Source of the DNA: Strigamia acuminata
Taxonomy: Eukaryota > Arthropoda > Chilopoda > Geophilomorpha > Linotaeniidae
Assembly: GCA_949358305.1 (NCBI GenBank)
Contig: OX442314.1
Location: forward strand, 65,173,369 to 65,233,368
Direction: 5' to 3'
DNA: 60,000 bases
Shown here: one piece after another, positions 1-60,000 of the stretch
Numbering within the stretch: the first letter of the stretch is position 1
How the letters are laid out: the number at the start of each line of letters is the position of its first letter
The notes under the pieces: generated by a model
The model's database searches: none
What the model saw: the letters and a program-made list of their open reading frames with translations, nothing else
What the model was told of the DNA's origin: nothing
Program-made: the position numbers and the translations under genes

Positions 1-127
1 TGCGGATTTATTGCTCTCCAGTGCGATTTTCGTACTAGCCACGCCATACGACCTTGGGCGAGCTCAAGTGTCTTGAATTTGGATACGCATCGCCATTCCT
101 TTCTATCTGTCTTGGTGACCTGCAACA
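1..127. other. Non-satellite left edge, unassigned
   Basis: The first 127 bases do not match the 140-bp satellite that begins at about 128, and they do not match the three LTR elements in the window. The stretch ends in GCAACA, so it could be the end of another LTR element (those here end in AACA or TACA) cut off by the window. That is only a guess. No ORF in it looks real. Confidence 0.4.
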
Positions 128-3100
128 AGACCAATGTCTCTGAATGTTCAGAAATAGTGTGTAAACCTTACTAGAAGCCTTCATTGCAAGTTTTAGCAAC
201 ATCCAAGCAATGATTTTTGAGAACGGACTTTGGAGCTCATTTGATATCACAGTTGACTTAGCACAAACACCACAAGTCCAATGTCTCTGAATGTTCAGAT
301 ATAGTGTTTAAACCTTACTAGAAGCCTTTAATGCAAGTTTTAGCAACATCCAAGCAATGATTTTGGAGAATAGACTTTTGATCTCATCACAGTTGACTTG
401 GCACAAACACCACAAGATCAATGTCTCTGAATGTTCAGAAATAGTGTGTAAACCTTACTAGAAGCCTTCAATGCAAGTTTTAGCAACATCCAAGCAATGA
501 TTTTGGAGAATAGACTTTTGATCTCATCACAGTTGACTTGGCACAAACACCACAAGTCCAATGTCTCAGAATGTTCAGATATAGTGTTTAAACCTTACTA
601 GAAACCTTCAATGCAAGTTTTAGCAACATCCTAGCAACGATTTGGGAGAATAGACTTTTGATCTCATCACAGTTGACTTAGCACAAACACCACAAGACCA
701 ATGTCTCTGAATGTTCAGAAATAGTGTTTAAACCTTACTAGAAGCCTTCAATGTAAGTTTTAGCAACATCCAAGCAATGATTTTTGAGAACGGACTTTGG
801 AGCTCATTTGATATCACAGTTGACTTGGCACAAACACCACAAGACCAATGTCTCTGAATGTTCAGAAATAGTGTGTAAACCTTACTAGAAGCCTTCAATG
901 CAAGTTTTAGCAACATCCAAGCAATGATTTTGGAGAATAGACTTTTGATCTCATCACAGTTGACTTGGCACAAACACCACAAGTCCAATGTCTCAGAATG
1001 TTCAGATATAGTGTTTAAACCTTACTAGAAGCCTTTAATGCAAGTTTTAGCAACATCCAAGCAATGATTTTTGAGAACGGACTTTGGAGCTCATTTGATA
1101 TCACAGTTGACTTAGCACAAACACCACAAGTCCAATGTCTCTGAATGTTCAGATATAGTGTTTAAACCTTACTAGAAGCCTTTAATGCAAGTTTTAGCAA
1201 CATCCAAGCAATGATTTTGGAGAATAGACTTTTGATCTCATCACAGTTGACTTGGCACAAACACCACAAGACCAATGTCTCTGAATGTTCAGAAATAGTG
1301 TTTAAACCTTACTAGAAGCCTTCAATGTAAGTTTTAGCAACATCCAAGCAATGATTTGGGAGAATAGACTTTTGATCTCATCACAGTTGACTTAGCACAA
1401 ACACCACAAGACCAATGTCTCTGAATGTTTAGATATAGTGTTTAAATCTTACTAGAAGCCTTCAATGCAAGTTTTAGCAACATCCTAGCAACGATTTGGG
1501 AGAATAGACTTTTGATCTCATTACAGTTGACTTAGCACAAACACCACAAGACCAATGTCTCTGAATGTTCAGAAATAGTGTTTAAACCTTACTAGAAGCC
1601 TTCAATGCAAGTTTTAGCAACATCCTAGCAACGATTTGGAAGAATACACTTTTGATCTCATCACAGTTGACTTAGCACAAACACCACAAGATCAATGTCT
1701 CTGAATGTTCAGAAATAGTGTTTAAACCTTAGTAGAAGCCTTCAATGCAAGTTTTAGCAACATCCAAGCAATGATTTTTGAGAACGGACTTTGGAGCTCA
1801 TTTGATATCACAGTTGACTTGGCACAAACACCACAAGACCAATGTCTCTGAATGTTCAGAAATAGTGTGTAAACCTTACTAGAAGCCTTCAATGCAAGTT
1901 TTAGCAACATCCAAGCAATGATTTTGGAGAATAGACTTTTGATCTCATCACAGTTGACTTTGCACAAACACCACAAGTCCAATGTCTCAGAATGTTCAGA
2001 TATAGTGTTTAAACCTTACTAGAAGCCTTTAATGCAAGTTTTAGCAACATCCAAGCAATGATTTTTGAGAACGGACTTTGGAGCTCATTTGATATCACAG
2101 TTGACTTAGCACAAACACCACAAGTCCAATGTCTCTGAATGTTCAGATATAGTGTTTAAACCTTACTAGAAGCCTTTAATGCAAGTTTTAGCAACATCCA
2201 AGCAATGATTTTGGAGAATAGACTTTTGATCTCATCACAGTTGACTTGGCACAAACACCACAAGACCAATGTCTCTGAATGTTCAGAAATAGTGTTTAAA
2301 CCTTACTAGAAGCCTTCAATGTAAGTTTTAGCAACATCCAAGCAATGATTTGGGAGAATAGACTTTTGATCTCATCACAGTTGACTTAGCACAAACACCA
2401 CAAGACCAATGTCTCTGAATGTTTAGATATAGTGTTTAAATCTTACTAGAAGCCTTCAATGCAAGTTTTAGCAACATCCTAGCAACGATTTGGGAGAATA
2501 GACTTTTGATCTCATTACAGTTGACTTAGCACAAACACCACAAGACCAATGTCTCTGAATGTTCAGAAATAGTGTTTAAACCTTACTAGAAGCCTTCAAT
2601 GCAAGTTTTAGCAACATCCTAGCAACGATTTGGAAGAATACACTTTTGATCTCATCACAGTTGACTTAGCACAAACACCACAAGATCAATGTCTCTGAAT
2701 GTTCAGAAATAGTGTTTAAACCTTAGTAGAAGCCTTCAATGCAAGTTTTAGCAACATCCAAGCAATGATTTTTGAGAACGGACTTTGGAGCTCATTTGAT
2801 ATCACAGTTGACTTGGCACAAACACCACAAGACCAATGTCTCTGAATGTTCAGAAATAGTGTGTAAACCTTACTAGAAGCCTTCAATGCAAGTTTTAGCA
2901 ACATCCAAGCAATAATTTTGGAGAATAGACTTTTGATCTCATCACAGTTGACTTTGCACAAACACCACAAGTCCAATGTCTCAGAATGTTCAGATATAGT
3001 GTTTAAACCTTACTAGAAGCCTTTAATGCAAGTTTTAGCAACATCCAAGCAATGATTTTTGAGAACGGACTTTGGAGCTCATTTGATATCACAGTTGACT

Positions 3101-3386
3101 TAGCACAAACACCACAAGTCCAATGTCTCTGAATGTTCAGATATAGTGTTTAAACCTTACTAGAAGCCTTTAATGCAAGTTTTAGCAACATCCAAGCAAT
3201 GATTTTGGAGAATAGACTTTTGATCTCATCACAGTTGACTTGGCACAAACACCACAAGATCAATGTCTCTGAATGTTCAGAAATAGTGTGTAAACCTTAC
3301 TAGAAGCCTTCAATGCAAGTTTTAGCAACATCCAAGCAATGATTTTGGAGAATAGACTTTTGATCTCATCACAGTTGACTTGGCAC
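128..3386 (+). repeat. 140-bp satellite array, block 1 (A-type monomers)
   Basis: Head-to-tail monomers of 140 bp, with 147-bp variants, run without a break up to the LTR of element 1. I call this orientation plus; it contains CACAAACACCACAAG. A-type monomers are marked by GCAACATCCAAGCAATG or GCAACATCCTAGCAACG and by AGAAGCCTTCAATGCAAG. The 147-bp variant replaces the GATTTTGGAGAATAGAC segment with one containing GAACGGACTTTGGAGCTC, which adds 7 bases. The AT-rich monomer is close to nucleosome length. A centromeric or heterochromatic location is plausible but is inference. Confidence 0.95.
728..3386 (+). repeat. 994-bp higher-order repeat, about 2.7 copies
   Basis: Within block 1 the order of monomer variants repeats every 994 bp; equivalent positions are 728, 1722 and 2716. 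The length equals five 140-bp plus two 147-bp monomers. The copies starting at 1722 and 2716 are nearly identical, while the copy at 728 differs at a few bases. The third copy is cut by element 1. Such order comes from recent unequal exchange or segmental amplification of a seven-monomer unit. Confidence 0.85.
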
Positions 3387-4744
3387 TGTTTCTGGCAAGG
3401 TCGCAGGCGACAACCAGGCCAGAAGGAGGGGCGGCAATACTTGACTGCTGCTTGGCTAAAATTGATACACAGAAGTTGGCCAAAGACTTGAAGAAATGCA
3501 AACACTGGAATTGAACTTGCTGCTTCACATGTTGATCTGCCACTGGTGAGTTCAAGGAGGAGGAAGGAGGATTTTTCTACTCACTGCACATTGCTTTCTG
3601 GTTGTATAGAGAAATGAAACTTGGAGAGAAAAAAAAAGAACCCATTTTATTCTCTAAATTCTTAACAAGACTACTACAATTGAATCACGAGGATTTTACA
3701 AAGAAGTCACACTTTAACAATAATAAGAAACAACAAGTGTAACTATCTCCACATTGTATAAGGACACTTGCACTTAAAGTTACAGAGGTCTCTAAGTGCT
3801 TGTAAAGAGAAATAAGTACTGCTGGCACAACAAAACTACCGTAGAAGTTAATAGTTGAAAACACATAAGCCTAACAGCAAGTATTTGACATTAAATGCAA
3901 AAGTATACATTAACAACAGTCTCTAAACACAATGCTCATTGAGAACTAAATTATTCACTCTAAAACACACTGAACAACTCATAAAATAGAGAAAAGAATA
4001 AGTAAAGACATTTTAGACCAATGAGCTGGCAACTTTACAGTAAGTGCAGAAGTTAAGTTATAAATCAACACAGATAAATCTTAAACTTAACACTTTTACA
4101 TTGCATAATAATTAAGTGATTAATTATTAATCAGAACCCACAAAAACTCTTTGGGATTAAACATTTTCTCCTCTCTTTACAGATACAAGTAGACCACTCC
4201 CACAGTAATGGCCGACAATGTAAACAGAGATCACTTGCAGGAGGATAAAAAGGCTTGAAATTAGCTCACTAGACAGGCTACACACAATCTAAGTTAACAA
4301 AACGCTTAATTGGTTAGTAATATACAGAAAACAAACAGAAATTGATTGAAACAGCTTAAAACTGATAATAACATACATTTCTCATTCTAGTACCCTTTTG
4401 CTGTCTGAGAGCATCATTACACCTTGTCACTACATTGACAGTAGTGGACTGGAAACAGGAAAACACTTGGAAACATCAAAACATGCATAACACAGGTAAA
4501 CAAGATAGAAAATAAATTCTAAGTGGATAAATAACTAATGTAAAAACTCTTTTCTTCCCAGATTTATCCGGTCAGATCAACCAGTACTGAGAAATTCACT
4601 CAAACTAACTCAAAGAAGACTTATATTCAGATAAGTGTCTAATTAAATTCCCAATCTAAGATAAATATTAAAAACCCTTTTTAATAATTCCAGATGACTA
4701 ATTTTTAAGACGTTTAGCAGCTTTCCTTTATGTTGCTAGCAACA
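3387..4744 (-). repeat. Element 1 3' LTR
   Basis: 1358 bp, the same length and apparently the same sequence as 8630-9987. Read on the minus strand it starts with the perfect 14-nt palindrome TGTTGCTAGCAACA and ends CCAGAAACA. A polyadenylation signal AATAAA lies on the minus strand at 3646-3651, about 260 bp from the outer end, as expected for an R/U5 boundary region. Confidence 0.95.
3646..3651 (-). promoter_or_regulatory. Polyadenylation signal, element 1
   Basis: AATAAA on the minus strand inside the 3' LTR. The copy in the 5' LTR is at 8889-8894. The position is sensible for 3' end formation of the element transcript. Confidence 0.55.
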
Positions 4745-4770
4745 TAGATTGCCGGCGAAAAGAAAGTGCG
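4745..4770 (-). promoter_or_regulatory. Element 1 3' internal end: pyrimidine-rich motif in place of a polypurine tract
   Basis: The sequence just upstream of the 3' LTR reads, in sense, CTTTCTTTTCGCCGGCAA followed by TCTA and then the LTR. This is pyrimidine-rich, whereas LTR elements normally have a purine-rich plus-strand primer here. Matching motifs stand at the same place in element 2 (30642-30665) and element 3 (43766-43789). Confidence 0.6.
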
Positions 4771-4779
4771 AACAACCCA

Positions 4780-7700
4780 TCATTTAGTTTGATTACTTCT
4801 GGTCTTTGATGATAATATTTGGGAGACCTCTTTCACCTTTTTGTATTTCACTCTGGGTGGCAAGATTCTTTGACGGATCAAATCTGGTATCCACGGAGGT
4901 ATTCTTCGGTTGACAATCATACAACTAAGTCGAATAATTCCGTTGATGATTTTCCTTTTCGTCTCTAGGGACTTCATGGGCTTTGAGAAACATACTCGAC
5001 AGGTTGGTTTGTATTTGTCGATCCCTCCTATCACCTTGACTCTGGTTTCGTGCGAAATTCGTCTTGAAAATTCAGCTTTATCTCCGCAAAAATAACATTT
5101 TGCTTGTAGTTTCACAACAGACTCGGCTAGTGGAACTAACTTGGATATCTGATCAAATGGCTTCCTCTTGAAGTCGACGTCTAATGCGGCGACTATTACC
5201 TTTTTCTTTTGCTCAGCCATTTCATTTGAAAAAGTAAAAATGTCGGGAAAAAACTGTCCTTCATCAATTCCGATTGTCTTCATTAATTTCGTTTTTTCCA
5301 CAGCATTGGTTAGGCTACTGGTCGCGATTGCTTCTCGTCGATGACCATCGTGGGTCACGACTTCGGCTTTACTGTAACGTTCGTCATTGGAGTGCTTAAT
5401 GAGCAAGGACGACGTCTTCTCTTCCTTTTCTAAGATCTTCAATAACTTGGTTGTTTTCCCGGCATACATTAGACCAAGGATAAGGTGAATTCCTCTTTGA
5501 TTGGTCGATAAGACATTTTTCTTTCTCCAGAAATTGAAAATCAATTCTCCGGTCCATCTCAGGATTGCACACAATTTGGGTAAACTGGGCACTTGGTTTG
5601 CTTTCTTTCTCAGTGACTCCGTCTGATTTCGCCCTCGTAATTCCGGCTTCATGTCCGAGCTTGGAGTTCCGTTGACCAATCCTCCATCCTTGAACGACTT
5701 TTTCGTTTTTTGGAGGGTGGTGTCCAGTTCCTCTTTCTCCAGACCACTGGAGAGGCTCGCGGCAAAACAAGAAGGTGTGACGTCTGTCTGTTTATTCACA
5801 CCGGGTTCGCCATTCATGTCGGACAGTGATTTCGGAATTAACTGGACTATTTTGTTTTCATCATTTTTAGGTTGATTTGAGATCACTTCTTCTTTGGACT
5901 CGACCGCCATGCAAGAAATGTTGCACGCTGCCATGTTTTCTTCAAGCGGGTTGTTTGGTTTCAGTCGACCGTTTAGAATCCACCCAAAAATTGTCTGCAT
6001 TAATCCCAACTCGTCGTTGATTTTTCGGCTTCCACCTTGACAAATCTTCCACCATGCGTTGCTTCCTAATAAGACGTCAATGTCTTCCGATTCTGACGGA
6101 TGTATCTCAGCCATCTCAAGTCCGAGTGATTGGACCTGCTTTATGGCTTCTGCTCCAATTATCCCTTTGACTTTCGGGAGCGTGTCGGTTTCTAATGCAA
6201 GGATTGATGTCTTTTCCGTTCCGTGTCTTGATTGCAGTTCGAATCTAAAGACATCATGTGTCGTCGGAACTGGCTTTTTGTTGAGCAGACACTGTGTCAT
6301 CGTGTGTAGTGTCTCGATCTTTTGCATCCGGAATTTATTTACTAGTCTCTTCGTGACGTAGGAGCGATGGCTTCCTGGATCTAGTAATCCGCGGACGGGG
6401 TACATGTCTCCATTTTTCTTCACAAAAAGAGCAGTGAAGACCATCAGTTGAATCTCCACCGACTCGGTAAGCGATACATTAGTAGACACGTTTTCTTCTT
6501 TTGGTGTAATCGCTTTTTCTTTGTTGTTTTTGTTGCAGATTGATGTATGATGTCTTCCACCACACAAGCGACAACAAAACTTCACGGTACATTCTTTGGC
6601 TGTGTGGTTATATCTCAAGCAGTTGAAACAAAGTCGTTTCTTCTTCACTATTTCGATCCTCGCTGGTACATCGAGATCCGCATCACAATTTGCGTGTGCG
6701 TGATCACCATCACAATAAGCGCAGGCGGGTTTGCGGTTTGGATTTGACTTGGAATTCGTACTCAATTTTCCATTCTCGGAAGTCACGAATGAGGACATGG
6801 TTCCAGTTGGTCTTTCTCTTGTTTCCTTTGAAGTTTTCTCAAATTTTTCTGACTTCTTCAGATGAGCGCGCTTAAGGAGAACGCTTTCTTCCGACAATTC
6901 AGCCAGTTGTATCTCGGTTGCTACGAAGTCCAGAAAAACGTTAACATCATCAACTTTTCCTTGATGCTTTCGGTAAAAACGTTGGGAGATCTCCGGTGGA
7001 AATTTTCTAAGTAGTTCTGGAATAAGGTACGTTCCAGTAGTGTCAACTGACACAGACAGTTGCGCCATGGTCCGGACAGCAGATGCCAATGACGTGAATA
7101 GAGCTTTGAGTGGTTCGATTAGGTAGAGATCGAAAACGGGTTTCGACTCCCTAATCATCTTTGAAATAGCATTTCTCTGCGTGTTTTCAGAACCGAATAG
7201 ACTCTCCAATGTATTTTTCGCTAATGGGTAGGCGTCATCAGTTATTGGGTACGACTTGATTGCGGATTCTGCAGCCCCAGTGCAGCATGATCTCAGATAT
7301 ATAAGCTTTTCCACGTTCGAAAGCTCCGTGTTCTGATCAACTGCTGATTCGAATAAATTCGCAAAGCCTCTATATTCAGTTGCATCGCCACTAAATTTGG
7401 CAATGTCGGTTTTCGGCAATCTCGTGTTTCTCCTGGATGAAGCGGACGTCTGGTTTAAACTGGAATTCTGTCCCGGATGGGAACCAAATTGCCCTGCCAT
7501 TTTTCCAGACACTTTTGCTCTTTGCTTCAATAAATTTACTCTGGTTCTAATGTCTTCAATTCGTTGAAGCCCTGCTAAATAATCCTCTCTTTTTGACTCG
7601 TCTTTAAGAGCTTTCAATTCGTCGGCGAGATCACTCAATTGCTGGTCAACCGTTATTTGCATGGCTTCCAGCTCTCCTCCGTCTAGAATGTTGACTGAAG

Positions 7701-7785
7701 ATCCCAGCAGATCCTCGGCTCCTTGAGCCTTTGCTTTCCAAATGACCTCCTTTTCCTCGAGATCAGCAGCGGATAATGTAGCCAT
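4780..7785 (-). CDS. Gag-protease-thymidine kinase fusion polyprotein (element 1)
   Basis: This 1001-aa ORF starts at an ATG in good context (A at -3, G at +4); an in-frame GTG nine bases upstream is a less likely start. The N-terminal half is BEL/Pao Gag, collinear with the Gag of element 2. It has three CCHC-like zinc knuckles (residues 355-367, from 386, and 405-417) and an aspartic-protease motif DPGSHRSY at 469. Similarity to element 2 ends near FGW602. After a 160-residue linker comes a TK1-family thymidine kinase (about 765-935): P-loop GLMYAGKT 771-778, a THD motif, IDEGQFFPD 840-848 with E842 at the catalytic-base position, VIGG-DKY, and zinc cysteines C897, C900, C929, C932. A basic tail of about 66 residues follows. 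TK1 enzymes phosphorylate thymidine to dTMP. RT, RNase H and integrase are missing. The stop lies 35 bp from the 3' LTR. Activity and polyprotein cleavage are inferred. Confidence 0.93.
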   Translation of the reverse strand: MATLSAADLEEKEVIWKAKAQGAEDLLGSSVNILDGGELEAMQITVDQQLSDLADELKALKDESKREDYLAGLQRIEDIRTRVNLLKQRAKVSGKMAGQFGSHPGQNSSLNQTSASSRRNTRLPKTDIAKFSGDATEYRGFANLFESAVDQNTELSNVEKLIYLRSCCTGAAESAIKSYPITDDAYPLAKNTLESLFGSENTQRNAISKMIRESKPVFDLYLIEPLKALFTSLASAVRTMAQLSVSVDTTGTYLIPELLRKFPPEISQRFYRKHQGKVDDVNVFLDFVATEIQLAELSEESVLLKRAHLKKSEKFEKTSKETRERPTGTMSSFVTSENGKLSTNSKSNPNRKPACAYCDGDHAHANCDADLDVPARIEIVKKKRLCFNCLRYNHTAKECTVKFCCRLCGGRHHTSICNKNNKEKAITPKEENVSTNVSLTESVEIQLMVFTALFVKKNGDMYPVRGLLDPGSHRSYVTKRLVNKFRMQKIETLHTMTQCLLNKKPVPTTHDVFRFELQSRHGTEKTSILALETDTLPKVKGIIGAEAIKQVQSLGLEMAEIHPSESEDIDVLLGSNAWWKICQGGSRKINDELGLMQTIFGWILNGRLKPNNPLEENMAACNISCMAVESKEEVISNQPKNDENKIVQLIPKSLSDMNGEPGVNKQTDVTPSCFAASLSSGLEKEELDTTLQKTKKSFKDGGLVNGTPSSDMKPELRGRNQTESLRKKANQVPSLPKLCAILRWTGELIFNFWRKKNVLSTNQRGIHLILGLMYAGKTTKLLKILEKEEKTSSLLIKHSNDERYSKAEVVTHDGHRREAIATSSLTNAVEKTKLMKTIGIDEGQFFPDIFTFSNEMAEQKKKVIVAALDVDFKRKPFDQISKLVPLAESVVKLQAKCYFCGDKAEFSRRISHETRVKVIGGIDKYKPTCRVCFSKPMKSLETKRKIINGIIRLSCMIVNRRIPPWIPDLIRQRILPPRVKYKKVKEVSQILSSKTRSNQTK

Positions 7786-7921
7786 AATCCTCACCGAGAA
7801 ATGAAGAATTCAAGGATCAGTTCAGGATTCAAACTCAACTTAACTGACTAAATTGGTTAACAAGAAATTGTCTAATTCTTTTACACTCTAGGATTTACTG
7901 AACACACAAAAACAGGATGGA

Positions 7922-7999
7922 TATACACAAGCTGTTAACAGGATTGAAACACACGAGATGTTAACAGGATTGGCACACACGAGATGTTAACAGGATTGG
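7922..7999 (-). repeat. 26-bp tandem repeat in element 1 leader
   Basis: Two near-perfect 26-bp units (7948-7973, 7974-7999) and a degenerate third (7922-7947) share GATGTTAACAGGATTGG on the plus strand. They lie just upstream of the element 1 start codon. Confidence 0.75.
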
Positions 8000-8326
8000 C
8001 AAAATAACCCCCAAAATTCAATAATTAAAGGTAATTGAAAATTCTCTTATTTTTACAATTGAGTTTCTGACTAGATACTCGTTTTAATTGGTATACCAAC
8101 ACTAAAGCTTGGTATTATTCACTAATTCACTGGATATTCTCTAAATTCCACAAACTGGAATCGAGAATTTATTCAAATGATTAAGACTTAAACCTCTACT
8201 CCTCCCAACTGCACCAGTTTCTAATCAAAAACTCTTTTTGAAATAATTACAGCAGCAAATTCGGATATTATTCTATTTAAATAATAATTCTTAATAATTA
8301 TTTCTTCAAATCTTCTTGTAGGATGT

Positions 8327-8340
8327 ACATTGCGTTGTGT
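8327..8340 (-). promoter_or_regulatory. Shared 14-nt leader motif, element 1 copy
   Basis: On the minus strand this reads ACACAACGCAATGT, 289 nt inside the 5' LTR. The identical 14-mer is in the leaders of element 2 (24813-24826) and element 3 (39897-39910), whose leaders are otherwise dissimilar. A role as a packaging or Gag-recognition signal is inference. Confidence 0.6.
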
Positions 8341-8608
8341 TTGGAATTGATTGTCGTGCAGGATCGCTCGTACTCTCGAAGCCTTGCTTGATCCAAGTTG
8401 AAAAACCTCTTGACCATCTTGACAATTTGAGAATCCAACTTGAAAAACCCACTTTTTTGCCTGTGAAAGGCGGACGAGAGCATACACTTCACTGTAGTGG
8501 CACAGCTTCAATGGCACTTTACACATAAAAGCTTTGCACAGCTTGAGAACAAAACCCACTGATGAATTTTGCAGCACACATGAAGGTCCACTGAGATAAC
8601 TGGAAGAA

Positions 8609-8626
8609 ATCCTGGTCACGGCACCA
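8609..8626 (-). promoter_or_regulatory. Primer-binding site, element 1 (tRNA-His type)
   Basis: In sense the site reads TGGTGCCGTGACCAGGAT, starting 3 nt after the 5' LTR. The complement ends TCACGGCACCA, which is the acceptor-stem 3' strand, A73 and CCA of animal tRNA-His as I recall that tRNA. The match continues into the T-stem. Confidence 0.8.
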
Positions 8627-8629
8627 AAT

Positions 8630-9987
8630 TGTTTCTGGCAAGGTCGCAGGCGACAACCAGGCCAGAAGGAGGGGCGGCAATACTTGACTGCTGCTTGGCT
8701 AAAATTGATACACAGAAGTTGGCCAAAGACTTGAAGAAATGCAAACACTGGAATTGAACTTGCTGCTTCACATGTTGATCTGCCACTGGTGAGTTCAAGG
8801 AGGAGGAAGGAGGATTTTTCTACTCACTGCACATTGCTTTCTGGTTGTATAGAGAAATGAAACTTGGAGAGAAAAAAAAAGAACCCATTTTATTCTCTAA
8901 ATTCTTAACAAGACTACTACAATTGAATCACGAGGATTTTACAAAGAAGTCACACTTTAACAATAATAAGAAACAACAAGTGTAACTATCTCCACATTGT
9001 ATAAGGACACTTGCACTTAAAGTTACAGAGGTCTCTAAGTGCTTGTAAAGAGAAATAAGTACTGCTGGCACAACAAAACTACCGTAGAAGTTAATAGTTG
9101 AAAACACATAAGCCTAACAGCAAGTATTTGACATTAAATGCAAAAGTATACATTAACAACAGTCTCTAAACACAATGCTCATTGAGAACTAAATTATTCA
9201 CTCTAAAACACACTGAACAACTCATAAAATAGAGAAAAGAATAAGTAAAGACATTTTAGACCAATGAGCTGGCAACTTTACAGTAAGTGCAGAAGTTAAG
9301 TTATAAATCAACACAGATAAATCTTAAACTTAACACTTTTACATTGCATAATAATTAAGTGATTAATTATTAATCAGAACCCACAAAAACTCTTTGGGAT
9401 TAAACATTTTCTCCTCTCTTTACAGATACAAGTAGACCACTCCCACAGTAATGGCCGACAATGTAAACAGAGATCACTTGCAGGAGGATAAAAAGGCTTG
9501 AAATTAGCTCACTAGACAGGCTACACACAATCTAAGTTAACAAAACGCTTAATTGGTTAGTAATATACAGAAAACAAACAGAAATTGATTGAAACAGCTT
9601 AAAACTGATAATAACATACATTTCTCATTCTAGTACCCTTTTGCTGTCTGAGAGCATCATTACACCTTGTCACTACATTGACAGTAGTGGACTGGAAACA
9701 GGAAAACACTTGGAAACATCAAAACATGCATAACACAGGTAAACAAGATAGAAAATAAATTCTAAGTGGATAAATAACTAATGTAAAAACTCTTTTCTTC
9801 CCAGATTTATCCGGTCAGATCAACCAGTACTGAGAAATTCACTCAAACTAACTCAAAGAAGACTTATATTCAGATAAGTGTCTAATTAAATTCCCAATCT
9901 AAGATAAATATTAAAAACCCTTTTTAATAATTCCAGATGACTAATTTTTAAGACGTTTAGCAGCTTTCCTTTATGTTGCTAGCAACA
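8630..9987 (-). repeat. Element 1 5' LTR
   Basis: 1358 bp, apparently identical to 3387-4744. On the minus strand it begins at 9987 with TGTTGCTAGCAACA and ends at 8630 with GAAACA. Short open frames inside it are duplicated in the other LTR and are not genes. Confidence 0.95.
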
Positions 9988-11400
9988 ACACAAACACCAC
10001 AAGTCCAATGTCTCAGAATGTTCAGATATAGTGTTTAAACCTTACTAGAAACCTTCAATGCAAGTTTTAGCAACATCCTAGCAACGATTTGGGAGAATAG
10101 ACTTTTGATCTCATCACAGTTGACTTAGCACAAACACCACAAGACCAATGTCTCTGAATGTTCAGAAATAGTGTTTAAACCTTACTAGAAGCCTTCAATG
10201 TAAGTTTTAGCAACATCCAAGCAATGATTTGGGAGAATAGACTTTTGATCTCATCACAGTTGACTTAGCACAAACACCACAAGACCAATGTCTCTGAATG
10301 TTTAGATATAGTGTTTAAACCTTACTAGAAGCCTTCAATGCAAGTTTTAGCAACATCCTAGCAACGATTTGGGAGAATAGACTTTTGATCTCATCACAGT
10401 TGACTTAGCACAAACACCACAAGACCAATGTCTCTGAATGTTCAGAAATAGTGTTTAAACCTTACTAGAAGCCTTCAATGCAAGTTTTAGCAACATCCTA
10501 GCAACGATTTGGAAGAATACACTTTTGATCTCATCACAGTTGACTTAGCACAAACACCACAAGATCAATGTCTCTGAATGTTCAGAAATAGTGTTTAAAC
10601 CTTACTAGAAGCCTTCAATGTAAGTTTTAGCAACATCCAAGCAATGATTTGGAAGAATAGACTTTTGATCTCATCACAGTTGACTTAACACAAACACCAC
10701 AAGATCAATGTCTCTGAATGTTCAGAAATAGTGTTTAAACCTTAGTAGAAGCCTTCAATGCAAGTTTTAGCAACATCTAAGCAATGATTTGGGAGAATAG
10801 ATTTTTGATCTCATTACAGTTGACTTAGCACAAACACCACAAGTTCAATGTCTCAGAATGTTCAGATATAGTGTTTAAACCTTACTAGAAGCCTTCAATG
10901 CAAGTTTTAGCAACATCCTAGCAACGATTTGGGAGAATAGACTTTTGATCTCATCACAGTTGACTTAGCACAAACACCACAAGATCAATGTCTCTGAATG
11001 TTCAGAAATAGTGTTTAAACCTTAGTAGAAGCCTTCAATGCAAGTTTTAGCAACATCCAAGCAATGATTTTTAAGAACGGACTTTGGAGCTTATTTGATA
11101 TCACAGTTGACTTGGCACAAACACCACAAGACCAATGTCTTTGAATGTTCAGAAATAGTGTTTAAACCTTACTAGAAGCCTTCAATGTAAGTTTTAGCAA
11201 CATCCAAGCAATGATTTGGAAGAATAGACTTTTGATCTCATCACAGTTGACTTAGCACAAACACCACAAGACCAATGTCTCTGAATGTTTAGATATAGTG
11301 TTTAAACCTTACTAGAAGCCTTCAATGCAAGTTTTAGCAACATCCTAGCAACGATTTGGGAGAATAGACTTTTGATCTCATCACAGTTGACTTAGCACAA

Positions 11401-13920
11401 ACACCACAAGTCCAATGTCTCTGAATGTTCAGAAATAGTGTGTAAACCTTACTAGAAGCCTTCAATGCAAGTTTTAGCAACATCCAAGCAATGATTTTGG
11501 AGAATAGACTTTTGATCTCATCACAGTTGACTTGGCACAAACACCACAAGTCCAATGTCTCAGAATGTTCAGATATAGTGTTTAAACCTTACTAGAAACC
11601 TTCAATGCAAGTTTTAGCAACATCCTAGCAACGATTTGGGAGAATAGACTTTTGATCTCATCACAGTTGACTTAGCACAAACACCACAAGACCAATGTCT
11701 CTGAATGTTTAGATATAGTGTTTAAACCTTACTAGAAGCCTTCAATGCAAGTTTTAGCAACATCCAAGCAATGATTTTGGAGAATAGACTTTTGATCTCA
11801 TCACAGTTGACTTGGCACAAACACCACAAGTCCAATGTCTCAGAATGTTCAGATATAGTGTTTAAACCTTACTAGAAACCTTCAATGCAAGTTTTAGCAA
11901 CATCCTAGCAACGATTTGGGAGAATAGACTTTTGATCTCATCACAGTTGACTTAGCACAAACACCACAAGACCAATGTCTCTGAATGTTCAGAAATAGTG
12001 TTTAAACCTTAGTAGAAGGCTCCAATGTAAGTTTTAGAAACATCCAACCAATGATTTGGGAGAATAGACTTTTGATCTCATCACAGTTGACTTAGCACAA
12101 ACACCACAAGTCCAATGTCTCTGAATGTTCAGAAATAGTGTTTAAACCTTAGTAGAAGGCTCCAATGTAAGTTTTAGAAACATCCAACCAATAATTTGGG
12201 AGAATAGACTTTTGATCTCATCACAGTTGACTTAGCACAAACACCACAAGTCCAATGTCTCTGAATGTTCAGAAATAGTGTTTAAACCTTAGTAGAAGGC
12301 TCCAATGTAAGTTTTAGAAACATTCAACCATTGATTTAGGAGAATAGACTTTTGATCTCATCACAGTTGACTTAGCACAAACACCACAAGACCAATGTCT
12401 CTGAATGTTCAGAAATAGTGTTTAAACCTTAGTAGAAGGCTCCAATGTAAATTTTAGAAACATCCAACCAATGATTTGGGAGAATAGACTTTTGATCTCA
12501 TCACAGTTGACTTAGCACAAACACCACAAGACCAATGTCTCTGAATGTTCAGAAATAGTGTTTAAACCTTAGTAGAAGGCTCCAATGTAAGTTTTAGAGA
12601 CATCCAACCAATGATTTGGGAGAATAGACTTTTGATCTAATCACAGTTGACTTAGCACAAACACCACAAGTCCAATGTCTCTGAATGTTCAGAAATAGTG
12701 TGTAAACCTTACTAGAAGCCTTCAATGCAAGTTTTAGCAACATCCAAGCAATGATTTTGGAGAATAGACTTTTGATCTCATCACAGTTGACTTGGCACAA
12801 ACACCACAAGTCCAATGTCTCAGAATGTTCAGATATAGTGTTTAAACCTTACTAGAAACCTTCAATGCAAGTTTTAGCAACATCCTAGCAACGATTTGGG
12901 AGAATAGACTTTTGATCTCATCACAGTTGACTTAGCACAAACACCACAAGACCAATGTCTCTGAATGTTTAGATATAGTGTTTAAACCTTACTAGAAGCC
13001 TTCAATGCAAGTTTTAGCAACATCCAAGCAATGATTTTGGAGAATAGACTTTTGATCTCATCACAGTTGACTTGGCACAAACACCACAAGTCCAATGTCT
13101 CAGAATGTTCAGATATAGTGTTTAAACCTTACTAGAAACCTTCAATGCAAGTTTTAGCAACATCCTAGCAACGATTTGGGAGAATAGACTTTTGATCTCA
13201 TCACAGTTGACTTAGCACAAACACCACAAGACCAATGTCTCTGAATGTTCAGAAATAGTGTTTAAACCTTAGTAGAAGGCTCCAATGTAAGTTTTAGAAA
13301 CATCCAACCAATGATTTGGGAGAATAGACTTTTGATCTCATCACAGTTGACTTAGCACAAACACCACAAGTCCAATGTCTCTGAATGTTCAGAAATAGTG
13401 TTTAAACCTTAGTAGAAGGCTCCAATGTAAGTTTTAGAAACATCCAACCAATAATTTGGGAGAATAGACTTTTGATCTCATCACAGTTGACTTAGCACAA
13501 ACACCACAAGTCCAATGTCTCTGAATGTTCAGAAATAGTGTTTAAACCTTAGTAGAAGGCTCCAATGTAAGTTTTAGAAACATTCAACCATTGATTTAGG
13601 AGAATAGACTTTTGATCTCATCACAGTTGACTTAGCACAAACACCACAAGACCAATGTCTCTGAATGTTCAGAAATAGTGTTTAAACCTTAGTAGAAGGC
13701 TCCAATGTAAATTTTAGAAACATCCAACCAATGATTTGGGAGAATAGACTTTTGATCTCATCACAGTTGACTTAGCACAAACACCACAAGACCAATGTCT
13801 CTGAATGTTCAGAAATAGTGTTTAAACCTTAGTAGAAGGCTCCAATGTAAGTTTTAGAGACATCCAACCAATGATTTGGGAGAATAGACTTTTGATCTAA
13901 TCACAGTTGACTTAGCACAA
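11401..13920 (+). repeat. Tandem 1260-bp duplication (nine monomers, two copies)
   Basis: The segment 11401-12660 is followed at once by a nearly identical 12661-13920, in steps of exactly 9 x 140 bp. Both copies carry the same series of A monomers followed by the same B variants, including the CATTCAACCATTG and GTTTTAGAGACATCC types. Confidence 0.8.
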
Positions 13921-15100
13921 ACACCACAAGACCAATGTCTCTGAATGTTCAGAAATAGTGTTTAAACCTTAGTAGAAGGCTCCAATGTAAGTTTTAGAAA
14001 CATCCAACCAATGATTTGGGAGAATAGACTTTTGATCTCATCACAGTTGACTTAGCACAAACACCACAAGACCAATGTCTCTGAATGTTCAGAAATAGTG
14101 TTTAAACCTTAGTAGAAGGCTCCAATGTAAGTTTTAGAAACATCCAACCAATGATTTGGGAGAATAGACTTTTGATCTCATCACAGTTGACTTAGCACAA
14201 ACACCACAAGTCCAATGTCTCTGAATGTTCAGAAATAGTGTTTAAACCTTAGTAGAAGGCTCCAATGTAAGTTTTAGAAACATTCAACCATTGATTTAGG
14301 AGAATAGACTTTTGATCTCATCACAGTTGACTTAGCACAAACACCACAAGACCAATGTCTCTGAATGTTCAGAAATAGTGTTTAAACCTTAGTAGAAGGC
14401 TCCAATGTAAGTTTTAGAGACATCCAACCAATGATTTGGGAGAATAGACTTTTGATCTAATCACAGTTGACTTAGCACAAACACCACAAGACCAATGTCT
14501 CTGAATGTTCAGAAATAGTGTTTAAACCTTAGTAGAAGGCTCCAATGTAAGTTTTAGAAACATCCAACCAATGATTTGGGAGAATAGACTTTTGATCTCA
14601 TCACAGTTGACTTAGCACAAACACCACAAGTCCAATGTCTCTGAATGTTCAGAAATAGTGTTTAAACCTTAGTAGAAGGCTCCAATGTAAGTTTTAGAAA
14701 CATCCAACCAATAATTTGGGAGAATAGACTTTTGATCTCATCACAGTTGACTTAGCACAAACACCACAAGTCCAATGTCTCTGAATGTTCAGAAATAGTG
14801 TTTAAACCTTAGTAGAAGGCTCCAATGTAAGTTTTAGAAACATTCAACCATTGATTTAGGAGAATAGACTTTTGATCTCATCACAGTTGACTTAGCACAA
14901 ACACCACAAGACCAATGTCTCTGAATGTTCAGAAATAGTGTTTAAACCTTAGTAGAAGGCTCCAATGTAAATTTTAGAAACATCCAACCAATGATTTGGG
15001 AGAATAGACTTTTGATCTCATCACAGTTGACTTAGCACAAACACCACAAGACCAATGTCTCTGAATGTTCAGAAATAGTGTTTAAACCTTAGTAGAAGGC

Positions 15101-17350
15101 TCCAATGCAAGTTTTAGCAACATCCTAGCAACGATTTGGAAGAATACACTTTTGATCTCATCACAGTTGACTTAGCACAAACACCACAAGATCAATGTCT
15201 CTGAATGTTCAGAAATAGTGTTTAAACCTTACTAGAAGCCTTCAATGTAAGTTTTAGCAACATCCAAGCAATGATTTGGAAGAATAGACTTTTGATCTCA
15301 TCACAGTTGACTTAACACAAACACCACAAGATCAATGTCTCTGAATGTTCAGAAATAGTGTTTAAACCTTAGTAGAAGCCTTCAATGCAAGTTTTAGCAA
15401 CATCTAAGCAATGATTTGGGAGAATAGATTTTTGATCTCATTACAGTTGACTTAGCACAAACACCACAAGTTCAATGTCTCAGAATGTTCAGATATAGTG
15501 TTTAAACCTTACTAGAAGCCTTCAATGCAAGTTTTAGCAACATCCTAGCAACGATTTGGGAGAATAGACTTTTGATCTCATCACAGTTGACTTAGCACAA
15601 ACACCACAAGATCAATGTCTCTGAATGTTCAGAAATAGTGTTTAAACCTTAGTAGAAGCCTTCAATGCAAGTTTTAGCAACATCCAAGCAATGATTTTTA
15701 AGAACGGACTTTGGAGCTTATTTGATATCACAGTTGACTTGGCACAAACACCACAAGACCAATGTCTTTGAATGTTCAGAAATAGTGTTTAAACCTTACT
15801 AGAAGCCTTCAATGTAAGTTTTAGCAACATCCAAGCAATGATTTGGAAGAATAGACTTTTGATCTCATCACAGTTGACTTAGCACAAACACCACAAGTCC
15901 AATGTCTCTGAATGTTCAGAAATAGTGTTTAAACCTTAGTAGAAGGCTCCAATGTAAGTTTTAGAAACATTCAACCATTGATTTAGGAGAATAGACTTTT
16001 GATCTCATCACAGTTGACTTAGCACAAACACCACAAGACCAATGTCTCTGAATGTTCAGAAATAGTGTTTAAACCTTAGTAGAAGGCTCCAATGTAAATT
16101 TTAGAAACATCCAACCAATGATTTGGGAGAATAGACTTTTGATCTCATCACAGTTGACTTAGCACAAACACCACAAGACCAATGTCTCTGAATGTTCAGA
16201 AATAGTGTTTAAACCTTAGTAGAAGGCTCCAATGCAAGTTTTAGCAACATCCTAGCAACGATTTGGAAGAATACACTTTTGATCTCATCACAGTTGACTT
16301 AGCACAAACACCACAAGATCAATGTCTCTGAATGTTCAGAAATAGTGTTTAAACCTTACTAGAAGCCTTCAATGTAAGTTTTAGCAACATCCAAGCAATG
16401 ATTTGGAAGAATAGACTTTTGATCTCATCACAGTTGACTTAACACAAACACCACAAGATCAATGTCTCTGAATGTTCAGAAATAGTGTTTAAACCTTAGT
16501 AGAAGCCTTCAATGCAAGTTTTAGCAACATCTAAGCAATGATTTGGGAGAATAGATTTTTGATCTCATTACAGTTGACTTAGCACAAACACCACAAGTTC
16601 AATGTCTCAGAATGTTCAGATATAGTGTTTAAACCTTACTAGAAGCCTTCAATGCAAGTTTTAGCAACATCCTAGCAACGATTTGGGAGAATAGACTTTT
16701 GATCTCATCACAGTTGACTTAGCACAAACACCACAAGATCAATGTCTCTGAATGTTCAGAAATAGTGTTTAAACCTTAGTAGAAGCCTTCAATGCAAGTT
16801 TTAGCAACATCCAAGCAATGATTTTTAAGAACGGACTTTGGAGCTTATTTGATATCACAGTTGACTTGGCACAAACACCACAAGACCAATGTCTTTGAAT
16901 GTTCAGAAATAGTGTTTAAACCTTACTAGAAGCCTTCAATGTAAGTTTTAGCAACATCCAAGCAATGATTTGGAAGAATAGACTTTTGATCTCATCACAG
17001 TTGACTTAGCACAAACACCACAAGACCAATGTCTCTGAATGTTTAGATATAGTGTTTAAACCTTACTAGAAGCCTTCAATGCAAGTTTTAGCAACATCCT
17101 AGCAACGATTTGGGAGAATAGACTTTTGATCTCATCACAGTTGACTTAGCACAAACACCACAAGTCCAATGTCTCTGAATGTTCAGAAATAGTGTGTAAA
17201 CCTTACTAGAAGCCTTCAATGCAAGTTTTAGCAACATCCAAGCAATGATTTTGGAGAATAGACTTTTGATCTCATCACAGTTGACTTGGCACAAACACCA
17301 CAAGTCCAATGTCTCAGAATGTTCAGATATAGTGTTTAAACCTTACTAGA
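15101..17350 (+). repeat. 1127-bp duplication with A/B chimeric monomers
   Basis: A monomer whose first part is B-type (AGAAGGCTCCAATG) and whose rest is A-type (CAAGTTTTAGCAACATCC) occurs at about 15101 and again 1127 bp later at about 16228. The A-type variants after each copy match in order. 1127 equals eight 140-bp monomers plus the 7 extra bases of one long variant. One chimeric junction copied by segmental duplication explains this. Confidence 0.7.
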
Positions 17351-17724
17351 AACCTTCAATGCAAGTTTTAGCAACATCCTAGCAACGATTTGGGAGAATA
17401 GACTTTTGATCTCATCACAGTTGACTTAGCACAAACACCACAAGACCAATGTCTCTGAATGTTTAGATATAGTGTTTAAACCTTACTAGAAGCCTTCAAT
17501 GCAAGTTTTAGCAACATCCAAGCAATGATTTTGGAGAATAGACTTTTGATCTCATCACAGTTGACTTAGCACAAACACCACAAGTCCAATGTCTCTGAAT
17601 GTTCAGAAATAGTGTTTAAACCTTAGTAGAAGGCTCCAATGTAAGTTTTAGAAACATTCAACCATTGATTTAGGAGAATAGACTTTTGATCTAATCACAG
17701 TTGACTTAGCACAAACACCACAAG

Positions 17725-17866
17725 TCCAATGTGTCTGAATGTTTATAAATAGTGTTTAAACCTTTGTAGAAGCCTTAAATGTAAGTTTTAGCAACACCCA
17801 AGCAATAAATTTTGAAAAAAAAATTTTGAGCTTATTTCAGATCGCAGTTGACTTAGCACAAACACC
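17725..17866 (+). repeat. C-type divergent monomer (AT-tract), first copy
   Basis: This variant contains TTTATAAATAGTG and AACACCCAAGCAATAAA, then an A9 tract flanked by TTTTG and TTTTGAGC. It ends AGATCGCAGTTGACTTAGCACAAACACC with the ACAAG segment of normal monomers missing. Further plus-orientation copies start at 18424, 19963, 21922, 22901 (split by element 2) and 34080; variants are near 36650 and 37630. Inverted copies lie near 50880, 53530, 56050, 56750, 57165, 57460 and at the right edge. Spacings of 699, 1539, 1959 and 979 bp mark higher-order units. Confidence 0.8.
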
Positions 17867-20800
17867 AATGTCTCTGAATGTTCAGAAATAGTGTTTAAAC
17901 CTTAGTAGAAGGCTCCAATGTAAGTTTTAGAAACATCCAACCAATGATTTGGGAGAATAGACTTTTGATCTCATCACAGTTGACTTAGCACAAACACCAC
18001 AAGACCAATGTCTCTGAATGTTCAGAAATAGTGTTTAAACCTTAGTAGAAGGCTCCAATGTAAGTTTTAGAAACATCCAACCAATGATTTGGGAGAATAG
18101 ACTTTTGATCTCATCACAGTTGACTTAGCACAAACACCACAAGTCCAATGTCTCTGAATGTTCAGAAATAGTGTTTAAACCTTAGTAGAAGGCTCCAATG
18201 TAAGTTTTAGAAACATTCAACCATTGATTTAGGAGAATAGACTTTTGATCTCATCACAGTTGACTTAGCACAAACACCACAAGTCCAATGTCTCTGAATG
18301 TTCAGAAATAGTGTTTAAACCTTAGTAGAAGGCTCCAATGTAAGTTTTAGAAACATCCAACCAATGATTTGGGAGAATAGACTTTTGATCTCATCACAGT
18401 TGACTTAGCACAAACACCACAAGTCCAATGTGTCTGAATGTTTATAAATAGTGTTTAAACCTTTGTAGAAGCCTTAAATGTAAGTTTTAGCAACACCCAA
18501 GCAATAAATTTTGAAAAAAAAATTTTGAGCTCATTTCAGATCGCAGTTGACTTAGCACAAACACCAATGTCTCTGAATGTTCAGAAATAGTGTTTAAACC
18601 TTAGTAGAAGGCTCCAAAGTAAGTTTTAGAAACATCCAACCAATGATTTGGGAGAATAGACTTTTGATCTCATCACAGTTGACTTAGCACAAACACCACA
18701 AGTCCAATGTCTCTGAATGTTCAGAAATAGTGTTTAAACCTTAGTAGAAGGCTCCAATGTAAGTTTTAGAAACATCCAACCAATGATTTGGGAGAATAGA
18801 CTTTTGATCTCATCACAGTTGACTTAGCACAAACACCACAAGTCCAATGTCTCTGAATGTTCAGAAATAGTGTTTAAACCTTAGTAGAAGGCTCCAATGT
18901 AAGTTTTAGAAACATTCAACCATTGATTTAGGAGAATAGACTTTTGATCTAATCACAGTTGACTTAGCACAAACACCACAAGACCAATGTCTCTGAATGT
19001 TCAGAAATAGTGTTTAAACCTTAGTAGAAGGCTCCAATGTAAGTTTTAGAGACATTCAACCAATGATTTGGGAGAATAGACTTTTGATCTAATCACAGTT
19101 GACTTAGCACAAACACCACAAGACCAATGTCTCTGAATGTTCAGAAATAGTGTTTAAACCTTAGTAGAAGGCTCCAATGTAAGTTTTAGAAACATCCAAC
19201 CAATGATTTGGGAGAATAGACTTTTGATCTCATCACAGTTGACTTAGCACAAACACCACAAGTCCAATGTCTCTGAATGTTCAGAAATAGTGTTTAAACC
19301 TTAGTAGAAGGCTCCAATGTAAGTTTTAGAAACATCCAACCAATGATTTGGGAGAATAGACTTTTGATCTCATCACAGTTGACTTAGCACAAACACCACA
19401 AGTCCAATGTCTCTGAATGTTCAGAAATAGTGTTTAAACCTTAGTAGAAGGCTCCAATGTAAGTTTTAGAAACATTCAACCATTGATTTGGGAGAATAGA
19501 CTTTTGATCTCATCACAGTTGACTTAGCACAAACACCACAAGACCAATGTCTCTGAATGTTCAGAAATAGTGTTTAAACCTTAGTAGAAGGCTCCAATGT
19601 AAATTTTAGAAACATCCAACCAATGATTTGGGAGAATAGACTTTTGATCTCATCACAGTTGACTTAGCACAAACACCACAAGACCAATGTCTCTGAATGT
19701 TCAGAATTAGTGTTTAAACCTTAGTAGAAGGCTCCAATGTAAGTTTTAGAAACATCCAACCAATGATTTGGGAGAATAGACTTTTGATCTCATCACAGTT
19801 GACTTAGCACAAACACCACAAGACCAATGTCTCTGAATGTTCAGAAATAGTGTTTAAACCTTAGTAGAAGGCTCCAATGTAAGTTTTAGAAACATCCAAC
19901 CAATGATTTGGGAGAATAGACTTTTGATCTCATCACAGTTGACTTAGCACAAACACCACAAGTCCAATGTGTCTGAATGTTTATAAATAGTGTTTAAACC
20001 TTTGTAGAAGCCTTAAATGTAAGTTTTAGCAACACCCAAGCAATAAATTTTGAAAAAAAAATTTTGAGCTTATTTCAGATCGCAGTTGACTTAGCACAAA
20101 CACCAATGTCTCTGAATGTTCAGAAATAGTGTTTAAACCTTAGTAGAAGGCTCCAATGTAAGTTTTAGAAACATCCAACCAATGATTTGGGAGAATAGAC
20201 TTTTGATCTCATCACAGTTGACTTAGCACAAACACCACAAGACCAATGTCTCTGAATGTTCAGAAATAGTGTTTAAACCTTAGTAGAAGGCTCCAATGTA
20301 AGTTTTAGAAACATCCAACCAATGATTTGGGAGAATAGACTTTTGATCTCATCACAGTTGACTTAGCACAAACACCACAAGTCCAATGTCTCTGAATGTT
20401 CAGAAATAGTGTTTAAACCTTAGTAGAAGGCTCCAATGTAAGTTTTAGAAACATTCAACCATTGATTTAGGAGAATAGACTTTTGATCTCATCACAGTTG
20501 ACTTAGCACAAACACCACAAGACCAATGTCTCTGAATGTTCAGAAATAGTGTTTAAACCTTAGTAGAAGGCTCCAATGTAAGTTTTAGAAACATCCAACC
20601 AATGATTTGGGAGAATAGACTTTTGATCTCATCACAGTTGACTTAGCACAAACACCACAAGACCAATGTCTCTGAATGTTCAGAAATAGTGTTTAAACCT
20701 TAGTAGAAGGCTCCAATGTAAGTTTTAGAGACATCCAACCAATGATTTGGGAGAATAGACTTTTGATCTAATCACAGTTGACTTAGCACAAACACCACAA

Positions 20801-23017
20801 GACCAATGTCTCTGAATGTTCAGAAATAGTGTTTAAACCTTAGTAGAAGGCTCCAATGTAAATTTTAGAAACATCCAACCAATGATTTGGGAGAATAGAC
20901 TTTTGATCTCATCACAGTTGACTTAGCACAAACACCACAAGTCCAATGTCTCTGAATGTTCAGAAATAGTGTTTAAACCTTAGTAGAAGGCTCCAATGTA
21001 AGTTTTAGAAACATTCAACCATTGATTTAGGAGAATAGACTTTTGATCTCATCACAGTTGACTTAGCACAAACACCACAAGACCAATGTCTCTGAATGTT
21101 CAGAAATAGTGTTTAAACCTTAGTAGAAGGCTCCAATGTAAATTTTAGAAACATCCAACCAATGATTTGGGAGAATAGACTTTTGATCTCATCACAGTTG
21201 ACTTAGCACAAACACCACAAGACTAATGTCTCTGAATGTTCAGAAATAGTGTTTAAACCTTAGTAGAAGGCTCCAATGTAAGTTTTAGAGACATCCAACC
21301 AATGATTTGGGAGAATAGACTTTTGATCTAATCACAGTTGACTTAGCACAAACACCACAAGACCAATGTCTCTGAATGTTCAGAAATAGTGTTTAAACCT
21401 TAGTAGAAGGCTCCAATGTAAGTTTTAGAAACATCCAACCAATGATTTGGGAGAATAGACTTTTGATCTCATCACAGTTGACTTAGCACAAACACCACAA
21501 GACCAATGTCTCTGAATGTTCAGAAATAGTGTTTAAACCTTAGTAGAAGGCTTCAATGTAAGTTTTAGAAACATCCAACCAATGATTTGGGAGAATAGAC
21601 TTTTGATCTCATCACAGTTGACTTAGCAGAAACACCACAAGTCCAATGTCTCTGAATGTTCAGAAATAGTGTTTAAACCTTAGTAGAAGGCTCCAATGTA
21701 AGTTTTAGAAACATTCAACCATTGATTTAGAAGAATAGACTTTTGATCTCATCACAGTTGACTTAGCACAAACACCACAAGACCAATGTCTCTGAATGTT
21801 CAGAAATAGTGTTTAAACCTTAGTAGAAGGCTCCAATGTAAGTTTTAGAAACATCCAACCAATGATTTGGGAGAATAGACTTTTGATCTCATCACAGTTG
21901 ACTTAGCACAAACACCACAAGTCCAATGTGTCTGAATGTTTATAAATAGTGTTTAAACCTTTGTAGAAGCCTTAAATGTAAGTTTTAGCAACACCCAAGC
22001 AATAAATTTTGAAAAAAAAATTTTGAGCTCATTTCAGATCGCAGTTGACTTAGCACAAACACCAATGTCTCTGAATGTTCAGAAATAGTGTTTAAACCTT
22101 AGTAGAAGGCTCCAATGTAAGTTTTAGAAACATCCAACCAATGATTTGGGAGAATAGACTTTTGATCTCATCACAGTTGACTTAGCACAAACACCACAAG
22201 TCCAATGTCTCTGAATGTTCAGAAATAGTGTTTAAACCTTAGTAGAAGGCTCCAATGTAAGTTTTAGAAACATTCAACCATTGATTTAGGAGAATAGACT
22301 TTTGATCTAATCACAGTTGACTTAGCACAAACACCACAAGACCAATGTCTCTGAATGTTCAGAAATAGTGTTTAAACCTTAGTAGAAGGCTCCAATGTAA
22401 GTTTTAGAGACATCCAACCAATGATTTGGGAGAATAGACTTTTGATCTAATCACAGTTGACTTAGCACAAACACCACAAGACCAATGTCTCTGAATGTTC
22501 AGAAATAGTGTTTAAACCTTAGTAGAAGGCTCCAATGTAAGTTTTAGAAACATCCAACCAATGATTTGGGAGAATAGACTTTTGATCTCATCACAGTTGA
22601 CTTAGCACAAACACCACAAGTCCAATGTCTCTGAATGTTCAGAAATAGTGTTTAAACCTTAGTAGAAGGCTCCAATGTAAGTTTTAGAAACATCCAACCA
22701 ATGATTTGGGAGAATAGACTTTTGATCTCATCACAGTTGACTTAGCACAAACACCACAAGTCCAATGTCTCTGAATGTTCAGAAATAGTGTTTAAACCTT
22801 AGTAGAAGGCTCCAATGTAAATTTTAGAAACATCCAACCAATGATTTGGGAGAATAGACTTTTGATCTCATCACAGTTGACTTAGCACAAACACCACAAG
22901 TCCAATGTGTCTGAATGTTTATAAATAGTGTTTAAACCTTTGTAGAAGCCTTAAATGTAAGTTTTAGCAACACCCAAGCAATAAATTTTGAAAAAAAAAT
23001 TTTGAGCTCATTTCAGA

Positions 23018-23021
23018 TCGC
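23018..23021. repeat. Element 2 target-site duplication (left)
   Basis: TCGC immediately left of the element 2 LTR, repeated exactly at 32238-32241. The site lies inside a C-type satellite monomer. Confidence 0.85.
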
Positions 23022-23296
23022 TGTTGCGAGCAAGAACGCAACAAAAAGATCTGGAGATTTCACGTTGTTTATTTTCTGAAAGAGAGAAAAGGCTTTTTAA
23101 TTTTGTTGTCAAGTTTGAATAGATTTGCAACTCTTATCTGACATGTCCAGTTGGTTTGCTGCCTTGTTGTCACGATCCTGGAAGTTCAAGGGGGTTGTCA
23201 CTTCGCTTGCCACACCTGGAATGTTTGGAAGTTGTGTTTTTAGTCTTTTGGCATTGTTTTATGTGTCTTTTTCACTTGTTTGTGTTATTTCTAGTA

Positions 23297-23304
23297 TTTA
23301 TAAG
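23297..23304 (+). promoter_or_regulatory. TATA-like box in element 2 LTR
   Basis: TTTATAAG lies 275 bp into the LTR, directly before the inverted repeat at 23302. It is a plausible core promoter; no start site can be seen from sequence alone. Confidence 0.35.
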
Positions 23305-23399
23305 TTTTCTCCTGTTTCCAGTTCACTTGTGAGAGAGATAGGCGTGCATCGGCAAGATGGCCGCCATAGCATAAGTGAGCTGGGAAACAGGAGAACTTG
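23302..23399 (+). repeat. Long imperfect inverted repeat in element 2 LTR
   Basis: The arm at 23302-23331 (core TCTCCTGTTTCC) pairs with 23370-23399 (core GGAAACAGGAGA) over nearly 30 positions, with two single-base bulges and G-U-compatible changes. The loop is about 38 nt and contains AAGATGGCCGCCAT (23354-23367). The 3' LTR has the same structure 7644 bp downstream. Confidence 0.7.
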
Positions 23400-24606
23400 A
23401 AATAAGCACAATTGCAGTTTTAGTGCTTGTTTCACTGGTAATTTAATTTATACTAACTTGTATTGGTGTTTAAGGTAGTCCACAGGTGTCTTGGGTCGCT
23501 GGATGGACGTTGGACATCGTTTGTGAGCGTTTGCGAGCGTCGGGCGTGAGCGCACGCCTTGCGACGCCTCTCGTGGTCGTATGGGTCCTGCAAATGAGTT
23601 GAATCGGTCGGGTTTCAATGTCCAAGCACTGGGAAAGTTGTACTGACCGTTCTAGGACGCAGATCCATCGTTGAGAAGGCCTGTGAGTCGCTCGCGACCT
23701 TGTCTGGCTCCATTCACGTCATTTTAGCAGTTGCATGGTCGCCATCTTAGATTTGGTGCTGCACTGGTGCCCTGTCATTGTTTCTTTTGGGGTTTTAATG
23801 GAACCTGGACATAGGGAATATTTACTAGTTATTGTTTGTATATTTACCAATATTAGTTGTTGTTAATCTAAGCTTTTACCTTTGTTATTGCATGGTTGTT
23901 AAGGGGTTAAAACTGTGACACGTTGCGCCCTCTTTTGGTGGTGATTGGGTTTGGGCTCAGCATTGTGTTTTGAGTGTAACTAATGTTAGTTTTAGCCTTT
24001 GAATTATTTGTTAAGTTTAAGTGAAGTGCTGTTTGCACAGGTCATACTGTTATCAAGGTGTTAGGTTAAGTTTTGTCTTTATTTATGTTAAGTTTGACAT
24101 CTGTTGTAGATATACGGAAACCTTGTCGGCACTATTGTTATTATTCAAATCTGTATTGTTTGGTCACTGACATTTATTGTAATCAGGTGACCAGTTGTTA
24201 AGAGTAGGTTGCTAAAGAAGCAACAGTTGTTATCAGTTGTTAAGTATTAAAACCAGTTGTTATTTTTCCTCCTTCTTTGGATAATTTATTCCTGGGTTTC
24301 TTTTACTTCAATAAACATGATGACTTGTGAGTAGAGAGCTTTGCCTGCTCTCCTCCTCCCTGGGAGCACGGAATTTCTACCCCGCAGCTAAAGAGGTTTT
24401 GCCAATCACTTCATCTAAATGCAGTCAGGCCTAGTTTCATGCAGTCAGGCCTAACCCTTCTTCAAGTTAGGCTTACGCTCAGAGAGAGGATTTCAACTTG
24501 TCTCTTCAACCACTATACAGTCTCGGGCGGTTTCCAGAGTTTGGTGACCAATTCGCCAGTTTTTTCCTGTGAGATCCAAGGTTGTTTGCTACAGGGAGCT
24601 GTTTTT

Positions 24607-24626
24607 TGGTACCGTGATTCCAGGAT
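24607..24626 (+). promoter_or_regulatory. Primer-binding site, element 2 (imperfect tRNA-His type)
   Basis: TGGTACCGTGATTCCAGGAT begins 13 nt after the LTR. Relative to the contiguous site of element 1 it has one substitution (A for G at position 5) and two extra T residues between the acceptor-stem and T-stem halves. Confidence 0.6.
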
Positions 24627-24656
24627 TTCATGCGCGTGTGTACAGCGCGCATGAAA
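24626..24656 (+). other. Leader hairpin with palindromic loop, element 2
   Basis: TTTCATGCGCG (24626-24636) and CGCGCATGAAA (24646-24656) form a perfect 11-bp stem around the loop TGTGTACAG, which contains the self-complementary hexamer TGTACA. A stem-loop with a palindromic loop just after the primer site is the design of retroviral RNA dimerisation sites; that role here is inference. Confidence 0.65.
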
Positions 24657-24812
24657 AAGAGGTCATTCGGACGTTCAGCAAGTGATTCAAGTGGTTTGGT
24701 GCGTGCCAGTTGGTTTGTTTGTACGGCTGGTTCCGTGAGCGACCGGCATCAAGTGCGCATGCCAGAGAGTCACGTGAGAGCGGCCATTGACGTCCTGAGT
24801 CTGCCAAGTCAA

Positions 24813-24826
24813 ACACAACGCAATGT
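24813..24826 (+). promoter_or_regulatory. Shared 14-nt leader motif, element 2 copy
   Basis: ACACAACGCAATGT, 220 nt after the 5' LTR, identical to the motifs in elements 1 (8327-8340, minus) and 3 (39897-39910). Confidence 0.6.
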
Positions 24827-25336
24827 GCAAGTTGAACCGCTACAGCCTGAAAGAAGAAGAACAGTTTTAGTTTATAAAGTGTATTTTGGTGGGCTGTTTT
24901 TTGGGTTTTTTGATGTGTCCCTTCTGGGGGGAGGGGAAGTGTGCATTTTCGTGTTTAAGTTAAAGTTTAAGTTTTTCTCCACTATAACTGCTTAGGCAGG
25001 GGAGAATTAGATAGCCTAGTAGTTAAAAGGGTCTGCTTGACAGCTTAGAGTTTTTGGGTGTTGCATCACTCAAATCCTTAGGAGTTTAGAGAGTTTAGCA
25101 GTTAACAGGAATTAGTCTACTATAGGAATTAGAGACTGGGTGTTGCGCCACTCAGATCTTTAGTAGCATAGAGTTTACAGTGAGTCTGTCTGTATATCAT
25201 TCAGATCACTAGCGGTTTAGTTGAGCAGTTAGTGTATTTGGTCATTGTTTGTCCAAATATCACCTGTGTTTAGAGTTGTGTGTCTTTGGTTTTTGACTGA
25301 CTGATTGTCTTCACTTTCTGCCATTCCAGGTTTGAC

Positions 25337-28300
25337 ATGGCTACAGGAGGTGGATCAAGGTCAGGTTCAGGGAGAACAACGCCAACAACGGTTGAGCAAC
25401 AACCGCCGGAAGAAATGGACGTGTTGTCTGGGAGGTTCACGACTTTGGGGATCTCTTTGGACGCGCTTTTGAGAAGGTCCTTGACACTAAAAGATACTGG
25501 CGAGCTGGAAGCTGTAGAAATGGCTGCAGATGAACAGATGATGAGAATGATAAACGACCTGAACACGATGCAGCCCAACCTGACAAGAGATCAGTACTTG
25601 GCAAATCTAAGGGAAATCGAAGAGTTAGAGACACCGATTTCGGTTCTTAAGCACAGAACCCGAATGTCAAAGAAGTTCGTGACGCATTGGTCAGCAAATC
25701 CAGCAAATGCTTCAGCGTTGACGACCAGTACGTCTCAGAGTTCGATTTTGAACCAGACCTTGTCGCAATCGACAAGAAGGCATAATAATGCAAAGCTTCC
25801 TAAGTTGGAAATGCGGAAATTCAATGGAGATGTGACGACATTTCGTCCCTTCCTAAGCAGCTTTGATTCTGCTGTTCACAGCAACCCTGATTTATCAGAA
25901 ATTGAGAAGTTGCAATACTTGCAGTCGCTGTGCACGGGAGAAGCTGCCATGCTGATCTCTGCATTCCCTTTAGTGGACGGTAATTACAATTTGGCAAGAG
26001 AAGAGTTGGAACGTTCCTACGGGGACGATGAAGCCCAGAGAGTGGCATTGGTCAAGTCCATAAGGGATATGAGACAGGTTACGGAATTGCATCCGGTCAA
26101 AGCTGTCCGTACACAGTTGACCAAGGTGTCCACTGCTATCCGCTTGCTGGAGCAGTTGAGCGTTCCAGTACAGACTGCTGGTCTGCTTCTGGCACCCGAC
26201 GTGCTGAGGAAATTTCCACCTGCCATGGTGATGAGGTTTTACCAGCAGCAAGGGGCTAAGACCTCAAATTTAGTGACAATCTTGAATTTTTTTGCGGCTG
26301 AAGTTCAGCTCTTGGAGCAGATGGAAGATGTCATGGGGGCAGGAGGTCTTGCAACTAAAAAAGACAAGTCTGGAAGTTCCGACAAGGATAAGGATCAACG
26401 CAAGGGCACGATGTCCACCTGCGCCACGTCCAAAAAAGCCAAAGAGTCTTTTAGCCCAAAGCTGACCGTGGGAAGCGCAATTTGCATTTTTTGCAAAGAA
26501 GGTCATGCTAACACTTTCTGTAGGAAGGAAATGAGCGTGGCAGAGAAGACCACGATCATTCAACAGAACCGACTTTGCTTCAATTGCCTGCAAGAAGGAC
26601 ACAGGGCAATGCGGTGCCAGGTTAAAACCAGCTGCAGGACTTGCGGCGGACGACATCATTCGTCCATCTGCAGGAAATTGAACACAGGAAGTGGAGGTGG
26701 GATAGAGAAGCCCAAGGACGTGAGCGCGAACGTTTCCTTGGCGATCTCCTCAACACTTCAGTTGATGATATTCACAGCGGAGTTAAAAACAAAGTCTGGA
26801 GGTTCGCACGCGATACGTGGCATGTTAGATCCGGGCAGCCATCGGTCCTACATTTTAAAGAGTGTAGCCGACCGGATACGGTTGAAGAGTTGCGGGTCAA
26901 TAGAAGCCACAGCCCAACGCCTCAATGAAGAGGATAATGCTGGATCGACGTCTTACGACGTTTACAAGCTACTCCTTCAGTCTAGACACGGAGCCAGAGA
27001 GCTCAAGGTGACGGCTTTAAGTGCAAGAAGCCTACCGCATGTGTATGGGATAGCCAGCCCTGATACCATTCAGAAGGTTAAAGATTTGGGGTTCGAATTG
27101 GCTGAAGACTTACCTTCGACTGCAGGCAATGTTGATATCTTGCTTGGAGTTGATGTTTGGTGGGAAATCTGCCTTGACGGACGGAAACGTCTTGATAACC
27201 GCTTGGGTTTGGTCAATACCATTTTTGGTTGGGTGTTGTCAGGAGCCGCTGGGTCGACAGATGTCTTCTCCGAGAGCTCGCGTGACGTTTCTTGCTGCAA
27301 CACCTGTGAGATTAAGACTGACCGTGACTTGGAAAAGCTTTGGAGTTTGGAGGCTGTTGGAATTACCGCTGGCGAACGCGATTCAGATTTTGTTCGAGAT
27401 CGCTTTGAGAAGTCGCACAAGCGAATGGAGGATGGTCGCTACCAGGTTTGCTTGCCCTTCAACGATAAGATTGGGGCTTTGGAGTCAAACTGGGAGTTGG
27501 CTCTGAACCAACTATCACATACGCTTAGGCGAATTGATAGTAACAGCGACCACAAGGAACGTTATAACAAAGCCATGTGGGACTACGTCAAGGAAGAGCA
27601 CGCGGAAGTAGTACCTCTTGCAGAGAGATACAAGAAAACTGGAGTTTATGTTATTCCGCACCATCCAGTGATCAAGGAGGACCGGGAAACGACCAAGTTC
27701 CGTGTCGTTTTCAACGCGTCGTCGGCGAAGAAGGGGCTACCTTCGCTGAACGACTGTCTGTATCCTGGCCCTTCTTTAAATCCGGATATTGTCCCAGTTA
27801 TGATCCGTTTTCGCCTTTTTTGTGTAGTGGCGATAGCAGACATCAAGCAGGCTTTCCTGCAAGTGCTGATTAATCCTGACCACTGCGATTTTTTGCGGTT
27901 CCTTTGGGTTTCAGAAGAATATTTCCAAGAAGGATATTCTTGGCAGAATTTGTGGGATCACCTGGTCGTTTTAAGAATGATAGTCGTCCCTTTCGGGGTG
28001 AATTCTTCGCCATTCTTGTTGTGCGCTGTCATCCGCGCGCAAGGGCGATTGTATTTGGTGCTTTTCCCCAAAGAGGCAGACGCCCTCGATAAGGGCATCT
28101 ACATGGACGACTTGACGTCCGGGGCCGATGGAACCCAAGAGACAGTTACGCACTGTGTCAATCTACGCAGGATCCTTGACGAGGGAAAGATGCCTCTCGT
28201 CAAGTGGGCATCATCAAAGGCAGATGTCTTTGACGCACTCAAAGACAAGGATTTCCACATGCGTGCAGACAAGTTTGAAGATCTAGGAGTTGTCAAGATG

Positions 28301-30613
28301 CTGGGCATCCTTTGGAGCGTCCAAGATGATACGCTAATGTTCAGGATCCCAACCGGTGTTGAGATTCCCCAGTCAAGGAGGGGCATTCTGTCATTATTGG
28401 CATCAGTCTTCGACCCCTTGGGGTTGATAGCTCCAGTCATTTTGCGGATGAAGCTACTTTTACAGAGTATGTGGGGTCGCGACATCAAATGGGACGACAT
28501 AATCTCAGAAGAGAACCGAGAGATAGTGGCCAAATGGTACGCCGATCTTCAGCGCCTCACCGAAGCCCGGGTGAAGCGTTGGATGGGGACGTACTCGAGC
28601 CAAGAAATGGACATTGACGTCTTTTGCGACGCAAGTCCACAGGCGTACGGGTGCGCAATCTACGTTCGAGCTGCGTCAGGCGCGACCCAACTGCTCTTGA
28701 GCAAAAGCCGAATTGCCCCCACCACCAAATTGACTTTGCCACGCCTAGAATTGACCGCAACTGTTGTTGGAGTCCGGATGGTGGAGTACATCCTAGAGGA
28801 TTTCCTACCAGGTTATCCAGTTGGGAAGATAAGGTATTACTCGGACTCAATGGTTGCGCTCGGGTGGTTGAAGTCTGATAAGAACAGGTGGAAGCCATAT
28901 GTCTCCAACAGAGTGGCAGAAGTTCTTGAAAAGTCAAGTCCGAGTCAGTGGGCATACGTCCCGACGGACAGGAATCCAGCGGACGTATTGACACGCCCAT
29001 GCGAGGCAAAGAACCTTTTGGCCAACCGTCTCTGGTGGGACGGGCCCGGTCAGTTGGAAGACCTCGCGGACGAACCTGAGGACGTTGACCTCCCAATGGA
29101 AGAGGCAAAAAAGGAAAAGGTAGCTTTGGTTGCGTCAGATGGAGAAGCGCATATGTGCGAGGTTTTCAAGCGATTTAGTAGTTTTAATCGCCTCGTGCGA
29201 GTTGTCGCGCTCATGCGGCGCTGGCTTCCTTTTTTCGCCCGCGGGAGGGACCTCGAGGTTCTCGAGATAGAAGTTGCCGAAGAAAGAGTCATCCGCTTGG
29301 CCCAGGTCTTGAGTTTTCCAGACGAAAGACAAGCCGCAATGTTGAAAGAGAAAGTGGCAAAGGGCTCTATCCTGAAAAATTTCGACGTTTTTCTGGATGA
29401 GAGAGATTTACTAAGACTAAGGAGCCGTCTAGGGAAGTCAGCGCTTCCCTTCGACGAGGCATTTCCCATCATTTTACACCCGGATAGTTGGGTAACAAGA
29501 CTAATCATCAAGAAGGTCCACTTACAGCTCCTGCATGGTGAGCTGAGTGAGACGTTTTACCGGTTGAGAGACAAGTATTGGATTGTAAGAGGACGCCGAA
29601 CGGTCAAGGCTGTGATCCGGAGTTGCTTGGTCTGCAAACGAGAGCGGTTGGAACGAAATAACCCAGCCACTGGTGACCCTCCTATGGAGCGCGTCACGCC
29701 GGCAGCCCCGTTCCAGCATACAGGAATTGACCACCTCGGCCCTCTCACAGTCAAGCATAAGGAGAAAGGAAGAAAAGTCTATATTCTGTTGTTTACCTGC
29801 CTAGTAACACGAGCGATCCATTTGGAAGTCTCTGAGAACCTTTCGGTGGAAAAGTTCCTTCTGGCCTTCCGTCGTTTCGGCGCCAGATTTGGGTACCCGG
29901 CGAAAGTGTTCTCCGACAACTCCAAAACTTTCGAGCGAGGAAGCCAGGAGATACAGTCGTGGGGTAAATTGCTGACCAAGGATGGGATCCGGACGTTCCT
30001 TTCGGAGAAGAGAGTGGTTTGGTCGTTCATCCCACCATTGTCACCTTGGGCTGGAGGAGCCTGGGAGAGACTTGTGCGTTCGGTGAAAGATAAACTACGT
30101 AAGATGCTGCTGCGTAGGACGGTAGACTTGGAGACGCTTCAGACGCTAGCCGTCGAGATAAGCTCCGTGCTTAACTCAAGGCCCCTGTCTTACGTGCATG
30201 AGGAGGTTGACGGCGGGAGAATTCTCAGCCCTGAGAACTTTCTCACTGGAGGAATGCCCAAGTGGGTTATCAACCGTCCACTGCACGCGATACAGAAGAA
30301 AGACCTACGGAGATTGGATAGAAAAAGACGACTTTTCATTTGGGAGTTCTGGCGGATTTGGCGCGAGAGTTACCTGAAACAGCTAAGAAATTTTCATGAA
30401 GTCAAGGGTGACTCCCGTTTCAAGAATCCGGAAGTCGACCAGATAGTATTGTTGGAAAAGGTCGGCTGCAATCCGTACTTCTGGCCGCTGGCACGGGTCA
30501 TCGAAGTCCTACCAGGCGAAGATGGTTTTGTGCGCGTCGTGAGAGTGGTTACAGCCAATGGAAAGGAATATCGACGCTCGGTCAAACACGTAAGGGCTTT
30601 GGAGCTGGACTAG
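25337..30613 (+). CDS. gag-pol: Gag-Pol polyprotein, BEL/Pao type (element 2)
   Basis: This 1758-aa ORF in one frame makes the structural and enzymatic proteins of the element. The ATG has a good context (G at -3, G at +4). Order of parts: Gag with the BEL/Pao-type domain and three zinc knuckles (C383, C414, C433 starts); aspartic protease motif DPGSHRSY at 498; reverse transcriptase with D835 (ADIKQAF) and Y922-MDD; RNase H with D1098, E1138, D1170; integrase zinc motif H1395, H1400, C1430, C1433; and integrase core D1465, D1527, E1577. The C-terminal region resembles the domain that follows integrase in BEL/Pao proteins. The family copies its RNA into cDNA in particles and integrates it. 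No stop or frameshift interrupts it and every catalytic residue looked for is present. The protease motif reads DPG where DSG or DTG is usual. No envelope gene follows; the stop is 52 bp from the 3' LTR. Confidence 0.96.
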   Translation: MATGGGSRSGSGRTTPTTVEQQPPEEMDVLSGRFTTLGISLDALLRRSLTLKDTGELEAVEMAADEQMMRMINDLNTMQPNLTRDQYLANLREIEELETPISVLKHRTRMSKKFVTHWSANPANASALTTSTSQSSILNQTLSQSTRRHNNAKLPKLEMRKFNGDVTTFRPFLSSFDSAVHSNPDLSEIEKLQYLQSLCTGEAAMLISAFPLVDGNYNLAREELERSYGDDEAQRVALVKSIRDMRQVTELHPVKAVRTQLTKVSTAIRLLEQLSVPVQTAGLLLAPDVLRKFPPAMVMRFYQQQGAKTSNLVTILNFFAAEVQLLEQMEDVMGAGGLATKKDKSGSSDKDKDQRKGTMSTCATSKKAKESFSPKLTVGSAICIFCKEGHANTFCRKEMSVAEKTTIIQQNRLCFNCLQEGHRAMRCQVKTSCRTCGGRHHSSICRKLNTGSGGGIEKPKDVSANVSLAISSTLQLMIFTAELKTKSGGSHAIRGMLDPGSHRSYILKSVADRIRLKSCGSIEATAQRLNEEDNAGSTSYDVYKLLLQSRHGARELKVTALSARSLPHVYGIASPDTIQKVKDLGFELAEDLPSTAGNVDILLGVDVWWEICLDGRKRLDNRLGLVNTIFGWVLSGAAGSTDVFSESSRDVSCCNTCEIKTDRDLEKLWSLEAVGITAGERDSDFVRDRFEKSHKRMEDGRYQVCLPFNDKIGALESNWELALNQLSHTLRRIDSNSDHKERYNKAMWDYVKEEHAEVVPLAERYKKTGVYVIPHHPVIKEDRETTKFRVVFNASSAKKGLPSLNDCLYPGPSLNPDIVPVMIRFRLFCVVAIADIKQAFLQVLINPDHCDFLRFLWVSEEYFQEGYSWQNLWDHLVVLRMIVVPFGVNSSPFLLCAVIRAQGRLYLVLFPKEADALDKGIYMDDLTSGADGTQETVTHCVNLRRILDEGKMPLVKWASSKADVFDALKDKDFHMRADKFEDLGVVKMLGILWSVQDDTLMFRIPTGVEIPQSRRGILSLLASVFDPLGLIAPVILRMKLLLQSMWGRDIKWDDIISEENREIVAKWYADLQRLTEARVKRWMGTYSSQEMDIDVFCDASPQAYGCAIYVRAASGATQLLLSKSRIAPTTKLTLPRLELTATVVGVRMVEYILEDFLPGYPVGKIRYYSDSMVALGWLKSDKNRWKPYVSNRVAEVLEKSSPSQWAYVPTDRNPADVLTRPCEAKNLLANRLWWDGPGQLEDLADEPEDVDLPMEEAKKEKVALVASDGEAHMCEVFKRFSSFNRLVRVVALMRRWLPFFARGRDLEVLEIEVAEERVIRLAQVLSFPDERQAAMLKEKVAKGSILKNFDVFLDERDLLRLRSRLGKSALPFDEAFPIILHPDSWVTRLIIKKVHLQLLHGELSETFYRLRDKYWIVRGRRTVKAVIRSCLVCKRERLERNNPATGDPPMERVTPAAPFQHTGIDHLGPLTVKHKEKGRKVYILLFTCLVTRAIHLEVSENLSVEKFLLAFRRFGARFGYPAKVFSDNSKTFERGSQEIQSWGKLLTKDGIRTFLSEKRVVWSFIPPLSPWAGGAWERLVRSVKDKLRKMLLRRTVDLETLQTLAVEISSVLNSRPLSYVHEEVDGGRILSPENFLTGGMPKWVINRPLHAIQKKDLRRLDRKRRLFIWEFWRIWRESYLKQLRNFHEVKGDSRFKNPEVDQIVLLEKVGCNPYFWPLARVIEVLPGEDGFVRVVRVVTANGKEYRRSVKHVRALELD

Positions 30614-30641
30614 CGTGGTCGAGTCGCTTAGGCCGGCTGTC

Positions 30642-30665
30642 CGCTTCTTTTTCGGCTGGCAGCGA
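30642..30665 (+). promoter_or_regulatory. Element 2 3' internal end: pyrimidine-rich motif
   Basis: CGCTTCTTTTTCGGCTGGCA followed by GCGA abuts the 3' LTR. It matches the equivalent sites of elements 1 and 3 and is not a polypurine tract. Confidence 0.6.
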
Positions 30666-32237
30666 TGTTGCGAGCAAGAACGCAACAAAAAGATCTGGAG
30701 ATTTCACGTTGTTTATTTTCTGAAAGAGAGAAAAGGCTTTTTAATTTTGTTGTCAAGTTTGAATAGATTTGCAACTCTTATCTGACATGTCCAGTTGGTT
30801 TGCTGCCTTGTTGTCACGATCCTGGAAGTTCAAGGGGGTTGTCACTTCGCTTGCCACACCTGGAATGTTTGGAAGTTGTGTTTTTAGTCTTTTGGCATTG
30901 TTTTATGTGTCTTTTTCACTTGTTTGTGTTATTTCTAGTATTTATAAGTTTTCTCCTGTTTCCAGTTCACTTGTGAGAGAGATAGGCGTGCATCGGCAAG
31001 ATGGCCGCCATAGCATAAGTGAGCTGGGAAACAGGAGAACTTGAAATAAGCACAATTGCAGTTTTAGTGCTTGTTTCACTGGTAATTTAATTTATACTAA
31101 CTTGTATTGGTGTTTAAGGTAGTCCACAGGTGTCTTGGGTCGCTGGATGGACGTTGGACATCGTTTGTGAGCGTTTGCGAGCGTCGGGCGTGAGCGCACG
31201 CCTTGCGACGCCTCTCGTGGTCGTATGGGTCCTGCAAATGAGTTGAATCGGTCGGGTTTCAATGTCCAAGCACTGGGAAAGTTGTACTGACCGTTCTAGG
31301 ACGCAGATCCATCGTTGAGAAGGCCTGTGAGTCGCTCGCGACCTTGTCTGGCTCCATTCACGTCATTTTAGCAGTTGCATGGTCGCCATCTTAGATTTGG
31401 TGCTGCACTGGTGCCCTGTCATTGTTTCTTTTGGGGTTTTAATGGAACCTGGACATAGGGAATATTTACTAGTTATTGTTTGTATATTTACCAATATTAG
31501 TTGTTGTTAATCTAAGCTTTTACCTTTGTTATTGCATGGTTGTTAAGGGGTTAAAACTGTGACACGTTGCGCCCTCTTTTGGTGGTGATTGGGTTTGGGC
31601 TCAGCATTGTGTTTTGAGTGTAACTAATGTTAGTTTTAGCCTTTGAATTATTTGTTAAGTTTAAGTGAAGTGCTGTTTGCACAGGTCATACTGTTATCAA
31701 GGTGTTAGGTTAAGTTTTGTCTTTATTTATGTTAAGTTTGACATCTGTTGTAGATATACGGAAACCTTGTCGGCACTATTGTTATTATTCAAATCTGTAT
31801 TGTTTGGTCACTGACATTTATTGTAATCAGGTGACCAGTTGTTAAGAGTAGGTTGCTAAAGAAGCAACAGTTGTTATCAGTTGTTAAGTATTAAAACCAG
31901 TTGTTATTTTTCCTCCTTCTTTGGATAATTTATTCCTGGGTTTCTTTTACTTCAATAAACATGATGACTTGTGAGTAGAGAGCTTTGCCTGCTCTCCTCC
32001 TCCCTGGGAGCACGGAATTTCTACCCCGCAGCTAAAGAGGTTTTGCCAATCACTTCATCTAAATGCAGTCAGGCCTAGTTTCATGCAGTCAGGCCTAACC
32101 CTTCTTCAAGTTAGGCTTATGCTCAGAGAGAGGATTTCAACTTGTCTCTTCAACCACTATACAGTCTCGGGCGGTTTCCAGAGTTTGGTGACCAATTCGC
32201 CAGTTTTTTCCTGTGAGATCCAAGGTTGTTTGCTACA
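30666..32237 (+). repeat. Element 2 3' LTR
   Basis: 1572 bp, a copy of 23022-24593 with one substitution noticed (offset 1455). It carries AATAAA at 31954-31959 and a duplicate of the 91-aa open frame at 30769-31044, which I regard as non-coding. Confidence 0.95.
31954..31959 (+). promoter_or_regulatory. Polyadenylation signal, element 2
   Basis: AATAAA in the 3' LTR, about 280 bp from its end, suited to end the full-length transcript. Confidence 0.55.
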
Positions 32238-35200
32238 TCGCAGTTGACTTAGCACAAACACCAATGTCTCTAAATGTTCAGAAATAGTGTTTAAACCTTA
32301 GTAGAAGGCTCCAATGTAAGTTTTAGAAACATCCAACCAATGATTTGGGAGAATAGACTTTTGATCTCATCACAGTTGACTTAGCACAAACACCACAAGA
32401 CCAATGTCTCTGAATGTTCAGAAATAGTGTTTAAACCTTAGTAGAAGGCTCCAATGTAAGTTTTAGAAACATCCAACCAATGATTTGGGAGAATAGACTT
32501 TTGATCTCATCACAGTTGACTTAGCACAAACACCACAAGTCCAATGTCTCTGAATGTTCAGAAATGGTGTTTAAACCTTAGTAGAAGGCTCCAATGTAAG
32601 TTTTAGAAACATTCAACCATTGATTTAGGAGAATAGACTTTTGATCTCATCACAGTTGACTTAGCACAAACACCACAAGACCAATGTCTCTGAATGTTCA
32701 GAAATAGTGTTTAAACCTTAGTAGAAGGCTCCAATGTAAGTTTTAGAAACATCCAACCAATGATTTGGGAGAATAGACTTTTGATCTCATCACAGTTGAC
32801 TTAGCACAAACACCACAAGACCAATGTCTCTGAATGTTCAGAAATAGTGTTTAAACCTTAGTAGAAGGCTCCAATGTAAGTTTTAGAGACATCCAACCAA
32901 TGATTTGGGAGAATAGACTTTTGATCTAATCACAGTTGACTTAGCACAAACACCACAAGACCAATGTCTCTGAATGTTCAGAAATAGTGTTTAAACCTTA
33001 GTAGAAGGCTCCAATGTAAATTTTAGAAACATCCAACCAATGATTTGGGAGAATAGACTTTTGATCTCATCACAGTTGACTTAGCACAAACACCACAAGT
33101 CCAATGTCTCTGAATGTTCAGAAATAGTGTTTAAACCTTAGTAGAAGGCTCCAATGTAAGTTTTAGAAACATTCAACCATTGATTTAGGAGAATAGACTT
33201 TTGATCTCATCACAGTTGACTTAGCACAAACACCACAAGACCAATGTCTCTGAATGTTCAGAAATAGTGTTTAAACCTTAGTAGAAGGCTCCAATGTAAA
33301 TTTTAGAAACATCCAACCAATGATTTGGGAGAATAGACTTTTGATCTCATCACAGTTGACTTAGCACAAACACCACAAGACTAATGTCTCTGAATGTTCA
33401 GAAATAGTGTTTAAACCTTAGTAGAAGGCTCCAATGTAAGTTTTAGAGACATCCAACCAATGATTTGGGAGAATAGACTTTTGATCTAATCACAGTTGAC
33501 TTAGCACAAACACCACAAGACCAATGTCTCTGAATGTTCAGAAATAGTGTTTAAACCTTAGTAGAAGGCTCCAATGTAAGTTTTAGAAACATCCAACCAA
33601 TGATTTGGGAGAATAGACTTTTGATCTCATCACAGTTGACTTAGCACAAACACCACAAGACCAATGTCTCTGAATGTTCAGAAATAGTGTTTAAACCTTA
33701 GTAGAAGGCTTCAATGTAAGTTTTAGAAACATCCAACCAATGATTTGGGAGAATAGACTTTTGATCTCATCACAGTTGACTTAGCAGAAACACCACAAGT
33801 CCAATGTCTCTGAATGTTCAGAAATAGTGTTTAAACCTTAGTAGAAGGCTCCAATGTAAGTTTTAGAAACATTCAACCATTGATTTAGAAGAATAGACTT
33901 TTGATCTCATCACAGTTGACTTAGCACAAACACCACAAGACCAATGTCTCTGAATGTTCAGAAATAGTGTTTAAACCTTAGTAGAAGGCTCCAATGTAAG
34001 TTTTAGAAACATCCAACCAATGATTTGGGAGAATAGACTTTTGATCTCATCACAGTTGACTTAGCACAAACACCACAAGTCCAATGTGTCTGAATGTTTA
34101 TAAATAGTGTTTAAACCTTTGTAGAAGCCTTAAATGTAAGTTTTAGCAACACCCAAGCAATAAATTTTGAAAAAAAAATTTTGAGCTCATTTCAGATCGC
34201 AGTTGACTTAGCACAAACACCAATGTCTCTGAATGTTCAGAAATAGTGTTTAAACCTTAGTAGAAGGCTCCAATGTAAGTTTTAGAAACATCCAACCAAT
34301 GATTTGGGAGAATAGACTTTTGATCTCATCACAGTTGACTTAGCACAAACACCACAAGTCCAATGTCTCTGAATGTTCAGAAATAGTGTTTAAACCTTAG
34401 TAGAAGGCTCCAATGTAAGTTTTAGAAACATCCAACCAATGATTTGGGAGAATAGACTTTTGATCTCATCACAGTTGACTTAGCACAAACACCACAAGTC
34501 CAATGTCTCTGAATGTTCAGAAATAGTGTTTAAACCTTAGTAGAAGGCTCCAATGTAAGTTTTAGAAACATTCAACCATTGATTTAGGAGAATAGACTTT
34601 TGATCTCATCACAGTTGACTTAGCACAAACACCACAAGACCAATGTCTCTGAATGTTCAGAAATAGTGTTTAAACCTTAGTAGAAGGCTCCAATGTAAGT
34701 TTTAGAAACATCCAACCAATGATTTGGGAGAATAGACTTTTGATCTCATCACAGTTGACTTAGCACAAACACCACAAGACCAATGTCTCTGAATGTTCAG
34801 AAATAGTGTTTAAACCTTAGTAGAAGGCTCCAATGTAAGTTTTAGAGACATCCAACCAATGATTTGGGAGAATAGACTTTTGATCTAATCACAGTTGACT
34901 TAGCACAAACACCACAAGACCAATGTCTCTGAATGTTCAGAAATAGTGTTTAAACCTTAGTAGAAGGCTCCAATGTAAGTTTTAGAAACATCCAACCAAT
35001 GATTTGGGAGAATAGACTTTTGATCTCATCACAGTTGACTTAGCACAAACACCACAAGACCAATGTCTCTGAATGTTCAGAAATAGTGTTTAAACCTTAG
35101 TAGAAGGCTCCAATGTAAGTTTTAGAAACATCCAACCAATGATTTGGGAGGATAGACTTTTGATCTCATCACAGTTGACTTAGCAGAAACACCACAAGTC

Positions 35201-38119
35201 CAATGTCTCTGAATGTTCAGGAATAGTGTTTAAACCTTAGTAGAAGGCTCCAATGTAAGTTTTAGAAACATTCAACCATTGATTTAGGAGAATAGACTTT
35301 TGATCTCATCACAGTTGACTTAGCACAAACACCACAAGACCAATGTCTGTGAATGTTCAGAAATAGTGTTTAAACCTTAGTAGAAGGCTCCAATGTAAGT
35401 TTTAGAAACATCCAATCAATGATTTGGGAGAATAGACTTTTGATCTAATCACAGTTGACTTAGCACAAACACCACAAGACCAATGTCTCTGAATGTTCAG
35501 AAATAGTGTTTAAACCTTAGTAGAAGGCTCCAATGTAAGTTTTAGAAACATCCAACCAATGATTTGGGAGAATAGACTTTTGATCTCATCACAGTTGACT
35601 TAGCACAAACACCACAAGTCCAATGTCTCTGAATGTTCAGAAATAGTGTTTAAACCTTAGTAGAAGCCTTCAATATAAGTTTTAGAAACATTCAACCAAT
35701 GATTTAGGAGAATAGACTTTTGATCTCATCACAGTTGACTTAGCACAAACACCACAAGACCAATGTCTCTGAATGTTCAGAAATAGTGTTTAAACCTTAG
35801 TAGAAGGCTCCAATGTAAGTTTTAGAAACATCCAACCAATGATTTGGGAGAATAGACTTTTGATCTCATCACAGTTGACTTAGAACAAACACCACAAGAC
35901 CAATGTCTCTGAATGTTCAGAAATAGTGTTTAAACCTTAGTAGAAGGCTCCAATGTAAGTTTTAGAAACATCCAACCAATGATTTGGGAGAATAGACTTT
36001 TGATCTCATCACAGTTGACTTAGAACAAACACCACAAGACCAATGTCTCTGAATGTTCAGAAATAGTGTTTAAACCTTAGTAGAAGGCTCCAATGTAAGT
36101 TTTAGAAACATCCAACCAATGATTTGGGAGAATAGACTTTTGATCTAATCACAGTTGACTTAGCACAAACACCTCAAGACCAATGTCTCTGAATGTTCAG
36201 AAATAGTGTTTAAACCTTAGTAGAAGGCTCCAATGTAAGTTTTAGAAACATCCAACCAATGATTTGGGAGAATAGACTTTTGATCTCATCACAGTTGACT
36301 TAGCACAAACACCACAAGACCAATGTCTCTGAATGTTCAAAAATAGTGTTTAAACCTTAGTAGAAGGCTCCAATGTAAGTTTTAGAAACATTCAACCAAT
36401 GATTTAGGAGAATAGACTTTTGATCTCATCACAGTTGACTTAGCACAAACACCACAAGACCAATGTCTCTGAATGTTCAGAATTAGTGTTTAAACCTTAG
36501 TAGAAAGCTCCAATGTAAGTTTTAGAAACATCCAACCAATGATTTGGGAGAATAAACTTTTGATCTCATCACAGTTGACTTAGAACAAACATCACAAGTC
36601 CAATGTCTCTGAATGTTCAGAAATAGTGTTTAAACCTTAGTAGAAGCCTTCAATATAAGTTTTAGCAACACCCAAGCAATAAATTTTGAAAAAAAAATTT
36701 TGAGTTCATTTCACATCGCAGTTGACTTAGCACAAACACCACAAGACCAATGTCTCTGAATGTTCAAAAATAGTGTTTAAACCTTAGTAGAAGGCTCCAA
36801 TGTAAGTTTTAGAAACATTCAACCAATGATTTAGGAGAATAGACTTTTGATCTCATCACAGTTGACTTAGCACAAACACCACAAGACCAATGTCTCTGAA
36901 TGTTCAGAATTAGTGTTTAAACCTTAGTAGAAAGCTCCAATGTAAGTTTTAGAAACATCCAACCAATGATTTGGGAGAATAGACTTTTGATCTCATCACA
37001 GTTGACTTAGAACAAACACCACAAGACCAATGTCTCTGAATGTTCAGAAATAGTGTTTAAACCTTAGTAGAAGGCTCCAATGTAAGTTTTAGAAACATTC
37101 AACCAATGATTTAGAAGAATAGACTTTTGATCTCATCACAGTTGACTTAGAACAAACACCACAAGACCAATGTCTCTGAATGTTCAGAAATAGTGTTTAA
37201 ACCTTAGTAGAAGGCTCCAATGTAAGTTTTAGAAACATCCAACCAATGATTTGGGAGAATAGACTTTTGATCTCATCACAGTTGACTTAGCACAAACACC
37301 ACAAGACCAATGTCTCTGAATGTTCAAAAATAGTGTTTAAACCTTAGTAGAAGGCTCCAATGTAAGTTTTAGAAACATTCAACCAATGATTTAGGAGAAT
37401 AGACTTTTGATCTCATCACAGTTGACTTAGCACAAACACCACAAGACCAATGTCTCTGAATGTTCAGAATTAGTGTTTAAACCTTAGTAGAAAGCTCCAA
37501 TGTAAGTTTTAGAAACATCCAACCAATGATTTGGGAGAATAAACTTTTGATCTCATCACAGTTGACTTAGAACAAACATCACAAGTCCAATGTCTCTGAA
37601 TGTTCAGAAATAGTGTTTAAACCTTAGTAGAAGCCTTCAATATAAGTTTTAGCAACACCCAAGCAATAAATTTTGAAAAAAAAATTTTGAGTTCATTTCA
37701 CATCGCAGTTGACTTAGCACAAACACCACAAGACCAATGTCTCTGAATGTTCAAAAATAGTGTTTAAACCTTAGTAGAAGGCTCCAATGTAAGTTTTAGA
37801 AACATTCAACCAATGATTTAGGAGAATAGACTTTTGATCTCATCACAGTTGACTTAGCACAAACACCACAAGACCAATGTCTCTGAATGTTCAGAATTAG
37901 TGTTTAAACCTTAGTAGAAAGCTCCAATGTAAGTTTTAGAAACATCCAACCAATGATTTGGGAGAATAGACTTTTGATCTCATCACAGTTGACTTAGAAC
38001 AAACACCACAAGACCAATGTCTCTGAATGTTCAGAAATAGTGTTTAAACCTTAGTAGAAGGCTCCAATGTAAGTTTTAGAAACATCCAACCAATGATTTG
38101 GGAGAATAGACTTTGATCT
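32238..38119 (+). repeat. 140-bp satellite array, block 3 (B and C monomers)
   Basis: The array resumes after element 2 within the same C-type monomer and keeps plus orientation to the inversion point. B-type monomers dominate. Rare variants shared with block 2 (GACTAATGTC at 21223 and 33380; CAGAAACACC near 21627 and 33786) show that 32246-34200 is a close copy of 20100-22060. With element 2 removed, the C-monomer spacing across the insertion is 1959 bp, the same as an earlier interval. From about 35880 a variant with TTAGAACAAACACC appears and a roughly 970-bp unit repeats to about 37700. Confidence 0.93.
38113..38119. other. Satellite orientation switch with 7-bp microhomology
   Basis: A plus-orientation monomer stops after AGAATAGACT and minus-orientation satellite starts with TTGATCTTGTGGTG. 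The 7 bases TTGATCT fit both orientations, so the join is ambiguous within them. Left of the join monomers are B-type; right of it they are A-type, so this is not the centre of a simple mirror palindrome. Confidence 0.9.
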
Positions 38120-38570
38120 TGTGGTGTTTGTGCTAAGTCAACTGTGATGAGATCAAAAGTCTATTCTCCCAAATCATTGCTTAGATGTTGCTAAAACTTG
38201 CATTGAAGGCTTCTACTAAGGTTTAAACACTATTTCTGAACATTCAGAGACATTGATCTTGTGGTGTTTGTGCTAAGTCAACTGTGATGAGATCAAAAGT
38301 GTATTCTCCCAAAATCATTGCTTGGATGTTGCTAAAACTTATATTGAAGGCTTCTACTAAGGTTTAAACACTATTTCTGAACATTCAGAGACATTGATCT
38401 TGTGGTGTTTGTGCTAAGTCAACTGTGATGAGATCAAAAGTCTATTCTCCCAAATCGTTGCTAGGATGTTGCTAAAACTTGCATTGAAGGTTTCTAGTAA
38501 GGTTTAAACACTATATCTGAACATTCTGAGACATTGGACTTGTGGTGTTTGTGCCAAGTCAACTGTGATG
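38113..38570 (-). repeat. 140-bp satellite array, block 4 (inverted, A-type)
   Basis: About three A-type monomers in minus orientation between the orientation switch and element 3. The last four bases, GATG, are the left target duplication of element 3. Confidence 0.93.
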
Positions 38571-39342
38571 TGTTGCGAGCACGCGCAACATGGATTTTTG
38601 CTATCGCAATAGCGGATTTGCTTTGATTAATCATTAATTTAAGTTTGTGTTTAGTTAATAGTGCAGCTTAAGTTTTGGCTAAAGGTTAAATGAATTTCGT
38701 GTAGTTTGTGACGTGTGAGTGGTGAATTACCTGATTTAAGCTGTCTTTCTTAAGGTAATCTTGCATATTTCTTTGATTCTTTGGAGTTTTACTGCTTGGA
38801 TTCGTCCAAAGAGTTGCTGTTGTTAGTTCCTAAGTTAGTTTATTTATTTGAAACACTTTGTCTTAATTTATTACGGTTTTGTGCCTTTTGTAATGATTTT
38901 ATACTCGAAACTGTGTATTTTCTTGTATACGCTTTATCATTTTGTCACTAGAGGGACAATTCGCCTCTTGCGAGCGATTGTTGCCACTCGTTGCTAAGAG
39001 CCGCTGCTCTAATTGTTGTAGGTTGCGCAGCAACTACACTGACTTGTTATATAGTTTTTCTAGTCCTAAGTAACGTTGATTTTCTCCTCTCTTATGTGTA
39101 ATGTTTTGATAGATTTTAACTTTACAATAAATTCGTTTTTGTGTGCTAACTTGAGCACAATAGTATTGAATTATCCCAACATGTTCAGCAGCTCACTTTA
39201 CAGGTTTCACATCAAGGTTTTTCCTGTAATGGACTTTCTTCTTTGGGATTCTTCACAAGTTCTGGTAAATAGGGTTATTTATTTTAACCATTTTCTAATG
39301 TCTTCTAGAGTGCAACACGGTCTTCAAGCACTGCTAGAAACA
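38571..39342 (+). repeat. Element 3 5' LTR
   Basis: 772 bp, begins TGTTGCGAGCACGCGCAACA, a 7-bp foldback (TGTTGCG with CGCAACA), and ends CTAGAAACA. It has a TATA-like TTATATAG at 39047-39054 and AATAAA at 39126-39131. It differs from the 3' LTR around 38766 (GCATATTTC against GCATCTTTTC), giving a 1-bp length difference. Confidence 0.95.
39047..39054 (+). promoter_or_regulatory. TATA-like box in element 3 LTR
   Basis: TTATATAG, 72 nt upstream of an AATAAA. A compact promoter plus polyA-signal arrangement is normal for LTRs, but the site is only a sequence match. Confidence 0.3.
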
Positions 39343-39346
39343 AAGT

Positions 39347-39371
39347 TGGTGCCGTTTTGCTTGACCAGGAT
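39347..39371 (+). promoter_or_regulatory. Primer-binding site, element 3 (split tRNA-His type)
   Basis: TGGTGCCG and TGACCAGGAT match the two halves of the element 1 site exactly but are separated by 7 extra bases (TTTTGCT). The site starts 4 nt after the LTR. Confidence 0.65.
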
Positions 39372-39403
39372 GCTAGCCAAGTGTCGTCAGGTTACCGTGA
39401 GTT

Positions 39404-39433
39404 CGAAAATGGGTGACATCGCCGCCATTTTCG
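39404..39433 (+). other. Leader hairpin, element 3
   Basis: CGAAAATGG (39404-39412) pairs perfectly with CCATTTTCG (39425-39433) around a 12-nt loop, shortly after the primer site. Its position is comparable to the hairpin of element 2. Confidence 0.55.
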
Positions 39434-39896
39434 GAAACAAGATCGGTAATTGCAGTGGAAGCTGCCAGCGCTTAGTGACGACAGACGCATCGTGTGAAGC
39501 CAGCGCATTCACAAGCGCAATGCGTGTGGCTGTCGGTCAAATCGAGAATTGCTGCTCGGGATGGCGAAATTCGTCTCAGATTCGCCCAGTACGAGTGCGT
39601 CGTATGGCGGAATGCAGCGACCACTTCGGGATCGTCGATGGAGAGAGTTTCGGCAAGATTTTCCAGGATTTCGTGTGCCCAGTTCGTTGGACAGTACGAG
39701 GCTGTGTCCACACAGACGTGCGCCGTCTCACAAGCGACGCGGTCAAGATTCCAGTCGAGTTGTTTCTTCAGCAGCAGAGCAAGTTCTCTCAGTTGTACTG
39801 GACAGTCCCGCCAAAAGATTCGTGCCGTCAGCGCACACAGAATGGTCACCGAGTTTGGAAGAGTCACTCTTCAAGCGTCAGTCGGCCGCCAGTTAT

Positions 39897-39910
39897 ACAC
39901 AACGCAATGT
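39897..39910 (+). promoter_or_regulatory. Shared 14-nt leader motif, element 3 copy
   Basis: ACACAACGCAATGT, 555 nt after the LTR. Its survival in an element with no evident proteins suggests a function as RNA or DNA rather than as code. Confidence 0.6.
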
Positions 39911-42900
39911 ACTAGAGTCGGCAATGAAGATTTCGTTTTTTGTCGATTATATTTTTTCTCGTTTTTATCAAATGTTAATTTTTAAGATTTTTGGGGGAAA
40001 TTGTGAGTGTTTGGGTTTTTAAAGGGGGTTAGCTTTCTAGAATGTTTAGGTGTCGTTTTGAGCTCGTGCGTAAGAAGTTACGCGACTTTCCCTGGTTTTT
40101 CTTAGCATGTTCGCGCCTTGGGGCGACAGTTTGCCCTGTCCGCAAGGGCCCTTTAAGTTCCCTACCTCAGTTTTTGCCCTCCTCGCTTACGGTTATGTTG
40201 TTAATGTCCTCGGTTCCTTGTTTAAGTGCCAAAGAATGGCTTGTACGAATTTATTGGTTTTATTTTTCTGGAATTAATTAGGGGGTCCTTTCCTTTGACT
40301 GCATGTACGCTTGTGCTTGTTAGTCGCTTATTCTTTGTTCACTCACGTTTTTGGTAAGAATTTTCGGTTTAGTATGTGAGAAGCAGAGCTACTTGTTTCC
40401 AAGTTTCCCCCTTTAATTTGAAATCGCCAATTTATTACGCATTAAGCTCTTTGATTTTGAGTTCTTAGTTCTCCCGGGTTCTTTCCCCAGTTACCGGTAG
40501 GTTTTTGGATTAGGAATATTGCCTGATTCTGCATGTTCTTGTGTGGAATGCTGGCGGTTCCTGGTCTTTACGTTTTTTGTATTCATTAATGTGTTTTGCT
40601 TGGGAATGTCGTTGCATTCGCTGCCCTTTGTAGTCTTGACCTGTTCTTTGGCGGTGCTAAGCCAATTAACTCTCGCCCTTAATTTATCAGTGTCTCTAGA
40701 TGTAGTAGGTCGGGGGTCAAGTTTCTTCGCAGCTGGGTGTGTGTGTGTTCGGGTGGAATGTAGACGATTCCTAATCTTTACGATTTAGCGTGTTCTTGTC
40801 TTGTCCAGTAAGATTTTCTTGGGGTCATTCGAGTTCCTCGTTGGTTCTGGTGTCGGACGCCTCTCCGGAACGAGAGAAGGCACACCCGTTTGTATTCGTG
40901 TATGGTAAAGTGTTTCCTGTTTTTAGAACGGGATTAGTTTCTTTGTTGCTCGTGTCTAGCAGAGAGCGCGCTGGCCCACGTGGTCAGTCGGTTCTTATCT
41001 GTCAGTCAATTTCTGTTCGGTTAGATTGTTATACGACTTGTTTGCAAGTGGGTTTGGATTTAGATAGGCGTGTGACTTCTGTCGGTGCTGGAAGTTTAGA
41101 GCAGCCGATCCGCACCGCCCACTGGGCAAGTCCAGTTTCTGTTGTTGACCGCTGCACCCAGTGTCTACCGCTGGTGATGTACGTTCTGCATTTTCGCTTT
41201 CTCTTCGTGGAAACGTCCGTAGCGTTTCATGAGTCTTCATTAGTGATTAGTCTCGCCTTTTATCGTTTAAAAAAGGGAGTTTAGTTATTCTAGTTCTTTG
41301 GGGCAACTTTAGAATTTGGACATTTTAGCTTATTCGTTTAGGAAATAGCTTGCTTGCTATTTTTGGGTTGTGGCTAGCTAGCGTGGCGTTAGGGTATAGG
41401 TACTTGTTTTGGATGGTCGTTTTTGCTGTGCACAGCAAGGACTGCCATTCGATGTGTTACAGAGGGCAGGTTTGCACTGCCATACTCTGTTAGATGTCGT
41501 GTCCGAGACAAAGTCCCTGCGCCTTTTGGCGGCCCCTATTTCTACGTTTGCTTCCCACGACTGAGTAGTTGTTGTTAGTCTTTCATCCCTAGCTCTGCAG
41601 TGAGGCAGACATGCACTAGGCAGGGAGCCCACTCTAGGATGGGTCGAAGGACGTGTGTGTGCGGCCTTCTTGGCGCCGGCACTCGGCAACACGTTTTAGT
41701 CATTGGACAACACGTGCTTTCAGTAGAGTGGCGATTTCTGGAAGTCGGCTTGCTGATCGACGATGTGGTCAATGGATAGGTGAGAGAGTCAATTGTCGAC
41801 TTGCAGTTGCTTACCGGTTCCAGTAATGCGGTTGGCAACTGGCAAGTCCTTGTGCTCATGTCTATGTGTGACGCCCCTCGCAATCAGGGACGTCAAGCAA
41901 CCCTCCCTCTTCTCTCGTTTCTCGGTTCAATCATATTGGTTCCGACTCGGGGTGGGCCAAGCGTTCATACGGTAGCCTCCTTATTGGAGCATGGGGTTTT
42001 AACTAGATCTAGTTTCTATTTCCCTCTCGGTTAAAGAAGTTTCAGTCTTCGTGGTAGTCTGCTCACAACAGGCTACACGGTGGCCCGAGTGCGGACGTGC
42101 AGTCCATCGGGTACCTCCTTGTTCAAGGCGCATTCGTAAAGCGCAGCTCGGTTGAAAGAAAGCCACCGGTTTTAATTTCTTTTCAACGACGTGATTAGTT
42201 TTCGTGCAGGAAGTGTAGCTTCGCTTTATTTGGTTGCAGTTGCACTGCTTCCAACGTTTTTCAGTATCGTTTGACACCTGTTGATCTTCAAAAAGAAGCA
42301 GGCCCCTTTTCTTTCTTTTCTCGTGGGGAGGAAATGGATTGATTATTTGGGTACGGACTTATTCCCTCTTCGAAAAAAAGCAGGAAGTTTAGTGTTTTGG
42401 AATTCTTGCTGGTTTTCACAGTTCCAGTTTGTTAGTTTCCCTTGTGAGGCCATACTTGGCCAATAGCTTTAGTGATAATATTGACGTTTTTGCCGATATT
42501 TATTTGCACGGAACGTGTTCGTTTTTTTTAGATAATTGAACCGTTTTTCTCTTATTAGTTAGATAAAGTTGTGGTCGATGGGTCAGTGTGCGCGTGTTTC
42601 ATTGTCACTGTGGACAAGAGGTCGCAGTTGGCTTGCACAGTCATCTGACTAAGTCTTTCCTTTTTTCTTTATTCTCTGCTCTTAGCGGTTTCGTGGGTTC
42701 ATGTCAAGTCAGGGTGCGGTCAACGCCTTTGCGTGGCAGTTGCTGTGAATGGTTCGCATTGCCTGAGCTTCATGCTTTCTCGTTCCCTTTTTCCTTCTTC
42801 TGGCGTGATCATGTTAGCTAGGTGGTCATGGCTTTGGGTAAGTGGTTAGTTAGTCACTCTTTGCGAAAGAGTGGTGCCTAGGTCTTGACGGCATTTTCTA

Positions 42901-43765
42901 GTTCTTCGTACGAATGCTGGGTGGTTGGTCAGACGATAGGTCTGGGTCAACGCATTCATTCCCTTATTTTGCATTTTTTCTTGTTTTCTAGAAAAGGGTC
43001 GTCTTTAATAGTTTAATAAGTTTGAGTTCGCAGCTCGTGTTTTCAGGCGGACGGAGGTTTCCGTGGTACGTTGCCACTTGAGCGCTGGCTCGAGAACAAC
43101 GAGGCGGTGAAGCCTGCCGTGTCTCAAGTTTGTTCCTTTTTTGCGTTCCAAGTTTCTTCTAGTCTTCATGCATGTCTTGTTCCTTGCGAGACCATGCTCG
43201 ATCAAGAGCTTTTGTGACAGTTTTCCTTCCTCTTTGACGAGGATTCTCGTTTTCTTGTTTTTAGCTTTCATTAGTTTAAGCGTCTGTCTACGGGTTGACA
43301 GACTGAGCTTTCTGAGAAGCTCCCGCAATGTTCTCACGTTGTTCCGGTTAGAAAACCCGTTCAGTCGGATTTTCTAAAGGTATTTTGTGTGTGTGCCACG
43401 TGTCTATTGGCGACGTCGTAGCCCCTCGGTGTCTGGACTAGGTCATCGTGGCACGGCCCTTCTCTTTCTTCTCTCGTGTTTTAAGTTTCTTTTAGTTTTT
43501 ATTGGTTGTTGTTAGGAAGTGCGCCGCAACGCAACTTCTCTTTTCTTTCGTCTCTCCGGTGTTTTTGGGCCGCGATCCGACTTCAATGCCCTTTGACCCT
43601 GGGACGCTCCTAGAGGTCTCGGATGTTTAGGTTACAGCTTTTTGCCTTCGTGTCTATGGTTTTGCCTTCGCAACTTTTACAAAGTCGAGCTTGGCTTCGA
43701 TACTTTTTCTTCCCGTTCTCTTGGTTTTGATGGGGAATTCCTTCAACGGTTTTCTGCCTTGCCTT

Positions 43766-43789
43766 CCCTTCTTCTTTGGCCGGCAACGC
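43766..43789 (+). promoter_or_regulatory. Element 3 3' internal end: pyrimidine-rich motif
   Basis: CCCTTCTTCTTTGGCCGGCA followed by ACGC abuts the 3' LTR. It shares the pyrimidine run and the GGCCGGCAA-like core with elements 1 and 2. Confidence 0.6.
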
Positions 43790-44562
43790 TGTTGCGAGCA
43801 CGCGCAACATGGATTTTTGCTATCGCAATAGCGGATTTGCTTTGATTAATCATTAATTTAAGTTTGTGTTTAGTTAATAGTGCAGCTTAAGTTTTGGCTA
43901 AAGGTTAAATGAATTTCGTGTAGTTTGTGACGTGTGAGTGGTGAATTACCTGATTTAAGCTGTCTTTCTTAAGGTAATCTTGCATCTTTTCTTTGATTCT
44001 TTGGAGTTTTACTGCTTGGATTCGTCCAAAGAGTTGCTGTTGTTAGTTCCTAAGTTAGTTTATTTATTTGAAACACTTTGTCTTAATTTATTACGGTTTT
44101 GTGCCTTTTGTAATGATTTTATACTCGAAACTGTGTATTTTCTTGTATACGCTTTATCATTTTGTCACTAGAGGGACAATTCGCCTCTTGCGAGCGATTG
44201 TTGCCACTCGTTGCTAAGAGCCGCTGCTCTAATTGTTGTAGGTTGCGCAGCAACTACACTGACTTGTTATATAGTTTTTCTAGTCCTAAGTAACGTTGAT
44301 TTTCTCCTCTCTTATGTGTAATGTTTTGATAGATTTTAACTTTACAATAAATTCGTTTTTGTGTGCTAACTTGAGCACAATAGTATTGAATTATCCCAAC
44401 ATGTTCAGCAGCTCACTTTACAGGTTTCACATCAAGGTTTTTCCTGTAATGGACTTTCTTCTTTGGGATTCTTCACAAGTTCTGGTAAATAGGGTTATTT
44501 ATTTTAACCATTTTCTAATGTCTTCTAGAGTGCAACACGGTCTTCAAGCACTGCTAGAAACA
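43790..44562 (+). repeat. Element 3 3' LTR
   Basis: 773 bp, nearly identical to 38571-39342. The polyadenylation signal AATAAA is at 44346-44351. Confidence 0.95.
44346..44351 (+). promoter_or_regulatory. Polyadenylation signal, element 3
   Basis: AATAAA in the 3' LTR, about 210 bp from its end. Confidence 0.5.
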
Positions 44563-47500
44563 GATGAGATCAAAAGTCTATTCTCCAAAATCATTGCTTG
44601 GATGTTGCTAAAACTTGCATTGAAGGCTTCTAGTAAGGTTTAAACACTATATCTAAACATTCAGAGACATTGGTCTTGTGGTGTTTGTGCTAAGTCAACT
44701 GTGATGAGATCAAAAGTCTATTCTCCAAAATCATTGCTTGGATGTTGCTAAAACTTGCATTGAAGGCTTCTAGTAAGGTTTACACACTATTTCTGAACAT
44801 TCAGAGACATTGGACTTGTGGTGTTTGTGCCAAGTCAACTGTGATGAGATCAAAAGTCTATTCTCCAAAATCATTGCTTGGATGTTGCTAAAACTTGCAT
44901 TGAAGGCTTCTAGTAAGGTTTACACACTATTTCTGAACATTCAGAGACATTGGTCTTGTGGTGTTTGTGCCAAGTCAACTGTGATATCAAATGAGCTCCA
45001 AAGTCCGTTCTCAAAAATCATTGCTTGGATGTTGCTAAAACTTGCATTGAAGGCTTCTACTAAGGTTTAAGCACTATTTCTGAACATTCAGAGACATTGA
45101 TCTTGTGGTGTTTGTGCTAAGTCAACTGTGATGAGATCAAAAGTGTATTCTCCCAAATCGTTGCTAGGATGTTGCTAAAACTTGCATTGAAGGCTTCTAG
45201 TAAGGTTTAAACACTATTTCTGAACATTCAGAGACATTGGTCTTGTGGTGTTTGTGCTAAGTCAACTGTGATGAGATCAAAAGTCTATTCTCCCAAATCG
45301 TTGCTAGGATGTTGCTAAAACTTGCATTGAAGGTTTCTAGTAAGGTTTAAACACTATATCTGAACATTCTGAGACATTGACTTGTGGTGTTTGTGCCAAG
45401 TCAACTGTGATGAGATCAAAAGTCTATTCTCCAAAATCATTGCTTGGATGTTGCTAAAACTTGCATTGAAGGCTTCTAGTAAGGTTTACACACTATTTCT
45501 GAACATTCAGAGACATTGGTCTTGTGGTGTTTGTGCCAAGTCAACTGTGATATCAAATGAGCTCCAAAGTCCGTTCTCAAAAATCATTGCTTGGATGTTG
45601 CTAAAACTTGCATTGAAGGCTTCTACTAAGGTTTAAACACTATTTCTGAACATTCAGAGACATTGATCTTGTGGTGTTTGTGCTAAGTCAACTGTAATGA
45701 GATCAAAAATCTATTCTCCCAAATCATTGCTTAGATGTTGCTAAAACTTGCATTGAAGGCTTCTACTAAGGTTTAAACACTATTTCTGAACATTCAGAGA
45801 CATTGATCTTGTGGTGTTTGTGCTAAGTCAACTGTGATGAGATCAAAAGTGTATTCTCCCAAATCATTGCTTGGATGTTGCTAAAACTTACATTGAAGGC
45901 TTCTAGTAAGGTTTAAACACTATTTCTGAACATTCAGAGACATTGATCTTGTGGTGTTTGTGCTAAGTCAACTGTGATGAGATCAAAAGTCTATTCTCCC
46001 AAATCGTTGCTAGGATGTTGCTAAAACTTGCATTGAAGGCTTCTAGTAAGGTTTAAACACTATATCTGAACATTCTGAGACATTGAACTTGTGGTGTTTG
46101 TGCTAAGTCAACTGTAATGAGATCAAAAATCTATTCTCCCAAATCATTGCTTAGATGTTGCTAAAACTTGCATTGAAGGCTTCTACTAAGGTTTAAACAC
46201 TATTTCTGAACATTCAGAGACATTGATCTTGTGGTGTTTGTGCTAAGTCAACTGTGATGAGATCAAAAGTCTATTCTTCCAAATCATTGCTTGGATGTTG
46301 CTAAAACTTACATTGAAGGCTTCTAGTAAGGTTTAAACACTATTTCTGAACATTCAGAGACATTGATCTTGTGGTGTTTGTGCTAAGTCAACTGTGATGA
46401 GATCAAAAGTGTATTCTTCCAAATCGTTGCTAGGATGTTGCTAAAACTTGCATTGAAGGCTTCTAGTAAGGTTTAAACACTATTTCTGAACATTCAGAGA
46501 CATTGGTCTTGTGGTGTTTGTGCTAAGTCAACTGTGATGAGATCAAAAGTCTATTCTCCCAAATCGTTGCTAGGATGTTGCTAAAACTTGCATTGAAGGC
46601 TTCTAGTAAGGTTTAAACACTATATCTAAACATTCAGAGACATTGGTCTTGTGGTGTTTGTGCTAAGTCAACTGTGATGAGATCAAAAGTCTATTCTCCC
46701 AAATCATTGCTTGGATGTTGCTAAAACTTACATTGAAGGCTTCTAGTAAGGTTTAAACACTATTTCTGAACATTCAGAGACATTGGTCTTGTGGTGTTTG
46801 TGCTAAGTCAACTGTGATGAGATCAAAAGTCTATTTTCCCAAATCGTTGCTAGGATGTTGCTAAAACTTGCATTGAAGGTTTCTAGTAAGGTTTAAACAC
46901 TATATCTGAACATTCTGAGACATTGGACTTGTGGTGTTTGTGCCAAGTCAACTGTGATGAGATCAAAAGTCTATTCTCCAAAATCATTGCTTGGATGTTG
47001 CTAAAACTTGCATTGAAGGCTTCTAGTAAGGTTTACACACTATTTCTGAACATTCAGAGACATTGATCTTGTGGTGTTTGTGCCAAGTCAACTGTGATGA
47101 GATCAAAAGTCTATTCTCCAAAATCATTGCTTGGATGTTGCTAAAACTTGCATTAAAGGCTTCTAGTAAGGTTTAAACACTATATCTGAACATTCAGAGA
47201 CATTGGACTTGTGGTGTTTGTGCTAAGTCAACTGTGATATCAAATGAGCTCCAAAGTCCGTTCTCAAAAATTATTGCTTGGATGTTGCTAAAACTTGCAT
47301 TAAAGGCTTCTAGTAAGGTTTAAACACTATATCTGAACATTCTGAGACATTGGACTTGTGGTGTTTGTGCCAAGTCAACTGTGATGAGATCAAAAGTCTA
47401 TTCTCCAAAATCATTGCTTGGATGTTGCTAAAACTTGCATTGAAGGCTTCTAGTAAGGTTTACACACTATTTCTGAACATTCAGAGACATTGATCTTGTG

Positions 47501-50500
47501 GTGTTTGTGCCAAGTCAACTGTGATGAGATCAAAAGTGTATTCTCCCAAATCGTTGCTAGGATGTTGCTAAAACTTGCATTGAAGGCTTCTAGTAAGGTT
47601 TAAACACTATTTCTGAACATTCAGAGACATTGGTCTTGTGGTGTTTGTGCTAAGTCAACTGTGATGAGATCAAAAGTCTATTCTCCCAAATCGTTGCTAG
47701 GATGTTGCTAAAACTTGCATTGAAGGTTTCTAGTAAGGTTTAAACACTATATCTGAACATTCTGAGACATTGGACTTGTGGTGTTTGTGCCAAGTACACT
47801 GTGATGAGATCAAATGTCTATTCTCTAAAATCATTGCCTGGATGTTGCTAAAACTTGCATTGAAGGCTTCTAGTAAGGTTTACACACTATTTCTGAACAT
47901 TCAGAGACATTGGTCTTGTGGTGTTTGTGCCAAGTCAACTGTGATATCAAATGAGCTCCAAAGTCCGTTCTCAAAAATCATTGCTTGGATGTTGCTAAAA
48001 CTTGCATTGAAGGCTTCTACTAAGGTTTAAACACTATTTCTGAACATTCAGAGACATTGATCTTGTGGTGTTTGTGCTAAGTCAACTGTGATGAGATCAA
48101 AAGTGTATTCTTCCAAATCGTTGCTAGGATGTTGCTAAAACTTGCATTGAAGGCTTCTAGTAAGGTTTAAACACTATATCTAAACATTCAGAGACATTGG
48201 TCTTGTGGTGTTTGTGCTAAGTCAACTGTGATGAGATCAAAAGTCTATTCTCCCAAAATCATTGCTTGGATGTTGCTAAAACTTACATTGAAGGCTTCTA
48301 CTAAAGTTTAAACACTATTTCTGAACATTCAGAGACATTGATCTTGTGGTGTTTGTGCTAAGTCAACTGTGATGAGATCAAAAGTGTATTCTTCCAAATC
48401 GTTGCTAGGATGTTGCTAAAACTTGCATTGAAGGCTTCTAGTAAGGTTTAAACACTATTTCTGAACATTCAGAGACATTGGTCTTGTAGTGTTTGTGCTA
48501 AGTCAACTGTGATGAGATCAAAAGTCTATTCTCCCAAATCGTTGCTAGGATGTTGCTAAAACTTGCATTGAAGGCTTCTAGTAAGGTTTAAACACTATAA
48601 CTAAACATTCAGAGACATTGGTCTTGTGGTGTTTGTGCTAAGTCAACTGTGATGAGATCAAAAGTCTATTCTCCCAAATCATTGCTTGGATGTTGCTAAA
48701 ACTTACATTGAAGGCTTCTAGTAAGGTTTAAACACTATTTCTGAACATTCAAAGACATTGGTCTTGTGGTGTTTGTGCCAAGTCAACTGTGATATCAAAT
48801 GAGCTCCAAAGTCCGTTCTCAAAAATCATTGCTTGGATGTTGCTAAAACTTGCATTGAAGGCTTCTACTAAGGTTTAAACACTATTTCTGAACATTCAGA
48901 GACATTGATCTTGTGGTGTTTGTGCTAAGTCAACTGTGATGAGATCAAAAGTCTATTCTCCCAAATCATTGCTTAGATGTTGCTAAAACTTGCATTGAAG
49001 GCTTCTACTAAGGTTTAAACACTATTTCTGAACATTCAGAGACATTGATCTTGTGGTGTTTGTGCTAAGTCAACTGTGATGAGATCAAAAGTGTATTCTC
49101 CCAAAATCATTGCTTGGATGTTTCTAAAACTTACATTGAAGGCTTCTACTAAGGTTTAAACACTATTTCTGAACATTCAGAGACATTGATCTTGTGGTGT
49201 TTGTGCTAAGTCAACTGTGATTAGATCAAAAGTCTATTCTCCCAAATCATTGGTTGGATGTCTCTAAAACTTACATTGGAGCCTTCTACTAAGGTTTAAA
49301 CACTATTTCTGAACATTCAGAGACATTGGTCTTGTGGTGTTTGTGCTAAGTCAACTGTGATGAGATCAAAAGTCTATTCTCCCAAATCATTGGTTGGATG
49401 TTTCTAAAATTTACATTGGAGCCTTCTACTAAGGTTTAAACACTATTTTTGAACATTCAGAGACATTGGTCTTGTGGTGTTTGTGCTAAGTCAACTGTGA
49501 TGAGATCAAAAGTCTATTCTCCTAAATCAATGGTTGAATGTTTCTAAAACTTACATTGGAGCCTTCTACTAAGGTTTAAACACTATTTCTGAACATTCAG
49601 AGACATTGGACTTGTGGTGTTTGTGCTAAGTCAACTGTGATGAGATCAAAAGTCTATTCTCCCAAATCATTGGTTGGATGTTTCTAAAACTTACATTGGA
49701 GCCTTCTACTAAGGTTTAAACACTATTTCTGAACATTCAGAGACATTGGACTTGTGGTGTTTGTGCTAAGTCAACTGTGATGAGATCAAAAGTCTATTCT
49801 CCCAAATCATTGGTTGGATGTTTCTAAAACTTACATTGGAGCCTTCTACTAAGGTTTAAACACTATTTCTGAACATTCAGAGACATTGGTGTTTGTGCTA
49901 AGTCAACTGTGATGAGATCAAAAGTCTATTCTCCCAAATCATTGGTTGGATGTTTCTAAAACTTACATTGGAGCCTTCTACTAAGGTTTAAACACTATTT
50001 CTGAACATTCAGAGACATTGGACTTGTGGTGTTTGTGCTAAGTCAACTGTGATGAGATCAAAAGTCTATTCTCCCAAATCATTGGTTGGATGTTTCTAAA
50101 ATTTACATTGGAGCCTTCTACTAAGGTTTAAACACTATTTTTGAACATTCAGAGACATTGGTCTTGTCGTGTTTGTGCTAAGTCAACTGTGATGAGATCA
50201 AAAGTCTATTCTCCTAAATCAATGGTTGAATGTTTCTAAAACTTACATTGGAGCCTTCTACTAAGGTTTAAACACTATTTCTGAACATTCAGAGACATTG
50301 GACTTGTGGTGTTTGTGCTAAGTCAACTGTGATGAGATCAAAAGTCTATTCTCCCAAATCATTGGTTGGATGTTTCTAAAACTTACATTGGAGCCTTCTA
50401 CTAAGGTTTAAACACTATTTCTGAACATTCAGAGACATTGGACTTGTGGTGTTTGTGCTAAGTCAACTGTGATGAGATCAAAAGTCTATTCTCCCAAATC

Positions 50501-53500
50501 ATTGGTTGGATGTTTCTAAAACTTACATTGGAGCCTTCTACTAAGGTTTAAACACTATTTCTGAACATTCAGAGACATTGGTGTTTGTGCTAAGTCAACT
50601 GTGATGAGATCAAAAGTCTATTCTCCCAAATCATTGGTTGGATGTTTCTAAAACTTACATTGGAGCCTTCTACTAAGGTTTAAACACTATTTCTGAACAT
50701 TCAGAGACATTGGACTTGTGGTGTTTGTGCTAAGTCAACTGTGATGAGATCAAAAGTCTATTCTCCCAAATCATTGGTTGGATGTTTCTAAAACTTACAT
50801 TGGAGCCTTCTACTAAGGTTTAAACACTATTTCTGAACATTCAGAGACATTGGTCTTGTGGTGTTTGTGCTAAGTCAACTGCGATGTGAAATGAACTCAA
50901 AATTTTTTTTTCAAAATTTATTGCTTGGGTGTTGCTAAAACTTATATTGAAGGCTTCTACTAAGGTTTAAACACTATTTCTGAACGTTCAGAGACATTGG
51001 ACTTGTGGTGTTTGTGCTAAGTCAACTGTGATGAGATCAAAAGTCTATTCTCCCAAATCATTGGTTGGATGTTTCTAAAACTTACATTGGAGCCTTCTAC
51101 TAAGGTTTAAACACTATTTCTGAACATTCAGAGACATTGGTCTTGTGGTGTTTGTGCTAAGTCAACTGTGATGAGATCAAGAGTCTATTCTCCTAAATCA
51201 ATGGTTGAATGTTTCTAAAACTTACATTGGAGCCTTCTACTAAGGTTTAAACACTATTTCTGAACATTCAGAGACATTGGACTTGTGGTGTTTCTGCTAA
51301 GTCAACTGTGATGAGATCAAAAGTCTATTCTCCCAAATCATTGGTTGGATGTTTCTAAAACTTACATTGGAGCCTTCTACTAAGGTTTAAACACTATTTC
51401 TGAACATTCAGAGACATTGGACTTGTGGTGTTTGTGCTAAGTCAACTGTGATGAGATCAAAAGTCTATTCTCCCAAATCATTGGTTGGATGTTTCTAAAA
51501 CTTACATTGGAGCCTTCTACTAAGGTTTAAACACTATTTCTGAACATTCAGAGACATTGGTGTTTGTGCTAAGTCAACTGTGATGAGATCAAAAGTCTAT
51601 TCTCCCAAATCATTGGTTGGATGTTTCTAAAACTTACATTGGAGCCTTCTACTAAGGTTTAAACACTATTTCTGAACATTCAGAGACATTGGACTTGTGG
51701 TGTTTGTGCTAAGTCAACTGTGATGAGATCAAAAGTCTATTCTCCCAAATCATTGGTTGGATGTTTCTAAAACTTACATTGGAGCCTTCTACTAAGGTTT
51801 AAACACTATTTCTGAACATTCAGAGACATTGGACTTGTGGTGTTTGTGCTAAGTCAACTGTGATGAGATCAAAAGTCTATTCTCCCAAATCATTGGTTGG
51901 ATGTTTCTAAAATTTACATTGGAGCCTTCTACTAAGGTTTAAACACTATTTCTGAACGTTCAGAGACATTGGACTTGTGGTGTTTGTGCTAAGTCAACTG
52001 TGATGAGATCAAAAGTCTATTCTCCCAAATCATTGGTTGGATGTTTCTAAAACTTACATTGGAGCCTTCTACTAAGGTTTAAACACTATTTCTGAACATT
52101 CAGAGACATTGGTCTTGTGGTGTTTGTGCTAAGTCAACTGTGATGAGATCAAGAGTCTATTCTCCTAAATCAATGGTTGAATGTTTCTAAAACTTACATT
52201 GGAGCCTTCTACTAAGGTTTAAACACTATTTCTGAACATTCAGAGACATTGGACTTGTGGTGTTTCTGCTAAGTCAACTGTGATGAGATCAAAAGTCTAT
52301 TCTCCCAAATCATTGGTTGGATGTTTCTAAAACTTACATTGGAGCCTTCTACTAAGGTTTAAACACTATTTCTGAACATTCAGAGACATTGGACTTGTGG
52401 TGTTTGTGCTAAGTCAACTGTGATGAGATCAAAAGTCTATTCTCCCAAATCATTGGTTGGATGTTTCTAAAACTTACATTGGAGCCTTCTACTAAGGTTT
52501 AAACACTATTTCTGAACATTCAGAGACATTGGTCTTGTGGTGTTTGTGCTAAGTCAACTGTGATGAGATCAAAAGTCTATTCTCCCAAATCATTGGTTGG
52601 ATGTTTCTAAAATTTACATTGGAGCCTTCTACTAAGGTTTAAACACTATTTCTGAACATTCAGAGACATTGGTCTTGTGGTGTTTGTGCTAAGTCAACTG
52701 TGATGAGATCAAAAGTCTATTCTCCTAAATCAATGGTTGAATGTTTCTAAAACTTACATTGGAGCCTTCTACTAAGGTTTAAACACTATTTCTGAACATT
52801 CAGAGACATTGGACTTGTGGTGTTTGTGCTAAGTCAACTGTGATGAGATCAAAAGTCTATTCTCCCAAATCATTGGTTGGATGTTTCTAAAACTTACATT
52901 GGAGCCTTCTACTAAGGTTTAAACACTATTTCTGAACATTCAGAGACATTGGACTTGTGGTGTTTGTGCTAAGTCAACTGTGATGAGATCAAAAGTCTAT
53001 TCTCCCAAATCATTGGTTGGATGTCTCTAAAACTTACATTGGAGCCTTCTACTAAGGTTTAAACACTATTTCTGAACATTCAGAGACATTGGTCTTGTGG
53101 TGTTTGTGCTAAGTCAACTGTGATTAGATCAAAAGTCTATTCTCCTAAATCAATGGTTGAATGTTTCTAAAACTTACATTGGAGCCTTCTACTAAGGTTT
53201 AAACACTATTTCTGAACATTCAGAGACATTGGACTTGTGGTGTTTGTGCTAAGTCAACTGTGATGAGATCAAAAGTCTATTCTCCCAAATCATTGGTTGG
53301 ATGTTTCTAAAACTTACATTGGAGCCTTCTACTAAGGTTTAAACACTATTTCTGAACATTCAGAGACATTGGACTTGTGGTGTTTGTGCTAAGTCAACTG
53401 TGATGAGATCAAAAGTCTATTCTCCCAAATCATTGGTTGGATGTTTCTAAAACTTACTTTGGAGCCTTCTACTAAGGTTTAAACACTATTTCTGAACATT

Positions 53501-56500
53501 CAGAGACATTGGTGTTTGTGCTAAGTCAACTGCGATCTGAAATGAGCTCAAAATTTTTTTTTCAAAATTTATTGCTTGGGTGTTGCTAAAACTTACATTT
53601 AAGGCTTCTACAAAGGTTTAAACACTATTTATAAACATTCAGACACATTGGACTTGTGGTGTTTGTGCTAAGTCAACTGTGATGAGATTAAAAGTCTATT
53701 CTCCCAAATCATTGGTTGGATGTTTCTAAAACTTACATTGGAGCCTTCTACTAAGGTTTAAACACTATTTCTGAACATTCAGAGACATTGGTCTTGTGGT
53801 GTTTGTGCTAAGTCAACTGTGATGAGATCAAAAGTCTATTCTCCCAAATCATTGGTTGGATGTTTCTAAAATTTACATTAAAGCCTTCTACTAAGGTTTA
53901 AACACTATTTCTGAACATTCAGAGACATTGGTCTTGTGGTGTTTGTGCTAAGTCAACTGTGATGAGATCAAAAGTCTATTCTCCTAAATCAATGGTTGAA
54001 TGTTTCTAAAACTTACATTGGAGCCTTCTACTAAGGTTTAAACACTATTTCTGAACATTCAGAGACATTGGACTTGTGGTGTTTGTGCTAAGTCAACTGT
54101 GATGAGATCAAAAGTCTATTCTCCCAAATCATTGGTTGGATGTTTCTAAAACTTACATTGGAGCCTTCTACTAAGGTTTAAACACTATTTCTGAACATTC
54201 AGAGACATTGGACTTGTGGTGTTTGTGCTAAGTCAACTGTGATGAGATCAAAAGTCTATTCTCCCAAATCATTGGTTGGATGTTTCTAAAACTTACATTG
54301 GAGCCTTCTACTAAGGTTTAAACACTATTTCTGAACATTCAGAGACATTGGTCTTGTGGTGTTTGTGCTAAGTCAACTGTGATTAGATCAAAAGTCTATT
54401 CTCCCAAATCATTGGTTGGATGTCTCTAAAACTTACATTGGAGCCTTCTACTAAGGTTTAAACACTATTTTTGAACATTCAGAGACATTGGTCTTGTGGT
54501 GTTTGTGCTAAGTCAACTGTGATGAGATCAAAAGTCTATTCTCCTAAATCAATGGTTGAATGTTTCTAAAACTTACATTGGAGCCTTCTACTAAGGTTTA
54601 AACAATATTTCTGAACATTCAGAGACATTGGTCTTGTGGTGTTTGTGCTAAGTCAACTGTGATGAGATCAAAAGTCTATTCTCCCAAATCATTGGTTGGA
54701 TGTTTCTAAAATTTACATTAAAGCCTTCTACTAAGGTTTAAACACTATTTCTGAACATTCAGAGACATTGGTCTTGTGGTGTTTGTGCTAAGTCAACTGT
54801 GATGAGATCAAAAGTCTATTCTCCTAAATCAATGGTTGAATGTTTCTAAAACTTACATTGGAGCCTTCTACTAAGGTTTAAACACTATTTCTGAACATTC
54901 AGAGACATTGGACTTGTGGTGTTTGTGCTAAGTCAACTGTGATGAGATCAAAAGTCTATTCTCCCAAATCATTGGTTGGATGTTTCTAAAACTTACATTG
55001 GAGCCTTCTACTAAGGTTTAAACACTATTTCTGAACATTCAGAGACATTGGACTTGTGGTGTTTGTGCTAAGTCAACTGTGATGAGATCAAAAGTCTATT
55101 CTCCCAAATCATTGGTTGGATGTTTCTAAAACTTACATTGGAGCCTTCTACTAAGGTTTAAACACTATTTCTGAACATTCAGAGACATTGGTCTTGTGGT
55201 GTTTGTGCTAAGTCAACTGTGATTAGATCAAAAGTCTATTCTCCCAAATCATTGGTTGGATGTCTCTAAAACTTACATTGGAGCCTTCTACTAAGGTTTA
55301 AACACTATTTTTGAACATTCAGAGACATTGGTCTTGTGGTGTTTGTGCTAAGTCAACTGTGATGAGATCAAAAGTCTATTCTCCTAAATCAATGGTTGAA
55401 TGTTTCTAAAACTTACATTGGAGCCTTCTACTAAGGTTTAAACAATATTTCTGAACATTCAGAGACATTGGACTTGTGGTGTTTGTGCTAAGTCAACTGT
55501 GATGAGATCAAAAGTCTATTCTCCCAAATCATTGGTTGGATGTTTCTAAAACTTACATTGGAGCCTTCTACTAAGGTTAAAACACTATTTCTGAACATTC
55601 AGAGACATTGGACTTGTGGTGTTTGTGCTAAGTCAACTGTGATGAGATCAAAAGTCTATTCTCCCAAATCATTGGTTGGATGTTTCTAAAACTTACATTG
55701 GAGCCTTCTACTAAGGTTTAAACACTATTTCTGAACATTCAGAGACATTGGTGTTTGTGCTAAGTCAACTGTGATGAGATCAAAAGTCTATTCTCCCAAA
55801 TCATTGGTTGGATGTTTCTAAAACTTACATTGGAGCCTTCTACTAAGGTTTAAACACTATTTCTGAACATTCAGAGACATTGGACTTGTGGTGTTTGTGC
55901 TAAGTCAACTGTGATGAGATCAAAAGTCTATTCTCCCAAATCATTGGTTGGATGTTTCTAAAACTTACATTGGAGCCTTCTACTAAGGTTTAAACACTAT
56001 TTCTGAACATTCAGAGACATTGGTCTTGTGGTGTTTGTGCTAAGTCAACTGCGATGTGAAATGAACTCAAAATTTTTTTTTCAAAATTTATTGCTTGGGT
56101 GTTGCTAAAACTTATATTGAAGGCTTCTACTAAGGTTTAAACACTATTTCTGAACGTTCAGAGACATTGGTCTTGTGGTGTTTGTGCTAAGTCAACTGTG
56201 ATGAGATCAAAAGTCTATTCTCCCAAATCATTGATTGGATGTTTCTAAAACTTACATTGGAGCCTTCTACTAAGGTTTAAACACTATTTCTGAACATTCA
56301 GAGACATTGGTCTTGTGGTGTTTGTGCTAAGTCAACTGTGATGAGATCAAAAGTCTATTCTCCTAAATCAATGGTTGAATGTTTCTAAAACTTACATTGG
56401 AGCCTTCTACTAAGGTTTAAACACTATTTCTGAACATTCAGAGACATTGGACTTGTGGTGTTTGTGCTAAGTCAACTGTGATGAGATCAAAAGTCTATTC

Positions 56501-59500
56501 TCCCAAATCATTGGTTGGATGTTTCTAAAACTTACATTGGAGCCTTCTACTAAGGTTTAAACACTATTTCTGAACATTCAGAGACATTGGACTTGTGGTG
56601 TTTGTGCTAAGTCAACTGTGATGAGATCAAAAGTCTATTCTCCCAAATCATTGGTTGGATGTTTCTAAAACTTACATTGGAGCCTTCTACTAAGGTTTAA
56701 ACACTATTTCTAAACATTCAAAGACATTGGTGTTTGTGCTAAGTCAACTGCGATCTGAAATGAGCTCAAAATTTTTTTTTCAAAATTTATTGCTTGGGTG
56801 TTGCTAAAACTTACATTTAAGGCTTCTACAAAGGTTTAAACACTATTTATAAACATTCAGACACATTGGACTTGTGGTGTTTGTGCTAAGTCAACTGTGA
56901 TGAGATCAAAAGTCTATTCTCCCAAATCATTGGTTGGATGTTTCTAAAACTTACATTGGAGCCTTCTACTAAGGTTTAAACACTATTTCTGAACATTCAG
57001 AGACATTGGACTTGTGGTGTTTGTGCTAAGTCAACTGTGATGAGATCAAAAGTCTATTCTCCCAAATCATTGGTTGGATGTTTCTAAAACTTACATTGGA
57101 GCCTTCTACTAAGGTTTAAACACTATTTCTAAACATTCAAAGACATTGGTGTTTGTGCTAAGTCAACTGCGATCTGAAATGAGCTCAAAATTTTTTTTTC
57201 AAAATTTATTGCTTGGGTGTTGCTAAAACTTACATTTAAGGCTTCTACAAAGGTTTAAACACTATTTATAAACATTCAGACACATTGGACTTGTGGTGTT
57301 TGTGCTAAGTCAACTGTGATGAGATCAAAAGTCTATTCTCCCAAATCATTGGTTGGATGTTTCTAAAACTTACATTGGAGCCTTCTACTAAGGTTTAAAC
57401 ACTATTTCTGAACATTCAGAGACATTGGTCTTGTGGTGTTTGTGCTAAGTCAACTGCGATGTGAAATGAACTCAAAATTTTTTTTTCAAAATTTATTGCT
57501 TGGGTGTTGCTAAAACTTATATTGAAGGCTTCTACTAAGGTTTAAACACTATTTCTGAACGTTCAGAGACATTGGACTTGTGGTGTTTGTGCTAAGTCAA
57601 CTGTGATGAGATCAAAAGTCTATTCTCTCAAATCATTGGTTGGATGTTTCTAAAACTTACATTGGAGCCTTCTACTAAGGTTTAAACACTATTTCTGAAC
57701 ATTCAGAGACATTGGTCTTGTGGTGTTTGTGCTAAGTCAACTGCGATGAGATCAAAAGTCTATTCTCCCAAATCATTGGTTGGATGTTTCTAAAACTTAC
57801 ATTGGAGCCTTCTACTAAGGTTTAAACACTATTTCTGAACATTCAGAGACATTGGTCTTGTGGTGTTTGTGCTAAGTCAACTGTGATTAGATCAAAAGTC
57901 TATTCTCCCAAATCATTGGTTGGATGTCTCTAAAACTTACATTGGAGCCTTCTACTAAGGTTTAAACACTATTTCTGAACATTCAGAGACATTGGTCTTG
58001 TGGTGTTTGTGCTAAGTCAACTGTGATGAGATCAAAAGTCTATTCTCCCAAATCATTGGTTGGATGTTTCTAAAACTTACATTGGAGCCTTCTACTAAGG
58101 TTTAAACACTATTTCTGAACATTCAGAGACATTGGTCTTGTGGTGTTTGTGCTAAGTCAACTGTGATGAGATCAAAAGTCTATTCTCCTAAATCAATGGT
58201 TGAATGTTTCTAAAACTTACATTGGAGCCTTCTACTAAGGTTTAAACACTATTTCTGAACATTCAGAGACATTGGACTTGTGGTGTTTGTGCTAAGTCAA
58301 CTGTGATGAGATCAAAAGTCTATTCTCCCAAATCATTGGTTGGATGTCTCTAAAACTTACATTGGAGCCTTCTACTAAGGTTTAAACACTATTTCTGAAC
58401 ATTCAGAGACATTGGTCTTGTGGTGTTTGTGCTAAGTCAACTGTGATGAGATCAAAAGTCTATTCTCCCAAATCATTGGTTGGATGTTTCTAAAACTTAC
58501 ATTGGAGCCTTCTACTAAGGTTTAAACACTATTTCTGAACATTCAGAGACATTGGTCTTGTGGTGTTTGTGCTAAGTCAACTGTGATGAGATCAAAAGTC
58601 TATTCTCCTAAATCAATGGTTGAATGTTTCTAAAACTTACATTGGAGCCTTCTACTAAGGTTTAAACACTATTTCTGAACATTCAGAGACATTGGACTTG
58701 TGGTGTTTGTGCTAAGTCAACTGTGATGAGATCAAAAGTCTATTCTCCCAAATCATTGGTTGGATGTTTCTAAAACTTACATTAGAGCCTTCTACTAAGG
58801 TTTAAACACTATTTCTAAACATTCAGAGACATTGGTCTTGTGGTGTTTGTGCTAAGTCAACTGTGATTAGATCAAAAGTCTATTCTCCCAAATCATTGGT
58901 TGGATGTCTCTAAAACTTACATTGGAGCCTTCTACTAAGGTTTAAACACTATTTCTGAACATTCAGAGACATTGGTCTTGTGGTGTTTGTGCTAAGTCAA
59001 CTGTGATGAGATCAAAAGTCTATTCTCCCAAATCATTGGTTGGATGTTTCTAAAACTTACATCGGAGCCTTCTACTAAGGTTTAAACACTATTTCTGAAC
59101 ATTCAGAGACATTGGTCTTGTGGTGTTTGTGCTAAGTCAACTGTGATGAGATCAAAAGTCTATTCTCCCAAATCATTGGTTGGATGTTTCTAAAACTTAC
59201 ATTGGAGCCTTCTACTAAGGTTTAAACACTATTTCTGAACATTCAGAGACATTGGTCTTGTGGTGTTTGTGCTAAGTCAACTGTGATGAGATCAAAAGTC
59301 TATTCTCCTAAATCAATGGTTGAATGTTTCTAAAACTTACATTGGAGCCTTCTACTAAGGTTTAAACACTATTTCTGAACATTCAGAGACATTGGACTTG
59401 TGGTGTTTCTGCTAAGTCAACTGTGATGAGATCAAAAGTCTATTCTCCCAAATCATTGGTTGGATGTTTCTAAAACTTACATTGGAGCCTTCTACTAAGG

Positions 59501-60000
59501 TTTAAACACTATTTCTAAACATTCAGAGACATTGGTCTTGTGGTGTTTGTGCTAAGTCAACTGTGATGAGATCAAAAGTCTATTCTCCCAAATCATTGGT
59601 TGGATGTTTCTAAAACTTACATTGGAGCCTTCTACTAAGGTTTAAACACTATTTCTGAACATTCAGAGACATTGGTCTTGTGGTGTTTGTGCTAAGTCAA
59701 CTGTGATTAGATCAAAAGTCTATTCTCCCAAATCATTGGTTGGATGTCTCTAAAACTTACATTGGAGCCTTCTACTAAGGTTTAAACACTATTTCTGAAC
59801 ATTCAGAGACATTGGTCTTGTGGTGTTTGTGCTAAGTCAACTGTGATGAGATCAAAAGTCTATTCTCCCAAATCATTGGTTGGATGTTTCTAAAACTTAC
59901 ATTGGAGCCTTCTACTAAGGTTTAAACACTATTTCTGAACATTCAGAGACATTGGTCTTGTGGTGTTTGTGCTAAGTCAACTGCGATGTGAAATGAACTC
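44563..60000 (-). repeat. 140-bp satellite array, block 5 (inverted, A then B)
   Basis: 15.4 kb of monomers in minus orientation, continuing past the window edge. A-type monomers, including the 147-bp variant with GAGCTCCAAAGTCCGTTCTC, run to about 49100. One chimeric monomer near 49080-49200 combines an A-type part (TTGCTTGGATG) with a B-type TTTCTAAAAC. From there B-type dominates, with inverted C-type monomers near 50880, 53530, 56050, 56750, 57165 and 57460; the window ends inside another. Short open frames are by-products of the repeat. Confidence 0.95.

Follow-up and report, generated by a model that had tools for sequence, protein, structure and literature searches.

Some retroviruses cope with low dNTP supply by removing SAMHD1. 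Others cope with low dNTP pools via a carried dUTPase (Hizi and Herzig 2015, PMC4531489), and according to passages of this review most studies of non-primate lentiviruses find their dUTPase critical in non-dividing cells alone. The bdelloid elements Juno, Vesta, and TelKA carry, according to sections of the paper describing them, a dUTPase between PR and RT, keep pol, and have other captured ORFs (PMC5408684). Such dUTPase-bearing retroelements are the closest parallel in logic to the element described here, with an additional thymidylate-economy enzyme inside the element, although the enzyme is not a thymidine kinase (TK). The main text of the dUTPase review (PMC4531489) nowhere uses the term “thymidine kinase”, and that of the bdelloid paper (PMC5408684) nowhere uses “kinase”.

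The closest parallels in anatomy, in which a cellular sequence was captured by an LTR element, are the gag-onc retroviruses and the maize element Bs1. In gag-onc retroviruses, the cellular sequence is fused to Gag and pol is lost. TR-GAG and BARE-2-type elements also have no pol and are assumed to be mobilized in trans, as we assume for the present element; we know of none with an added metabolic enzyme. The gene segments that Bs1 captured are partial (PMC13317346; Bs1 is also treated in PMC7264820), whereas in the element reported here a complete TK domain is maintained by purifying selection across two multicopy families that have diverged. Teratorn is described in a paper whose relevant passages name TK solely as absent (PMC5601938).

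No TK-bearing LTR retrotransposon was named in the literature searched by titles and abstract openings. When the TK part was compared with proteins of ~552 to 1757 aa in a database of 5.8 billion proteins, 1 of 482 candidates matched, a TK of Trypanosoma congolense, and the full ORF gave 15 matches of 7986 candidates in the same database, none of them listing PF00265. The absence from protein databases is weak evidence, because transposon proteins are often omitted from gene sets. Capture of a cellular gene by a non-autonomous LTR element is known already; the present case is unusual in that an entire metabolic enzyme was captured and is maintained by selection in the position of pol.

We analyzed a window of 60,000 nucleotides (G000:C1:65173369-65233368) of the 237.5-Mb genome of Strigamia acuminata. 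This genome gave 54 matches to the cuticle domain Chitin_bind_4 and, in an exon-by-exon search, one weak match to an insect odorant receptor, a pattern suggestive of an arthropod outside the insects. One of the elements of the window, element 1, is probably a BEL/Pao LTR retrotransposon that lacks pol, has a host-type TK1 instead, is copied in trans by BEL/Pao enzymes, and uses the kinase for dTTP supply.

Anatomy of element 1 and of its autonomous relative

A satellite of ~140 bp (some units of 147 bp) fills positions 1-23000, 32200-38000, and 44000-60000 of the window, both sides of which are joined by long inverted satellite matches; it is perhaps centromeric. Element 1 sits within this array, on the minus strand, and has the following features.

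8630..9987, minus strand: 5' LTR, TGTTGCTAGCAACA...CCAGAAACA; identical to 3387-4744 over 1358 bp
8609..8626, minus strand: putative primer binding site, so called from its position
7795..8629, minus strand: leader of 835 bp between the 5' LTR and the ORF, no coding domain seen
4780..7794, minus strand: single ORF of 1004 aa, encoding in this order Gag, protease, linker, thymidine kinase, and tail
6970..7395, minus strand: DUF1759 Gag domain, residues 134-275 (Pfam PF03564, E 3.2e-17)
6535..6723, minus strand: Gag cysteine/histidine knuckles, residues about 358-420, which align with those of the autonomous BEL/Pao element
5959..6447, minus strand: BEL/Pao protease region, residues about 450-612 (LLDPGSHRSYV ... 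FGWILNG)
5491..5952, minus strand: fast-evolving linker, residues 615-768, pN/pS 0.56 (family B) and 0.59 (family A)
4987..5490, minus strand: TK1-type thymidine kinase domain, residues 769-936 (PF00265, E 1.3e-52)
4783..4986, minus strand: weakly constrained C-terminal tail, pN/pS 0.79 (B) and 0.56 (A)
4745..4779, minus strand: 35-bp stretch from the stop codon to the 3' LTR, belonging to a block also present in family A
3387..4744, minus strand: 3' LTR, 1358 bp, no difference from 8630-9987

The DUF1759 Gag domain, the protease, and the paired LTRs with TG...CA ends assign element 1 to BEL/Pao. The protease was identified by 38% identity to the autonomous BEL/Pao element across residues 29-625, and one family A copy (L009) gave an Asp_protease_2 match (E 5e-4) that lies below the curated cut-off. 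The internal region measures 3885 bp, and the ORF is open across its 1004 codons, so the kinase is indeed uninterrupted and in frame with Gag and protease, as had been proposed from the letters of the window.

The Pfam scan of the ORF revealed no RT, RNase H, or integrase, and no dUTPase domain either. There was no further frame of useful size in the 835-bp leader or in the 35 bp past the stop codon. Judged by its sequence, element 1 is a pol-less, non-autonomous derivative of BEL/Pao and, no pol having been found in it, must obtain its cDNA from enzymes supplied in trans, a point absent from the earlier note. An autonomous relative lies in the same satellite array.

23019..32237, plus strand: autonomous BEL/Pao element, LTRs 23019-24593 and 30663-32237, 99.87% identical
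25337-30613, plus strand: its ORF of 1758 aa (Gag-PR-RT-RNaseH-IN)

In the autonomous ORF, Peptidase_A17, DUF5641, and Integrase_H2C2 exceeded their cut-offs, and RVT_1 matched more weakly. Over Gag-PR, 232 of 615 aligned positions (38%) are identical between the two elements, and the homology ends just past the protease motif FGWILNG, which means that the TK, past a linker of ~150 residues, stands where pol begins in the relative. The LTR tips, the putative primer binding site, and the 3' block are alike in families A and B (see below) and in the autonomous element of the window. The stretch at the putative primer binding site is very similar in four other copies (L010, L027, L009, and L012) and in the autonomous element, while the likeness of the latter to the 35-bp block is less exact. 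This block is pyrimidine-rich on the coding strand, and we thus did not call it a polypurine tract, though it stands at the place expected for one. In sum of likeness, element 1 shares with BEL/Pao (Belpaoviridae) the DUF1759 Gag, the knuckles, the protease, one long ORF, and related LTR tips and primer binding site; it differs in having a TK1 kinase where they carry RT, RNase H, and integrase.

The thymidine kinase domain

The earlier note on this window had recognized a TK1-type kinase inside the polyprotein of an LTR element, and a search with the TK family profile bears this out. PF00265 matched residues 769-936 of the ORF with 178.6 bits (cut-off 20.6) over positions 3-176 of the 176 of the profile, i.e., the whole domain, a sequence score that excludes a match by chance. 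The domain had been placed correctly at 4981-5493, with the Pfam match itself covering 4987-5490. A search with a 273-aa piece aligned the TK (residues 36-207 of the piece) with the solved cytosolic thymidine kinases 2wvj, 1w4r, and 1xbt, which we take to be human enzymes, with E values down to 1.1e-41. Of the signatures on which the identification had been based, the P-loop, DEGQFF, VIGG.DKY, and both CxxC pairs are in register with the solved TK1s. The predicted model of residues 760-945 has a mean pLDDT of 84.8 and a pTM of 0.82, and its weak spot is the region of the VIGG loop, where residues 156-167 of the piece fall below a pLDDT of 50. The domain is that of the cytosolic animal TK1, with 45-49% identity to 15 aligned database homologues, but here it is part of a retrotransposon polyprotein and its tail is weakly constrained.

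All 24 distinct retrieved copies with a TK frame (9 of family A and 15 B-like) match at the P-loop, IDEGQFF, and the zinc cysteines, and the TK of the element is predicted to act catalytically. The exception is the window copy, which has one unusual residue at a nearly invariant position of the P-loop; because of this residue, its own kinase may be weaker than those of its siblings. Another copy, L041, carries a single unusual residue immediately ahead of the catalytic motif.

Copies and families in the genome

The genome was searched with PF00265 (150 scored matches of 205 candidates) and with a spider TK, P0120 (150 scored of 201 candidates). We assigned families from the score, frame length, and position of the 150 spider-TK rows, and for rows that were not retrieved the Gag-protease-TK fusion was deduced from the frame length. 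By this grouping, 91 of the 150 scored places, a lower bound for the genome, belong to the fusion families and their older relatives (48 of family B, 40 of A, 1 of A', and 2 of B'), so the search for further copies, one of the checks that had been suggested, returned dozens of them. The other places are TK repeats without gag, described at the end (46 of family C, 8 of D, and 5 of E). Among the matches listed, 46 of 48 family B frames are open at 1009 or 1013 aa without a stop, the other two being one of 638 aa and one of 1022 aa with a TGA. Likewise, 37 of 40 listed family A frames are open at 995 or 1002 aa, and the three others have 333, 702, and 792 aa. No listed open frame of families A, B, A', and B' exceeds 1022 aa.

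Families A and B are co-linear across 999 aa and 52% identical, with about 50% identity between their TK pieces. A third Gag-protease-TK lineage, A' (L002, G000:C1:64237398), is 75% identical to family A and was met once among the 150 scored places. B' (L021, G000:C5:15445000-15454999) has diverged from family B and would help to date that family; its TK piece is 87% identical to that of the window, and the locus has two TK matches separated by about 5.3 kb.

A search with the Gag-protease of the window ORF yielded 64 scored matches (of 1308 candidates); family B accounts for 51 (at least 97% identity) and family A for 13 (56%). A TK is listed directly downstream of 48 of the 51 family B matches. 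The remaining three have frames of 799, 880, and 954 aa, and one of them (L034) gave a single match to two TK motifs searched, so some copies have lost the TK domain. Conversely, among the matches listed, one family B TK has no Gag alongside. Both a chance ORF and a misassembly are ruled out by the 91 of 150 scored TK places with their long open frames and by the TK coming next after 48 of 51 family B Gag-proteases.

Many of these insertions are young. The two LTRs do not differ at all in the window copy, L009, L012, and L027, and they show 1 difference in 1362 positions in L010. The flanks of L027 have CCAA duplicated. Compared with empty satellite units, the window insertion has GTG duplicated with the fourth base mismatched, and the flanks of L010 have no exact match. 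Many young copies without pol, with cis signals like those of the autonomous relative, are the pattern of a trans-mobilized element. Potential sources of pol abound: at least 147 BEL/Pao RT matches were found in the genome (147 scored of 919 candidates), a good number of those listed having the open frames of 1768-1787 aa of intact autonomous elements, and the listed A and B copies cluster with BEL/Pao RT matches in the same parts of contigs C1, C5, C8, C9, and C13. The autonomous element of the window is a candidate for the pol source in trans, although its Gag-PR is just 38% identical to that of element 1. The leader had 40 scored genome matches of 58 candidates; 38 of them lie directly before a listed family B Gag and 2 have no listed Gag alongside, and none of the 40 was recognized as part of an autonomous element.

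Selection on the kinase

We computed pairwise pN/pS within families for 12 distinct B and 8 distinct A sequences, leaving L002 and L021 out of B and counting duplicates once (L001 = L009, L003 = L028, the second frame of L028 = L039, and L030 = the window). The ratio of TK was 0.204 in B and 0.083 in A, that of Gag-PR 0.032 and 0.117, that of the linker 0.559 and 0.591, and that of the tail 0.790 and 0.558. These low values for TK against the high ones of the linker and the tail reveal that TK is held nearly like Gag-protease (less so in B) while its flanks drift. The comparison of A' (L002) with A (L009) gave a dN of 0.107 and a dS of 1.02 for TK (ratio of 0.105), and ratios of 0.071 for Gag-PR, 0.38 for the linker, and 0.36 for the tail. 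Between B and an older B' copy, the TK ratio was 0.14-0.18 (dS of 0.21-0.25) and that of the upstream linker 0.47-0.58. Between A and B, dN was 0.36 for TK and 0.39 for Gag-PR (a stretch including the linker), with dS saturated.

TK is thus under purifying selection in families A and B. Neutral decay of the TK in other copies, which the earlier note had raised as an objection to its own claim, is contradicted across copies (0.08-0.20 for TK versus 0.56-0.79 for linker and tail). The window copy alone shows no constraint, since comparison of its TK with that of L027 gives 2 synonymous and 5 non-synonymous differences (ratio of 0.69); this copy may be on its way out, but not the family. That TK is constrained is no proof that selection acts on thymidine phosphorylation.

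Origin of the kinase

The first tree was made with 27 of 120 listed homologues and 16 frames from the S. acuminata genome; four rows (one D copy, Syphacia, and two Anaeramoeba) were removed by a motif filter. The second, without the metagenome protein P0083, kept 5 of 8 viral rows, drawn from 80 fetched. Both trees are unrooted, and in both the TKs of the S. acuminata genome form one side of a branch (support of 98/96 in the first and 98/97 in the second). P0083 joined this clade weakly in the first tree (74/75). Phylogeny with animal and viral TKs had been envisaged in the earlier note, and in the second tree five LTR-borne TKs form one clade (95/90), while C, D, and E form another group (96/90). 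The LTR-borne TKs lie nearer to animal TK1s than to the 5 viral TKs kept in this unrooted tree. The co-linearity of A and B over 999 aa, with 52% identity, places the capture of the TK before their split, most simply as a single event.

The captured sequence probably came from a host-lineage TK1 gene. A viral origin was rejected: the 5 viral rows in the tree fall outside the S. acuminata TKs, and the 80 kept IMG/VR TK loci (146 confirmed) reach at most 37% identity over the best segment, which is not the same measure as the 45-49% of the 15 database homologues. No Gag-PR relatives were found in IMG/VR. No intron-bearing host TK1 was found among the 150 scored places, from which low-scoring exon matches would drop out, and genes of the dNK type are present in the host (exon matches).

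Possible role of the kinase

In the mechanism that we propose, the transcript of the element would make Gag-protease-TK, and Gag would assemble particles on that same RNA. RT and integrase would be supplied by co-resident intact BEL/Pao elements. The kinase, inside the particle or released from it, would phosphorylate thymidine to dTMP, which host kinases would raise to dTTP for the RT of the helper. That the TK would raise dTMP and dTTP for cDNA synthesis, as was first suggested from the letters, is plausible. The kinase being in one frame with Gag, the benefit would go mainly to the encoding RNA, and this would explain why selection keeps TK. More tentatively, the element may be a satellite parasite of retrotransposons that traded its polymerase for self-provisioning: Gag-TK1 would load its own particles with a dTMP-making enzyme, the borrowed RT would work best there, and the element would outcompete its helper where dTTP is scarce. 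Several further TK1 multiplications in the genome suggest that dTTP supply is contested by its mobile DNA.

The TK may instead be kept for a non-catalytic or altered role, as a particle scaffold, as a nucleotide sensor timing packaging or reverse transcription, or as a dock for helper enzymes, which we regard as unlikely. TK1 proteins are tetrameric, with ATP and dTTP among their ligands. For a domain fused to Gag, a structural function comes naturally; in one frame with Gag, TK would be as abundant as Gag, beyond the needs of an enzyme; and the window copy has its P-loop change yet is a young insertion. Against this, the other retrieved copies retain the P-loop, the catalytic motif, and the zinc cysteines, as do families that are ~50% identical in TK, and a scaffold would not need all of these. 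We think it quite improbable that the kinase is a domesticated nucleotide-salvage family serving the host or cell rather than the element. Three gag-less TK repeat families and the abundance of TK-bearing copies speak for it, but the constraint on Gag-protease is about equal to that on TK or stronger, the insertions examined are recent, with LTRs that hardly differ, and the host has dNK-type genes too. A slightly smaller probability still goes to a repeated origin of the pol-less form by deletion from a larger Gag-Pol-TK element that is scarce in the assembly or absent from it: a missing full-length master would fit the failure to recognize a helper with the same leader, but A and B have the same architecture at 52% identity, and the A/B families hold 91 of the 150 scored TK places with listed frames of at most 1022 aa against the 1768-1787 aa of autonomous elements. 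That the TK is a passive transduced host gene, intact merely through insertion youth, is very improbable, for although identical or nearly identical LTR pairs mean that single copies had no time to decay, TK is constrained far above linker and tail between copies and families.

If the kinase supplies precursors, as in the trans-copied, pol-less element that we favor, then a shortage of precursors can hold back retrotransposition so strongly that carrying an enzyme is worth its cost. The element makes this assumed dNTP limit on retrotransposition directly testable. With it, the capture of cellular genes by retroelements goes beyond passive fragments and takes in a metabolic enzyme that is maintained.

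Thymidine kinase repeats without gag

Family C (L026/L029, e.g., G000:C5:9503497-9514999) has a gag-less TK1 with a 190-aa frame in a dispersed repeat of ~14 kb or more, most of which looks non-coding. Two 501-bp probes of this family have many contigs in common and usually lie about 12.07 kb apart (8.9 kb in the copy at G000:C5:9503497-9514999); 38 of 40 and 19 of 41 of their listed matches, respectively, are 100% identical. Family D (L015-L020, L022, and L024) is a gag-less TK1 repeat found mostly on small contigs. Family E (L013 and L014; 5 places among the matches listed) is closest to spider TK, with 50-52% identity. Finally, a copia-type ORF (RVT_2) at L025:1084-3849, plus strand, carries a methyl-CpG-binding domain (MBD) in the middle of its polyprotein (E 6.5e-11).
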